Shown here: positions 1 to 56,415 of the stretch, piece by piece | Layout of the letters: each line of letters starts with the position of its first letter | Position numbering within the stretch: the stretch's first letter is position 1 | Source: Flavobacteriales bacterium | GTDB lineage: Bacteria > Bacteroidota > Bacteroidia > Flavobacteriales > CAJXXR01 | DNA: 56,415 nt | Direction of reading: 5' to 3' | Assembly: GCA_025210805.1 (NCBI GenBank) | Contig: JAOAQX010000007.1 | Location: 244,695 to 301,109 of the forward strand | Position numbers and translations under genes: made by a program | Notes under the pieces: model-generated | Told to the model about the DNA's origin: nothing | Seen by the model: only the letters and a program-made list of their open reading frames with translations | Database searches by the model: none

Positions 1-66
1 GAAATCACTTTTGATCGCTTGTTTTGGAATTTATTTGGTATTAGAATTCTGTTGAAGAAAATTCTA

Positions 67-654
67 TTATCGCTTCACGAATTTCTTGATTTTCTTATCT
101 CCAAACCAAACTTTTTCATTGGTTTGAATATGAGTTAATTCTAAATCTATTTGGTAATAAACTACTTTTTTGTTTTTGTATGAATCTACGATAGACTTGA
201 TAGAACCTTGCATCATATAATCTGCTCCAGTTTCTAGTCCAAAACGTTTCATGGTACTTGCCGAAGAATTTGTTTGTTGATCAGCACGTTCTGCACGTAA
301 TTCGTCTCTCATTTTTCCACCTTGAACAATTCTTACATTTCCATGTTTTACAAAGGCTTTTTCAATGTCTTTGATAAAAGTTTCTGCTTCAATATGCTCG
401 TGTGATTTATTGCGAATAAGACCTACAATAACTACGGGTTTTTTCCCTTTTTCGTCTCTAAAATCTTCAATCCAGCTGGCGTTTATCGCCTCAAAGGTAA
501 GTTCCTCGGCTGCTAATCTAGAGTCTGTATCATTCCATCTTCCACTTAGATCAATTTCTTCTTCTACATCTACACGTGTTACTTTTCTATTACAAGATTC
601 TAATGAAGTCATTGCAATAAGTCCTGCAAATACAACTGTGAAAATTCGTTTCAT
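67..654 (-). CDS. LpoB-like outer-membrane lipoprotein (penicillin-binding protein activator family)
   Basis: A 195-aa lipoprotein. The N-terminus is a lipoprotein signal with the lipobox Leu-Glu-Ser-Cys, Cys at residue 21. The mature part contains the LpoB-type core: a segment around residues 74-80 (VVIVGLI, followed by NKS), an amphipathic helix before NVRIVQGG, and a later GADYMMQGSI strand. In proteobacteria LpoB spans the periplasm and activates a bifunctional penicillin-binding protein; in Bacteroidota many copies have unknown partners, so the peptidoglycan role is inferred from the family only. It lies 53 nt downstream of a small secreted-protein gene on the same strand, so the two may be cotranscribed. 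Confidence 0.75.
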   Translation of the reverse strand: MKRIFTVVFAGLIAMTSLESCNRKVTRVDVEEEIDLSGRWNDTDSRLAAEELTFEAINASWIEDFRDEKGKKPVVIVGLIRNKSHEHIEAETFIKDIEKAFVKHGNVRIVQGGKMRDELRAERADQQTNSSASTMKRFGLETGADYMMQGSIKSIVDSYKNKKVVYYQIDLELTHIQTNEKVWFGDKKIKKFVKR

Positions 655-707
655 ATTATTTTAAGTGTTTTGTGATTGTTTTGTTTTTAGCCTAATTGTG
701 CAATTAT

Positions 708-1070
708 TTAGTTACAATGGTTATGATAGTTATAGCGTCTATAAGGGTAAGGTCTATAAAACCCTCTATCATAATATCTATTTCTATAAAAACGTCTGTT
801 TTTAATTCTTTCCATTCTGCGTTGATGCCTCCAATAAGGACGCATGGCTCTCATTTTCTTTCTGAGTTCTTTGCGTTCTCTTTTTGCTTCTAATTCGTCT
901 ATGGCTTTGTAGGTGTCTTGTACAGTTGTACCTTGGTGCTGAGTATAGTTTTCAGTGGTAGCCATATACTTGTTTCTACTTTGTTCGTAGTTCGGATTTT
1001 GGTCTGATAAATCTTGGGCTTGAACACTAATAAGTCCAATCAAGAAGAATATAAATGCAAATTTTTTCAT
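708..1070 (-). CDS. small Arg/Tyr-rich secreted protein
   Basis: A 120-aa protein I do not recognise. It starts with a clean signal peptide (MKKFAFIFFLIGLISVQAQ) and predicted cleavage after the AQ. The middle is a charged helix (residues about 55-85) rich in Glu, Lys and Arg. The last 40 residues are almost entirely Arg, Tyr, Asn, Phe and Pro and end in His-Asn-His-Cys-Asn, giving a very basic, aromatic tail. Such tails could bind nucleic acid, polyanionic glycan or peptidoglycan, but nothing in the sequence decides between these. It lies just upstream of the LpoB-like gene on the same strand with a 53-nt gap. Confidence 0.65.
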   Translation of the reverse strand: MKKFAFIFFLIGLISVQAQDLSDQNPNYEQSRNKYMATTENYTQHQGTTVQDTYKAIDELEAKRERKELRKKMRAMRPYWRHQRRMERIKNRRFYRNRYYDRGFYRPYPYRRYNYHNHCN

Positions 1071-1209
1071 AACGCTAATGTTTTAGTTATCATCTAAAAG
1101 GCAAGTTCTGTGCCAAAAGATTTTTCATGAAGATTTCGGTATTAGAAAAAGCTCATGTTAGCCTTGCTCTTTCTTGGATAAAGATACTTCATTTTTATGT
1201 ATTAGAGTT

Positions 1210-1351
1210 TATACCATTTATGATGTTAATTTATCCATAGGTTGGAGCTGTTTACTTTGTGTAATATTTTCCTTCTTCTCCCGAAAAAACGGGACAAGCT
1301 CTTCAAAAGGGACTTATAACAGTGAGTGCATTAATACCATACATATTATTA
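1210..1351. repeat. palindromic intergenic repeat, subtype A, copy 1
   Basis: An imperfect palindrome of about 142 bp. It begins ATACCATTTATGATGTTAAT and ends with the diverged inverse, TTAATACCATACATATTATT. The centre holds CCCGAAAAAACGGG followed by ACAAGCT, also seen in the copy at 41110-41261. The right end overlaps the stop codon of the ABC-F gene (1349-1351). See the repeat-family finding. Confidence 0.7.
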
Positions 1352-3211
1352 CTCTTCCTGAAGCTCCAGCCAACGCCACTCTAGCTCTTCTATTTCATTG
1401 TTGAGGTCGTGTAGTTTTTTGCTTTTTTCAACCAGTTCATCATTTGCAAAATCATGATTACTGAGTCCTGCTTCTATATGTTCTTTTTCTTTTTGGAATT
1501 TCTGAAGATTTTTTTCTATTTCTTTAAGTTCTTGTTGCTCCTTGTAGCTTAGTTTTTTGGTACGATTAGTTTGTTTTTTGTGCTCTTTTTTTTCTGTTGG
1601 AACTTTTTCAGCTTTTGCTTTTTTCTTTTCTTCTTCTTCAAAAACTCGGTAATCGGTGTAATTACCTGGGAAATCTTTTATTTTTCCTACTCCTTGGAAG
1701 ACAAATAGATGATCAACTAATCGATCCATAAAATATCGATCATGGGAAATAATTAGTAAACATCCAGGGAACTCCTCCAAAAATTCTTCTAAAACATTGA
1801 GCGTTAAGATATCTAGGTCGTTGGTGGGTTCATCAAGGATTAAGAAATTCGGGTTGGTCATTAAAATGGTGAGTAAATACAATCTTTTTCTTTCTCCTCC
1901 ACTCAGTTTTTCTACACGGTCGTACTGCATTTTTCTTGGAAAAAGAAAGCGTTCCAAGAGTTGAGCTGCGGTAAGTTTTCTTCCTTTGGCTAGTGGAATG
2001 ACATCGGCAATATCTTTAATGACTTCAATGACTCTTTTATTGGGGTCAAACTGGAGTCCTTTTTGGGTGTAATATCCTATTTTTAAGGTTTCCCCATGCA
2101 CAATTTTCCCGCCATCCAGCTGTTCTAACTTCATCAAAAGATTGAGGAAAGTGGTTTTTCCTACTCCATTTTTCCCTATAATTCCTATACGATCTTGTTT
2201 CTTGAAGGTATAACTAAAGTCATCTACAATGCACTTTTCCTCAAAAGACTTTCGTAGGTGGTGAACTTCGATGATTTTACTCCCCAGTCGCTCCATTTGA
2301 ATATTCATTTGGAGGTCACGTTCTTTTTTCTGTCCTTTTACCGTTTTTTTAACCTCTTTAAAAGACTCTATCCTCGATTTAGATTTTGTACCTCTAGCTT
2401 TGGGTTGTCGGCGCATCCATTCGAGTTCTTTTTTAAAAACTTGCTTGGCTTTTCCTAGTGTAACGGCATTTATTTCTTCGCGTTCTTGTTTTTTTTCTAA
2501 GTAATAGGAATAGTTTCCTTTATGTCTATAAATGGTTTGATCTTCTAGTTCTAAAATTACATTACAAACCGAGTCTAGAAAGTAGCGATCGTGGGTTACC
2601 ATGAGGATAGCAAAACTTTGTTTAAGTAGAAAATTTTGCATCCACTCTATCATATCTAAATCTAGGTGGTTTGTAGGTTCATCAAGGATCAATAAGTCTG
2701 GTTCGTTGAGTAAAACCTCGGCAAGAGCCATTCTCTTTATTTGTCCACCTGAAAGATTTTTTACAGGTTTGTGTGCTACTTCTTTTAATCCTAAATAAAA
2801 AAGCATTTCTTCCATTTTTGCTTCAAGATCCCATGCTTGATGCTCTTGCATGAGGTCAAGTGCCTGTTGAGAAAGTTTTTCATCTTCGGGATGTTTTAAG
2901 GAGTGGTGATAGGTTTTTAAAGTTTTGAATTGAGGAAGATCAATATCCAAAAGAATCTCCATGGGGGTTTTCTCATTAGGAAATTGACTGTTTTGTTCTA
3001 AGAACCCAACACGTATTTCTTTTCTAAAAACAATATTTCCAGTGTTTGGACTATCCTTTCCCATCAGTAAATTGAGCAGGGTCGTTTTTCCTGTTCCATT
3101 TCGGGCAACAAAGGCAACTTTCTCGCTTTGTGCTATCCCGAAGCTGAGATTTTCAAATAAGACTCTTTCTCCAAAAGATTTACTAATATTTTCTACTGAT
3201 AATAAGTTCAT
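1349..3211 (-). CDS. ABC-F family ATPase (Uup-like)
   Basis: A 620-aa soluble protein with two ABC domains and no membrane segments, the ABC-F architecture. Domain 1 has Walker A ARNGTGKTT (residues 36-44), signature LSGGQIKR near 154 and Walker B LLILDEPTNHLD near 175. Domain 2 has Walker A GKNGVGKTT near 349, signature LSGGERKR near 438 and Walker B FLILDEPTNDLD near 460. The linker is Lys/Arg-rich, and the last 60-80 residues form a Glu/Lys-rich coiled coil, typical of the Uup subgroup. ABC-F proteins act on the ribosome; Uup also affects DNA recombination and repair in E. coli. There is no sign that this is an antibiotic-resistance member. Its stop codon lies in a palindromic repeat. Confidence 0.9.
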   Translation of the reverse strand: MNLLSVENISKSFGERVLFENLSFGIAQSEKVAFVARNGTGKTTLLNLLMGKDSPNTGNIVFRKEIRVGFLEQNSQFPNEKTPMEILLDIDLPQFKTLKTYHHSLKHPEDEKLSQQALDLMQEHQAWDLEAKMEEMLFYLGLKEVAHKPVKNLSGGQIKRMALAEVLLNEPDLLILDEPTNHLDLDMIEWMQNFLLKQSFAILMVTHDRYFLDSVCNVILELEDQTIYRHKGNYSYYLEKKQEREEINAVTLGKAKQVFKKELEWMRRQPKARGTKSKSRIESFKEVKKTVKGQKKERDLQMNIQMERLGSKIIEVHHLRKSFEEKCIVDDFSYTFKKQDRIGIIGKNGVGKTTFLNLLMKLEQLDGGKIVHGETLKIGYYTQKGLQFDPNKRVIEVIKDIADVIPLAKGRKLTAAQLLERFLFPRKMQYDRVEKLSGGERKRLYLLTILMTNPNFLILDEPTNDLDILTLNVLEEFLEEFPGCLLIISHDRYFMDRLVDHLFVFQGVGKIKDFPGNYTDYRVFEEEEKKKAKAEKVPTEKKEHKKQTNRTKKLSYKEQQELKEIEKNLQKFQKEKEHIEAGLSNHDFANDELVEKSKKLHDLNNEIEELEWRWLELQEE

Positions 3212-3230
3212 AGAATGTGTTTTAAAAGAA

Positions 3231-3270
3231 TAGAGACCTTGTGCAGATTTCTATTTTGCAAAGGTCTCTA
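3231..3270 (-). terminator. hairpin downstream of the DUF2723 gene
   Basis: TAGAGACCTT pairs with AAGGTCTCTA across a 20-nt loop, between the DUF2723 stop and the ABC-F start. Read on the minus strand the hairpin is followed by a mixed T-rich stretch, so it is a plausible but weak intrinsic terminator. Confidence 0.5.
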
Positions 3271-3300
3271 AATTTTATGGGTATCAAAAAGGATGTGTTC

Positions 3301-6300
3301 CTAGTTTTGTGCTAAAAACTCAGGATCATATTGTCTAAACATTCCTTCCATATATTGACTAAACTGTCTGGCTCGTCCTAATTCAAGATCATTGAATTTA
3401 CGTTTAGGATTTGTTCTTGGAATACTGTTAATGTGTTCCAATTGCTGGCGGAAGGTGTTATAAACATCCATTCCGTGTTTACGAGCATTTTCTTTGTCTC
3501 CAATTAGGTAATATCCTTGGATGATTCCAATAGAGAAATAATTATGAGGCAGATTTGCATTAAATGTCTTTTCTGCAATTTTATCTAGTACTACCTTGGC
3601 ACGGTCTTTCTTTCCTTCACGGATAAGCTCCATAGCAAGCCTTGAGTAGATGTTTCTATAGTTCATAAACATATTTCTATTAAAAACATCTAGATAGATA
3701 TCTTCTTTGTCACAATCTCCCCAGTGGAAAGATGGATTTTCACCTGAGTCTGTCAATAAGGTTTTTTCTAAGGCATCTGTATCTATTCTTCCCATTTGCC
3801 CACCTACTTTGTTGTGTACAATTGGCGTAAGCTTATAGGTCATTCCTGCAAGTTCGAAATATTTGTCAAGGAACATAAAGTCTCTTGAGCTATTACTAAT
3901 TGTAATGGCAAAATGAATAGGACGTTCCCAGTTGAAGTTTGAAAGCATATCAATGATAGCGATATCTTTTTTCTGCAATTGGGTTATGTTTATATCAATA
4001 TCCAATTGATCCACCATTTTGTTATAATCTTTTGCAGGAACTAAACCTGTAGATTTAACATTTTCTTTGTTTACAGGAATACTCACTTTTTGAGTAGGGA
4101 AGAAATCTACTTTTGCACCACTTCTTAATGGCACTTTACTTTGCTCATCATCAGAAATGATAAAGTCATTTAAAGCAGAGATCGGAATTCTTTTGTTTTT
4201 TAGAATATCTCTATAGATGGCAAAGTCTCGTGTACCTTGTTTAAAATGCTCAAAAGTCATTTTTCCCGGAATAGGTTTCCCTTCATAAGCTTCTCTTTTT
4301 AGCTGATTGATATACCAGTCTGTATTGAAAAGACTCAAGTTCACTACTCTTACATCCGTTCTGTATCCTTCCACTTCTTGCAAGTACCAGAGTGGGAAGG
4401 TATCGTTATCTCCCATGGTAAATAAAATGGCATTGGGACCACAAGAATCTAGATAGTTTTTACCTGATGCTACGGCGGTTAATCTTCCAGAACGATCATG
4501 ATCATCCCAGTTTTCAGCAGCCATAATTCCTGGAACAGCTACTAAAGAAAGTACGGTAATTACATGTCCTAATGCAGGCGTTTTTACTTTATCTTTTAGC
4601 ATATCCCAGAGACCATAAACTCCTAAACCGATCCACATAGCAAAGGCATAGAAAGAACCTACATAGGCATAATCTCGTTCTCTTGGCTGTGGGGCGTGTT
4701 GGTTTACATATACCATGATGGCGAGTCCTGTAAATAGGAAAAGGAGGAAAATTACCCAAGTATTTTTATCATCATGTTTGAGTTGATAGAAAAGCCCAAT
4801 TAATCCTAAGATAAGAGGTAAGAAGAAATAAACATTTCTTCCTTTATTATTGGCTTGGTGTTCTGCGATATTATCTTGAGATCCAAGACGCATTTCATCA
4901 ATAAAATCGATTCCTGAAATCCAGTTTCCATTTTCAGTACCTCCATGTCCTTGAATATCATTTTGACGACCAACGAAATTCCACATAAAATAACGCCAGT
5001 ACATGTGTACAAATTGATAATTCCAGAAATAAGTCATATTTTCTCCAGAAGTAGGTATTTTATCTCTTTTAGAGCCCGACCACTTCATATAGTTTTGAAT
5101 ATGAGCATCGGAGTTTGAGCTATGCATTCTTGGGAAGAATACAATATCTTTTGATCGGTATTTTTTAATGGTATTTTTACGATCATCTTTAACTACATAC
5201 GCTCCTTTTTCGTCATCACGGATATATACAGGATTTCCATCCTCAAGTCCTACAACTTTGGAATTGTATTGATGTCCTGTAAGAATAGGAGTAGAACCAT
5301 ATTGTTCCCTTTGTAGATATGAGTAAAGCCCAACGGCATCTTCAGGATTGTTTTGGTCAATTGGGGTATTGGCATTCGAGCGGATTACTAAGATTCCGAA
5401 AAGAGAAAAACCAATAAGCATAAAGGCAAAACTTAATGCAATTGTATGAGCAAAAAGGCTTTTCTTGGCAGAAAAACGCACTATCCACACAATAAATCCG
5501 ATTAATAAAATGAAGAATAAAATGGTTCCTGTATTAAATGGTGCTCCAAGTCCGTTTACCATAAATAGCTCTATTTTACCCGAGATATTTACTACTTGAG
5601 GAATAAATACCCCAAAAAGGAATCCTAAGATAGCTACAGAAAGTATTCCCATCAAAACAAAATTGAGGAAAGTGATTTTTTTTGCAGTTTTAAAGTAGTA
5701 GACAAATACAATAGCTGGAACAGCCAAAAGGTTTAGCATGTGAACTCCCATAGAAAGTCCTACCATAAACGCAATGAGGATAATCCATTTATTATTTCTT
5801 GGTTTCCCGAAGTTTTGTTCCCATTTTAATATTGCCCAGAAAACTACTGCCGAAAAGAACGATGATAAGGCATATACCTCACCTTCTGTTGCAGAGAACC
5901 AAAATGAATCTGAAAATGTATAAGCCAAAGAACCTACGGCTCCACTGGCAAGAATCATAATGATTTGGTTTTTATCTAAAGCTTTTTCTCCCGAACGGAT
6001 TTCTGCAATTCTTCTTGCAAAATGGGTGATTGTCCAAAATAGAAATAAGATGGTAAAAGAACTACTTAAAGCTGACATCATATTTACATAATATGCCACT
6101 TGAGTTACATCGCCTCCAGCAAAATTTGAAAAGAAATTGGCAATTAAAAGAAATAAAGGAGCACCTGGTGGGTGACCAATTTCTATTTTGTAAGCCGTAG
6201 CAATATACTCTCCGCAGTCCCATAGACTTGCAGAAGGCTCAATTGTGGATACATAAACTACTGTAGCAATGGCGAATACGATCCATCCTAACAGGTTATT

Positions 6301-6324
6301 CCATTTTTTGTAAAATTCTTGCAT
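3301..6324 (-). CDS. DUF2723 multi-pass membrane protein, putative protein O-glycosyltransferase-like
   Basis: A 1007-aa protein with about a dozen hydrophobic helices in the first 600 residues, then a soluble C-terminal half. The N-terminus carries the DUF2723 signature: a first helix, then SLWDCGEYIATAY and GHPPGAPL. The acidic residues after the first helix match the arrangement of the PMT/GT-C glycosyltransferase superfamily. A soluble segment contains FTMGDNDTFPLWYLQEVEGY, and the last 150 residues look like TPR-type helices. The family is widespread in Bacteroidota, where extracytoplasmic proteins are O-mannosylated, so a glycan-transfer role is attractive but is inference. No operon partner is close: the ABC-F gene is 89 nt downstream, with a hairpin between. 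Confidence 0.8.
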   Translation of the reverse strand: MQEFYKKWNNLLGWIVFAIATVVYVSTIEPSASLWDCGEYIATAYKIEIGHPPGAPLFLLIANFFSNFAGGDVTQVAYYVNMMSALSSSFTILFLFWTITHFARRIAEIRSGEKALDKNQIIMILASGAVGSLAYTFSDSFWFSATEGEVYALSSFFSAVVFWAILKWEQNFGKPRNNKWIILIAFMVGLSMGVHMLNLLAVPAIVFVYYFKTAKKITFLNFVLMGILSVAILGFLFGVFIPQVVNISGKIELFMVNGLGAPFNTGTILFFILLIGFIVWIVRFSAKKSLFAHTIALSFAFMLIGFSLFGILVIRSNANTPIDQNNPEDAVGLYSYLQREQYGSTPILTGHQYNSKVVGLEDGNPVYIRDDEKGAYVVKDDRKNTIKKYRSKDIVFFPRMHSSNSDAHIQNYMKWSGSKRDKIPTSGENMTYFWNYQFVHMYWRYFMWNFVGRQNDIQGHGGTENGNWISGIDFIDEMRLGSQDNIAEHQANNKGRNVYFFLPLILGLIGLFYQLKHDDKNTWVIFLLFLFTGLAIMVYVNQHAPQPRERDYAYVGSFYAFAMWIGLGVYGLWDMLKDKVKTPALGHVITVLSLVAVPGIMAAENWDDHDRSGRLTAVASGKNYLDSCGPNAILFTMGDNDTFPLWYLQEVEGYRTDVRVVNLSLFNTDWYINQLKREAYEGKPIPGKMTFEHFKQGTRDFAIYRDILKNKRIPISALNDFIISDDEQSKVPLRSGAKVDFFPTQKVSIPVNKENVKSTGLVPAKDYNKMVDQLDIDINITQLQKKDIAIIDMLSNFNWERPIHFAITISNSSRDFMFLDKYFELAGMTYKLTPIVHNKVGGQMGRIDTDALEKTLLTDSGENPSFHWGDCDKEDIYLDVFNRNMFMNYRNIYSRLAMELIREGKKDRAKVVLDKIAEKTFNANLPHNYFSIGIIQGYYLIGDKENARKHGMDVYNTFRQQLEHINSIPRTNPKRKFNDLELGRARQFSQYMEGMFRQYDPEFLAQN

Positions 6325-6449
6325 CTTAAAAAATTTTGTCTCTTGCGAATATAAAAAAATATTACCGCTACAACCAAGGAATTCAAGAAGTTTAAGTTAT
6401 CTAAAGGTTTTTTAATATTAGAAAAAGTTTTGAATAATATCGGTGAGCC

Positions 6450-6583
6450 ATACCGTTTACAGTGCTAATTTCCCCATAGATTCGGTTGCTTTTTTGGAGT
6501 ATTTCTTTGTAGAACACCTCCTAACCCTTCCGAAAAGTAGGGAGGGCTTATTCAGTGAGTGAATTAACAACGTAAATGGTATC
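6450..6583. repeat. palindromic intergenic repeat, subtype A, copy 2
   Basis: The left end ATACCGTTTACAGTGCTAAT is mirrored by the right end GAATTAACAACGTAAATGGT followed by AT. The centre, CCTAACCCTTCCG then GTAGGGAGGG, is a GC-rich hairpin matching the subtype-A centre. It sits in the divergent intergenic space between the DUF2723 gene and rnpA. The rest of this space (6325-6449 and 6584-6729) shows nothing I can name beyond presumed promoters. Confidence 0.7.
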
Positions 6584-6729
6584 AGTAAACATTATACACA
6601 ATATAAATTCTCATTTTTTGTAAAAGATCGTTTTTTGAAAGGATTTTTGCCATACAATTTATGGTGAGCTTTGCCTGTTTCAAAAAGAAGAAATATATAG
6701 AAGAACAATTTTTTCGTATTTTGCAAACC

Positions 6730-7080
6730 ATGATAGATACTTCTTATAAACTGGGTAAAAAACAGCGACTTTGTTCAAAAAAAGATATAGAAAAACTTTT
6801 TGAGGAAGGGGAACGTTTTTTTTCTTTTCCTATAAAGGTTTTTGTACTAAGGGAACAAGAAAAGGGGCAAGTGATGGTCATTGCACCCAAAAGAAATCAT
6901 AAGCACGCAGTGGATAGAAATCGTATAAAAAGATTACTTAGAGAAGTATTTAGATTGAGAGGGCAAGAAATTTTGGAACAGAACATGCATATTGCCTTGC
7001 TCTACACAGGAAGAAAACTTCCGAAAAAAGACGCCTTGGAAAAATCATTTGAAAAAATATTAGAAGAAATTCAACAATGA
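6730..7080 (+). CDS. rnpA: ribonuclease P protein component
   Basis: A 116-aa basic protein with the RnpA signature near its middle: APKRNHKHAVDRNRIKR then LLREVF, the RNR motif that binds the P RNA. It supports cleavage of tRNA 5' leaders. I start it at the ATG at 6730 (MIDTSYKLGKKQRLCSKKD), which gives the usual family N-terminus; the frame is open back to an ATG at 6661, but that would add 23 unconserved residues. The stop overlaps the start of the protease gene in an ATGATG arrangement, so the two are probably translationally coupled. rpmH is not adjacent. Confidence 0.9.
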   Translation: MIDTSYKLGKKQRLCSKKDIEKLFEEGERFFSFPIKVFVLREQEKGQVMVIAPKRNHKHAVDRNRIKRLLREVFRLRGQEILEQNMHIALLYTGRKLPKKDALEKSFEKILEEIQQ

Positions 7081-8726
7081 TGAAAAAAAAATGGAAAATA
7101 TTCTTGCTTTTGCCTGCATTATCATTAATCATGATGGCATTTCAAGATCCTTATTTTGAGATTGTAAAAAACCTTGAAATCTTTACCAAAGTTTATCAAG
7201 AACTACAAAAATCTTATGTAGATGAACTTTCGCCTGGAGAAATGATGCAAACAGGAATGGATGCCATGATGAAAGACCTAGATCCTTATACGGTGTATAT
7301 TCCAGAAACAAAGGTAGAGGAATTTAGAATACAATCCACGGGAAGTTTTGCAGGTGTGGGAATGCAAGTTTTTGAAAGGGAAAAAAACATTTATATAGGG
7401 AATATTATAGAAAATTCTCCTGCACATGAACAGGGACTCAAGATCGGAGATCAAATTTTGGCTTTAGATGGAGAAAAACTAAACAATAAAACACCCGAGG
7501 AGATTGATGAAAAGCTCAAAGGACAAGCGGGTTCAGAGATTGAGGTAAGTTACCAACGTTTTGGTCATTCAAAGACACAAAAAATTGGACTTAAAAGACG
7601 GGAAATTGTACTTAAAAGTATTCCTTACTACGGCTGGGTAGGTGAATCGATCGCTTATGTTGATTTAACAAAATTTGATCGTGCTTGCGGGGCTCATTTT
7701 CAAAGTGCTTTGGAAGAGCTCAAAGCAGAAAAAACTATGCAAGGTGTCATTATAGACCTTAGAGGAAATCCAGGAGGTTTATTGATAGAGGCTGTGAGAA
7801 TTTGTAATCTTTTTCTACCTAATAATAAAATTGTGGTGAGCACCAGAGGAAAAGACAAGAGTGCTTATCAAGAATTTAAAACAAGTAAAAACCCTTGGGA
7901 TGAAAAAATCCCAGTTGTTGTCTTAATTGACGAAAGCTCGGCATCGGCATCAGAAATTGTATCAGGAACTTTGCAGGATTATGATCGGGCAGTCATACTC
8001 GGAACTCGAAGTTTTGGGAAAGGGCTTGTTCAGAAAACTGTCCAAATGCCGTATAATTCTCAACTCAAAGTGACTATTGCTAAATATTATACGCCTAGTG
8101 GAAGGTGTATTCAAGCCATTGATTATGGTAAAAAGACGGCAAACGGCAGTAGGAAAAAACTCCCAGATCACCTTAGAACCGCATTTAAAACAGCTAATGG
8201 TAGAACGGTTTATGATGGTGGAGGTGTAGATCCTGATTTGATTGTAGAAAAAGATAGTTTCCCAGAATCTTTAGGTGGTTTGGTGTATGATTATTTCCTT
8301 TTCGATTTTATTACAGAATATTCTCAAAAAGTGGAAAACAAACCATCAATTGAGGATTTTAAGGTAGATGATGCTTTATTTGAAAAGTTTCAAGAGTATG
8401 TAGCTCAAAAAGAGTTTTCTTATACCACTCAGTTAGGGGAGCAAATAAAAGAAATAGAAAAAAGTCTGGAAAAAGAAGGTATTCTAAAAGAGAATATCGC
8501 TCACCTAGAGGCATTGAAGGTGGGGAATATTAAGAATGAAAAAAACACTTTTAAGGAAGAGAAAATCAAAATTAAAAGACTTTTATTAAATGATATTAGT
8601 AACCGATGGTATTTTGCATCGGGAAGATCTCAGCTATTGCTGAAAGAAGATAATATGGTTCAAGCGGCAATTCGTGTTTTGAAAGACAATAAGGAATACG
8701 CAGATTATTTGAAGGCAAGTAAATAG
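7077..8726 (+). CDS. carboxyl-terminal processing protease, S41 family (CtpA-like)
   Basis: A 549-aa periplasmic or membrane-anchored serine protease. The N-terminal helix (residues 5-22) is a signal anchor. A PDZ domain follows at about residues 85-165 (FAGVGMQVF ... IIENSPAHEQGLKIGDQIL). The S41 core contains the nucleophile in DESSASASEIV (Ser near 288) and the general-base Lys in RSFGKGLVQ (near 315). The C-terminal 150 residues are helical and charged. Members trim or degrade extracytoplasmic proteins, the PDZ domain gating access. It overlaps rnpA by 4 nt and is followed by a bidirectional terminator. Confidence 0.9.
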   Translation: MMKKKWKIFLLLPALSLIMMAFQDPYFEIVKNLEIFTKVYQELQKSYVDELSPGEMMQTGMDAMMKDLDPYTVYIPETKVEEFRIQSTGSFAGVGMQVFEREKNIYIGNIIENSPAHEQGLKIGDQILALDGEKLNNKTPEEIDEKLKGQAGSEIEVSYQRFGHSKTQKIGLKRREIVLKSIPYYGWVGESIAYVDLTKFDRACGAHFQSALEELKAEKTMQGVIIDLRGNPGGLLIEAVRICNLFLPNNKIVVSTRGKDKSAYQEFKTSKNPWDEKIPVVVLIDESSASASEIVSGTLQDYDRAVILGTRSFGKGLVQKTVQMPYNSQLKVTIAKYYTPSGRCIQAIDYGKKTANGSRKKLPDHLRTAFKTANGRTVYDGGGVDPDLIVEKDSFPESLGGLVYDYFLFDFITEYSQKVENKPSIEDFKVDDALFEKFQEYVAQKEFSYTTQLGEQIKEIEKSLEKEGILKENIAHLEALKVGNIKNEKNTFKEEKIKIKRLLLNDISNRWYFASGRSQLLLKEDNMVQAAIRVLKDNKEYADYLKASK

Positions 8727-8828
8727 AAATTCAAAAATTGTATCGAAAACCGTTCTGTATAATCTGATTTGTATCGTTTGTTGATGAAATTCATTGTATG
8801 TGCCTTGATAACCCTTGACTAAAACTCA

Positions 8829-8868
8829 TTAAAAAAGCGTTCTAACCAAAATTAGAACGCTTTTCACA
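8829..8868. terminator. bidirectional intrinsic terminator
   Basis: AAAAGCGTTCTA pairs with TAGAACGCTTTT around a short A-rich loop. It lies between convergent genes (protease on +, OmpA-family on -) and has T-runs on both strands, the longer on the minus strand. Confidence 0.85.
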
Positions 8869-8916
8869 CATACACATATAAAGAATGATTTCTTAATATA
8901 AACCCAAGAAATCAAA

Positions 8917-10167
8917 TTATTTTTTTGGTAAATACACCAGCATAGATGATCGTCTATTTAAGTGTTGATAGGGTTTTCCTTGCACTTTCTCTTTTTGGGT
9001 GTTTAGGGTAATTCTATTTTCATGAATCCCAAATTTATTGACGAGTAATTCTTTTACTGCTTGGGCTCTTTTTACTCTAAGCTTTGTATTGTAAGATTCT
9101 GGTCCATATACATCTGTAACACCTGTGATATCTATATGGTATTTTGGATTCTTTTTTAAGATTTGGCTTACTTCAAAAACATTTTTTTGATACAAACGTG
9201 TGATATAATATTTATCAAAGGCAAAAAATACATTTCTAAAATACTTTACCTGACCATTCTCAAATTTTTCTACAAATTTATTAAACTGGTCTTCAAGGTT
9301 GTCCATGCGGTCTGCTAAAGCATCTGTTTTGTTATGAAGTCCATCGATATCATCTTCAAGTTTTTTTACTTTTTCATCCACATAATCCTGAAGCTCATTT
9401 TTTAGTTTATCATTATCTAGAGTGATATACTTTCTTGAGAGCACAGGTGTTTTATGAAGAGAAAGATATTTACTTGAGCCCAGAGTATAGGCAATTCCTA
9501 AAGCTGTTTTTAAGTATTGATCTTGTCCATCGGCATAATTAAACTTGTCGCCATCAAAACCGTTATCCCATACGACATTATAAGTTGATGAAAATTCAAT
9601 TCTAATTTTTTCAGAAAAATGATATCGAGCACCTACTCCTAAGTCTATTTGTGAGGCTACGGCTTTTCTCGCCATATTCTTTGCACCTGAGAAGAAAAAC
9701 TGCTGTGCATCATAGCTGATGATTCCAATTCCTGCTGTAGCGAATATATTCACATAAGGATCGGCTTTTTTTGTAGTCATATTTGTAAAACTAAAAACAG
9801 CTCCTGCATGATATCTCTTGATTGAGCTTTCATAATAAGCACGGTCATTTACTCCTGATGAACTTCCTAAGTGGAAAGAACCTTGAACACCGATTATTGG
9901 GCTCAACTGCGCTTCAACATAAACTCCTGTTCCTATATCAAATCTAGATTTCTCGTGCGAAAAACTGAAAGCTAAATCTAGCGGGTCTCTATCGTTTCCA
10001 ATAAGCCCTTTTGGAAGATCGGCAAAGTGCGCTACCTCTAGCCCTACGGTAAGCCAATTATAACGTTCTTTTACTTGAAACGTGTTCTCATTTGAGTGAG
10101 GATTTTGTGCCAAGACAAAAGAAGAGGTCAATAGAGCAAATAAAAGACTAAAATATTTTTGTATCAT
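8917..10167 (-). CDS. OmpA-family outer-membrane protein with N-terminal beta-barrel
   Basis: A 416-aa protein with a signal peptide (MIQKYFSLLFALLTSSFVLAQ). Residues 30-240 alternate hydrophobic and polar in the manner of a beta-barrel, with repeated Gly/aromatic strands. A coiled-coil-like segment follows at 255-300 (DEKVKKLEDDIDGLHNKTD). The C-terminal OmpA-like domain binds peptidoglycan: FAFDKYYITRLY, then ITGVTDVYGPESYNTKLRVK with the NxxLxxxRA-type helix, ending RRSSMLVYLPKK. It is 10 nt downstream of the giant HYR-repeat T9SS gene, so the two are almost certainly one operon; the barrel may serve as an outer-membrane partner or anchor for that protein, which is inference. Confidence 0.85.
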   Translation of the reverse strand: MIQKYFSLLFALLTSSFVLAQNPHSNENTFQVKERYNWLTVGLEVAHFADLPKGLIGNDRDPLDLAFSFSHEKSRFDIGTGVYVEAQLSPIIGVQGSFHLGSSSGVNDRAYYESSIKRYHAGAVFSFTNMTTKKADPYVNIFATAGIGIISYDAQQFFFSGAKNMARKAVASQIDLGVGARYHFSEKIRIEFSSTYNVVWDNGFDGDKFNYADGQDQYLKTALGIAYTLGSSKYLSLHKTPVLSRKYITLDNDKLKNELQDYVDEKVKKLEDDIDGLHNKTDALADRMDNLEDQFNKFVEKFENGQVKYFRNVFFAFDKYYITRLYQKNVFEVSQILKKNPKYHIDITGVTDVYGPESYNTKLRVKRAQAVKELLVNKFGIHENRITLNTQKEKVQGKPYQHLNRRSSMLVYLPKK

Positions 10168-10177
10168 AGTTTAAAAC

Positions 10178-13100
10178 TTATTGAATAATAATTTTTAATG
10201 ATTTCTTTTGTGTTTCTGTTTCAATAATCATATAATAAAGCCCTGGTTTCACATTGCTAGTTGACATTTTCATTTGATAATGATCACTAGAGAGTACCTC
10301 AAAAGGCATCATAAGTTTACCAAGTACATCATAAATATGAATTTTCATTTGATTCATCGGGTTAAATGAAAATAATTCGATGAATTCTAAATCCCTGTTT
10401 TGATGAACTACAAATTGTTCTTTCTTGAGTTCTGGAATATCTAATGATGGATGTTTTCCACCTCCAATATTATAGATGTCTGAGAGTTTTGAGCAACCCG
10501 CTTCATTGCTTACAATTACTTCATAATTTCCTCCATCAAATATTTCGAGTTGAACACCTGTGGCTCCATTTATTTTAACGGCATTTCTATACCACTGGTA
10601 TTTGTCATAAGCATTATGTACCTGAAGTTTGTAAGCATCAACTTGTTCTATTTTTGGCTGTTCAGGTTCAGGTCTTACTTCTATCCAAAAGGAGTCTTTT
10701 TCGGTGCAGCCAAAATTGTTTTCATATACCCAATGGATTAAATGATTACCTATTCCGGATAAAGAAGGGTCAAAGCTTCCGTTTGCTATTCCATTTCCTT
10801 TAAAGCTGGTATTGAGGTGATTATTGGTTAATGAAATTAAAGATTCATCCCCACAAGGAATCAATATATTATCGATATTGGGAGGAGTGGTTTCCACAAT
10901 TTCAATTTCAAAGCTAACAATAGACTCATTGTCATTGACATCTATTGCTTTATAAACCAAAGTATGAATACCAGGAGCAAAACTAGATCCACTAGGCTGT
11001 CCGGCTATTTGAGTTATTACTTTGATTTGGCAATTATCTGTCGCTTCTGGCACAGGATAATTAATAACGGTATCACATTCTCCAAATACTAAATTACTTG
11101 GTACATGTGTAAATGTAGGTTTAATACTGTCCACCACAGATATTGTGAAAGAATAGTAAGCTTTATTATTAAAAGTATCTTCTGCGGTTACTAAAACAGG
11201 ATGATTTCCTACTCCTAAATGTGTTCCAGAAGGAATGGAATAGGAAATAGAAACAGGACTATTGTCTACAACTACAACAGAGTCATAGCTAACAATTGTT
11301 TCACAATCATTTTGAGACAAAAAGAAACTTAAAGAATCTGCTGGTGTAAAAGTGAATTGAGGTACCACAAGGTCTTTCACGATAATTTCCGAAACAAAGG
11401 TCACGGTGTTTCCATTGGTATCTGTTGCCTCAATAGACACAAAGCTAGATCCAACAGGAAAAGTATCTCCCGAGTTATGAGATAAGGTATAGTTCACATC
11501 GGGGGTACAATTATCAGTTATTTGAATCTGAGTATTATCCCAAGTAACCACATTATTTGTATCCTGAGTATAGTTTACAATTCCTTGAACTAAAACAGGA
11601 GCAATAGTATCTACCACTACTACTTTAAAAGAATCGACCACCGAGTTTAATTGTGCATCAGCAATTGTGTAAATCACCATCGTTTCTCCCACTGGAAAAA
11701 AGGTTCCGCTACCTTGGCTATAGCTAATCGTTGTAGATCCAGAGTTATCAGAAACTACTGGACTCGGAAAAAGAATATTTCTCCCACAGCTATTGGGTAG
11801 AGAGTAGTCTAGTAGATCATCTATACCACTATGAATGAGTGGTGCAGTAGTATCGGCAATTGTTATTTGATGATTGTTAATAATCACAGTATTGTTGCTG
11901 TTATCCGAAATGGTAATATCTATATATTGGTTACCCAAATCATTTATATTGAATACCGAATCTGAGAAAGAAAAATCCAAATGATCGGAACAGTTATCAG
12001 ACGATCCATTATCGATCATTTCTTTTTTGAGAATCAATATCCCATTGGTATCAAGGAATAATGAGGTATTTTGTAAAGTAACAATAGGTTTTATGGTATC
12101 CAAAACAGTAATTTCTATCGGTGCAGTAACGATATTGCCATCATTGTCTTTAATTTTAAAAATTACCGAGTTGATTCCTTGGTTTGCACAATTGAATGAA
12201 GAATCGGATAAGGCAAATGTCAAAGTACCTGAGCAAGCATCACTAGAGCCATTATCAGCTAAAATAGGATCAACTAAAACATTTCCTGTTTGATCCAAAT
12301 AGGCCGTAATGTTTTGAGAAGAAATAGTAGGGTAATTATTATCAACCACTGTTACTTGAGATAGTGCCGAAGCCGAATTTCCACTGGCATCAGTACCTGT
12401 TAAATACACATTTTGTGTTCCAATATCCGTACAATCAAATAAGGTATCAGAGATGTTTAATGTGAGGTTACAGTTATCAGTACTCCCATTATCAATTAAG
12501 TTTGGTGTTAACGCTGCTGTACCATTTACTCCTAGATTTAGAATGATATTTTTAGCATGGACCACTGGGTTTACAATGTCTTTTATTACTAATTTTACTT
12601 CTTCGCTACGGCTATTGTTGTAGTTATCCGTAGCAGTGAGAATCAAGATATTTGTATCAAGATTAGTACAATTAAAACTCGTTTTTGATAAACTAAGGGT
12701 GTATATCAAACTATTGTCAGAGCAGGCATCGTCAAATAAATCAGGAACAATATTTACATTTCCAGAAGCATCCAAGGTGGCTGTTTTTATAGAGCTAACA
12801 ATCGTTGGAGGTGTCGTATCTCTAATGAAAATTGTGGTGTTTAAATTGGCAGATTCTCCTTTACTATTGGTGATTCCAAAATTTACGATATTAGGTCCTA
12901 TGTCTGAAACACCAAAATTCGTTTGAGATAAGGTATAAGTAAAATTATTATCACAGTTGTCACTACTTCCTCCATTGAGATCCGCTGGGTCAATGCCAAC
13001 TTGACCACTATTATCGAGATAGAATGTATTTTGTCCAACTACAATATTTGGATTAATATTATCAACAACAGTTATTTGAGTAGAATCTATTGTACTATTT

Positions 13101-13591
13101 CCAGAGGCGTCCGTTAGTGTCACCAAAAGTGTTTTAGTTCCGATATCTGAACAATTCACAATACTAGGATTCAAAGAAACTGTATAATCACAGTTGTCAG
13201 ACGAACCATTATTGATATTTGCCCATGCCAGAATTCTATTTCCGTTCTGGTTAAGGTTTAGTGTAACATTGCTCTGTAAGCTAATTTGAGGAGCAATAGT
13301 GTCAAGGACTACTAAAGAAAAAGTAGTTTGAACTGTGTCATTGCTTAAAAATACATCAATATCAAGCTCATTTGTACCAACTGAGGCACAGTTTAGAGCA
13401 AGAACCTCTGTGATTGCCACAGATTGAACGAGATTGTTCTGGTTTTGATGTTTTGATAAAATTTTGGCGGTATCTAATAAAGATGTTTGCCCAAGATAAA
13501 AAGTATCCACAACAGAGAAACTCTGGGCATTTGTCTGAAATATAGATAGCAAGAATAGTCCGAATAGACTTTTCGTTAGTTTGCTTTTCAT
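10178..13591 (-). CDS. large HYR-repeat cell-surface protein with T9SS sorting domain
   Basis: A 1137-aa secreted protein. I start it at 13591 (MKSKLTKSLFGLFLLSIFQTN), a clean signal peptide; 17 upstream in-frame residues look untranslated. The body is about ten tandem Ig-like units of 70-80 residues. The first seven or so share an NGSSDNC-type core followed by TVVDxxxP, and the later ones match HYR domains (VVVDTIAPVL, DNCTP, GNTVTF). Each early unit carries a pair of Cys residues. The last 80 residues form a type A T9SS C-terminal domain (KIHIYDVLGKLM ... GLYYMIIETETQKKSLKIII), so the product is exported by T9SS and attached or released at the surface. Probable role is adhesion, judged from architecture. 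Operon with the OmpA-family gene. Confidence 0.85.
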   Translation of the reverse strand: MKSKLTKSLFGLFLLSIFQTNAQSFSVVDTFYLGQTSLLDTAKILSKHQNQNNLVQSVAITEVLALNCASVGTNELDIDVFLSNDTVQTTFSLVVLDTIAPQISLQSNVTLNLNQNGNRILAWANINNGSSDNCDYTVSLNPSIVNCSDIGTKTLLVTLTDASGNSTIDSTQITVVDNINPNIVVGQNTFYLDNSGQVGIDPADLNGGSSDNCDNNFTYTLSQTNFGVSDIGPNIVNFGITNSKGESANLNTTIFIRDTTPPTIVSSIKTATLDASGNVNIVPDLFDDACSDNSLIYTLSLSKTSFNCTNLDTNILILTATDNYNNSRSEEVKLVIKDIVNPVVHAKNIILNLGVNGTAALTPNLIDNGSTDNCNLTLNISDTLFDCTDIGTQNVYLTGTDASGNSASALSQVTVVDNNYPTISSQNITAYLDQTGNVLVDPILADNGSSDACSGTLTFALSDSSFNCANQGINSVIFKIKDNDGNIVTAPIEITVLDTIKPIVTLQNTSLFLDTNGILILKKEMIDNGSSDNCSDHLDFSFSDSVFNINDLGNQYIDITISDNSNNTVIINNHQITIADTTAPLIHSGIDDLLDYSLPNSCGRNILFPSPVVSDNSGSTTISYSQGSGTFFPVGETMVIYTIADAQLNSVVDSFKVVVVDTIAPVLVQGIVNYTQDTNNVVTWDNTQIQITDNCTPDVNYTLSHNSGDTFPVGSSFVSIEATDTNGNTVTFVSEIIVKDLVVPQFTFTPADSLSFFLSQNDCETIVSYDSVVVVDNSPVSISYSIPSGTHLGVGNHPVLVTAEDTFNNKAYYSFTISVVDSIKPTFTHVPSNLVFGECDTVINYPVPEATDNCQIKVITQIAGQPSGSSFAPGIHTLVYKAIDVNDNESIVSFEIEIVETTPPNIDNILIPCGDESLISLTNNHLNTSFKGNGIANGSFDPSLSGIGNHLIHWVYENNFGCTEKDSFWIEVRPEPEQPKIEQVDAYKLQVHNAYDKYQWYRNAVKINGATGVQLEIFDGGNYEVIVSNEAGCSKLSDIYNIGGGKHPSLDIPELKKEQFVVHQNRDLEFIELFSFNPMNQMKIHIYDVLGKLMMPFEVLSSDHYQMKMSTSNVKPGLYYMIIETETQKKSLKIIIQ

Positions 13592-13952
13592 TTTTACATG
13601 ATTTTGTTCGGCAAATGTAGATAATTGAATTTTAAATAACACCCTCTAAAGTCACAATTTTACTGAGTTCTACCTCTTTTATTACCTTTATCCTAGGTTA
13701 TGTTATTTTTGAATATGGAAGACAATTTCTACCGCCTTACTTGTTAATTTTTTTTTAACAAACCCAAACCCTCAGGAAATGAAACAAGTACGCTATTCGT
13801 AATTGTTTTATTTATTAGAATGATAAAGGTTATAAATTCAAATATAATACTTGAGTATGTAAATAACATTGTGTAAATGTAATAAAAAAAATGTAAATAA
13901 CTGACTATTAGTGATGATAAAAAAATATTAAAATTTATTTCAAAAAAGCTTG

Positions 13953-13981
13953 TTTGGTATAAATAAAATACTCTATATTTG
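13953..13981 (+). promoter_or_regulatory. Bacteroidota-type promoter for the tRNA pair
   Basis: TTTG (13953-13956) and a perfect -7 box TATATTTG (13974-13981) separated by 17 nt, ending 15 nt before tRNA-Gly. This fits the flavobacterial sigma-A consensus. The remaining AT-rich stretch, 13592-13952, shows no gene I can support. Confidence 0.75.
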
Positions 13982-13996
13982 CCATGCAAAAATGAC

Positions 13997-14069
13997 GCGG
14001 GAATAGCTCAATTGGTAGAGCGTCAGCCTTCCAAGCTGAGGGTTGCGGGTTCGAGTCCCGTTTCCCGCT
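13997..14069 (+). tRNA. tRNA-Gly (anticodon TCC)
   Basis: A 73-nt cloverleaf. The acceptor GCGGGAA pairs with TTCCCGC, discriminator T. The D arm is AGCTCAATTGGTAGAGC, the anticodon stem-loop TCAGC-CTTCCAA-GCTGA gives TCC, and the T arm is GCGGGTTCGAGTCCCGT. CCA is not encoded. Confidence 0.95.
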
Positions 14070-14075
14070 CGGATT

Positions 14076-14108
14076 AAAAAGCATCTTAAATTTAAGATGC
14101 TTTTTTTA
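14076..14108 (+). terminator. intrinsic terminator between the tRNA genes
   Basis: AAAAAGCATCTTAAA pairs with TTTAAGATGCTTTTT, a perfect stem with a T-run, directly after tRNA-Gly. It would attenuate or end transcription before tRNA-Thr. Confidence 0.75.
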
Positions 14109-14124
14109 GTCAAAAGACTTTTTT

Positions 14125-14196
<72 letters not shown>

Positions 14197-14209
14197 CTTT
14201 TTGTAGATT

Positions 14210-14253
14210 ATTAAAGACCTTCTTTTAATATATAAAGGAAGGTCTTTTTTTAT
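14210..14253 (+). terminator. intrinsic terminator after tRNA-Thr
   Basis: AAAGACCTTC pairs with GGAAGGTCTTT across an AT loop and is followed by a T-run. It closes the tRNA unit and separates it from the convergent GSCFA gene. Confidence 0.8.
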
Positions 14254-14282
14254 GCCTATCCGTTTTAAGACAAGAGCGTGTA

Positions 14283-15224
14283 CTATTTTCTAAGATTTTT
14301 TATCTGCTGCTCCAGTTGTTCCATTTTGGACAAGAATTTTTGATGCTCCTCAGTTTGTGAATTCCTTGTTTTGTGGGCTTTCATCTGTAGGTATTTATGA
14401 CTTATTTTGGACAAATCTTTACTTTTAGTTCCAAAGCTTTTCTCTTTAAAGTATTCCCAAATAATCTCTACAGCTTCCTCTGTTGGATGGATTTTATCTT
14501 TTTTGTAGAAACGATAATCTCGTAAACAATCCATCATTATTTCATAAGACGGAAAATAGAAAATATCATCAAAAGTAGATACCCAGTCTTGCACCCAATT
14601 AATTAATTGTGCCTTGCTTCTATTGTTTTCTATTAATCCTTCTTTTGTGTGTCTTATTGGACTTACAGTAAAAATGAGTTTTATTTTGGGATTTACTCTT
14701 TTTAGAGTTTGATAGAATTCAAAGAAGTATGCATGAACTTCATCAGACTTCAAAAACCTTTTATCAAATTGTCCATTGGGTTGTTTGTGGCAGTTTGCAC
14801 AAATCTTTTGATCAAGTGTTCTTACAATGGAAGTTCCTAATGTAATAATTAAATAATTGGTTTTTAGTAATCGTTTTTGAAGAGCTTCTTGGTGTTTTTT
14901 TATTTTAACAACAAGCTCTTCTTTAGATTCTCCAACGACTTTTGAATGCCACTGATGGTGAAACCAGAAGTCATAAAGCGTAGTAAACAAAGTATCATCG
15001 GTGGGTATTTGATGAAATGCGTCTAAGACTGTTTTAAAAACAGAAACAGGATTGAATAAAATCCCGATTTCATTTGACCAAGTATCAAATCTATGGTCGA
15101 TCAGTTTCTGTCCAATATGATCAGAAAAGCAAGAGCCTAGAAGGGTAATAGAGTCTTTGGGTTCAATTTTCCATTCAAAATTCACTTTGGGAAAAGGAAG
15201 AATTAATTCAGAAGGATTCCACAT
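14283..15224 (-). CDS. GSCFA domain protein (SGNH/GDSL-like hydrolase)
   Basis: A 313-aa cytoplasmic protein named by its motif ITLLGSCFSDHIG (residues 28-40), which contains the GSCF block and the presumed nucleophile Ser. A middle block, LIITLGTSIV, and a late block, DKIHPTEEAVEIIWEYF, supplying the Asp-x-x-His pair, complete an SGNH-like catalytic set. The last 45 residues are charged and helical. GSCFA proteins are common in Bacteroidota, usually with unknown substrates; some SGNH relatives act on acyl or acetyl esters of glycans. The start codon overlaps the outer edge of a subtype-B palindromic repeat, so the promoter must lie in or beyond the repeat. Confidence 0.8.
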   Translation of the reverse strand: MWNPSELILPFPKVNFEWKIEPKDSITLLGSCFSDHIGQKLIDHRFDTWSNEIGILFNPVSVFKTVLDAFHQIPTDDTLFTTLYDFWFHHQWHSKVVGESKEELVVKIKKHQEALQKRLLKTNYLIITLGTSIVRTLDQKICANCHKQPNGQFDKRFLKSDEVHAYFFEFYQTLKRVNPKIKLIFTVSPIRHTKEGLIENNRSKAQLINWVQDWVSTFDDIFYFPSYEIMMDCLRDYRFYKKDKIHPTEEAVEIIWEYFKEKSFGTKSKDLSKISHKYLQMKAHKTRNSQTEEHQKFLSKMEQLEQQIKNLRK

Positions 15225-15333
15225 ACTATTTACGGTGTAAATTTATTTTACAGGTATTATACAGATACATTGCTAAAAATCAATTATGAACGCAGAGGTA
15301 TAAGTGAGTAATTTTAGCAAGCAATCGGTATAA
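15224..15333. repeat. palindromic intergenic repeat, subtype B, copy 1
   Basis: It begins TACTATTTACGGTGTAAATT and ends AGCAATCGGTATAA. The interior holds an inner inverted pair, GATACATTGCTAAAA and TTTTAGCAAGCAATC, as in the copy at 25580. The left edge overlaps the GSCFA start codon. Confidence 0.65.
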
Positions 15334-15401
15334 AATCTATATTTAGATGATTTTTTTTTCAAAAATAAGATTAACTTTGTCGATAATAAAAAAATCAGAC
15401 T

Positions 15402-15554
15402 ATGTTTATCGGAGTTTTAGCATTTGTACTTGTTGCCTTAATGGCTTTTTGGATGTTGATGTTTCTTATCGGAATTGTTCCAATGTGGATTGGAGCTTAC
15501 TTCATTGATAAGAAAAATGAAGGTGAAGAAGACGAAGAGTTAGCCGTAGAATAA
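15402..15554 (+). CDS. small single-helix membrane protein
   Basis: A 50-aa ORF. About 35 hydrophobic residues (MFIGVLAFVLVALMAFWMLM and onward through GIVPMWIGAYF) form one long or two short transmembrane helices, followed by a strongly acidic tail (KKNEGEEDEELAVE). The strict hydrophobic-then-acidic composition and a clean stop make it a credible gene. I recognise no family. A T-run after AAGATGGTC near 15600 may end its transcript. It stands alone between GSCFA and dprA. Confidence 0.5.
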   Translation: MFIGVLAFVLVALMAFWMLMFLIGIVPMWIGAYFIDKKNEGEEDEELAVE

Positions 15555-15642
15555 ATTTCTCGGAACTTTTAAAATATTTGAGACTGTCTTATTATTCAAG
15601 ATGGTCTTTTCTTGTTTTTAAAATATTGATAAAATATATTCT

Positions 15643-15721
15643 TATACCATTTATGATGTAATTTACACACTCGTGTAAGCCATGAAAACCTATTGGCAAA
15701 TGAACACCGTAAGTAGTATTA
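15643..15721. repeat. palindromic intergenic repeat, short copy
   Basis: It begins TATACCATTTATGATGTAAT and ends GAACACCGTAAGTAGTATTA, with a 79-bp span and a small CACTCGTG centre. The last three bases are the dprA stop codon on the minus strand (15719-15721). Confidence 0.6.
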
Positions 15722-16822
15722 GATTCTTTTATACAAATTTCCTGGTAGGTTTTTGATCAAACCTTTAAGCTCCAACGTGAGTAATATTTGAATTACTTTT
15801 GAAATAGGCATTTTAAGTCTCAAAGAAATCAAATCTATTGATTCTGGTTGATGACTCATTCCATTGAGTACATTTTCCTCATCGGTATTAAGGTTAATAA
15901 ACAACTCCATTTGTTGTCCACTGTTTTGTTTTCCCGTGTCGTCTTTTTCCCAATTCATGATATACTCAAGATCCTCAATAGATTCTATAAGGTTTGCCTG
16001 ATTGCTTTTTATGAGTTTGTTGCATCCTGCAGAAGAATTTTGATGCAGGTTTCCGGGCAAAGCAAAAACATCTCTGTTATAATCATTGGCAAGTTTTGCC
16101 GTAATTAATGCCCCTCCAGATTTTTTGGCCTCTACAACTACTAAAGCATCACACATACCTGCAACGAGCCTATTTCTTCTCGGAAAATTTTCTCTACTTG
16201 GCTTTGTACCCGAAACAAATTCTGATAAAATAGCTCCATTCTCTATCATTTCTTGAGCGATTTTTCGGTGTTTTGCAGGATACATAGTATCGAGTCCATG
16301 ACCCAAAACTCCCACTGTGGGAATACCATGGTCTATGGCAGAATGGTGAGCACAGACATCTATTCCATAAGCCAATCCACTGACCAATAACACATCATGA
16401 TGAGCAAGGTTTTTTACAAATTCTTCGCACCAAGATTCCCCATAATCTGTACTGGCTCTAGTACCCACAATACTTACCACCTTTTTTGTGTTGAGATTAC
16501 AATTTCCTTTTTGATAAAGTAGAACAGGAGCGTCAGAACATTGTTTGAGTCTAAAAGGATAATGATCATTTTGAAAATAAACAGGATGAATCCCATTTTC
16601 TTCCATAAAACGCAATTCGAATTCAGCCGCAGAAAGCACATTTTGACTCACAATTTCTTTGGCTGTTTTTCTTCCAATATTTGGAATTTTTTCTAAAACA
16701 TTTGCTTTTTCATGAAACACGGCTTCTGCACCACCACAGTACGCTATGAGCTGTTTAGCAGTAACGCACCCAATAGTGGGTATCATCGTTATTCCAACTT
16801 GATATATGAGATCTTTATCCAA
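15719..16822 (-). CDS. dprA: DNA-processing protein DprA
   Basis: A 367-aa protein. The N-terminal helix-hairpin-helix part contains LEKIPNIGRKTAKEI. The Rossmann-fold core has VSIVGTRASTDYG (about 112-124), SGLAYGIDVCAHHSAI, GHGLDTMYPAKH, then PSRENFPRRNRLVAG and ALVVVEA. A winged-helix domain of the DprA type closes the protein (DLISLRLKMPISKVIQILL). DprA loads RecA onto incoming single-stranded DNA in natural transformation and is also kept by species not known to be competent. The stop codon lies in a palindromic repeat. It is divergent from the TonB receptor gene with a 63-nt gap. Confidence 0.93.
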   Translation of the reverse strand: MDKDLIYQVGITMIPTIGCVTAKQLIAYCGGAEAVFHEKANVLEKIPNIGRKTAKEIVSQNVLSAAEFELRFMEENGIHPVYFQNDHYPFRLKQCSDAPVLLYQKGNCNLNTKKVVSIVGTRASTDYGESWCEEFVKNLAHHDVLLVSGLAYGIDVCAHHSAIDHGIPTVGVLGHGLDTMYPAKHRKIAQEMIENGAILSEFVSGTKPSRENFPRRNRLVAGMCDALVVVEAKKSGGALITAKLANDYNRDVFALPGNLHQNSSAGCNKLIKSNQANLIESIEDLEYIMNWEKDDTGKQNSGQQMELFINLNTDEENVLNGMSHQPESIDLISLRLKMPISKVIQILLTLELKGLIKNLPGNLYKRI

Positions 16823-16885
16823 TAGAATGTTCTTAATGATTCAAAAATACCTTATTTTGTACAAAATTTCCAATACTCAATCATT

Positions 16886-19336
16886 ATGTTGCGTAAAAAA
16901 ATAAGTTTGATACTTCTTTTGAGCATGCTTTCAAGTTGTATTTTCATAGCTCATGCACAAATAACCATGAAGGGACGTGTAGTAGAAGCGTCTAATAATG
17001 AACCGATCCCTAATGCTCACATTAGCATTAACGATGAAGTTGCCGTTAGTAATTCAGAAGGGTATTTCTCTCATAACACTTCTCCAGGGGATAAACATAT
17101 AGAAATTTCTTTTGTAGGTATGGAAACTATCGATACAACGATTCGTTTGAAAAACACCTCAAAATCTTTTGTTTTCAAGATGAAAGAAGCTTCAAATGTA
17201 CTTCAAACAATGGTAGTTTCAGATAGTAGATATAGCCATATATACGAAGAGTCTACTGTTTCAATGGATGTAATTGCTCCAAAAGTATTGGAAACAAAAT
17301 CACCAGAAAATATCCTCCGTTCTATTGATCAATTACCCAGTGTACATACCATCGGAGATCAAATAAATATCCGTGGAGGAAGTGGTTGGACTTATGGTGC
17401 GGGTTCTAGAGTTTTACTTCTTCAAGACGGAGTTCCTATGATGGAAGGAGCAAACTCTGAAATACAATGGTACACCATAGAACCTCTTGCAGTGAGACAG
17501 ATGGAGGTGATAAAAGGACCTTCAAGTGTGATGTACGGTGCTTCTGCTTTAAATGGAACCATCAACGCATTTACCCGTCGTCCTACAAAAAAAGGACTTA
17601 CGAAAGCTACATTTCAAACCGCCATGTTTGATGATTATAAAAGAGATTCTTGGAATTGGAACAAAAGTACGATACCGCTCATGTCTCACATGGGAACCAT
17701 TTATCATGGGCAAAAAGTAGGTAATGTGGAGCTCTCAGGAAGTGGGCATTTTTTTAGAGAAACAAGTTATATCAAAAATAATGTAGACAATGAAAGACAA
17801 CGATTTTTCTTTAAAGTAGCACACGATCTAGAAGATATTGGTTTAAGATATGGACTTTCAGCAACCTATATTAATAACCTTAGAGGAGAATCTTTCTTGT
17901 ATCATAATGATTCTATTGCTACAACCTCTTTTGATGATGTAACGTATGAATTTCATACAAACGAACTAGCCGTGAGACCTTTTATTGAGTACCAAAAACC
18001 CGGTTCCAACTGGAAACATCAACTTAATGGACAGTTTTTCCGTGTAAACTACATTGACACAGTGAGTAATTTTTCAGATACCTATTATGGAAATTACCAT
18101 TCGCAATGGAGAAAAGATAAAATAGCCCTAACTTTTGGACTCGCAGGTTCTTATATAAGAGGAGTTTCAGAAGCATATACCGTAGATGCACAAGCCGCAA
18201 ATGCCGCAGGTTTTTTACAAGCAGAATATGGAATTGGAAATTTGAATATTGTGGGAGGAGCCAGAATGGAATTCAATACTGGGGTAGATACAAATTATCT
18301 CGAACCTGTATTTAGACTTGGAGCAAACTATGCAATAAATGAAGACTTATTCATAAAAGCAAATTGGGGTGAAGCCATTAGGTTTCCATCACTTTTTGAA
18401 TATTTCTTCTCAAGAAATGCAGGAGAAGTTTCTTTTTATTCAAATCCAGACCTAAAGCCCGAAAGAGGATGGTCTACAGAACTGGGAGTTGTGAAAAACT
18501 TTAGAGGCGATAACTGGAACCTACAAGCAGAAGTAGATGCCTTTTTGATGAGGTTTAATAATATGACAGAGCTTAGTTTTGGACTTTGGGGAGACTCAAG
18601 TAATTCAAAGCTAAATGCTTTGGGTGCAGGATTCAAAGAAATAAATGTGGGAGAAACACAAATAGCAGGTATTGAAGCGAATCTTAAAGGTTATGGGAAG
18701 ATAAGTAAAGAGGTGGAAATAGATTTTAATATTGGATATACCTATATGAATCCCATTTCTTTAGACACTTCTTTTGTCTATGCATCCTTTACAGATAACA
18801 AACAAATACTCTATGATTTAATGAATCAAGAGCCAAATGCTCTTTTTGATGTGATTATTGAGGGATTATTAAGACAAATAGGGTCAGAAGTAAACTATAA
18901 TGTAACTTCAACAGATCCTTCAATTTTAAAATATCGATTCCGTCATTTATTTAAAGCTGATCTAGGTGTGAAATACAGAAAGATTCATCCTATGGTTAAT
19001 GTTCGATACAACTCGTTTATGAGTAATATTGATAAACTCTTTGTGAGTTATTTGTTTAACGAAAACTCCGATGACGAATTCAAAAATGTACAAGACGTTC
19101 TTAATGGTCTCAATGCAAACGTAGATCTAAATACCATTAACCTACTTATTGAAGAAGCAAGAGAAAGAGAAAAAAATGGAACTTGGCAAGTTGATTTTAG
19201 GTTAGGATATGAGCTTTCAGACGAAGTAGAAATGATATTTGGAGTTGAAAATGTTTTCAATACAGAATATTCCATTCGTCCAGGAAGAGTAGCACCACCA
19301 AGACGATATGTACTTCAGGCAAACATTAAATTATAA
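16886..19336 (+). CDS. TonB-dependent outer-membrane receptor
   Basis: An 816-aa receptor. The signal peptide spans residues 1-25. A carboxypeptidase-regulatory-like domain follows at 28-100 (MKGRVVEASNNEPIPNAHIS). The plug domain comes next (SPENILRSIDQLPSVH, QINIRGGSGW, VIKGPSSVMYGASALNGTIN), then a 22-strand-type barrel ending with a terminal aromatic/basic strand (PPRRYVLQANIKL). It imports a ligand with TonB energy; the sequence does not fix the ligand. There is no SusD-like partner, so a siderophore, cobalamin or metal-chelate role is more likely than glycan uptake. A TTATTTTG -7-like box lies upstream, near 16851. Confidence 0.9.
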   Translation: MLRKKISLILLLSMLSSCIFIAHAQITMKGRVVEASNNEPIPNAHISINDEVAVSNSEGYFSHNTSPGDKHIEISFVGMETIDTTIRLKNTSKSFVFKMKEASNVLQTMVVSDSRYSHIYEESTVSMDVIAPKVLETKSPENILRSIDQLPSVHTIGDQINIRGGSGWTYGAGSRVLLLQDGVPMMEGANSEIQWYTIEPLAVRQMEVIKGPSSVMYGASALNGTINAFTRRPTKKGLTKATFQTAMFDDYKRDSWNWNKSTIPLMSHMGTIYHGQKVGNVELSGSGHFFRETSYIKNNVDNERQRFFFKVAHDLEDIGLRYGLSATYINNLRGESFLYHNDSIATTSFDDVTYEFHTNELAVRPFIEYQKPGSNWKHQLNGQFFRVNYIDTVSNFSDTYYGNYHSQWRKDKIALTFGLAGSYIRGVSEAYTVDAQAANAAGFLQAEYGIGNLNIVGGARMEFNTGVDTNYLEPVFRLGANYAINEDLFIKANWGEAIRFPSLFEYFFSRNAGEVSFYSNPDLKPERGWSTELGVVKNFRGDNWNLQAEVDAFLMRFNNMTELSFGLWGDSSNSKLNALGAGFKEINVGETQIAGIEANLKGYGKISKEVEIDFNIGYTYMNPISLDTSFVYASFTDNKQILYDLMNQEPNALFDVIIEGLLRQIGSEVNYNVTSTDPSILKYRFRHLFKADLGVKYRKIHPMVNVRYNSFMSNIDKLFVSYLFNENSDDEFKNVQDVLNGLNANVDLNTINLLIEEAREREKNGTWQVDFRLGYELSDEVEMIFGVENVFNTEYSIRPGRVAPPRRYVLQANIKL

Positions 19337-19345
19337 TTCAAGTTC

Positions 19346-20098
19346 ATGACTCAAAAAGTTATAGCAATCATACCTGCTCGATATGGTTCCACCCGTTTTC
19401 CAGGAAAACCTTTAGTGGATATCAAAGGAAAAACCATGATTCAAAGAGTTTATGAGCAAGTAATTTCATGCACAGATATTGATGAAGTTTTTGTTGCTAC
19501 AGATGATCAAAGAATTAGTACACATCTTGAAAAACAGCAAATACCCTTTATTCTTACAGATGCCGATATACAAACAGGAACAGAAAGAGTTTGGAAAGCC
19601 GTTTTGAACTTAAAATTAGCACCAAATGACATCGTTCTAAATGTGCAAGGAGATGAACCCTTTATCAGTTCAAATCAATTATCAAGAGTGCTTAAAGCAT
19701 TTGAAAACCCAGAAACTCAAATAGCCAGTTTAAGAAAAAAAATAGAACGAATTGCTCAAGTGTTGGATCCCAATGCCGTAAAAGTTGTTTGCGATAAAGA
19801 CGAATTTGCCCATTATTTTTCAAGATCGCCTATTCCTTATATCCGAAATTATCCACAAGATCAATGGGTTACTCAAATGGATTTTTATAAACATATCGGA
19901 ATTTATGGTTTTAGATTTAATGTATTAGAAAAGATTAATCAGTTAGAAACGGCCTCATTAGAAAAAGCCGAGTCTCTAGAACAACTCACTTGGTTGTGGA
20001 ATGGATTTAAAATAAAACTTCCCATAACCAAAGAGGAAAGTCCCTCTATCGATACTCCAAAAGATCTGGAAAATATTCTCAAAAACTGGAATTTCTAA
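19346..20098 (+). CDS. kdsB: 3-deoxy-manno-octulosonate cytidylyltransferase
   Basis: A 250-aa enzyme that activates Kdo as CMP-Kdo for the lipopolysaccharide inner core. Diagnostic blocks are IIPARYGSTRFPGKPL (the nucleotide-binding start, residues 7-22), DEVFVATDD, LNVQGDEPFI (metal-binding Asp), HIGIYGFR and LEKAESLEQLTWLWNG. Length is standard. It starts 9 nt after the TonB receptor stop, so it is probably in the same transcript. Another Kdo-pathway gene, kdsD, lies at 45905. Confidence 0.95.
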   Translation: MTQKVIAIIPARYGSTRFPGKPLVDIKGKTMIQRVYEQVISCTDIDEVFVATDDQRISTHLEKQQIPFILTDADIQTGTERVWKAVLNLKLAPNDIVLNVQGDEPFISSNQLSRVLKAFENPETQIASLRKKIERIAQVLDPNAVKVVCDKDEFAHYFSRSPIPYIRNYPQDQWVTQMDFYKHIGIYGFRFNVLEKINQLETASLEKAESLEQLTWLWNGFKIKLPITKEESPSIDTPKDLENILKNWNF

Positions 20099-20277
20099 GA
20101 TAAAAAGGTCTCATGATCAGAAAATTTGAGAAGAAATCCTTATTTTTGATAAATTGAGCTGATTGATTAAACTTTAAACTTGACAGATACGCTCACTTCA
20201 GGCATTCATTTTCTGATGTGTATCAGAGTTTTTTGAATCAATATGCTCAACATACTAGAATACCAATACCATTTTCT

Positions 20278-21258
20278 ATGAAAAGATTATTTTTAAGTGT
20301 TTTATCATTATTTATGATTGGATTTTTATTTCAATCCTGTGATAATGCAGTAACAGAAGAAACTGAAGAATTTTTCCAATATTATCTTTCAAAGTCTACA
20401 GATCCTGTGACTGATATGGGGAAAATACGTGCTTTCCAAAATTATAAATCCGTAAAAACAGATACAGGGATTTACATTACTGCCTATAATATCGGTGATG
20501 CTTATGACTCGGTGGAATTTGCTTTTAAAACCGTAAAAGGACACGATTTTTTAGTTGGAGAATACCCTTTAATGTTTGACTCAAAAGTGATAAACGTTAA
20601 GTTTTATGCAGGAGATAAACTCTTTAGTTTAGGAGCTGGAGAAATGCAAGTGAACTACTTAAACAGAAGAATCGATTTTGATTTTGAAGGAACGCTAACA
20701 AACGGAGACCGTATTAATGGAGGAATGGCAGACAACCTTGTTATAAATACATACGGAAATAAAGGATTAAATGGTTCTGTGAATAAACCAAACCCAGAGC
20801 CAGGACCAGATCCAGGACCAGATCCAGAACCAACAGGAGATCCAAATACTATTGAAGGAAATTTTGGGGGTAATTCAAGAAAATGGAATGCAACTATGGT
20901 ATCCGCTTCATTCATTGTTCAAGCACAAGCAAAAAACTTAACAATAAATGCTTTAGATCCCGCAAATAATGGCGTACTAGGAGTTGCAATAACCAATATT
21001 GATGGCAATAATATTAATTCTATCATTGGGAAAACTCTAAAAGCCGCAGATGGTGCAATCATTAGTTATATTAAACCTAATGAACAATTTCCTTACACCA
21101 ATACTATAGGAGGGAATGCTTCTTTTAAATTGACCAATTATAATGCAAATACCAATGAAATTTCTTTTGAGTTCCATGGGCAAATAAATAATTCTGTTAA
21201 TGCCAATGAAAATATGGTAATTACTGCAGGTAAAGGGATTAAAGTAAAGATTGAGTAA
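20278..21258 (+). CDS. two-domain lipoprotein with Pro/Gly/Asp linker
   Basis: A 326-aa lipoprotein of unknown function. I start it at 20278 (MKRLFLSVLSLFMIGFLFQS, then Cys), which gives a textbook lipobox with Cys21; the open frame extends 20 codons further upstream without signal character. Residues 25-165 form a first beta-rich domain. A linker PNPEPGPDPGPDPEP follows, then a second beta domain of about 120 residues (IEGNFGGNSRKW ... ITAGKGIKVKIE) resembling the small DUF6252-like calycin-type domains of flavobacterial lipoproteins; that assignment is from memory and weak. It is followed by a strong terminator. Confidence 0.7.
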   Translation: MKRLFLSVLSLFMIGFLFQSCDNAVTEETEEFFQYYLSKSTDPVTDMGKIRAFQNYKSVKTDTGIYITAYNIGDAYDSVEFAFKTVKGHDFLVGEYPLMFDSKVINVKFYAGDKLFSLGAGEMQVNYLNRRIDFDFEGTLTNGDRINGGMADNLVINTYGNKGLNGSVNKPNPEPGPDPGPDPEPTGDPNTIEGNFGGNSRKWNATMVSASFIVQAQAKNLTINALDPANNGVLGVAITNIDGNNINSIIGKTLKAADGAIISYIKPNEQFPYTNTIGGNASFKLTNYNANTNEISFEFHGQINNSVNANENMVITAGKGIKVKIE

Positions 21259-21278
21259 AAAATCTATATAAACAGAAC

Positions 21279-21319
21279 AAAAATCCAGCTTCTTAACCAT
21301 AGAAACTGGATTTTTTTTG
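21279..21319 (+). terminator. intrinsic terminator
   Basis: AAAATCCAGCTTCT pairs imperfectly with AGAAACTGGATTTT and is followed by a T-run, 20 nt after the lipoprotein stop. Confidence 0.8.
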
Positions 21320-21497
21320 CGAAAGAAATAATACGATTTCTAGTATAATTTACCAATGACTATAAACGTAGCAAAACTCACCCGACTTTCTTTCCAAAAG
21401 AATAATGCCTGCCTTTAGATTCCTTATCTTTGTTTTTTGAACCCCAAAACGAAGGAAGTTTAAACAAATCTTCTCTCAAGTTCAGAATCTATTATTT

Positions 21498-22496
21498 ATG
21501 CAAGAACATAGAAAAAAAATAGCCATTGTAGGTGGAGGAAGTTGGGCAACAGCCCTAGCGTATATACTCAGTAAAGGACAAGAAAATATCCTTTGGTGGA
21601 TGCGTTCAGAAGAGAATATTAACGATTTTCAGCGTGAAGGAAAAAATCCAAACTATCTTACCGATGCCCATTTTGATACTGATTCAATAGAATTTAGCAC
21701 CGATCTTCGATATATTGTCCATCAAGCTCAATATATTATTTTGGCCATCCCTTCAGCCTTTTTGCATTTGGCTTTACAAAACAGTGGAGCCAGTTTTAAG
21801 AATAAAATTGTTTTTTCGGCAATAAAGGGAATCGTACCCGAAACAAATCAAATTATTGGTGAGTATCTTATGGAACATTATCAAGTTCCAGCAGAAAATA
21901 TTGGTGTAATTACAGGGCCTTGCCATGCAGAAGAAGTAGCCTTAGAGCGTCTTTCTTACCTCACAATTGCTTCCGAAAACGAAAAACATCGCCAATTTAT
22001 GGCCGAAAAATTACGTTGCAATTTTATTGCCACCACAGAGTCTGATGATATTTATGGGACCGAAATAAGTGCTGTTCTTAAAAACGTTTATGCAATTGTT
22101 ATAGGAATAGCCCATGGTGTGAGATACGGAGATAACTTTAAAGCCGTTCTTATTTCTAATGCAATTAGGGAAATAAAAAGATTTGTTGATGCTTATCATC
22201 CTATTGATAGAGATATCAATGATTCAGCTTATTTGGGAGATTTATTAGTGACTTGTTATTCAAAGTTTTCTAGAAACAGAACTTTTGGCGTAATGCTAGG
22301 ACAAGGATATTCTGTAAAATCTGCACAAGTGGAAATGAATATGGTTGCCGAAGGGTATTATGCCATAAAATGTATGCACGCTATAAACGAAAAATACCAA
22401 GTAAATATGCCTATTTTGGAAACGGCATTTAATACTGTTTATAGAAGTATTTCACCAAGAATAGAGCTCAAAATTCTTTCCGACCAACTCAACTAA
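21498..22496 (+). CDS. gpsA: glycerol-3-phosphate dehydrogenase [NAD(P)+]
   Basis: A 332-aa enzyme that makes sn-glycerol 3-phosphate from dihydroxyacetone phosphate for phospholipids. It has the nucleotide-binding start IAIVGGGSWATALAYIL, then FSAIKGIVPETNQ, TGPCHAEEVALE, and the catalytic helix SAVLKNVYAIVIGIAHG. The C-terminal block is YLGDLLVTCYSKFSRNRTFG. GGGSWATA replaces the commoner GxGxWG at the nucleotide loop, as in many Bacteroidota copies. A TATCTTTG box at 21425-21432 is a likely -7 element. It ends 9 nt before sufS, so the two form an operon. Confidence 0.95.
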   Translation: MQEHRKKIAIVGGGSWATALAYILSKGQENILWWMRSEENINDFQREGKNPNYLTDAHFDTDSIEFSTDLRYIVHQAQYIILAIPSAFLHLALQNSGASFKNKIVFSAIKGIVPETNQIIGEYLMEHYQVPAENIGVITGPCHAEEVALERLSYLTIASENEKHRQFMAEKLRCNFIATTESDDIYGTEISAVLKNVYAIVIGIAHGVRYGDNFKAVLISNAIREIKRFVDAYHPIDRDINDSAYLGDLLVTCYSKFSRNRTFGVMLGQGYSVKSAQVEMNMVAEGYYAIKCMHAINEKYQVNMPILETAFNTVYRSISPRIELKILSDQLN

Positions 22497-22505
22497 AAAG
22501 ACGAT

Positions 22506-23720
22506 ATGTATCCCATCGAAACCATAAGAAAAGATTTTCCAATACTTGAAGAACAAGTACATGGGAAATCCCTCATTTATCTAGATAACGGAGCCACTAC
22601 ACAAAAACCTCAAGTGATGATAGATGCCTTGGTTCAATACTATTCAAGCTATAATAGTAATGTTCATAGAGGAGTACATCATTTAAGTCAAAAAGCTACT
22701 GATGCCTTTGAAGAAGCTAGAAGAACGGTTCAGAAATTTATTGGAGCAGAAAAAGAGCAAGAAGTCATTTTTACTTCAGGAACTACCGATGGAATTAATA
22801 TAATTTCCACCATTTTTGGAGCAAGTAAAGTGCAAAAAGGTGATCGAATTTTTGTGGCAGAATCAGAGCATCATTCCAATATTGTACCCTGGCAATGGGT
22901 TTGCGAACAAAAGGAAGCGGAGCTCATCAGTATTCCGTTTACAAAGGAAGGCTTAGACATCGATTTTTTTGAAAAAGAAGCCAAAAAGGGAATCAAATTA
23001 GTGGCCATTGCAGCCATTTCTAATTCATTGGGAGTTGTAAATCCCATTGAGAAAATCATAAAAATAGCCAAAGAAAACGGAGCATACACTTTAATTGATG
23101 CAGCACAATCTGTGGCACATCAAAAAATAGATGTACAAAAAATGGATTGTGACTTTATGGTTTTTTCGGGTCATAAACTTTATGGACCTACAGGAGTGGG
23201 TGTGCTTTATGGAAAATTTGATCTTTTGAATGAATTACCACCCTATCGTGGAGGTGGAGAAATGATTGCAATAGTAACGATGGAGCAGTCAACCTATGCT
23301 TGTCTGCCTCATAAACTAGAAGCTGGAACGCCTAATATTGCTGATGTAATTGCTTTAAAAACAAGTATCGATTATCTTGAAAAAATAGGTTTGGATACCA
23401 TTGCCGAGTATGAACATGAACTCGTACAATACGCCTATCAAGAATTAGAAAAAATAGAGGGAATAGAAATTTACGGTAGTAAAAAGAACCGATCTGGTGC
23501 CATTTCTTTTAATCATAAAGATATACATGCCTATGACATAGGAACACTTTTAGATCAAATGGGAATTGCCGTAAGAACAGGAAATCATTGTGCACAGCCT
23601 ATGATGAAATGTTTAGGTATTTCTGGAACAGTTAGAGCCACTTTTGCACTTTATAACACAAAAGAAGAAGTAAATATTTTGGTAAAATCATTGAAAAGGG
23701 CTTTAATGATGTTATTATAA
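22506..23720 (+). CDS. sufS: cysteine desulfurase SufS
   Basis: A 404-aa PLP enzyme that takes sulfur from cysteine for Fe-S cluster assembly. Seen: YLDNGATTQKP near the start, SNVHRGVHHLSQKAT, TSGTTDGIN, DAAQSVAHQKIDVQ, the PLP-binding Lys in FSGHKLYGPTGVGVLYG, and the active-site Cys in RTGNHCAQP. These mark group II (SufS/CsdA), not IscS. Other suf genes are not in the window. Confidence 0.94.
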   Translation: MYPIETIRKDFPILEEQVHGKSLIYLDNGATTQKPQVMIDALVQYYSSYNSNVHRGVHHLSQKATDAFEEARRTVQKFIGAEKEQEVIFTSGTTDGINIISTIFGASKVQKGDRIFVAESEHHSNIVPWQWVCEQKEAELISIPFTKEGLDIDFFEKEAKKGIKLVAIAAISNSLGVVNPIEKIIKIAKENGAYTLIDAAQSVAHQKIDVQKMDCDFMVFSGHKLYGPTGVGVLYGKFDLLNELPPYRGGGEMIAIVTMEQSTYACLPHKLEAGTPNIADVIALKTSIDYLEKIGLDTIAEYEHELVQYAYQELEKIEGIEIYGSKKNRSGAISFNHKDIHAYDIGTLLDQMGIAVRTGNHCAQPMMKCLGISGTVRATFALYNTKEEVNILVKSLKRALMMLL

Positions 23721-23780
23721 CTTTGAAAAGTAATTTTTTAAGAAAAAATATAAATTTAGTAAAACCTAATCCTGGAAAAA

Positions 23781-24563
23781 ATGCAAACAAAAGCAGTCAT
23801 TGATCATATTGTTAATTGGTTAAAAGAATATAAGGAAAATAGTGGAACAAAGGGCTTTGTAGTTGGAATTTCTGGCGGAATAGACTCCGCTCTTACTTCT
23901 ACTTTATGTGGATTGACAGGAGCTGAGGTAGTGTGTGTAAATATGCCCATACATCAATTTCAAGCAGAATTAGATCGTTCTGAAGAACATATTGCATGGT
24001 TAGAAGAACAATTTGGAACTCAAATTCAGAAACAAAGAATAGATCTAACAAACACATTTGAAACCTTAAAAAAAAGCTTGCCAGAAGACACACATACGCA
24101 TCTTAACCTTGCCAATGTGAGAGCCAGAATAAGAATGACAACACTTTATGCACTGGCAGGAAGTCAAGGAAAACTTGTGGCCGGAACAGGTAATAAAGTA
24201 GAAGACTTTGGTGTGGGGTTCTTTACAAAATATGGTGATGGTGGTGTAGATTTAAGTCCAATAGCCGATTTGACAAAAACAGAAGTCTATGCTTTGGCAA
24301 AAGAACTAGGAGTACCACAATCTATCCAAAAAGCTGCACCTACTGATGGGCTTTGGGAAGATGGAAGAAGTGATGAAGATCAAATAGGCGCTTCTTATCC
24401 CGAATTAGAATGGGCTATGCAGGTTTATAATGAAGGAAAAAAAGCTGATAACTTTTGTGGAAGAGAAAAGGAAGTATTCAAAATTTATGAAAGAATGCAC
24501 CGTTCTAATTTGCACAAAATGAAACCAATTCCAGTTTGTGAAATTCCTGTTGCGTTCAAATAA
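23781..24563 (+). CDS. nadE: NAD synthetase, ammonia-dependent type
   Basis: A 260-aa enzyme of the last NAD biosynthesis step. The ATP-pyrophosphatase P-loop is VVGISGGIDSALTSTL (residues 27-42). GTGNKVEDFGVGFFTKYGDG and PTDGLWEDGRSDEDQIG are the substrate-binding blocks. There is no N-terminal nitrilase domain, so it should use free ammonia or an external glutaminase. It starts 60 nt after sufS and may share its transcript. Confidence 0.93.
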   Translation: MQTKAVIDHIVNWLKEYKENSGTKGFVVGISGGIDSALTSTLCGLTGAEVVCVNMPIHQFQAELDRSEEHIAWLEEQFGTQIQKQRIDLTNTFETLKKSLPEDTHTHLNLANVRARIRMTTLYALAGSQGKLVAGTGNKVEDFGVGFFTKYGDGGVDLSPIADLTKTEVYALAKELGVPQSIQKAAPTDGLWEDGRSDEDQIGASYPELEWAMQVYNEGKKADNFCGREKEVFKIYERMHRSNLHKMKPIPVCEIPVAFK

Positions 24564-24715
24564 TTCTGTATTAACAAAACAAAATTATTATATCATTGTA
24601 TTTTTATCGTTAAAAAATATACGATAAGAACTTTTTTATTAAATTTATTCTACTATCTTGCAAGTAATGCAATGCAGCTTTAAGGTAGATAATAACAAGA
24701 TTTTTTATACTTTTT

Positions 24716-25453
24716 ATGAATTTCTTTTTCAGAAAAAAACGAAATAAAGTAGATGTTTCAGCAATAAAAACAGATGTGCATTCTCATCTTTTGCCAGGAA
24801 TAGACGATGGAGCACAAAAAGTGGAAGAATCTATGGATATGATTCGAGCACTAGTTTCTTTGGGTTTCGAAAATTTTGTTTATACGCCCCATATTATGGG
24901 AGACTATTACCCCAATAATGCCGAAACTATCGGGAACGCTCTCAAAGAAGTAGATTACAAGCTAAAAATAGAGTCTATGCATGGGCATAAACACCACGCT
25001 GCTGCAGAGTATTTTTTTGATGAACGTTTATTAGAATATTTAGAAAATAAAGAGTTAAGAACCTTTCCAAATACCCAAAATTTCCTATTTGAACTTTCTT
25101 TTAGATTTAGACCAAAAGGGGTGAAAGATTTTGTTTATCAAGCTCAAATGAAAGGATATAAACCTGTTTTGGCACATCCTGAGCGTTATGAATATATGAC
25201 CTTAGATCAATATGAGGATCTCAAAAATAGAGGAGTACAGTTTCAGTTAGATTTAATGTCACTAACAAATCATTATTCTAAACCAGCAAAAAAGAATGCA
25301 GAACTACTCATTTCAAAAGGAATGATAGACTGGGTAGGAACGGATATTCATAGAATGAAGCATATAGACGTATTAGAAGAAGCACTTTGTACAAAAGCTT
25401 GTCATGAATTAGTAAATTCTGGTAGATTGCTTAATCCTACACTGTTTAAGTAG
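24716..25453 (+). CDS. tyrosine-protein phosphatase of the CpsB/YwqE PHP family
   Basis: A 245-aa metal-dependent phosphatase with a PHP fold. Metal ligands are visible in TDVHSHLLPGIDDGA (residues 19-33), YTPHIMG, the central HAAAEYFFDE, the late LAHPERYEYM and GTDIHRMKH. In Firmicutes these enzymes dephosphorylate BY-kinases controlling capsule and exopolysaccharide synthesis; in Bacteroidota they usually occur near such clusters. No polysaccharide gene is adjacent here. It is flanked by a 152-nt AT-rich upstream gap and a downstream repeat. Confidence 0.85.
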   Translation: MNFFFRKKRNKVDVSAIKTDVHSHLLPGIDDGAQKVEESMDMIRALVSLGFENFVYTPHIMGDYYPNNAETIGNALKEVDYKLKIESMHGHKHHAAAEYFFDERLLEYLENKELRTFPNTQNFLFELSFRFRPKGVKDFVYQAQMKGYKPVLAHPERYEYMTLDQYEDLKNRGVQFQLDLMSLTNHYSKPAKKNAELLISKGMIDWVGTDIHRMKHIDVLEEALCTKACHELVNSGRLLNPTLFK

Positions 25454-25579
25454 CGATGACTTTCCCTATTACCAAATGGGAATAGTGAACCTTGTATTGT
25501 TTGATTTTTTATTGAAATCGAAGAATATAGTCCTGTGCAATTGTTTTTTTTAAAAGTAAATAAAAACATCAAACAACTA

Positions 25580-25690
25580 ATACCATTTATGGTGTTAATT
25601 TACTCATAGGTATAATGCCGATACATTGCTAAAAGCCAGTTATAAACGCAGTGAAATAAGTGGGTAATTTTAGCAAGTAATCGGTATAAT
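25580..25690. repeat. palindromic intergenic repeat, subtype B, copy 2 (best preserved)
   Basis: It begins ATACCATTTATGGTGTTAAT and ends GTAATCGGTAT. The inner inverted pair is GATACATTGCTAAAA and TTTTAGCAAGTAATC. It is aligned over its length with the copy at 15224 and, reversed, with 40749-40859. The rest of 25454-25579 shows nothing I can name. Confidence 0.75.
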
Positions 25691-25708
25691 TCAAAAAAAA
25701 ACAAACAA

Positions 25709-25861
25709 ATGATCAAAGCAATGATAAAGAGAATTAAATGGTATCATATTCCGCTTTTTCTTTTTGGGTTTTATATAGGACAGGAGCTATTTCTTGAAGT
25801 CGAACACTATATTACTATGAATATAAACCCTTATACTGATGTTAAAGTTTTCCTTCCTTAA
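25709..25861 (+). CDS. small hydrophobic ORF coupled to the thioredoxin-fold gene
   Basis: A 50-aa ORF (MIKAMIKRIKWYHIPLFLFG, then FYIGQELFLEVEHY) with a basic start and one possible membrane helix. Its end overlaps the first 23 nt of the next gene in another frame, the layout of translational coupling. No family is recognised. It starts 19 nt after a palindromic repeat. It could be a real small membrane protein or a leader ORF. Confidence 0.4.
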   Translation: MIKAMIKRIKWYHIPLFLFGFYIGQELFLEVEHYITMNINPYTDVKVFLP

Positions 25862-26339
25862 AAGTCTATTTCTTGTCTTATTTTTTGGTGTTGTATCAGG
25901 ATATTTATACGATTATGGTACAGCCAAATACGAAGAATCTAAATTTTATCAACTAGAAGAAGTCCATCTAGATATAAAAGATAATTACTTTACCCTAGAT
26001 AGCCTAGCATTTACATTTCCAAAAACAGGGAAGTATCTTATTGGGCTTTGGGGAACTTATTGCAGTATTTGCATCGATAAATTTGATGATCTTGAAAGAG
26101 TTAAGCAGCAATATCCAGATTTTGAAATTATTTTAATTTCTAGTGAAAATATAGCAGTCATCAAAAATTTTATTGACTATCATCCGCAGTATCCCAGCTT
26201 GAAATTTATAAAATCAAATAGCCATTTTTCCGAAATGGGACTCCTTGCAGTTCCAAACTATTTTTTAGTTGAAAACGGAGAAGGAAGAATGCTATCAAAA
26301 CAAATGCGTGAAATTTATAAAGAATTCCCTGTGGAATAG
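25839..26339 (+). CDS. membrane-anchored thioredoxin-fold protein (TlpA/ResA-like)
   Basis: A 166-aa protein. The N-terminal helix (residues 3-25) anchors or exports it. The thioredoxin motif is LIGLWGTYCSICIDKFDD, with active-site Cys-Ser-Ile-Cys, followed by QYPDFEIILIS and a cis-Pro-type LLAVPNYFLVENGEG. It should act in the periplasm on disulfides, as TlpA/ResA-type reductases do in cytochrome maturation, but no partner gene is close. Its start lies inside the end of the preceding 50-codon ORF. Confidence 0.8.
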   Translation: MLKFSFLKSLFLVLFFGVVSGYLYDYGTAKYEESKFYQLEEVHLDIKDNYFTLDSLAFTFPKTGKYLIGLWGTYCSICIDKFDDLERVKQQYPDFEIILISSENIAVIKNFIDYHPQYPSLKFIKSNSHFSEMGLLAVPNYFLVENGEGRMLSKQMREIYKEFPVE

Positions 26340-26432
26340 ATGAAGTCTTCGGACCAGAATTTTTACTCCCAACTCCAAAAATGAGATCTTTATCGTTTCT
26401 TTGTATTCAGAGAAATAGAGTTCCTGAGCATC

Positions 26433-28532
26433 ATGACACCAAACACTTATATACAAGAAAATACCAGTTATCATAAAAACGCCATTCAGGCTGTTGTTAC
26501 CCTTTTAGATGGGGGCGCTACGATTCCTTTTATTGCCAGATACAGAAAAGATCAAACAGGAAATTTGGATGAAATAGCCATTTTAGAAATCCAAAAACTA
26601 AAAGAGAAACACGAAAAGCTGGTTGATAGAAAAGAAAGTATTCTTAAAAAACTCCAAGAAATAGGAGTGGAGGAAAATATCTTATCCAAAGTGAAAACTT
26701 GCTGGGATTTGTCAGAGCTTGAAAGGATTTATGAACCTTTTAAAGTGGCTAAAGGAAAGATACTAGAAAAAGCCATTACAGCAGGTTTTGAAAAATTTGC
26801 CAAGATGTTGATGAGCAATAATTCTATAGAGCCCTCTAGTTTTTTTGCCAGTAAAACTTGTAAAGATTTTCCTGATGCGGATGCAGTAGAAAAAGGAATT
26901 GCTCAAATTGTACAGCATTTTGTGTATCAAAATTCACTAGATTTTGTGCATCAAAATGCCCTCAGAAATGGATCTTGGCAATCCAAATTAAAGAAAACTG
27001 CCGATGAAGAAAAGGTAAAACATTTTAGTGCCTATACCGATTTTTCTCAACGAATAAATAGAATTGCTTCTCATCAATTCTTAGCTTTAGAACGGGCAAA
27101 AGAAGAAAAAGTACTGTCTGTAAAATTGGATTATGATAAAGCCTATTTACTCGAAAAAATTAATGAGAGATACTTAAAGTCGCATTTGGAACAAGCAGAT
27201 TGGCTAGAAAAAGAGATCAAAACCTGTTTTCAGAAAAAACTGAGTCCGAAAATAGAACGTGAGCTTTGGAAATATTCTAAAGAGCAAGCAGATGAACAAG
27301 CCGTAAAGGTTTTTTCAAGAAATTTAAAACAATTACTACTCACGCCTCCTTTGGGTGAAGCACGAGTTTTGGGAATTGATCCGGGTTTTAGAAGCGGCTG
27401 TAAACTCGTTTGTATTGATCGAAATGGAGATTTATTACATAATGAAACTATTTTTCCTTTTTCCGATGAGATCAATAAACGAAAAATGGCAGGTAAAAAA
27501 CTTCGACATGCTACAGAAGTCTTCAAGATTGAAGCCATTGCTGTGGGTGATGGTACGGCAGGAAAAGAGACTTTAGATTTTGCTCAAAAACAATTACTTT
27601 ATAATAAAATCCCCATCATTGAAGTAAACGAAAGTGGCGCATCTGTGTATTCTGCCTCTTCGGTGGGTAGAGAAGAATTCCCTTCTTATGATGTCACCGT
27701 TCGAGGAGCAGTTTCTATTGCGAGGCGTTTAGTAGATCCTTTAGCAGAACTCATTAAAATAGATCCAAAATCCATTGGAGTAGGACAATATCAGCATTCG
27801 GTAAATCAGAAATTACTGGAAGAAGAGCTGGGTTTTTGTGTAGAGTTTTGTGTAAACGAAGTAGGAGTAAATCTTAATACTGCCTCAAAATATTTATTGA
27901 AAAGAATAGCAGGTCTCAATGAAAATTTGGCACAAAAGATTGTGGAAAAAAGAAGTGAATTAGGAGCTTTTGAATCTCGTAAACAATTATTGGAGGTAAA
28001 AGGTTTAGGAACGAAAGCTTTTGAGCAATCAGCAGCATTTATGAAAATTTTTGATGGAGAAAATCCTTTGGACGCAACGGGAATACATCCAGAAAATTAT
28101 CAAGCTATTTATCAGCTCACTAGGAGTGAGGATATTAAAGAAATAAGAGAAAAAATTGGCGAAATTTCTGATCAAGAAGCAGAAGAAAATGGTATTGGGA
28201 AACATACTTTTACTGATATTAAAAATGCCATTCTCAAGCCACAGAGAGACCCAAGACCCAAGCTAAAAGATACAGGAATTGATAACGGATTCAAAAGTAT
28301 AAACGATGTTTTTGAAGGGCAAATGATTCAAGGAAAAGTGAAAAATATTACCAATTTTGGGTGCTTTTTAGACATCGGAATTAAAGAAAATGCACTGCTT
28401 CATATTTCAAAAATAAAGGCAGCTTTTGTAAGCGATGTTCATGAACATGTAAGCTTAAATGAAATATTGGAAGTAAAAGTGATACAGGTAGATAAAGAAC
28501 AAAAAAGAATCGGTGTATCTTTAATTGATTGA
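26433..28532 (+). CDS. tex: Tex family RNA-binding transcription accessory protein
   Basis: A 699-aa protein near the low end of the Tex length range. Order: N-terminal helical Tex domain (IPFIARYRKDQTGNLDE), YqgF/RNase H-like fold (VLGIDPGFRSGCKLVCID, then VGDGTAGKE), tandem helix-hairpin-helix elements (GVNLNTASKYLLKRIAGLN ... FESRKQLLEVKGLGTKAFEQ), and a C-terminal S1 domain (GQMIQGKVKNITNFGCFLDI ... KRIGVSL). Tex binds nucleic acid, is conserved in many bacteria, and has been tied to transcription and toxin expression. It is monocistronic here. Confidence 0.95.
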   Translation: MTPNTYIQENTSYHKNAIQAVVTLLDGGATIPFIARYRKDQTGNLDEIAILEIQKLKEKHEKLVDRKESILKKLQEIGVEENILSKVKTCWDLSELERIYEPFKVAKGKILEKAITAGFEKFAKMLMSNNSIEPSSFFASKTCKDFPDADAVEKGIAQIVQHFVYQNSLDFVHQNALRNGSWQSKLKKTADEEKVKHFSAYTDFSQRINRIASHQFLALERAKEEKVLSVKLDYDKAYLLEKINERYLKSHLEQADWLEKEIKTCFQKKLSPKIERELWKYSKEQADEQAVKVFSRNLKQLLLTPPLGEARVLGIDPGFRSGCKLVCIDRNGDLLHNETIFPFSDEINKRKMAGKKLRHATEVFKIEAIAVGDGTAGKETLDFAQKQLLYNKIPIIEVNESGASVYSASSVGREEFPSYDVTVRGAVSIARRLVDPLAELIKIDPKSIGVGQYQHSVNQKLLEEELGFCVEFCVNEVGVNLNTASKYLLKRIAGLNENLAQKIVEKRSELGAFESRKQLLEVKGLGTKAFEQSAAFMKIFDGENPLDATGIHPENYQAIYQLTRSEDIKEIREKIGEISDQEAEENGIGKHTFTDIKNAILKPQRDPRPKLKDTGIDNGFKSINDVFEGQMIQGKVKNITNFGCFLDIGIKENALLHISKIKAAFVSDVHEHVSLNEILEVKVIQVDKEQKRIGVSLID

Positions 28533-28589
28533 TTGTTTGATATTCATTTGGTATAATTTTGTATTTTCACAAAAGATAATAAAACTCCA

Positions 28590-30359
28590 TTGCTAAACAC
28601 TATTAAAAAAGCAGTACTCCAAGTACATCTTTGGCGGATTAAGAATATTCCGCTCAAGAATTTTTTGCTGATAATTAGTATTTTCATAGGAATTTTTTCG
28701 GGTTTACTAGCGGTGAGTCTCAAGGTTTCTGTTAAAGCATTACAGGGATTTATAGATTCGTTTCATCATTTCGATATTGGAAATTATCTTCATCTGTTTT
28801 ATCCCGTAATTGGAGTCATTTTGAGTTTTTTGATCATAAAAAAAATCCTTAGAATTAAAATTCCAAAAGGGATTCCAGAAATTCTTCATAAAATTTCAAA
28901 AAAAACAGGGAAAATTTCCCATTATCAAGGACTTAATTCTTTTTTAGGTGCCATTTTTACGGTAGGGTTTGGAGGTTCTGTTGGGCTTGAAGCTCCTGCT
29001 GCACAATCGGCTTCGGCTTTTGGTTATAATTTAGGAATTCTATTTAACCTAAATCATAAAGCCAAAATTTTACTCATAGGATGTGCCGCATCGGCAACAC
29101 TTTCTGCTATTTTTAATGCACCCATTGCAGCTGTGGTATTCGCTTTGGAGGTTTTTATGTTAGATCTTACTACAGCATCCATTGTTCCCTTATTATTGTC
29201 TTCGGCAACGGCCTTGCTTACTAAGTATTTTTTGATGGAAAATGATACTTCTTTTCATTATACCTTAGGACAGGTTTTTGATCAAAGTTATCTTCCCCAA
29301 ATCGTACTATTGGGTGTTTTTACGGGGATTTTTTCGGCAGTTTATCACAGGATTTATTTTTATACAGAGCAGTTTTTTAGCAGGTGGAATAAACTTTGGA
29401 TAAAATGGCTTGTGGGTGGTATAATTTTGGGAATTCTGATTTTCCTTTTTCCATCACTCTACGGAGAAGGTTATGATTATATCAATCAATTATTGAGTGG
29501 AAATGATGCCAATTTTTGGATTTTTGAAACCGATGGTTTCCTTGTTTTTGTTATCCTTATGCTACTTATGGTCCTTTTTAAGGCAATCGCCAGTGCAATT
29601 ACCATACAAATGGGTGGAATAGGTGGGGTTTTTGCTCCCAGTTTATTTATTGGAGGTTCTTTCGGTTTTTTGATAGCCAAAGTGCTCAATTTCTTTGGAA
29701 TGGAAGCCAATACGGGCCAGTTTACCCTTTTGGGAATGGCAGGCTTAGTATCGGGATTATTGCACGCTCCACTCACTGCTATCTTTTTAATTGCTGAAAT
29801 TACAGGTGGTTATAAGCTTTTCCTTCCGCTTATGATTGTAACGGCAGTGGCATTCGTAATCAGTAAATATTTTGAACCAAATTCAATCTACAAAAAACAG
29901 CTTATTCGACGGGGTAGTAGCTACGGTCGAGGAAAAGATAGATTGGTAATTGATCAAATATCTTTTAGAGAATTAATAGAAAAAGATTTTTATACGATTC
30001 ATATAGACGACCATTTGGGAAGCTTGGTGGAAGCTGTAAAAAATTCGAGTAGAAATATGTTTCCTGTAATAGATGACGAATACAATTTTTTAGGAATTAT
30101 TCAACTCGATGATATCCGTGAATACCTTTTTGAAACGGAGCTTTACGAACAGATGAGTATCCGAGAAATTGTACATGATCCAGTTGCTCAATGCGATATT
30201 AATATCGAAGCCTCAGAAATGATTGATTTGTTCAAAAAGTCCAATGCTTGGAATATTGTAATTACCGATCAAGGTAAATACGTCGGTTTTGTATCAAGAT
30301 CCAAGATCTTCAATGTGTATCGAAAAACGATGATCCGTTATACTCAGGAAGAGTTTTGA
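28590..30359 (+). CDS. ClC-family chloride channel/antiporter with two CBS domains
   Basis: A 589-aa membrane protein. Residues about 20-430 hold the ClC helices with three selectivity signatures: KGIPEI, then GGSVGLEAPAAQ where the gating Glu is kept but the usual Lys/Arg-Glu-Gly is Leu-Glu-Ala, and GGIGGVFAPSLFIGG. Two cytoplasmic CBS domains follow (residues about 450-575), which in relatives bind adenine nucleotides. The retained gating Glu suggests an H+/Cl- exchanger or a gated channel. The start appears to be TTG at 28590, as no in-frame ATG gives the family N-terminus. It is 57 nt after tex. Confidence 0.88.
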   Translation: MLNTIKKAVLQVHLWRIKNIPLKNFLLIISIFIGIFSGLLAVSLKVSVKALQGFIDSFHHFDIGNYLHLFYPVIGVILSFLIIKKILRIKIPKGIPEILHKISKKTGKISHYQGLNSFLGAIFTVGFGGSVGLEAPAAQSASAFGYNLGILFNLNHKAKILLIGCAASATLSAIFNAPIAAVVFALEVFMLDLTTASIVPLLLSSATALLTKYFLMENDTSFHYTLGQVFDQSYLPQIVLLGVFTGIFSAVYHRIYFYTEQFFSRWNKLWIKWLVGGIILGILIFLFPSLYGEGYDYINQLLSGNDANFWIFETDGFLVFVILMLLMVLFKAIASAITIQMGGIGGVFAPSLFIGGSFGFLIAKVLNFFGMEANTGQFTLLGMAGLVSGLLHAPLTAIFLIAEITGGYKLFLPLMIVTAVAFVISKYFEPNSIYKKQLIRRGSSYGRGKDRLVIDQISFRELIEKDFYTIHIDDHLGSLVEAVKNSSRNMFPVIDDEYNFLGIIQLDDIREYLFETELYEQMSIREIVHDPVAQCDINIEASEMIDLFKKSNAWNIVITDQGKYVGFVSRSKIFNVYRKTMIRYTQEEF

Positions 30360-30499
30360 TTAACATATTGAAAAAAAATATAAAAGACTAATCCCTTAGG
30401 TCAAATTAGCTTTCATTAATAATATATTCACATTTTCAATGTGAAATTGGAATTACCATTTGGTTTTTGCAGAAAATTACTCAGTTCAGTACTTGATAT

Positions 30500-30570
30500 T
30501 GTTGTTTGGAACAAAAAAATACCGTTCAGAACAAAAACGATTTTGACCGTCATTTTTCAAACTACTTTTG
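30500..30570 (+). promoter_or_regulatory. tandem LytTR-like box promoter 1 (FISUMP surface protein)
   Basis: Boxes TGTTGTTTGGAACA (30500-30513) and TACCGTTCAGAACA (30520-30533) repeat at 20 bp. After exactly 29 nt comes the -7 box TACTTTTG (30563-30570), and 23 nt later the ATG at 30594. ACCGTTCAG inside box 2 fits the published LytTR half-site consensus. Confidence 0.75.
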
Positions 30571-30593
30571 AAAAAAATAAACATAGTTTAAAT

Positions 30594-33350
30594 ATGAAAG
30601 TAGTTAGCACCATTAGTAAGTGGTTGTACTTAATTACGGTAATAAGTACACTCACAATTTCTACCCGTTCTTATAGTCAAATAGGAATAGGGACTACCAA
30701 TCCTCATCCTTCTGCCATTTTGGAGTTGGAGTCTACCTCTAAAGGGTTTCTACCACCCAGACTTACAGAAACTCAAAAAAGCAATATGGTAAATCCTGCA
30801 AGCGGACTTATGATCTATAATTTGGATAAGAAGTGTATTGATGTGAATCAAGGAACTCCAACTACTCCTGATTGGAACTGTTATGGCTTCACACCAAATA
30901 TAACAGTTTTTAACGGCTGTAATTCTAATGGAATTGCGGGTAATTATGTCTTAAACCAAGCCTTAACCGCTTCTCACTATTATTCAATAAACATTCAAAA
31001 TGCTGGAACTACTTCTAGTGGAGCGCTTAATTTTGCGACCTCAGATTTAAGTCTTTCTGGTAATAACGGAGGAATCACAGTAGCTTCGGTCTCTCCAACT
31101 TCAGCTAATATTCCAGCAGGAGGAAACCAAGTAGTGACTTACCAACTTACTGGTACCCCTACACAATTAGGTAATTTTACGACTTCATGGTCCAATAGTG
31201 GATTATCTTGTAGTGGAAGTGAAACTATTTCGGGTATTCCTGTTTTGGCTGAAGTTTGTACAGGAACCAATGGACTTAAAGGGAATTATACTCAAAACTC
31301 TGCATTAAACAATACACACTATTTCCGTGTAAGAATCAATAATACAGGATCGGCAGCTTCCGGAACACTTAACTTTGCGACCTCGGATTTAAGTCTTTCT
31401 GGTAATAACGGAGGAATCACCGTAGCTTCAGTTTCTCCAGCCACTGCAACCATTGCAGCAGGAGGAAATCAAGTAGTGACTTACCAACTAACAGGAACTC
31501 CTACGCAATCAGGTAACTTTACGACTTCATGGTCCAATAATGGATTATCTTGTAGTGGAAATAGAACTATTTCGGGTATTCCAGTTTTGGCCGAAGTTTG
31601 TACAGGAACCAATGGACTTAAAGGGAATTATACTCAAAACTCAGCACTAAATAATACGCATTATTTCCGTGTAAGAATCAATAATACAGGATCGGCAGCT
31701 TCCGGAACGCTTAACTTTGCGACATCAGATATTTCTTTATCGGGTAATAACGGAGGAATCACCGTAGCTTCAGTCTCTCCAGCCACTGCAAACATTGCAG
31801 CAGGAGGAAACCAAGTAGTGACTTATCAACTTACAGGAACCCCTACACAATCAGGTAATTTTACGACTTCATGTTCCAATAGTGGATTATCTTGTAGTGG
31901 AAATAGAACTGTTTCTGCTCCTATTGTTACTAATGATTGTAATACAAATGGTATTGAGGGAACCTATATACAAGGAGCGAATTTAACCGCTGCAAACAAA
32001 TTTACGGTTACTATTAATAATACAGGTACTGCTAGTAGTACTCAGACATTCTCTACAGGTGATTTGAGTTTAAGTGGTGTAGGAGGTATGACCGTATCTT
32101 CTGTTAGTCCAACTTCAGTGAATATTCCAGCAGGTGGCTCACAATTAGTTACTTACCAATTAGGAGGTACACCAGCGGCTTCTGGAACCCTCAATGTCAC
32201 ATGGAGTAAGACAGGGTTTACTAGTTGTACTAAAAATCAAGCTGTTCAAATTGGAAATGCCAATTTTAATTTCCCAAAAACAGCGTATATACTTTCCACA
32301 ATGGATGGAAGTCCACAGGTTAATTTCCAAGGTGTAATCAATAATACAACCAAGAAAATTTTAATTAAAGTTCCTTATACAGGAGGAGTGGGAAGCTATG
32401 CGGCATTTAATGGGACTTATGTAGCCAATAATCCAGGTACTGGTCAAAGTGATAATAATAGTTTCCGAATTACTTATCCTGCAGGAAATTTCTCTGCTTC
32501 AGGAGTAATCACAGTAACCATACAAGTGAATGGCGATGGAAACTTTAATATTAAAAAACTATTATTTAATGCTGAAAATACCATAGCTACATTAAACTTT
32601 TCGATAAATGGAGAGAGCAAAGGAAATATTATACTAAAAGGTGCTGGAGGAATTCCAGATAGACGATATAGTGATCCTTCACACCGTTTTGTATATGCTC
32701 CTATACTTGCAGAAGATGGAAATATTTGGCTTAATAACAATTTAGGGGCAAATTATGCCAACAGAAATATGACATCAGTATTTGATCCATCTAAACAAGC
32801 CACCTCTGTAACGGATAGGCATGCTTATGGATCGCATATTCAATGGGGTAGATTTACAGATGGTCATGAGCTTATGACATATCCTACAAATACTACAGCA
32901 AACTTAACGAACCCAACTAATGTTACATATACCAAGTCTCCAACAGATGTCCCAGGTCATAGTAATTTTATTCTTGCATTTGGAACACCTCCTCAATGGC
33001 ACAATAGTGGAGACTGGAGAAGTACTCCAAATACAAATTTATGGCAGGGAGTGAACGGAACGAATAATCCTTGTCCTGTTGGATATAGAGTGCCAACATT
33101 AAGTGAATTCACAACATTGATTAGCGTGGAAGAAATGACTAATCTATCAGGTTATGTAAATTCTTTAATTTTTCCAAATGCAGGAGCAAATGGAGGAGAT
33201 AGTGCTCCAGGAGGTTATGCTAGATATTATACTTCTACAGTGAACTCTGGTACAAGATCTCGAGTAGTTACAAGAACTTTAACTGGGGTACCATTTTTAC
33301 ATCAATCTGGACGTCACAATGGAAACTCTGTGAGATGTATTAAAAATTGA
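30594..33350 (+). CDS. secreted repeat protein with C-terminal FISUMP domain
   Basis: A 918-aa secreted protein. The start at 30594 is set by the signal peptide (MKVVSTISKWLYLITVISTL) and the promoter at 30500-30570; the open frame runs 51 codons further up, through the promoter. Mature N-terminus: QIGIGTTNPHPSAILELEST, then GFLPPRLT, a module shared with the protein at 34047. Residues about 109-555 hold four tandem beta-sandwich-like units of about 113 aa (Cys-started, NFATSDLSLSGNNGGITV, VSP, GGNQVVTYQLTGTP). The middle two are nearly identical at DNA level. The C-terminal 200 residues resemble the FISUMP (TIGR02145) fold: WLNNNLGANYAN, CPVGYRVPTLSEF, then SVRCIKN. Probably a surface protein; no T9SS sorting domain is obvious. 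Confidence 0.8.
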   Translation: MKVVSTISKWLYLITVISTLTISTRSYSQIGIGTTNPHPSAILELESTSKGFLPPRLTETQKSNMVNPASGLMIYNLDKKCIDVNQGTPTTPDWNCYGFTPNITVFNGCNSNGIAGNYVLNQALTASHYYSINIQNAGTTSSGALNFATSDLSLSGNNGGITVASVSPTSANIPAGGNQVVTYQLTGTPTQLGNFTTSWSNSGLSCSGSETISGIPVLAEVCTGTNGLKGNYTQNSALNNTHYFRVRINNTGSAASGTLNFATSDLSLSGNNGGITVASVSPATATIAAGGNQVVTYQLTGTPTQSGNFTTSWSNNGLSCSGNRTISGIPVLAEVCTGTNGLKGNYTQNSALNNTHYFRVRINNTGSAASGTLNFATSDISLSGNNGGITVASVSPATANIAAGGNQVVTYQLTGTPTQSGNFTTSCSNSGLSCSGNRTVSAPIVTNDCNTNGIEGTYIQGANLTAANKFTVTINNTGTASSTQTFSTGDLSLSGVGGMTVSSVSPTSVNIPAGGSQLVTYQLGGTPAASGTLNVTWSKTGFTSCTKNQAVQIGNANFNFPKTAYILSTMDGSPQVNFQGVINNTTKKILIKVPYTGGVGSYAAFNGTYVANNPGTGQSDNNSFRITYPAGNFSASGVITVTIQVNGDGNFNIKKLLFNAENTIATLNFSINGESKGNIILKGAGGIPDRRYSDPSHRFVYAPILAEDGNIWLNNNLGANYANRNMTSVFDPSKQATSVTDRHAYGSHIQWGRFTDGHELMTYPTNTTANLTNPTNVTYTKSPTDVPGHSNFILAFGTPPQWHNSGDWRSTPNTNLWQGVNGTNNPCPVGYRVPTLSEFTTLISVEEMTNLSGYVNSLIFPNAGANGGDSAPGGYARYYTSTVNSGTRSRVVTRTLTGVPFLHQSGRHNGNSVRCIKN
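30918..32250 (+). repeat. in-frame tandem repeats (about 340 nt units)
   Basis: Unit starts, marked by the conserved Cys codon, are at 30918, 31257, 31599 and 31938, so the periods are 339, 342 and 339 nt. Units 2 and 3 are almost identical for long stretches, unit 1 is close in its second half, and unit 4 is diverged. Confidence 0.85.
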
Positions 33351-33369
33351 TAAGTAGAAAAATAATGTT

Positions 33370-33413
33370 AAAAAAAATTGATGTGAGATCTCTTTTCACA
33401 TCAATTTTTTTTG
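33370..33413 (+). terminator. intrinsic terminator
   Basis: AAAAATTGATGTGA pairs with TCACATCAATTTTT and is followed by a T-run, 20 nt after the FISUMP gene stop. The following 33420-33950 contains no gene I can support, only the repeat remnant at 33834. Confidence 0.85.
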
Positions 33414-33833
33414 TTTAATAATCTGTCATGGTAAGAGGAAAAGCTTTTTGCTACTTTTATTAGAAAATGGGATTCGGGTTAGGTTTGTTGTAAATGTTTA
33501 AATAATTCTTGTTTTCCGACCCTATGGGTCAAATCTAAAAAATAGAAGTGTGGCTCAATTTTTAAGTCGAACTTACGTTAATGTTAGGAATTCTGATTGA
33601 ATTATTCAATAACTTCGTCTTTTCAATTTCTTGACCAAGCTACTGATCCTTATTTTAGTAGATATTCTGTATGTATGTTAATATGATAGCAACTCACAAT
33701 ATTCCTAATAATTTCTACATTTTCTAATTTACAAACTTGAAAAAGTATTTCCCTACACCGTTTTTGATCATTTCCCTTAAGCTCTTTGTTTTGATATTTT
33801 GTTATCCAAACAATATGGCAAGATCAAAGAATA

Positions 33834-33851
33834 ATACCATAAATGGTATAA
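33834..33851. repeat. remnant of the palindromic repeat family
   Basis: ATACCATAAATGGTAT is a perfect 16-bp palindrome equal to the two outer ends of the intergenic repeat family joined with no interior. It may be a deletion footprint or a minimal copy. Confidence 0.45.
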
Positions 33852-33959
33852 CAGCATGACTCTTTTTTCTGTACGCTTTAAAGATAATTCAATAATTTTT
33901 TACCCTCCGCTAAGGTTCTGCAATGGAATTGTAGGATTTTTATCCCATTTCTGGGGTAA

Positions 33960-34003
33960 AAAAAAGAGACTGCCATATTATTTTATGGATCAGTCTCTTG
34001 GTA
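33960..34003 (-). terminator. intrinsic terminator of the propeller-protein gene
   Basis: On the minus strand AAGAGACTG and CAGTCTCTT flank an AT loop and are followed by eight T. It lies about 45 nt past the stop of the gene at 34047. Confidence 0.8.
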
Positions 34004-34046
34004 ATCTAAAAATGAAATTTATTTAGTTGGCAAGAAGAAGAGTGTA

Positions 34047-35480
34047 TCAGTAAATCAAATAAACGGCTCCTAAATCACTGTTATCTCTCGGAGCTCCTAC
34101 TATGGCTTGAGTTCCTACTGAATGAAAGCTCACTGAAAACCCAAAATCGTTGATCCCAATATGATTATCCGGCGTTATTTTTTTGTGTTCTACCCAATTA
34201 TTATTGCTATTTAGAGAGTAAAGGTAAGCAGCTCCTATTTTTGAATTATCTATCGGTGCACCAATAATCATTCTAGACCCATCATTACTAAAATCTAAAG
34301 AGGTACCAAATTCACTTGCTCCGATAGCATTTGTAGGAATAATTTTTTGATTTTGTACCCAAACATTAGATCCATTTAAAGAATATATATAAACTGCTCC
34401 AATGCTATTATTATCAGTGTATGAGCCTACACTAAGTGTGGTCCCATCGGAATTTAAGGCAATTGATCTACCAAATTTTCCTGCTCCAACATTGTTAGTT
34501 GGAATTATCTTTTGATCTTGCACCCAAACGTTGGATCCATTTAGTGAAAACACGTAAACCGCTCCAATGTCCGAATTATCAAGATATGCACTCACAATAA
34601 AACGTGTTCCATCTGCATTTAGTGCCATAGCAAGGCCAAATAGACCATTGCCAATACCATTTGTAGGAATAATCTTTTGATCTTGTACCCAAACATTAGA
34701 TCCATCTAACGAATAAACATATACAGCGCCTATACTGCCGTTATCAGATAAAGAACTTGCAATAATTTTCGATCCATCTGCATTGAAATCTACAGAACCT
34801 CCAAATTGACCTGTACCAATTCCATTAGTTGGAACAATTTTTTGATCTTCTACCCAAACATTTGATCCATTTAATGAATAGATATATACTGCTCCTATAC
34901 TGTTATCATCGGAAAATGCACCTACGGCAATTTTTGTACCATCAGGACTCATTTTGGTAGCATAACCAAAGTTACTTACTCCAATATTATTCGTAGGTAC
35001 TATTTTTTGATCTTCTGTCCAGACACTGTCGTTTATGGAGTAAACGTAAACAGCACCCATACTTGAATCGTCTAAATATGCACCAACTACTCCGTTTTTT
35101 CCGTCATCACTCAAACTAACGGTTGTACCAAAATATGAACTCCCTATTCCATTGGGGGTAATTATTTTTTTCTGTTTTGTAGGTAGGTTGTAAACTTCAA
35201 TATTAGTACATAAATTCACCCAGATATTCGAATTATAAGTACATAAACAATTTTCATCTATACTGTAGACCATCAATCCTTCTGCAGGATTTATAATATC
35301 GTCAATTTGACTATAAGTCAACCTAGGCATCAAGAACCCTTGAGTACTTGAGGATAATTCTAAAGTGGCCGATTGATCAGGAATCGTTGTTCCAATACCG
35401 ATTTGAGCGAAACTAGAAAAAGATGTGACTGTTAGAATAAGTAGTATAAAGGCAATACCTAACATTGATTTATTTTTCAT
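34047..35480 (-). CDS. secreted FG-GAP-like seven-bladed propeller protein
   Basis: A 477-aa secreted protein. I start it at 35480 (MKNKSMLGIAFILLILTVTS), a signal peptide that also fits the promoter geometry upstream. The mature protein begins QIGIGTTIPDQSATLELSSS, then GFLMPRLT and INPAEGLMVYSIDENC, the same module as in the FISUMP protein at 30594. From residue about 110 to the end there are seven repeats of about 52 aa with the pattern QKI(I/V)PTNxIGxxxFG, xxDGxxxxVGA, xDNSxIGAVYVYSL, NxWV. Seven FG-GAP-like units make a closed beta-propeller. No sorting domain follows, so it may stay periplasmic or bind another surface component. Its role is unknown; the shared module and promoter tie it to its neighbours. 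Confidence 0.8.
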   Translation of the reverse strand: MKNKSMLGIAFILLILTVTSFSSFAQIGIGTTIPDQSATLELSSSTQGFLMPRLTYSQIDDIINPAEGLMVYSIDENCLCTYNSNIWVNLCTNIEVYNLPTKQKKIITPNGIGSSYFGTTVSLSDDGKNGVVGAYLDDSSMGAVYVYSINDSVWTEDQKIVPTNNIGVSNFGYATKMSPDGTKIAVGAFSDDNSIGAVYIYSLNGSNVWVEDQKIVPTNGIGTGQFGGSVDFNADGSKIIASSLSDNGSIGAVYVYSLDGSNVWVQDQKIIPTNGIGNGLFGLAMALNADGTRFIVSAYLDNSDIGAVYVFSLNGSNVWVQDQKIIPTNNVGAGKFGRSIALNSDGTTLSVGSYTDNNSIGAVYIYSLNGSNVWVQNQKIIPTNAIGASEFGTSLDFSNDGSRMIIGAPIDNSKIGAAYLYSLNSNNNWVEHKKITPDNHIGINDFGFSVSFHSVGTQAIVGAPRDNSDLGAVYLIY

Positions 35481-35502
35481 AAAAGAGTTTTTTTTTTGAT
35501 TA

Positions 35503-35573
35503 CAAACTTCACGATACAAAGATTCATGAGAATGTTTTTTGTTCTATACACACAGAATTTGTTCTGAACGACA
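35503..35573 (-). promoter_or_regulatory. tandem LytTR-like box promoter 2 (propeller protein)
   Basis: On the minus strand: box TGTCGTTCAGAACA (35573-35560), box GTGTGTATAGAACA (35553-35540), exactly 29 nt, then GAAGTTTG (35510-35503) at the -7 position, and 22 nt to the ATG at 35480. Same geometry as promoter 1. Confidence 0.72.
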
Positions 35574-36016
35574 GTGTTTTGAATGATAATTTTGAAATGC
35601 ACACAAGAATCTAAACTAGGGTTATCGATTTTTTGATATTTCAGTTTGAAAAACTAGGAAAATGATACGATAAGAGTTTGAAAATTATTGTCTATTCACT
35701 ATTTATAGAGTAAAAGTAATATGGCTGTGGCTTAAATACTTATGTAGATTGTATATGATTAGTTATCTAAATATAAGAAGGGAAATCTTATTTAAAATAA
35801 TCCGAACAAAAGCATGTGTAATAAACTAAAATCATTTTTGGTTTATTAAAAAAAGAGTTCTTTTTAGATAAATGTTTTAGAACAAATTCATATCAAAAAA
35901 AGCAATAATTTTTGGTGAGTATCCATTAACTAAAAAAAAGAACTGGTGCTATTTTTGAGTAAACACAACCTTTGTTCGGAATAAGTATTATTTTTCATAC
36001 CAGAACAAGAACAGCG
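35574..36016. other. AT-rich stretch with no recognised gene
   Basis: Within this stretch the only reading signal I see is a 22-codon minus-strand ORF at 35930-35998 (starts MKNNTYSEQR, ends in Phe-Phe) placed 18 nt after promoter 3. It could be a short peptide, a leader, or chance inside a non-coding RNA. Several additional GAACA half-site-like words are scattered here. Confidence 0.3.
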
Positions 36017-36087
36017 TAAAAGTACAATTTTGGTTCTTATAAGAAGTTGAAAATGTTATAAACGACAGAATCCTGTTCTCAATGACA
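36017..36087 (-). promoter_or_regulatory. tandem LytTR-like box promoter 3, no recognised gene downstream
   Basis: On the minus strand: box TGTCATTGAGAACA (36087-36074), box TGTCGTTTATAACA (36067-36054), exactly 29 nt, then TACTTTTA (36024-36017). It points away from the HTH pair, toward 35574-36016. Confidence 0.6.
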
Positions 36088-36103
36088 TTAAGATTTATTT
36101 ATA

Positions 36104-36143
36104 TAAAAAAAGGGAAATCAAATACGATATTTGAAGTCCCTCA
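36104..36143 (-). terminator. intrinsic terminator of the HTH pair
   Basis: On the minus strand AGGGACTTCAAATA pairs with TATTTGATTTCCCT and is followed by seven T, 38 nt after the stop of the second HTH gene. Confidence 0.85.
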
Positions 36144-36181
36144 TTCACTAAACCATCACCTTTAATCACGCTGAAAATACA

Positions 36182-36532
36182 CTAATATCCTTCCTGGAAA
36201 ATTCTCTTCCAGTTAGCAATTGTATTTCTACTCATTTTATAAATATTTGCTACTTCCCTATTAGAGTACCCATATTCTTTTTGATTTTCCAGAATATACT
36301 TTATAAAATCTTTGTCATAGCTATTTTGAACCTTTATTCCTGAATTACTACTTTTCGGTTTGATGGATTTCTTAATTATTTCATTAAGTTCTCGAATCTG
36401 TTTTAAAGAAATTTCTCCCTTTTCAATAGTATTAATTGACTTAATCAAAGAAGCTCTTATTGGGCTTGGAATGTCTATTGCCTTATCATTCAGAAAGTCC
36501 AAATACAGTGCTTTATAGTTAATTCGATTCAT
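36182..36532 (-). CDS. HTH protein, second of a coupled pair
   Basis: A 116-aa basic protein. I start it at 36532 (MNRINYKALYLDFLNDKAID) because that ATG overlaps the stop of the upstream gene as ATGA; the frame also allows an ATG at 36553. Residues 1-60 are helical. The C-terminal 45 residues are a helix-turn-helix of the transposase-repressor type: FIKYILENQKEYGYSNREVA, then YKMSRNTIANWKRIF. No catalytic domain is present, so it is a DNA-binding protein, not a transposase. Pairs of this kind recur in flavobacterial genomes and are often labelled transposase; this comparison is from memory. It is probably expressed from promoter 4 and ends before a strong terminator. Confidence 0.7.
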   Translation of the reverse strand: MNRINYKALYLDFLNDKAIDIPSPIRASLIKSINTIEKGEISLKQIRELNEIIKKSIKPKSSNSGIKVQNSYDKDFIKYILENQKEYGYSNREVANIYKMSRNTIANWKRIFQEGY

Positions 36533-36963
36533 TTGGCATATTTCTTTTTCCATCTATAGATAGTAGTTCTTGGTATTGAATATCGATCAATGATTTGAGA
36601 AACACTCATTTTTTTGGATTCTATCTGCTCCAAAATCCATTTGATTATTTCTGGACTATAAAGATTTTTTTTGAAGCTGTATGACTTCTGGATTTCTTGG
36701 TTTTTAGGTTTACTCGCTATTTTGGTAGTTGCTGCACTTGGAGTGAACATTTGTAAATGTGTATGATAAATCATAAAAAAGTTATAGTCAAGTAATTTGC
36801 ACCACCTCAATAAAATAGAAGAATCTAACGAGGACTGTTGATACATTGTATGTATATCATCTTTACTACAATTCAGAAAAGAACAAGCCCTTGATAAGGA
36901 TAGCCCTTTTTCTTCAGAGATAATTTTGAGGTGCTTGCCCATATGTATTTCTTTATAATCCAT
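36529..36963 (-). CDS. HTH protein, first of a coupled pair
   Basis: A 144-aa protein. The start at 36963 (MDYKEIHMGKHLKIISEEKG) is chosen from an AAGGT ribosome-site-like word and from the promoter: the -7 box lies 24 nt upstream, as in promoters 1 and 2. The frame stays open to 37008, which would overlap the promoter. Residues 8-75 look like an XRE-type HTH plus a short helical module (LSLSRACSFLNCSKDDIHTM ... SSILLRWCKLLDYNFFMIY). The C-terminus has a second HTH of the insertion-sequence OrfA type (SVSQIIDRYSIPRTTIYRWK). No catalytic residues of a transposase are seen. Its stop overlaps the next gene by 4 nt. Confidence 0.72.
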   Translation of the reverse strand: MDYKEIHMGKHLKIISEEKGLSLSRACSFLNCSKDDIHTMYQQSSLDSSILLRWCKLLDYNFFMIYHTHLQMFTPSAATTKIASKPKNQEIQKSYSFKKNLYSPEIIKWILEQIESKKMSVSQIIDRYSIPRTTIYRWKKKYAK

Positions 36964-36987
36964 ATTTACCTTATCTAAAGTTTGAAA

Positions 36988-37058
36988 CAAAACTATAGAC
37001 AAAATCATAAAAATAAATTGAGAATGTTGTAAACGGTCAGTTTATGTTCAGAACGACA
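36988..37058 (-). promoter_or_regulatory. tandem LytTR-like box promoter 4 (HTH pair)
   Basis: On the minus strand: box TGTCGTTCTGAACA (37058-37045), box GACCGTTTACAACA (37038-37025), exactly 29 nt, then TAGTTTTG (36995-36988), then 24 nt to the ATG at 36963. Confidence 0.75.
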
Positions 37059-37100
37059 TAAAACGTAGATTTTTAGTTCTTTTTTTCTTTGAATTGAAAC

Positions 37101-37128
37101 AGAGTGATTGGTTTTATCTAATCACTCT
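37101..37128. other. hairpin in the gap upstream of the HTH pair
   Basis: AGAGTGATT pairs with AATCACTCT around a 10-nt loop. No T-run follows on either strand, so it is not a standard terminator; it lies between promoters 5 and 4 and could shape or end a transcript from promoter 5. Confidence 0.4.
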
Positions 37129-37270
37129 GATAATCAATCTTATCAAGAGAATATAAAATTACACTACACACTAACATCGATTTTCGAATAAAGAGAATCC
37201 ATGTTTCAAAATATTCAAATATTAGGAATATACAATTAACTCGCACTCGTGTATGTACAAAACTCTTGAG

Positions 37271-37351
37271 CAAACTTATAAGCAAAAATTGAAATTAGTA
37301 TTTAAAAGCGGGTCCTTTGTTCTGAGCGGTATGTTTTTGTTACTAATAGCA
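37271..37351 (-). promoter_or_regulatory. tandem LytTR-like box promoter 5, shifted geometry
   Basis: On the minus strand: box TGCTATTAGTAACA (37351-37338) and box TACCGCTCAGAACA (37331-37318) at 20 bp. The best -7 box, TAAGTTTG (37278-37271), is 39 nt away, which is 29 plus one helical turn; AATTTTTG lies at 27 nt. Downstream, 37059-37270 holds no recognised gene. Confidence 0.5.
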
Positions 37352-37497
37352 CAAATAGATGGATTTGTTTTATAAATGGAAGTTTCATTATCAATTAATA
37401 AAAATATATCTATATTATTGCTAATTATATAATAAAACTTACTCGTAAAAACCCTTGAATGACTTATGTTGCTATTTTTGAAAACTTTACACTCAGA

Positions 37498-39213
37498 ATG
37501 GTTTTGCTGTTTTTGCTGTTTAGAATGGGTTGTTTTCAAATATTTGGACAAAAGAAATTTAGCTGGACCAATTTGGAAGTAAAAGGAGATTATTATAACA
37601 ATGCTTTAGAGGTTGATAGTGCAGTCAAGTATTATAATCTTTGTTTAGATATAATTCCTAAACAAAATAAATCTATAGCTCACCATATATTATTTAAAAA
37701 AGCTAAGGTGTTAGAGGCGTCGAACAGAAGCTATGTTAATGCTCTAGATATCCTTATTGATTTAAAATCCGACATTGTTCCCAAAGAAAATCCTAAACTA
37801 TTGATAAGGGTTTATATACTGATGTCATTGATTAACGAAAAAATGGTATTGGAAAAAGAAGCCAAAGACTATCTAAATATTGCTTGGAAATTGATTAAAG
37901 AATATAAGTTGGAAGAAGAATTACTTTCATTATATTATCTTAGATTAGGATCTGTTTATCGTGTTTTTTTCGAAACAGACTCTGCATATATCGCAAATCA
38001 AAAAGGTCTTTTATTAGCACAGGAATACAATGACACGATTAATTTGCCTGATCTATATATGGCAAGTGCTTTTATTGCGTCTCGAAGAAAAAAATATAAA
38101 AAAGCTATTTCTTTGTTAGAGCTTGCAGCAAAAGCAAACCATCGTATAAAAAGATTAGAAGAAGAAGCGGGGAACTATATTAATATCGCCAAAATTTATT
38201 CTCGTATCAATATGCAAGATAGTGCATTACACTATTTTAATAAAAAAGATCAAATACTACCGAGTGATTCAAGGTTATTTAGGAATGGTTATTCTTTGTT
38301 TTATAAAGCACGTGTATTTGAGAAAATGAAACAAATTGATTCTGCAAATGTTTATTATGCTGAAGCTTATAAACGTCAAAAACAGAGTCGTGTTCAGGAC
38401 AATCTTATTATTCAAAAAATTTCACAAAAATATGAGAAAGCGAAGTATTCCGTGATTATTAAGGATCGAGAATTGAATATTGAAAAACAAAAATACTGGA
38501 TAACCTTGTTAATTATTGTATCCAGCATTGTAGTAATAGTCTTATTAATTACATGGTTTTTTATGCATAAAACTAGGAAGTTGAATAGAAAAATACAAAT
38601 TCAGAAAACACGTTTATTAAGAGCCAACAAAAAACTTAATAAGTCAATAGTTCAAACCAATTTCTTGATGAGAGAGCTACATCATAGAGTAAAAAACAAT
38701 TTACAACTGATTATTAGTTTAATAGAGCTAAATTTTGATACATTCTCTGAAGATGAATTAATTAACAGAATTCATACAATATCAGCTTGCCATAATCTGA
38801 TGTATTTAGATGACGATTTTGAGGAACTTGAAGTTTCTAAATATATTGCAGAATTATGTGAGAATATTATTTACTCAAATGATTATCGAATAGGAAGCAA
38901 TTATAATTTGTCTATTTCTGATATGCATTTGAATCTCGAAAAGCTCGTTCCAATAGGTTTGATTATTAATGAGTTAATGACTAATTCTTTAAAGCATGCT
39001 AATCCAGATTCTGGGGATTTAGATATTCATATAGGTCTTAATCTTGAAAAGAAGGGTTTGCTAAGGGTGTCTTTTAATGATAATGGTATCATGCCAATAC
39101 ATGAGAAACCTATGGGATTTGGAACTCATGTAATATATACAATGGTAAAACAGCTCAGAGGGGAAATTAAAAATAATGAGTTGAATGATTTTTCTTTTTG
39201 CATAAATGTATAA
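37498..39213 (+). CDS. TPR-containing sensor histidine kinase, HisKA_2 type
   Basis: A 571-aa kinase. I start it at 37498 (MVLLFLLFRMGCFQIFGQ), an export signal preceded by a TATTTTTG -7-like box at 37473; an ATG at 37459 would also be in frame. Residues 25-320 are helical repeats of TPR character (YYNNALEVDSAVKYYNLCLD, ASAFIASRRKKYKKAISLLE), predicted extracytoplasmic. One transmembrane helix follows (YWITLLIIVSSIVVIVLLIT). The cytoplasmic kinase has the phosphoacceptor block MRELHHRVKNNLQ (His near 396), N-box NELMTNSLKHA near 491-501, DNG near 530 and GFGTHV near 540. Its most likely partner is the LytTR regulator at 40012, two genes downstream. Confidence 0.85.
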   Translation: MVLLFLLFRMGCFQIFGQKKFSWTNLEVKGDYYNNALEVDSAVKYYNLCLDIIPKQNKSIAHHILFKKAKVLEASNRSYVNALDILIDLKSDIVPKENPKLLIRVYILMSLINEKMVLEKEAKDYLNIAWKLIKEYKLEEELLSLYYLRLGSVYRVFFETDSAYIANQKGLLLAQEYNDTINLPDLYMASAFIASRRKKYKKAISLLELAAKANHRIKRLEEEAGNYINIAKIYSRINMQDSALHYFNKKDQILPSDSRLFRNGYSLFYKARVFEKMKQIDSANVYYAEAYKRQKQSRVQDNLIIQKISQKYEKAKYSVIIKDRELNIEKQKYWITLLIIVSSIVVIVLLITWFFMHKTRKLNRKIQIQKTRLLRANKKLNKSIVQTNFLMRELHHRVKNNLQLIISLIELNFDTFSEDELINRIHTISACHNLMYLDDDFEELEVSKYIAELCENIIYSNDYRIGSNYNLSISDMHLNLEKLVPIGLIINELMTNSLKHANPDSGDLDIHIGLNLEKKGLLRVSFNDNGIMPIHEKPMGFGTHVIYTMVKQLRGEIKNNELNDFSFCINV

Positions 39214-39273
39214 CAAAATCTTAATCAACAGCTATACTGTTTTATTTAATGTTATCGTTTGTTTCGTTACTGT

Positions 39274-39344
39274 TGCTGTTTACAACAAAATAATGCTGTT
39301 CGTAACAATTGCTTTTGTGTTAATACTTTGTTTTCTTAATCTTG
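39274..39344 (+). promoter_or_regulatory. tandem LytTR-like box promoter 6 (pseudokinase and LytTR regulator)
   Basis: Boxes TGCTGTTTACAACA (39274-39287) and TGCTGTTCGTAACA (39294-39307) at 20 bp, exactly 29 nt, then TAATCTTG (39337-39344). The ATG at 39378 follows 33 nt later. This makes the downstream regulator a candidate for autoregulation. Confidence 0.72.
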
Positions 39345-39377
39345 CCTTATTCTAGTATTCAATTAAAGCTCGCAACT

Positions 39378-39986
39378 ATGAAATTGATAAAAATGACCGA
39401 AATACATTTCGAAAAGAAAATACCGAAAGGATCCAATATCAACTTATTTTTGAGTAGGAAATCAAGACATCTTTTTAATAATAATTTACAAATAATTGCC
39501 AATCTTATAGAAAATAATATCCATAAGTACTGTAATGGAAATAGCCATCAAATTGAAGATATTGATTCAAAAATTCAAACGATCGCCCTATGGCATAATT
39601 CCATTAATCTATTAAATGAAAATTTTGAGTATAATCTTGAAGCTTATTTTTCAGAACTATGTAGAAATATCACTCATTCTTATTCGTCAAACATACCAAT
39701 AATTAGATTCGATATCTCAGCTAAGGAGATTTTATTTAATACAACAACGATTCAGCCACTTAGCTTGATATTGAACGAGCTAATTATTCATTCTTTACGT
39801 ATTAATCAAGAACTCTTACGGGATTTGACAATCTCGATATCCGTTGAATGTATTAAGAAAAGGCGGTATAAGCTGAAATACTATGATGACGGAGAAAACT
39901 CCTATGAATTAAATAATCATGAGAAGGAAATTGTTCAAATTTTCATAGACCAATTAAATGGACATCTGATTAACACTTATCGTTAA
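39378..39986 (+). CDS. degenerate HisKA_2 histidine kinase, possible phosphotransfer protein
   Basis: A 202-aa cytoplasmic protein with no signal or membrane helix. It aligns with the kinase domain of the neighbouring sensor: FLSRKSRHLFNNNLQIIANL here against FLMRELHHRVKNNLQLIISL there, so the phosphoacceptor His is kept (His31). The ATP-binding half has decayed: the N-box reads NELIIHSLR, with His (138) in place of the Mg-binding Asn, a DDG remains, and the glycine-rich lid is absent. I infer that it cannot bind ATP but could dimerise or pass phosphate, as Spo0B does. The start at 39378 is the first ATG after promoter 6; a TTG at 39342 lies inside the -7 box. It ends 25 nt before the LytTR regulator, so both share a transcript. 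Confidence 0.7.
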   Translation: MKLIKMTEIHFEKKIPKGSNINLFLSRKSRHLFNNNLQIIANLIENNIHKYCNGNSHQIEDIDSKIQTIALWHNSINLLNENFEYNLEAYFSELCRNITHSYSSNIPIIRFDISAKEILFNTTTIQPLSLILNELIIHSLRINQELLRDLTISISVECIKKRRYKLKYYDDGENSYELNNHEKEIVQIFIDQLNGHLINTYR

Positions 39987-40011
39987 CTTCAATCCATTAT
40001 CGAAAATATTC

Positions 40012-40734
40012 ATGCTAAATTTTACCAAAATGTTGAGTGTACAAAAGATAAAGACTGTTCTTGTAGTAGAAGACGAGTTATTGATTGCGCAAACTATTTC
40101 ATTATATCTGCAAAAGAAAGAATACTCTGTTGTTAAGATAACTACCTGTTTTGAGGATACAGTGGATTTTTTGAAAGAAAATAAAGTTGATATTGTCTTG
40201 ATAGATATAGCATTAGAGGGAGAAAAATCAGGAATTGATTTAGGGAAGTTTATTAATGTGGAATATCAAATACCCTTTGTATATGTTACTGCACAACAAG
40301 ATGACCATTTTGTTAGTGAGGCCAAAAGGACTAAACCGAGGGGTTACCTTACAAAACCTATAAGATACCAAGATCTCTATACAACCTTAGAGATGATTGA
40401 AATTAATTCGGAAGAAGATATATTGAAAATATCTGTAGATAAAAAGATCCTTGAATTAAAAAAAAGAGACATTTTATTCATCCAATCAGACCATGTTTAT
40501 ATTAATATACAAACCACTATTAGGAAAAAGCCATTTTTGTTAAGAGGGAGTCTTGTTAATATTCTTGCAATATTAGACGACTCACGTTTTCAGCAAGTTC
40601 ATCGGTCTTTTATTGCAAACATAAAAAAGGTTGAAAGTTGGAGCTATAACTGGCTGCGAATATCAGAGTTCGAAATTCCCATTGGACGATATAAAAAAAA
40701 TGAAATACTATCAGTTCTGAGACACTCAAAATAA
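40012..40734 (+). CDS. response regulator, REC-LytTR
   Basis: A 240-aa regulator. The receiver domain (residues 14-130) has the acidic pair in VVEDELL, the phosphoacceptor Asp near 65 in IVLIDIALEGEKSG, a Thr in YVTAQQDD and the Lys in YLTKPI. The LytTR DNA-binding domain fills the C-terminus (IQSDHVYINIQTT ... FQQVHRSFIANIKKVESW). LytTR domains bind pairs of direct half-sites. It is the obvious candidate for binding the six tandem-box promoters at 30.5-39.3 kb, including its own. An in-frame ATG at 40030 is an alternative start. Confidence 0.88.
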   Translation: MLNFTKMLSVQKIKTVLVVEDELLIAQTISLYLQKKEYSVVKITTCFEDTVDFLKENKVDIVLIDIALEGEKSGIDLGKFINVEYQIPFVYVTAQQDDHFVSEAKRTKPRGYLTKPIRYQDLYTTLEMIEINSEEDILKISVDKKILELKKRDILFIQSDHVYINIQTTIRKKPFLLRGSLVNILAILDDSRFQQVHRSFIANIKKVESWSYNWLRISEFEIPIGRYKKNEILSVLRHSK

Positions 40735-40748
40735 ATTAGTTTTTGGTT

Positions 40749-40859
40749 TGATACCGATTATTTGATAAATTTACTTTCTTATCTCATTACATTAATTACT
40801 GATTTTCATAAGTTTATTAGTGCGGTATCAAAGAGTAAATTAACCCCATAAATGGTATG
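40749..40859. repeat. palindromic intergenic repeat, subtype B, inverted copy
   Basis: It begins ATACCGATTATTTGATAAAT and ends TTAACCCCATAAATGGTAT. Its reverse complement aligns with the copy at 25580-25690, with divergence in the interior. Its last bases provide the ATG of the next ORF. Confidence 0.6.
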
Positions 40860-41129
40860 AATAATTTTAAAAAAATAAAATTTTCATTTTGGATTACATT
40901 GGGATATTATGCAGTGGCATGGATTTACTATCATTTTTTGTTTGTTTATGATATTGATTTTGATGTCATCTGGGGTTATCTGCAACTAGTTGTTTCATTT
41001 CCCGCTTTTCTATCTTATTTCATTCAATTTACTTCAGGTGATTCTATGGCTATCGTTGTTGCTATTTTGTTTTTTATATTTTTTTGGATATTGATGTATT
41101 TATTGCTTTTATACCGTTTACGGCGTTAA
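40857..41129 (+). CDS. small membrane protein flanked by repeats
   Basis: A 90-aa ORF with three hydrophobic segments (FWITLGYYAVAWIYYHFLFV, then VIWGYLQLVVSFPAFLSYF and MAIVVAILFFIFFWILMYLL), consistent with three transmembrane helices. No family is recognised. The ATG lies in the last bases of the upstream palindromic repeat, and the last six codons with the TAA stop lie in the next repeat (41110-41261). Either a small gene has been hemmed in by two insertions or the ORF ends are repeat-derived. The interior composition looks like a real membrane protein. Confidence 0.5.
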   Translation: MNNFKKIKFSFWITLGYYAVAWIYYHFLFVYDIDFDVIWGYLQLVVSFPAFLSYFIQFTSGDSMAIVVAILFFIFFWILMYLLLLYRLRR

Positions 41130-41261
41130 TTTACCCATTTGTTTCAGCTTCTTTTGGAGTGCTATCGTAGTGGAACATCCCCCTTTCCCTCCCGAAAAAT
41201 CGGGACAAGCTATTCAAAGGGGGCTTTTGTATTTGGGTAAATTAACACCATAAATGGTATT
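41110..41261. repeat. palindromic intergenic repeat, subtype A, copy 3 (best preserved)
   Basis: It begins ATACCGTTTACGGCGTTAAT and ends TTAACACCATAAATGGTATT, with the nested centre CCCCCTTT, TCCCGAAAAATCGGGA, then AAAGGGGG. The whole element can fold as one long hairpin with a GC-rich tip. Confidence 0.75.
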
Positions 41262-41277
41262 ACTCATTTTCTTTCTA

Positions 41278-41316
41278 TCAAAAAAAAGCCCCACTCAAAT
41301 AAATGAGTGAGGCTAA
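41278..41316 (-). terminator. intrinsic terminator of the PorE-like gene
   Basis: On the minus strand AGCCTCACTCA pairs with TGAGTGGGGCT and is followed by eight T, 36 nt past the stop codon at 41352. Confidence 0.85.
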
Positions 41317-41351
41317 TCAATAAAAATACTATTTTAAATAAACCCGAAAGA

Positions 41352-43511
41352 CTAGTATCTTCCTAGCTCTTCGGCTTCAGCTTTTGCTTTGGCATCTTGA
41401 GCTTCTTTAGCTGGGTCATTTGCTTTCCCAAAGTCTGTTCTACGGTTATATTGTCTAGCTTTAGCTTGATCTTTCTTAGAAAGAGTGTTGATAAAAGCTT
41501 CTGTAAGTTTTGTTCCTGCTTTTAGGTTTCCATCATCCTTTTTCATGGTAAATGGTTCGCTTTCTCCCATTCCTACAGGTACAAGTCTATCAGCGGAAAT
41601 TTCTTTACTTACTAGGTAATCTACACAAGCTTGTGCTCTTTGTTGAGAAAGTTCACGGTTGCGTTCTTCTCCTCCAATATGATCTGTATGCGATCTTAGT
41701 TTTACTTTAAGCTCTTTGTGAGCTTTTAGTACACTGGCTAAAGCATCAAGATCTTGCATGGCAGAGTTTCTGAGTGTTGCTTTTCCAAAATCATATTCTA
41801 CGTGAGGCATTACGATAGGCACAATAATTTCTTTTTTCTTAATCAAAGAAATATTGTTGTCAAACATATATTCGTATCCTTTATCTGTCTTTTCAAAATC
41901 GTTTACGGTAAGTCCTTTGGTAGAAATTTTCTTTACGAATGGTTCGTAACCTTTTGCGTTTATCGTAACTACATATTCTTTTCCTTTTTCAACGAATTTT
42001 GGGTTAACCATAAATTCACCTTGATCACTTGTACGAATATCTCCTACTACTCCATCTTTAGATTCCATAGTAATTTCTGCACCTTTTACAGGAAGACCTT
42101 CTTCTATTTCGGTTACTTTTCCTTTAATATTAAAGAACACATCAAGAAGTTCAAAAGAGTAAATATCATCAGATCCTCTTCCTCCTTTTCTGTTAGAGGT
42201 CATTAATCCTTCTTCTACAGTGTTTCCTTTAAATACAATACCGAAATCGTCATAAGTAGAGTTTAATGGATACTCTAAGTTCATGGCTTTTTGGAAATTT
42301 CCGTTTTCATCCATTTTAGATTTAAACATGTCATATCCTCCCATTCCTACGTGTCCCATAGAGGCAAAATAGAGTGTTCCATCTATATGTACTGTAGGGA
42401 AAGCTTCATTGAAAGCTGTGTTTACATTAGGTCCTAAATTTTTAGGCGTAGTCCATTTTTTCTTTCTTTTATCGTATTCCGAGTAATAAATATCGGTTCC
42501 TCCGTAAGAGTCTTTTAGTTTTGCTACAAAGTATAATCTTTTTCCGTCAGGAGTAATTGCAGGGTGTGTGAAGTCGATAATATCATAGTTTTCTGCATTT
42601 AATACAGGAATATCTACAATAGTTCCTTCATCCCATCCTCCACCTTTACGTTTAGAGGTAAATATTTTTCTTCCTTCGTATTGATTTTTATCAAACACAG
42701 ACTTTGCGTAGAACATGATATTCGCTTTTGGAGTCAAAGATATAGGTCCTTCTGCATCTCTTGTATTGATGGTTTCTTCACCTTTTCCACTTCCCATATT
42801 CCCAAGAGAAACGGCTTTTTCCCAACGTCTGGCTTTTTTTGCGTTTTTTCCTTTCTTTCTAGAAGATCTTTTACGCTTTTTCTTTTCCAATTTTGTTCCG
42901 TAGATATCGGTAAAATATCCACCTGTTTGGTAATCAATATCGTTCCCAACAACACCTTCTCTAGCAGTAGTAAATAAGAAAGAGCTATAATCTTTCTTTG
43001 CATAGGCAGGAGAAAAGTCTTGGTATTTGGTATTTACTCTCTTAATATTGGTGAGGTAATAGCGTGTTGGATTGGCTTTTTGAGCTCTGGCAAAATCGGT
43101 ACTTTTCAGTCCTTGTTCTGCTCTTTTATCACCAGGAACAAGTTTTTGGTATTTTTTGAAATTTTCTTCCGCTTTGTCAAATTTTCCAAGAGCGAGTTGA
43201 GATTGAGCAAGTTCCAATAGGGCAATTGGATCTTCATATCTCATTTTTACTGTTCGCTTTAGGTAGTTTTCTGCCTTGCGGTAATCTCCTATATTCTTGG
43301 CACAAAGCGCCATTCTATAGCTGATATATTGCTTTTCTTTCTTGTCGTTTGCCCGTTTGTAGGCGTCTTTGTACAAGTCTAAAGCTTTTTTAAACTCAAC
43401 AACAGAGTAGGCTTCATCGGCTCTTTTCGTTCTTTTCGTTTGAGCATCTGCCTCAGCGGCAAATAGAAAAGACGTTAGCGATAATCCAAATAGTATTTTA
43501 GAAAATTTCAT
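41352..43511 (-). CDS. porE: PorE-like TPR / beta-propeller / OmpA protein of the T9SS
   Basis: A 719-aa protein. I start it at 43511 (MKFSKILFGLSLTSFLFAAE, cleavage after AQ); eight more in-frame residues upstream are possible. Order: TPR helices (residues 20-140), PD40/WD40-like propeller blades (about 150-460; PAITPDGKRLYFVAKLKDSY, then GGTDIYYSE), a carboxypeptidase-regulatory-like domain (about 465-560), and a C-terminal OmpA peptidoglycan-binding domain (VEYDFGKATLRNSAMQDLDA ... LRSHTDHIGGEERNRELSQQ). This is the order described for PorE of Porphyromonas gingivalis, a T9SS component that anchors the machine to peptidoglycan. A Lys/Arg-rich insertion of about 20 residues interrupts the propeller near residues 210-232. 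Other flavobacteria carry several paralogs, so the porE name is tentative. Confidence 0.75.
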   Translation of the reverse strand: MKFSKILFGLSLTSFLFAAEADAQTKRTKRADEAYSVVEFKKALDLYKDAYKRANDKKEKQYISYRMALCAKNIGDYRKAENYLKRTVKMRYEDPIALLELAQSQLALGKFDKAEENFKKYQKLVPGDKRAEQGLKSTDFARAQKANPTRYYLTNIKRVNTKYQDFSPAYAKKDYSSFLFTTAREGVVGNDIDYQTGGYFTDIYGTKLEKKKRKRSSRKKGKNAKKARRWEKAVSLGNMGSGKGEETINTRDAEGPISLTPKANIMFYAKSVFDKNQYEGRKIFTSKRKGGGWDEGTIVDIPVLNAENYDIIDFTHPAITPDGKRLYFVAKLKDSYGGTDIYYSEYDKRKKKWTTPKNLGPNVNTAFNEAFPTVHIDGTLYFASMGHVGMGGYDMFKSKMDENGNFQKAMNLEYPLNSTYDDFGIVFKGNTVEEGLMTSNRKGGRGSDDIYSFELLDVFFNIKGKVTEIEEGLPVKGAEITMESKDGVVGDIRTSDQGEFMVNPKFVEKGKEYVVTINAKGYEPFVKKISTKGLTVNDFEKTDKGYEYMFDNNISLIKKKEIIVPIVMPHVEYDFGKATLRNSAMQDLDALASVLKAHKELKVKLRSHTDHIGGEERNRELSQQRAQACVDYLVSKEISADRLVPVGMGESEPFTMKKDDGNLKAGTKLTEAFINTLSKKDQAKARQYNRRTDFGKANDPAKEAQDAKAKAEAEELGRY

Positions 43512-43586
43512 ACTTTTTCTTCTGGGTTTTTTCAATGACTGCTAAAATAGTGAATTATTTTGATTTAATAAACAGATAACACAAGC

Positions 43587-45776
43587 TTAATTACCTACTT
43601 CCGAAACAAATTTGAGTCTAACGAGTCGAAGTTCTTCTTCTGTATAATCTCCATCAAATTCGTCATAGGCTTCTACAATGGTATCCGTCTCCGATTCCAT
43701 AAAGTAATCCATGATTTCTTCTATTTGTTCTTCGTCCAAGATATCTTGGAGATGGTAGTCTAAGTTTAGCTTTGTTCCTGAGAATACAATGTGTTCAAAT
43801 TCGTTCAATAATTGGTCTTGATCAATCTTTTTTGCATCGGCAATATCTTCCAAAGGCATTTTTCGGTCAATGGATTTGATCATAAATACTTTTAATCCTG
43901 ATTTGTTCACAATAGATTTTACAACAAAATCCTCAGGTCTGTCTATATTATTTTCTTCAACATAATTTTTGATATGATCCACAAAGGGTTTACCAAATTT
44001 TTGGGCTTTTCCCATTCCCACACCAGGAATTTTGGTAAGTTCTTCAATATTCATTGGGTAATGAAAACACATTTCCTCCAAGGAATTTTCTTGAAAGATA
44101 ACATGTGTTGGAATTTTTTTCTGTTTGGCTACCTTTTTTCGAATGTCTTTAAGCGTTTTGAATAATTTGTCATCAAAAACGGCTTTGGCAACATTTCCTG
44201 CACTGGCGGCAATGGCTTCATAATTGTGCCCTTCCACCACCATAAAGCTCGTAGGGTTTTTAAAATAATCTTCACCCTTTTGGGTAAGTTTGATAATTCC
44301 GTAAGTTTCTATTTCTTTTTTAATGAGGTTTTTCACCATCATTTGTCTCACTACGGAGTTCCAAAAATAGTCTTCTTTATTTTGCCCTATTCTAAATGTG
44401 GAAATATTTTCTAAATCAAATTCTTTGATATGTGAGGTAACAATTCCACGGATAATGGAAACCAAGTTCTTTTGTTTGAGTTGTTCATTAGTTTCTTTGA
44501 TTGTTTTAATGACACTAATGACATGGTCTTTTCCTTCAACTTGTGTTTTAGGATCTTTACAGTTATCACACTGGCAGTTACAGTTTTCTTCTTCAAAGTC
44601 TTCTCCGAAATAGTATAAAAGGTATTTTCTTCTACAAACAGCAGACTCTACATAAGCAACGGTATCCAATAGTAATTGACGACCTATTTCTTGCTCTGCA
44701 ACGGCTTTGTTTTGCATAAATTTTTCGAGCTTTTCAATGTCTTTAAAGCTATAAAAAGTTAAGCAATGCCCTTCTCCTCCGTCTCTTCCTGCTCTTCCTG
44801 TTTCTTGATAGTAACCTTCAAGAGACTTGGGAATATCGTGGTGTACCACAAAGCGAACATCAGGTTTATCTATCCCCATTCCAAAGGCGATGGTGGCTAC
44901 TATTACATCAACATCTTCCATCAAGAAAGCATCTTGATGTTTTACTCTCGTTCCTGCATCTAATCCTGCATGATAGGGTAAAGCCTTTATTCCATTTACC
45001 TGAAGCGTTTCGGCAATTTCCTCTACTTTTTTACGGCTCAAACAGTAAACAATTCCAGATTTCCCTTCATGTTGTTTTACAAATTTGATAATATCTTTAA
45101 TAACGTCTTTTTTAGGTCTTACTTCGTAAAAAAGGTTAGATCTATTAAATGAAGACTTAAAAACATGTGCATTTTTCATATTCAGGTTCTTCTGAATATC
45201 TTCTTGTACTTTTGGAGTGGCAGTTGCGGTTAATGCAATCACAGGCACATCAGAAATATGAGACATGATTTTGTTGAGGTTTCTATACTCTGGTCTAAAA
45301 TCATGACCCCATTCACTAATACAGTGTGCTTCATCTATGGCAAAGAAAGAAATTGTGGAGTTTTTAAGAAAATTGGCATATTCTTCTTTGATCAAAGATT
45401 CTGGTGCTACATAGAGAAGTTTTGTCTCTCCTGCAGTAATATCTTCTTTTACTTTGGCTATTTCTTTCTTGTTTAAGGAGGAATTAAGCACATGAGCTAC
45501 ACTGTCTTTTCCCACATGTCCACGGATGGCATCTACTTGATTTTTCATCAAAGCGATAAGGGGAGAAACAATGATAGCTGTTCCCTCTTGCATAAGTGCG
45601 GGAAGTTGGTAACACAATGATTTACCACCTCCTGTGGGCATAATGACGAAGGTGTCATGCCCATTTAATAAACTTTCTATAATCTTTCCTTGGTTTCCCT
45701 TGAAACCTTCAAAGCCAAAAAAGTGTTTTAGATTTTCTAATATGTTTTGACAATTTTCCATTGAATACTGTTTCAC
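43587..45776 (-). CDS. recQ: ATP-dependent DNA helicase RecQ
   Basis: A 729-aa helicase. Visible motifs: Walker A MPTGGGKSLCYQLPAL (residues 48-63), FAIDEAHCISEWGHDFRPEY, ALTATATPKVQEDI, and the late TGRAGRDGGEGHC. The RQC zinc site follows (CRRKYLLYYFG, then ENCNCQCDNC), then the winged helix and an HRDC-like C-terminus (TKIPGVGMGKAQKFGKPFV). RecQ unwinds DNA in recombination and fork repair. It is divergent from kdsD, a pairing common in flavobacteria. Confidence 0.95.
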   Translation of the reverse strand: MKQYSMENCQNILENLKHFFGFEGFKGNQGKIIESLLNGHDTFVIMPTGGGKSLCYQLPALMQEGTAIIVSPLIALMKNQVDAIRGHVGKDSVAHVLNSSLNKKEIAKVKEDITAGETKLLYVAPESLIKEEYANFLKNSTISFFAIDEAHCISEWGHDFRPEYRNLNKIMSHISDVPVIALTATATPKVQEDIQKNLNMKNAHVFKSSFNRSNLFYEVRPKKDVIKDIIKFVKQHEGKSGIVYCLSRKKVEEIAETLQVNGIKALPYHAGLDAGTRVKHQDAFLMEDVDVIVATIAFGMGIDKPDVRFVVHHDIPKSLEGYYQETGRAGRDGGEGHCLTFYSFKDIEKLEKFMQNKAVAEQEIGRQLLLDTVAYVESAVCRRKYLLYYFGEDFEEENCNCQCDNCKDPKTQVEGKDHVISVIKTIKETNEQLKQKNLVSIIRGIVTSHIKEFDLENISTFRIGQNKEDYFWNSVVRQMMVKNLIKKEIETYGIIKLTQKGEDYFKNPTSFMVVEGHNYEAIAASAGNVAKAVFDDKLFKTLKDIRKKVAKQKKIPTHVIFQENSLEEMCFHYPMNIEELTKIPGVGMGKAQKFGKPFVDHIKNYVEENNIDRPEDFVVKSIVNKSGLKVFMIKSIDRKMPLEDIADAKKIDQDQLLNEFEHIVFSGTKLNLDYHLQDILDEEQIEEIMDYFMESETDTIVEAYDEFDGDYTEEELRLVRLKFVSEVGN

Positions 45777-45904
45777 AATTTAGTTACCTTTGTCTGTTGC
45801 TAGTAACATTTTTGTTGGTTGTCTGAAATGGAAGTCTTTTTTGAGCTTCCTCCAAAAGTGTAAACTAAGATAAAACATATTTCTAAAAAAAAAGGCATAA
45901 ATCT

Positions 45905-46867
45905 GTGTTAAATAAAGATGATATTATTCAACTGGGGCAAAATTCAATAGAAGAAGAAGCCGCTGCAATCATGAAATTATCCCGATATGTGGATGAAGAT
46001 TTCGCATTGGTTATCCAAAATATATTAGCCTCCAAAGGTAGAGTGGTGATCACTGGAATAGGAAAAAGTGCCAACATTGCTCATAAAATTGTTGCCACTC
46101 TTAACTCCACCGGTACGCCAGCTATTTTTATGCATGCTGCCGATGCCATTCATGGAGATTTAGGAATGGTTCAGCAAGAAGATTTGGTGATTTGTATTTC
46201 AAAAAGTGGGAATACACCAGAGATCAAAGTTCTTGTTCCTTTATTGAAAAGTAGAGGAAATACTTTGGTAGGACTTACGGCAAATAAAGAATCATACCTT
46301 GGGGCCAAGTCGGACTTTGTTCTTCATGCTTATGTAGAAAAAGAAGCTTGTCCAAATAATTTAGCACCCACAACAAGTACCACTGCACAACTCGTAATGG
46401 GAGATGCTTTGGCTATTTGTTTACTTAAAGCAAAAGAGTTTACCGATAGAGATTTTGCAAAATATCACCCAGGGGGATCATTAGGGAAAAAACTCTATTT
46501 AAAAGTGAATGATTTACTGAGTGAATCTAAACCACAGGTTTCCAAAGAAAGTAGTATAAAAGAAGTAATTTTGGAAATATCCAAAAATAGACTTGGAGCA
46601 ACAGCTGTAATAGAATTAGACCAAGTGGTTGGTGTGATTACAGATGGAGATATTAGAAGAATGCTTGAGCTGGATAATGATTGGAAAAATTTGAAAGCTG
46701 AAGATATTATGAACAAAAACCCAAGGATGATAGAGTCTCAAGAATTAGCTGCAGAAGCCTTGGAAATTATTGAAACAAACAATATTAGTCAGTTGTTGGT
46801 AAGTAAAGAGGGAAAATATCATGGAATCATTCACATGCATGATATCATCAAAGAAGGAATTTTGTAA
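45905..46867 (+). CDS. kdsD: arabinose-5-phosphate isomerase (KdsD/KpsF family)
   Basis: A 320-aa enzyme that converts ribulose 5-phosphate to arabinose 5-phosphate, the first committed step to Kdo. A SIS domain (VVITGIGKSANIAHKIVATL, NSTGTPAIFMHAADAIHGDL, then ISKSGNTPEIK) is followed by two CBS domains. The start is GTG at 45905, since no suitable ATG fits. A TACCTTTG -7-like box lies at 45785-45792. It overlaps tatC by 1 nt, and kdsB in the same pathway is at 19346. Confidence 0.92.
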   Translation: MLNKDDIIQLGQNSIEEEAAAIMKLSRYVDEDFALVIQNILASKGRVVITGIGKSANIAHKIVATLNSTGTPAIFMHAADAIHGDLGMVQQEDLVICISKSGNTPEIKVLVPLLKSRGNTLVGLTANKESYLGAKSDFVLHAYVEKEACPNNLAPTTSTTAQLVMGDALAICLLKAKEFTDRDFAKYHPGGSLGKKLYLKVNDLLSESKPQVSKESSIKEVILEISKNRLGATAVIELDQVVGVITDGDIRRMLELDNDWKNLKAEDIMNKNPRMIESQELAAEALEIIETNNISQLLVSKEGKYHGIIHMHDIIKEGIL

Positions 46868-47697
46868 TGAGTAAAACCAAACAAATAGGTCAACCCGAAG
46901 AAGAAATGCACTTTTTAGATCATTTGGCAATTTTGCGAAAACACTTAGTAAAAATTGTAATTGCCATTTTGTTTTTTGCCATTTTAGCTTTTGTTTATAG
47001 AGAGTTTATTTTTAGTAAAATAATTTTAGCTTCCAAAAGCACAGATTTTGCCACATTTCAGGTCATGTGTAAACTGTCGCACATGCTTGGTCTTGGAGAT
47101 AGTTTGTGTATGGAAGAACAAAATTTGGTCTTGCAAAATTTAGATATGGCAGGGCAATTTAATATGAGTCTTTGGGCATCTTTTGTCATCGGGATTATTA
47201 TCTCTTTTCCTTTTGCTGTATGGGAAATATGGAAATTTGTAAGCCCTGGACTCAAAGAAACTGAACGCAAAAATAGTAAAGGATTCATTTTCTCTGTAAG
47301 TGGATTATTCTTTTTAGGTGTTTTGTTTGGGTATTATGTGATTGTTCCATTATCGGTAAATTTTTTAGGAACTTTTGTGGTCTCTGGAGATGTAGCAAAC
47401 AATTTTGCTTTAACATCCTACGTTAGTCTAGTGACGAATTTGGTTTTGAGTACGGGTTTATTATTTGAATTACCTGTGGTCATATTTTTCTTGGCTAAAC
47501 TAGGTTTAGTAACCGATGAGTTTCTAAGAAAATATAGAAAACACGCTATTGTTGTTACTTTAATATTGGCAGCAGTTATCACTCCACCAGACTTTTTGAG
47601 TCAAATTTTAGTGGCATTACCCGTGATGCTTTTATATGAATTGGGAATTAAAATTGCCAAAATTACGATTAAGAAAAATGAAGCTAAGAGCCGATAA
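46867..47697 (+). CDS. tatC: Sec-independent translocase subunit TatC
   Basis: A 276-aa, six-helix membrane protein of the twin-arginine translocase, which recognises signal peptides. N-terminal [16 protein letters not shown] is the conserved TatC start, and [20 protein letters not shown] plus [20 protein letters not shown] are diagnostic. The first periplasmic loop has a Cys/Met-containing insertion. The start overlaps the kdsD stop, and its end overlaps lptB by 20 nt, so all three genes are coupled. tatA is elsewhere. Confidence 0.93.
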
Positions 47698-48412
47698 TCT
47701 CATCAAACAATATAAGGACAAGAAAGTTGTTAAAGGTGTTTCTATTGAAGTAAATCAAGGAGAAATAGTAGGGCTTCTAGGTCCAAATGGTGCAGGAAAA
47801 ACAACCACTTTCTATATGATTGTCGGACTGGTGGCTCCCAGTGCAGGAAAGGTCTTTTTGGATCAAGAAGAGATTACAGATCATGCAATGTATCAACGAG
47901 CAAGAATGGGCGTGGGTTACCTTCCTCAGGAAGAAAGTGTTTTCAGAAAATTGTCTGTAGAAGATAATATTCTATCTGTTTTACAAATGACCAAAATGAG
48001 TAAGGCAGAACAAAAAGCACGTACCGAAGAGATGCTTGAAGAGTTTAGTCTCACCCATATTCGTAAAAACTTAGGTCATGTACTTTCGGGTGGGGAAAGA
48101 CGTAGAACAGAAATAGCCAGAGCTTTAGCGGTAAAACCAAAATTTATCCTTCTAGATGAACCTTTTGCAGGTGTTGATCCTATTGCTGTAGAAGATATCC
48201 AAAAAATTGTAAAACAACTTACTAAAAAGAATATCGGAATCTTAATTACCGATCACAATGTACAAGAAACCTTGTCTATCGTAGATAAAGCTTACCTTCT
48301 TTATGAAGGAAACATCCTTAGAGAAGGAGTCCCAGAAGAACTCGTTGTAGATGAAAAAGTTCGACAAGTATATCTTGGAACACAATTCGAGTTTAGAAGA
48401 AAGAAATTTTAG
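47678..48412 (+). CDS. lptB: LPS export ABC transporter ATPase LptB
   Basis: A 244-aa ATPase. I start it at 47678 ([20 protein letters not shown]), which gives the family N-terminus; an upstream ATG at 47636 is inside tatC. Walker [20 protein letters not shown]-loop [19 protein letters not shown], signature [15 protein letters not shown] and Walker [15 protein letters not shown] identify LptB, the motor for moving LPS from the inner membrane. The link with kdsD in one operon fits an envelope function. Confidence 0.94.
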
Positions 48413-48476
48413 ACTTACTCAAACGGTTTTGTTGATTGAATAATTCTATATTTACCACAATCAAATAAACAGTCTT

Positions 48477-51323
48477 TTGAAAGTACGACTTTTATATCGC
48501 TATCTATTTTTACTCTGGGGATTTATTGCTTATGCTCAGCAACCCACATATTATCGTCTTGGAGAAGAGGCGTTAGCAGAAGTAGATTTATACAGCATTA
48601 TTCAGACAGAAGATGGAATTATTTGGATGACATCAGACCAAGGGGTCTATAAGTACGATGGTTATTTTTTTAAAAATATTAAAAGTCAATCTACAAAAAG
48701 TCATTCACTTTTTGGAATCAAAACAGATAGAAAAGGGGATTTATTTTGTGCCAATTTTCATGGTGAAATTTTTAAAATAGAAGAGGATTCCCTCAGGCTA
48801 TTTTATCAAATACCTGATAGCCTTCTTTCTACAATTATTCATTTTAATTTTGACAATCAAAATAATTTAATATTCTCAACAAGAGGATACTATGTTTTGG
48901 ATGAAGATATGCTTCCGAAACATGTTTTCTGTGAAAATGGCTCGAACCCCATGGTGTTTACAAAAGACGAGCAATTGGTTTTAATCAATAGAAACGCTAA
49001 AGAATTTGCCTACTATAAAGACGGTAAAATAAACGAAATAGAAAAAGTGAATTTTGTAACCAATTCACCTTTTCGGCAACAAGAGAAAATTTATTTTGGA
49101 AACTACAGTACTCAAAAGCCTGATATATTTCAATACGAAAATAAAAAATGGCAGAAAATTCCATTTGAAAATAGAAAAATTCTAGAACAAAAAGATCGTG
49201 TAGGATTCAGTGTTGTTACAGATTCTATCCTTTCTTTTTCCTTTGGAACACGAGGGATATTCTTTTATAATAATCAAGGAAAACTGAAATATGGTAGTCA
49301 GAAATTGTTTTCTAAATTCAGAATATCGGGTGTTTTGCAAGATCAAGAAGCATCAATTTGGCTGATAACTTTAGGGAAAGGTATTCTTATAATACCGAAC
49401 CCAGAAATGATTGATTTTAATAATCATCCCTTGTTAAAAGATGCTGATCTAAAAACGATGAGTGTTGATGACAAAAGCAATGTTTTTCTTGGGTCCTTAG
49501 AAGGGGTTTTGTCTAAAATATCAAAGGATCAGGTTGAAATAGTGAATAAAACGGAGGTAGAAATTCAATATGTAAAATACAATCCTGAGGGTGATTTTCT
49601 AGTTAATAATAGGGAAATATTCACAGATGAAGGACATACAATAAAGATCAAAGATGTTTCTGCTGTAAAAGATATCTTTATGCAAAGTGCCGATACCTTT
49701 TATATGGCATCTAGCGTTGGAGTTTTTGAAATAGTTTTTGATAAAAAAAAGAAGAAGACTTCTCAAAAAGTCATTTTTAGAGGAAGAACAAAAGCAGTGG
49801 CTTATGATGTGTTAAATAAACAGATTTGGGCAGGAACAGCAAAAGGTCTAAAAATTATTAAAAACCATAGTATTAAAGAAGTTCGATATAATAATCAGGT
49901 TATATCAGCTACAGATTTTGCTTTTTATCAAGGTAAAACATGGGTAGCAACTTTACAACATGGAATACTCATTTTTGAGAACGATAAATTTATTAAAAAA
50001 CACATAAGTGCCGAAGATTATCAAACGGTTCATCAATTAAAATATAAAGATTCGAAACTATATTATGCTACAGACCAAGGGATGGTTATCGATGATTTAA
50101 GAATCAATGAACGAGTGGTGCTCGATAAAACTGATGGCCTTTTGGCAAGTAGAATTACCGATTTTGAATTAGGAAAGGAAAATATATGGTTTCTTTTTTC
50201 AAAAGGAGTTCAAAAAATTCCCTATCAAAGAATCCTTCGAAAGAGTAAAAAACCCAAAGTTTTTTTAGAGAAAATTTTAGTGAATAAGACGTTGTTAAAT
50301 AAAACATCAAAGGATATTTTTGACTATACCCAGAACGAATGGGAATTTCATTTTAAGAGCATTGCTTACCGCCATAGAGGTACAATGAAATACCACTATA
50401 GACTAGTAGGTTTAGATTCTCTTTGGAAAGTAAGATCTTTTGAAAACAACTATATCAATTTTCAATCTTTACCGTATGGAGCCTTCACTTTTGAAGTAAA
50501 AGCTGAAAACGAAAAAAATAGATCATCAGAAGTGGCTCAATTTTCATTCGAAATTCTTCCGCCCTTTTGGCTTTCTTGGTGGTTTTATGCATTGATTATC
50601 GTACTCGTTTTTTTAATAATCGTTACATATTTTTATATTCGTTTACAAATCATTAAAAAGAGATTAACCCTTGAAAAACAATTAAAAGTATCCGAAATTA
50701 CAGCCATTAAAGCCCAAATGCATCCTCATTTTGTTTTTAATGCTTTAAACTCTATCCAAGATTTAATAATGCAAAAAGACATTCGGAGTTCTAATATTTA
50801 TTTGGGAAAATTTGCCGATTTGATGCGTAAAACACTTGAGTTTTCTGGTAAGAATTTTATTTGCCTTAGCGAAGAATTAGAAATGCTTAATCTGTATTTA
50901 GAACTTGAGAAACTTAGATTTGGTGAAGAATTGGAGGCTGGAATTCAAAACGAAATATCTACAGAAGAAAGAGCGCAATTGGAAGTTCCGTCTATGCTTA
51001 TTCAGCCTTATGTAGAAAACGCCATCAAACATGGATTACTGCACAAAAAAGGGCAAAAAATCTTGAGAATATATTTCTACAAAGAAGAAGAGCGACTTGT
51101 TTGTGAAATTATTGATAATGGAATTGGGCGAAAAAAATCGCAAGAAATTCAAGAACGTAGAGCAAAGTCTTATCAATCTTTTAGTACACAAGCAAATAAA
51201 AAACGTTTGAATTTAATACAAGAAAGTTCCTCTATACGTATCTCATTAGCAATAATTGATTTGGAGGAAAATGGGAAAGCGAGTGGTACAAAAGTGGTTT
51301 TGAAATTCTCCAATCCCCAATAA
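48477..51323 (+). CDS. propeller-type sensor histidine kinase (Y_Y_Y plus LytS-type kinase)
   Basis: A 948-aa sensor. The TTG start at 48477 gives a signal peptide (MKVRLLYRYLFLLWGFIAYA). A periplasmic propeller of two-component regulator type follows (IIQTEDGIIWMTSDQGVYKY and later degenerate blades), then a Y_Y_Y beta domain (YHYRLVGLDSLWKVRSFENN), one membrane helix (FWLSWWFYALIIVLVFLIIV), and a kinase of the LytS/YehU type with KAQMHPHFVFNALNSIQ (His near 751) and the ATPase N-box IQPYVENAIKHGLLH. The expected partner is the LytTR regulator at 53062. Between them lies a T9SS surface protein. Confidence 0.87.
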   Translation: MKVRLLYRYLFLLWGFIAYAQQPTYYRLGEEALAEVDLYSIIQTEDGIIWMTSDQGVYKYDGYFFKNIKSQSTKSHSLFGIKTDRKGDLFCANFHGEIFKIEEDSLRLFYQIPDSLLSTIIHFNFDNQNNLIFSTRGYYVLDEDMLPKHVFCENGSNPMVFTKDEQLVLINRNAKEFAYYKDGKINEIEKVNFVTNSPFRQQEKIYFGNYSTQKPDIFQYENKKWQKIPFENRKILEQKDRVGFSVVTDSILSFSFGTRGIFFYNNQGKLKYGSQKLFSKFRISGVLQDQEASIWLITLGKGILIIPNPEMIDFNNHPLLKDADLKTMSVDDKSNVFLGSLEGVLSKISKDQVEIVNKTEVEIQYVKYNPEGDFLVNNREIFTDEGHTIKIKDVSAVKDIFMQSADTFYMASSVGVFEIVFDKKKKKTSQKVIFRGRTKAVAYDVLNKQIWAGTAKGLKIIKNHSIKEVRYNNQVISATDFAFYQGKTWVATLQHGILIFENDKFIKKHISAEDYQTVHQLKYKDSKLYYATDQGMVIDDLRINERVVLDKTDGLLASRITDFELGKENIWFLFSKGVQKIPYQRILRKSKKPKVFLEKILVNKTLLNKTSKDIFDYTQNEWEFHFKSIAYRHRGTMKYHYRLVGLDSLWKVRSFENNYINFQSLPYGAFTFEVKAENEKNRSSEVAQFSFEILPPFWLSWWFYALIIVLVFLIIVTYFYIRLQIIKKRLTLEKQLKVSEITAIKAQMHPHFVFNALNSIQDLIMQKDIRSSNIYLGKFADLMRKTLEFSGKNFICLSEELEMLNLYLELEKLRFGEELEAGIQNEISTEERAQLEVPSMLIQPYVENAIKHGLLHKKGQKILRIYFYKEEERLVCEIIDNGIGRKKSQEIQERRAKSYQSFSTQANKKRLNLIQESSSIRISLAIIDLEENGKASGTKVVLKFSNPQ

Positions 51324-51445
51324 AACCCTTTATTTTTCTTGGATACCCATTTATGAATCCAAATAGCCAGTTCGTGGGTTTTGTCTTGAAATAGACCGCA
51401 GAAGAATTCAAATTTGCACCTACAACAATTCAAAATATAGGTGTT

Positions 51446-52981
51446 ATGAAAAAGCTAATTGCGAACTTTTTATTTTTTATTACTCTTACAAGTATTTATC
51501 AATCTAATGCAGATATTATCTATGTCAATAAATCGGCATCAGGAAATAATAACGGAACATCTTGGGCAGATGCTTATACAGATTTCCAAAAAGCTTTAAG
51601 TGTACTTACTATTTCAGATTCTGTTTGGGTAGCAGCGGGAACATATTACCCACAAACAACCTCTTCTGGAAATAATGCACCGAGTGACCCAAGAACTAAA
51701 GTTTTTATGCTGCATACAAAGCAGGGACAAATTTTTGGAGGTTTTTCTGGTACAGAAACTGAATTTTCGCAAAGAGATATTAAAGCAAATAAGACCATTC
51801 TTTCAGGGAATATTGGAGATCTCAATTCTGAAACCGACAATGTATATACTGTTTTATACATATTTAATTCTGAAGTAGTAGTAGATGGATTTACGATTCA
51901 AGAGGGTTATGCCACTGAGACAAGTAGTCAATCACATGATAAAAAAGCAGGTGCAGGAATCTATTGCCGTAATCTCAATAATGGGCAATCAGTGCTTATA
52001 AAAAACTGCACAATAAAAGACAATATCGCAAGAAGTGATGCAGGAATTTGCGGCTATATTAAGGGAGGTACTTTTAATTTGTTCTTGATAAATAATAGAA
52101 TTACGAACAATTTAGGTAGATGGGCACCTTCATTTGCAATGATGGTGGAAGAAGGACAACTGAATACAATGATGATCAATTGCTTGATTGATAATAATAA
52201 AGTTGATAATATTAATACAGAAGACGGTGTAGGGATTCCAGGAGGACGCTTTATCACTTTGCAAGCAAATACTTCTATAAATGCGAAAGTGATTAATTCA
52301 ACTTTTACAGAAAATAATATTTTAAATACTCCTTCTAGCTCCGAAAATATTTCAGTTTTAGCTATTCAAGAAAAAGGCTCGAGTACAAACAGGGTTTCTT
52401 TTCACAACTGTATTATTCATAATAACGATATAGGAACAGCACCAAGAAGTATTGGAAATCATTCGGCAACTTATAAGCCAGATAGCGTATGGGTATTTAA
52501 TACTTTATCAGAAGATTCAATGGATATCACGAGTGATTATGTACAAGTGAGTAATCCAAAATTTGGAAATCCATTATTTTCGGCAGATTATGAGTTATTA
52601 GAAAACTCACCAGCGATTAATGCCGGTGATACAACAGGAATTGCACAATATCTTCCTTCAGTAGATTTAAAAGGAGAAACACGAATTCTAGATGATATTA
52701 TCGATCTTGGGTGTTTTGAGTTTAAAGAAACTTTTGGAGTTAATGAGTGGGAAATAAATACTTTAGAGCTGTATCCAAACCCAGCAAAAACGCATATCAA
52801 TATTCGTAACCATGAAATAGAAGGTGGTAGAATTTATATCTATAACCAATTAGGTAAAATGGTTTGTAACCAGCCATTTACCAACAAATTAATTAACCTT
52901 AATACATTGAAAAGTGGGCTTTATTTTATTCGAATTAAGTCAAAACAAGGGATGTTTATTAGTAAGTTTGTAAAAGAATAA
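51446..52981 (+). CDS. T9SS-sorted parallel beta-helix surface protein
   Basis: A 511-aa secreted protein. Signal peptide residues 1-22. The mature start is DIIYVNKSASGNNNGTSWAD, the opening of right-handed beta-helix or polymorphic outer-membrane-type proteins, followed by repeated coils with Asn ladders (VLIKNCTIKDNIA, NLFLINNRITNNLG, then ISVLAIQEKGSS) and a closing AINAGDTTG / DLKGETRILDDIIDLGCFE block. The last 75 residues form a type A T9SS sorting domain (LELYPNPAKTHINIRNHE, then GRIYIYNQLGKMV, SGLYFIRIKSKQG). Possible glycan binding or cleavage, but no catalytic site is evident. It lies between a sensor kinase and its presumed regulator. Confidence 0.85.
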   Translation: MKKLIANFLFFITLTSIYQSNADIIYVNKSASGNNNGTSWADAYTDFQKALSVLTISDSVWVAAGTYYPQTTSSGNNAPSDPRTKVFMLHTKQGQIFGGFSGTETEFSQRDIKANKTILSGNIGDLNSETDNVYTVLYIFNSEVVVDGFTIQEGYATETSSQSHDKKAGAGIYCRNLNNGQSVLIKNCTIKDNIARSDAGICGYIKGGTFNLFLINNRITNNLGRWAPSFAMMVEEGQLNTMMINCLIDNNKVDNINTEDGVGIPGGRFITLQANTSINAKVINSTFTENNILNTPSSSENISVLAIQEKGSSTNRVSFHNCIIHNNDIGTAPRSIGNHSATYKPDSVWVFNTLSEDSMDITSDYVQVSNPKFGNPLFSADYELLENSPAINAGDTTGIAQYLPSVDLKGETRILDDIIDLGCFEFKETFGVNEWEINTLELYPNPAKTHINIRNHEIEGGRIYIYNQLGKMVCNQPFTNKLINLNTLKSGLYFIRIKSKQGMFISKFVKE

Positions 52982-52997
52982 ACCTACTTTTTGATGG

Positions 52998-53034
52998 GAA
53001 GCCAGCGAGTGAAAATTTGCTGGCTTTTTTTGTT
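52998..53034 (+). terminator. intrinsic terminator
   Basis: AAGCCAGC pairs with GCTGGCTT around AGTGAAAATTT and is followed by a T-run, 19 nt after the beta-helix gene. Confidence 0.85.
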
Positions 53035-53061
53035 TAATTATTTTTCTCTTATTTTGGTAAA

Positions 53062-53820
53062 ATGAATCAAAGAATCAAAGCAATCATCATAGATGATGAA
53101 GAACGAGCCAGAAGGGTACTTTCATCAATGCTAGAAGAGTATTGTGCCGACAAAATAGAAGTAATAGGTCAGTGTGCCAATGTTCCACAAGGTGTATTAG
53201 AAATTAATAGGAAAAACCCCGATGTGGTATTTCTGGATATAGAAATGCCAGATTATTCTGGTTTTGAATTGCTGGATTTTTTCAAAGAGGTTGATTTTGA
53301 GATTATTTTTGTTACGGCTTATAATCAGTATGCTTTACAAGCTTTTGAGGTTTCAGCTGTAGATTATATACTCAAACCAGTGCGAATAGACCAACTAGAG
53401 AAAGCGGTAGATAAGCTTTTTAGCAAACAGTCTATTCAAATGAAGGAGCGTTTAGATTTGTTAAAAACGAATTTACAATCGGAAAATAGTAAAATAGCGG
53501 TACCTGTTTCAGATGGCTTGATATTGCTAAAAGTGTGTGAAATCTCTCACCTTATCGCCGATGGATCTTATTCTAAAATTTTTCTAAAAGGCGGAGAAGA
53601 AATGCTTGTGAGTAAAAAACTCAAATATTTTGAAGAACTCTTAGCAAACCAGCATAATTTTTATCGTATTCATCGCTCTTCAATTATCAATATGGAATTT
53701 GTGGTGAAATACAATAGACACGAAAGTGAAGTAACGCTCGAAAATGGTATAGGTGTTAAAGTTTCTAGAGATCAAAAATCCAAATTTGAAGAACGTATCA
53801 AAAGGTTTACCAATGGTTAG
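53062..53820 (+). CDS. response regulator, REC-LytTR
   Basis: A 252-aa regulator. The receiver has IIIDDEERARRVL, phosphoacceptor Asp near 59 in VVFLDIEMPDYSGFEL, FVTAYNQYALQAFEVSAVDY and ILKPV. The LytTR domain begins near 145 and shows the usual HRSSIINMEFV block. It is the natural partner of the propeller kinase at 48477. It is of the commoner LytT/AlgR subtype and differs from the regulator at 40012 in the receiver, which lacks that SAVDY motif. A terminator separates it from the beta-helix gene, so it needs its own promoter. Confidence 0.92.
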   Translation: MNQRIKAIIIDDEERARRVLSSMLEEYCADKIEVIGQCANVPQGVLEINRKNPDVVFLDIEMPDYSGFELLDFFKEVDFEIIFVTAYNQYALQAFEVSAVDYILKPVRIDQLEKAVDKLFSKQSIQMKERLDLLKTNLQSENSKIAVPVSDGLILLKVCEISHLIADGSYSKIFLKGGEEMLVSKKLKYFEELLANQHNFYRIHRSSIINMEFVVKYNRHESEVTLENGIGVKVSRDQKSKFEERIKRFTNG

Positions 53821-54186
53821 GAGCTATTTGCAATTGTATTAAAAAAATTAAAACAGCGCACTTTAATTATGAAAATATTAACAATTAGTTATTTTTTATA
53901 AAAAAGTTTTTTTTAATTTTTTTTTGTGACAAAATTCTCCTTTTTTCCTGCAAGTGTCTAAAAATAATATCGTTATGTATTTATAGATAATATTACTAAA
54001 GAATTGTTATTTAATCACTTAATTTGAGTAATTGACTATTTTAGGAAAACTGACACTGTAATTGCAGCAATAATTACGCCATATATTATATAAAAATGTA
54101 AATGCAATAATAGTATTATTTGTAATAAAACTTTGTTATCTTTATACGGAAAAACACATTCCTTATTAACCTATAAAGATTTCATC
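53821..54186. other. AT-rich intergenic region
   Basis: A 366-nt stretch with long A and T runs and no gene. It must hold the promoter of the subtilase gene; ACTTTGTTATCTTTATACGG near 54130 is the best candidate for a -7 region but fits the consensus imperfectly. Confidence 0.5.
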
Positions 54187-56415
54187 ATGAAGAAAATCAC
54201 CCTTCTAAAAAATCGATTGGTTCTTTTGTCTATATTGCTAAGCACCACAGCTTTTGGACAAACTCAAGAAGATATTCGTTTAATACAAAAAGAAACGAAT
54301 ACAGAGGTTCTTAATAAAATGGCGAAAGAATTCGCAATTCAAGAGAATGAAGAACTAAGCGCAGCAAGAGCTTATGCAAAACTCAACGGAATTCCTCTAG
54401 AAATTAAAAGTAAAGACGGTAAAACTTACGCCACACTTATACGTATGGAAGGTAGAAAGCCAATTTATTATGGAACTTCAAATGTTGCAGCCGCAAAATC
54501 TACCCGAGCAAATTATATGCACAATAGTGGTGGATTAGGGCTTAATGTTGAAGGTCAAAATATGACGGCTTATGTTTGGGATGCAGGAATTGCCAATGTA
54601 TCTCACCAAGAATACGATGGAATAGGAGGAAACAACAGATACTCCGCAGGAGAAAATACCACTACACACAACCATGCTGCTCACGTTGCAGGTACAATTA
54701 TCGCTTCTGGATATTCTGCCTCAGCAAAAGGTATGGCACCGCAATCATCTGCAATAGGATATAACTGGACAAGTGACCATTCTGAAGCTACCAATGCTGC
54801 TGCTAACGGAATGCTTTTGTCAAATCACTCTTATGGATATAGATTGAGAGACAATAATAACAATGTACTCTTGCCTACTTATTACTTCGGTGGATATATT
54901 TATAATTCTTACAAATGGGATCAAATTCAATATAATGCTCCTTATTATTTACAAGTAGTATCTGCAGGAAATAACGGAAATGATAATACTGCCAATACCG
55001 CTCCTTTAAATGGAAATTCAAACTTTGATAAGCTTTCTGGGCAAGCTACGGCTAAAAATACACTAGTTGTTGCAAATGCTCAAGATGCAAACATCGATGC
55101 TAATGGAAATTTGATTTCAGCGACGATAAATTCATCAAGTAGTGAAGGTCCAACAGATGACTTGAGAATAAAACCAGATATCACAGGAAATGGTACAGGG
55201 GTAAGATCCACCTTGGTTGGATCAAGTAGTTATGCCTACTACACAGGGACCTCTATGTCTTCACCAAATGTTACAGGTTCTCTGTTATTACTGCAACAAT
55301 ATTACAAAAGTAAAACAAATAGCTTTATGAAAGCAGCGACCTTAAAAGGTTTGGCACTTCATACAGCAGATGACCTAGGGGCAACAGGACCTGATGCTAT
55401 TTATGGTTGGGGACATTTGAATACCAAAAAATGTGCGGAAACTATCGCAGTTAAAGATTCACTTGCTTATATCCAAGAATTGACTTTAAATAATGGAGAT
55501 TCAATGGTTTTTATTGTCAATGCTTCAGGAGCAGAGAATCTCATGGCTTCAATTTCTTGGACAGATAAGCCAGGATCGACATCAACAGTTGTAAATAACT
55601 CTACTCCAGTTTTGGTTCATGATTTAGATATTAGAATCAAAAAAGACGGAGTAACACATTTACCATATAAATTAACCTCTCCAACTTCTAACGCATTAAT
55701 GGATAATAATGTTGATCCATTTGAAAGAATTTCTGTTGCAGGAGCATCTGGAACATATACGATAGTTATTAAGCATAAAGGGACATTAAGTTCTCCTCAA
55801 AATTTTTCATTTATTGTTACAGGAGTAACCATTCCACAACAACTCGTTTGTACTGTAAATACTCCTTCGAATATTGCAATTTCGAATATAACAACCAATC
55901 AAGCGATTGTTTCTTGGGATTCTATTGCAGATCCAACGAATGAAATTACTTATGATTTGCGTTATAGAATACTTGGTTCTAATTCTTCTTGGTCTTCAGT
56001 TGCTATTAATTCTGGAATGACATATACTCTTTCGGGATTATCTTCAAGTACTAACTATGAAGTACAAGTGAGAGCAAATTGTCCGACTGCTTCTTCAAGT
56101 TATTCTTCGAGTACAAATTTCACAACTGATACGCCTCCAGATACGCAAGCACCAACAATTCCAACAAACTTGACTGTTTTATCAATCACGATGACAACGG
56201 CAACTGCTTCATGGAATGCTTCTACAGATAATATCGCTGTTACGGCTTATGAGATTTCACTAAACGGAACAGTAGTAGGAACGGTATCAGGAACGACATT
56301 TAATTTAACTGGACTATCTGCTTTAACAGCTTATGCATTACTAGTAAACACCAATGAAGCTGCAGGAAATAATTCGGCTGATACACATGATGCTAGAGGA
56401 AAGAATAAAAAAAAA
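54187..56415 (+). CDS. secreted subtilisin-like protease with fibronectin type III domains (cut by window end)
   Basis: A frame of at least 743 codons, open at the window edge. The signal peptide covers residues 1-25. The peptidase S8 triad is visible: Asp near 132 in VWDAGIANVSHQEY, His near 163 in NHAAHVAGTI and Ser near 356 in YTGTSMSSPNVTG, with the oxyanion Asn in VSAGNNGND. A CUB-like or proprotein-convertase-type beta domain follows at 430-550, then two fibronectin type III domains (TNQAIVSWDS, NYEVQVRANC; TATASWNAST, TAYEISLNG). Related flavobacterial proteases end in a T9SS domain, which would lie beyond the window. The last ten codons (ADTHDARGKN then Lys) do not look like the end of a fibronectin domain. 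Confidence 0.85.
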   Translation, partial: MKKITLLKNRLVLLSILLSTTAFGQTQEDIRLIQKETNTEVLNKMAKEFAIQENEELSAARAYAKLNGIPLEIKSKDGKTYATLIRMEGRKPIYYGTSNVAAAKSTRANYMHNSGGLGLNVEGQNMTAYVWDAGIANVSHQEYDGIGGNNRYSAGENTTTHNHAAHVAGTIIASGYSASAKGMAPQSSAIGYNWTSDHSEATNAAANGMLLSNHSYGYRLRDNNNNVLLPTYYFGGYIYNSYKWDQIQYNAPYYLQVVSAGNNGNDNTANTAPLNGNSNFDKLSGQATAKNTLVVANAQDANIDANGNLISATINSSSSEGPTDDLRIKPDITGNGTGVRSTLVGSSSYAYYTGTSMSSPNVTGSLLLLQQYYKSKTNSFMKAATLKGLALHTADDLGATGPDAIYGWGHLNTKKCAETIAVKDSLAYIQELTLNNGDSMVFIVNASGAENLMASISWTDKPGSTSTVVNNSTPVLVHDLDIRIKKDGVTHLPYKLTSPTSNALMDNNVDPFERISVAGASGTYTIVIKHKGTLSSPQNFSFIVTGVTIPQQLVCTVNTPSNIAISNITTNQAIVSWDSIADPTNEITYDLRYRILGSNSSWSSVAINSGMTYTLSGLSSSTNYEVQVRANCPTASSSYSSSTNFTTDTPPDTQAPTIPTNLTVLSITMTTATASWNASTDNIAVTAYEISLNGTVVGTVSGTTFNLTGLSALTAYALLVNTNEAAGNNSADTHDARGKNKKK

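Follow-up and report, generated by a model that had tools for sequence, protein, structure and literature searches.

The Locus and Its Genes

The window, by which the whole analyzed stretch of 56,415 nucleotides is meant (G000:C7:244695-301109), comes from a genome of 3.12 Mb in 34 contigs, and the order to which its source belongs includes Chryseobacterium, a kinship seen in the searches for relatives. The region 30000-41200 was read by listing its open reading frames and searching them against Pfam and NCBIfam; the tandem boxes described below were then sought in the window and, subsequently, in the whole genome. Genes for two exported proteins, a pair of helix-turn-helix (HTH) proteins, a sensor kinase, a short HisKA_2 protein and a LytTR response regulator are found there, together with six tandem-box sites, S1 to S6 (Table 1). 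An Rfam scan of the window returned two tRNAs and nothing else. A dispersed repeat (ACCATTTATGGTGTTAATTTACCCAT...) occupies the intergenic stretches 25454-25928, 40735-40946 and 41130-41351 of the window, and recurs at other loci of the genome (e.g., L106, L112, and L117).

Table 1. Features of the locus, in window coordinates.
Feature	Position	Strand	Details
S1 tandem box	30503..30533	+	TGTTTGGAACA-N9-CGTTCAGAACA; -7 box TACTTTTG at 30563-30570
Exported protein	30594..33350	+	IGIGT-type N-terminal domain, internal repeats, weak FISUMP-like C-terminal domain
Terminator-like hairpin and T run	33378..33412	+	3' of FISUMP-like gene; z -7.4
Exported protein	34047..35480	-	IGIGT-type N-terminal domain, seven FG-GAP_2 repeats
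S2 tandem box	35540..35570	-	-7 box GAAGTTTG at 35510-35503
S3 tandem box	36054..36084	-	-7 box TACTTTTA at 36024-36017
HTH protein 2	36182..36553	-	123 aa, C-terminal transposase-type HTH
HTH protein 1	36529..36963	-	144 aa from ATG 36963, conserved N-terminal domain, Psq/IS-type HTH
S4 tandem box	37025..37055	-	CGTTCTGAACA-N9-CGTTTACAACA; -7 box TAGTTTTG at 36995-36988
Hairpin	37100..37131	-	CAGAGTGATT...AATCACTCTG, between S5 and S4; z -4.1
S5 tandem box	37318..37348	-	2 mismatches; -7-like TAAGTTTG at 37278-37271; divergent to kinase
Sensor kinase	37498..39213	+	Signal-like sequence, TPR sensor, one transmembrane segment, HisKA_2
S6 tandem box	39277..39307	+	-7 box TAATCTTG at 39337-39344
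Short HisKA_2 protein	39378..39986	+	202 aa; His kept; no sensor or transmembrane segment
Response regulator	40012..40734	+	Receiver (conserved Asp and Lys), LytTR domain

The two exported proteins have in common an N-terminal domain of the form QIGIGTTxPxxSAxLELSST...PRLT, which has 41 matches in the genome. An earlier, sequence-only reading of this DNA had named them a FISUMP protein and a seven-bladed propeller protein and had called them twin surface proteins. The seven FG-GAP_2 repeats of the propeller were confirmed with Pfam; the Fib_succ_major (FISUMP) similarity of the other protein is weak, with an E-value of 6e-5 that lies under both the Pfam and NCBIfam cut-offs. Both proteins carry signal peptides, from which a surface location is judged probable; no T9SS sorting domain was found in either with NCBIfam.

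With the kinase, the domains proposed earlier were likewise found: it possesses a HisKA_2 DHp domain with the phospho-acceptor His and intact N, G1, and G2 motifs (HHRVKNNLQ, N box, DNG, and GFG). Its TPR part is predicted to lie outside the cytoplasm because an N-terminal signal-like sequence is followed by a single transmembrane segment. The regulator encoded from 40012 scored above the Pfam cut-offs for both of its domains (Response_reg, 65 bits; LytTR, 50 bits).

A Common Promoter Architecture

The six sites follow the pattern YGTTNNNAACA-N9-YGTTNNNAACA with a period of exactly 20 bp in every case, and TG(Y)(R)TTNNNAACA is common to all of them, twice per site. They precede the FISUMP-like gene, the FG-GAP gene, the HTH pair, the operon of the short HisKA_2 protein and the LytTR regulator, and two units without a clear gene, as the sequence-only reading had it. 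The boxes are private to this module. Three zero-mismatch matches to the pattern exist in the whole genome, all of them inside the window, and allowing one mismatch adds two more in the window and a single stray match at C34:17899; S5 (37348) departs from the pattern at two positions.

A Bacteroidota -7 box (TAnnTTTG) lies exactly 29 bp past the second box in five of the six sites (S1, S2, S3, S4, and S6). When -7 scores were summed over the sites, offset 29 reached 29 of 36 compared to 17 at the next-best offset, a value attained by none of 20,000 shuffles. At S5, a perfect TAAGTTTG is situated ten bp, or one helical turn, farther out than the -7 box of the other sites. Conservation between the sites is mainly confined to the box bases and this fixed-spacing -7 box; spacer and flanks are not conserved. 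No conserved -33 element is visible, and the box promoters hence look activator-dependent. A generic sigma-70 scan found fewer sites than in shuffled sequence. The likely start codons at 30594, 35480, 36963, and 39378 are each an ATG placed 30-41 nt past the -7 box, from which several starts in the raw list of reading frames are judged to be too early. The promoter of the kinase gene is without the box, and the kinase is thus not visibly part of a positive loop.

Behind S3, a 22-codon reading frame (ATG 35998) begins 26 nt past the -7 box and is accompanied by a T run, with no clear gene in the unit. No gene precedes the strong hairpin at 37131-37100 on the S5 side, and this hairpin may mark the end of the S5 transcript. 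Folding of the S3 unit and of the S5 leader was no better than that of shuffled sequence, though that of the hairpin farther downstream of S5 was, and no remnant of an exported-protein gene was recognized behind either site. S3 could also be a distal promoter of the FG-GAP gene and S5 one of the HTH pair, both being encoded farther downstream on that strand.

A Family of LytTR Modules in One Genome

The locus does not stand alone: it is one of about 12 modules within the same genome. Of the 21 LytTR genes, twelve have an IGIGT-type gene no more than 6 kb away, a number not reached by any of 20,000 chance placements (mean, 2.2; maximum, 10) in a test that is approximate, contigs of undetermined length having been pooled. 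A tree built from 20 of the regulators groups nine of them in a clade supported at 100/99. Eight of these are encoded beside a TPR/HisKA_2 kinase, and the ninth has no kinase but an HTH gene next to it; eight of the nine adjoin genes for IGIGT-type exported proteins, one regulator of the clade having none nearby. Kinase and regulator genes are directly adjacent at seven of the clade loci; in the window module, the S6 promoter and the short HisKA_2 gene come between them. The window encodes one more LytTR regulator, at 53062-53820, which belongs to a different clade and is without an IGIGT-type exported-protein gene close by.

Boxes of the sister modules were sought in an unbiased search that picked out 9-mers recurring at intervals of 20-22 bp before several module genes, with ordinary genes of the same loci serving as control. 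Four modules were singled out, and in each case none of 150 control sets reached the score. Their tandem boxes are all different: GTTCAGAAC in the window, TTAATACCC in C1, AAACTTAAC in C12, and TCACAAAAT in C6:165-170 kb. Perfect matches to the C1, C12, and C6 patterns occur, genome-wide, only in the module of origin; as these patterns were derived from the sites that they match, the informative part is the lack of perfect matches elsewhere. All three sites of the C6 module have their best -7-like box at an identical offset (34). Eight of the 12 modules, each with few promoters, gave no clearly significant shared box; with C34, C3, and C6a the null was not clearly exceeded, and a nine-mer of module C18 beat shuffles. 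A plain pairwise comparison of intergenic regions was also tried and abandoned, being swamped by dispersed repeats and coding sequence. With at least three sister modules carrying boxes of their own, parallel switching without cross-talk could be achieved.

A truncated exported-protein gene is located just upstream of a sister kinase (L084 2799-3086), and two more decayed starts, recognized by eye, are found just upstream of other sister kinases (L080 ~13678-13830 and L083 ~5290-5340). Together, these suggest that exported-protein genes of the IGIGT type turn over rapidly in such modules.

Conservation and the HTH Pair

The sequence-only reading had held that absence of the gene set from every relative would refute it, and the full cluster was indeed found in no other genome among the relatives, the 394 genomes of the order and the 80 Weeksellaceae loci, a sample with very few close relatives. 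In one other genome of the family (83% complete), two genes were sought and neither was found. Conservation is supplied instead by the paralogous modules within the genome itself. In G004, a member of another family, a LytTR gene lies directly ahead of a tandem array of six IGIGT-type genes, each encoding about 240 aa (L123 6118-11769). No significant shared box was detected at this G004 locus, and in one Chryseobacterium locus the null for a shared box was not clearly exceeded.

Two further copies of the HTH pair are present in the genome, both adjoining LytTR genes. The pair was also surveyed at 80 named loci of Chryseobacterium, Empedobacter, Epilithonimonas, and Soonwooa (Weeksellaceae), where the partner HTH gene is present in 76. 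Exported proteins whose start is of the VGI(G/N)T type are encoded within 1 kb at 48 of the 80 loci and within 5 kb at 56; such genes account for 17.5% of genes within 1 kb of the pair and for 1.7% of those beyond 5 kb. A LytTR gene is near the pair at only one of the 80 loci and a kinase at none. Since the Weeksellaceae combine the HTH pair with exported-protein genes and nearly always without LytTR, the pair is a widespread companion of exported-protein genes that was placed under LytTR control in this lineage. It lies under the S4 box but is not specific to the circuit.

At two Chryseobacterium loci, the pair is split by inserted genes, an exported-protein gene among them (L086 7402-9905 and L094 5647-10355). 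In Chryseobacterium, large regulators with an AraC-like C-terminus are encoded in the vicinity of the HTH pair and of exported-protein genes (L085 4765-6429, L092 13246-14952, and L095 6787-8406), where they perhaps stand in for LytTR.

Which Protein Recognizes the Boxes

LytTR operators are 9-bp direct repeats with a spacing of 11-13 bp directly upstream of a promoter, and the repeat sequences vary among paralogous systems of one genome while their length, spacing, and position remain constant (PMC6193735); AgrA, too, binds direct repeats (PMC4227749). The period and position of the window boxes, together with the autoregulation that they imply, fit LytTR operators, direct repeats of 20-22 bp period being placed right upstream of the promoters, the regulator's own included, as in a LytTR regulon. 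That a kinase and LytTR circuit drives its neighbors and itself, as proposed before, is backed by the restriction of the boxes to the locus, the LytTR-like geometry, the fixed -7 spacing, and the recurrence of the modules, even though the binding and activation that it entails are inferred.

It could be argued that the HTH pair binds the boxes, with the two-component genes as just another of its targets, given that the pair is inside the cluster under S4 and keeps company with exported-protein genes in the Weeksellaceae. We consider this unlikely: direct repeats of 20-21 bp period upstream of a promoter are a LytTR signature (PMC6193735), and modules C1, C12, and C6 possess tandem boxes and LytTR without any HTH pair, which argues for LytTR as the binder. 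Another of the 21 LytTR regulators might recognize the boxes and leave the 40012 regulator a bystander, the nearest paralogs being encoded at C3:134949 (41% identical) and C6:147145 (39%), but the confinement of the boxes to the locus, the presence of one ahead of the 40012 gene's own operon, and the different boxes of the other LytTR modules render this improbable. A similarly small chance is accorded to the notion that a single promoter segment was duplicated to give all six, which would then be alike by descent rather than through a common regulator. The apparent turnover of IGIGT-type genes, with a truncated copy in module C1, is in keeping with duplication; against it, the genes behind the six sites are mostly unrelated, and box bases and -7 box have been conserved where spacer and flanks have not. 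Recognition by the 40012 regulator is thus preferred over all three.

The Short HisKA_2 Protein

The protein encoded between the kinase and the regulator had been described as a decayed kinase. Alignment with five kinases of the same genome revealed that the ATP-binding motifs are indeed lost, a His standing in place of the N-box Asn and the ATP lid lacking its FG, such that the intact N box and lid of an active kinase are both missing; the phospho-acceptor His, invariant in all six rows, is nevertheless kept, as are NNLQ and DxG. An acceptor His retained beside a degenerate ATP site would class the protein as phosphotransferase-like. Spo0B and ChpT are histidine phosphotransferases of this description, kinase-derived proteins that retained the His and lost ATP binding. 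The protein at this locus differs in being derived from HisKA_2, the only Pfam family that it matched; the Spo0B and ChpT profiles gave no match. Its nearest relative is the neighboring kinase, at about 30%.

A role in phosphotransfer or as a modulator of the kinase is favored as a possibility, and the serious rival to it is that the protein is a functionless fragment in decay, to which we would give roughly one chance in three. Such a fragment would be expected to have shed its sensor together with its ATP lid and N-box Asn, as this protein has, and no standalone ortholog was found among 394 genomes of the order; the search, which also took in 60 relatives, GTDB contigs, and IMG/VR, returned only full-length or longer kinases of 21-32% identity. 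A structure prediction, made from two sequences, reached a pLDDT of 41, a quality too low for interpretation. Decay is less readily reconciled with a stop-free frame of 202 codons directly behind the S6 promoter and 25 nt ahead of the regulator gene, or with the retention of the phospho-acceptor His and NNLQ.

Comparison with Known Systems

The HdrRM and BrsRM systems of Streptococcus mutans (PMC6193735) resemble the window module in combining a LytTR regulator with direct repeats just upstream of the promoter, in positive feedback, in an 11-13 bp spacer, and in a repeat sequence that differs between paralogs. Their partner, however, is a membrane inhibitor, whereas the window module has a TPR/HisKA_2 kinase, a receiver domain, and exported-protein targets. 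A LytTR Regulatory System (LRS) in the strict sense comprises a cotranscribed membrane inhibitor and no kinase; with HisKA_2 proteins as partners, the module falls outside this class. The agr system of Staphylococcus aureus (AgrC/AgrA; PMC4227749) similarly pairs a sensor kinase with a LytTR response regulator that acts at its own locus through direct repeats. In contrast to agr, no peptide signal genes were recognized at the window locus, the kinase is of the HisKA_2 type with a TPR sensor, and extra HTH genes and the short HisKA_2 protein are present.

FimS and FimR of Porphyromonas gingivalis are a sensor kinase and a regulator that control nearby surface genes, and FimR is not a LytTR regulator. 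The NCBIfam FimS model matched the window kinase weakly over most of its length, with a score of 23 compared to a cut-off of 600.

Proposed Mechanism and Significance

It is proposed with good, though not full, confidence that the locus is a self-contained two-component module, the LytTR regulator of which would activate local exported-protein genes through private boxes. The kinase, located in the inner membrane, would sense something outside the cytoplasm by way of its TPR part and phosphorylate the LytTR regulator, a step that the short HisKA_2 protein would perhaps relay or modulate. A dimer of the regulator would then bind the paired boxes, which have a 20-bp period and immediately precede a -7 box with no clear -33 box. 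It would activate its own operon along with the HTH pair and both exported-protein genes and so establish positive feedback, while the kinase would be made separately. The HTH pair would serve as a DNA-binding companion that probably adjusts the expression of the exported-protein genes. A more far-reaching proposal, held only tentatively and with the odds against it, is that the genome maintains about a dozen insulated modules whose operators co-evolved with their regulators, and that the short HisKA_2 protein provides a phosphotransfer or sequestering link between kinase and regulator.

The module is a variant form of LytTR two-component control, and the family of parallel modules is its most interesting feature; a literature search found no published account of LytTR modules of such kind in the Bacteroidota. 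If the model holds, the organism would naturally contain a series of two-component switches that work in parallel, each with a promoter code of its own, and that select which envelope proteins are made. How LytTR specificity diverges following duplication could be tested directly with this series, and the modules would offer a way into the study of a large class of exported proteins without a known role.
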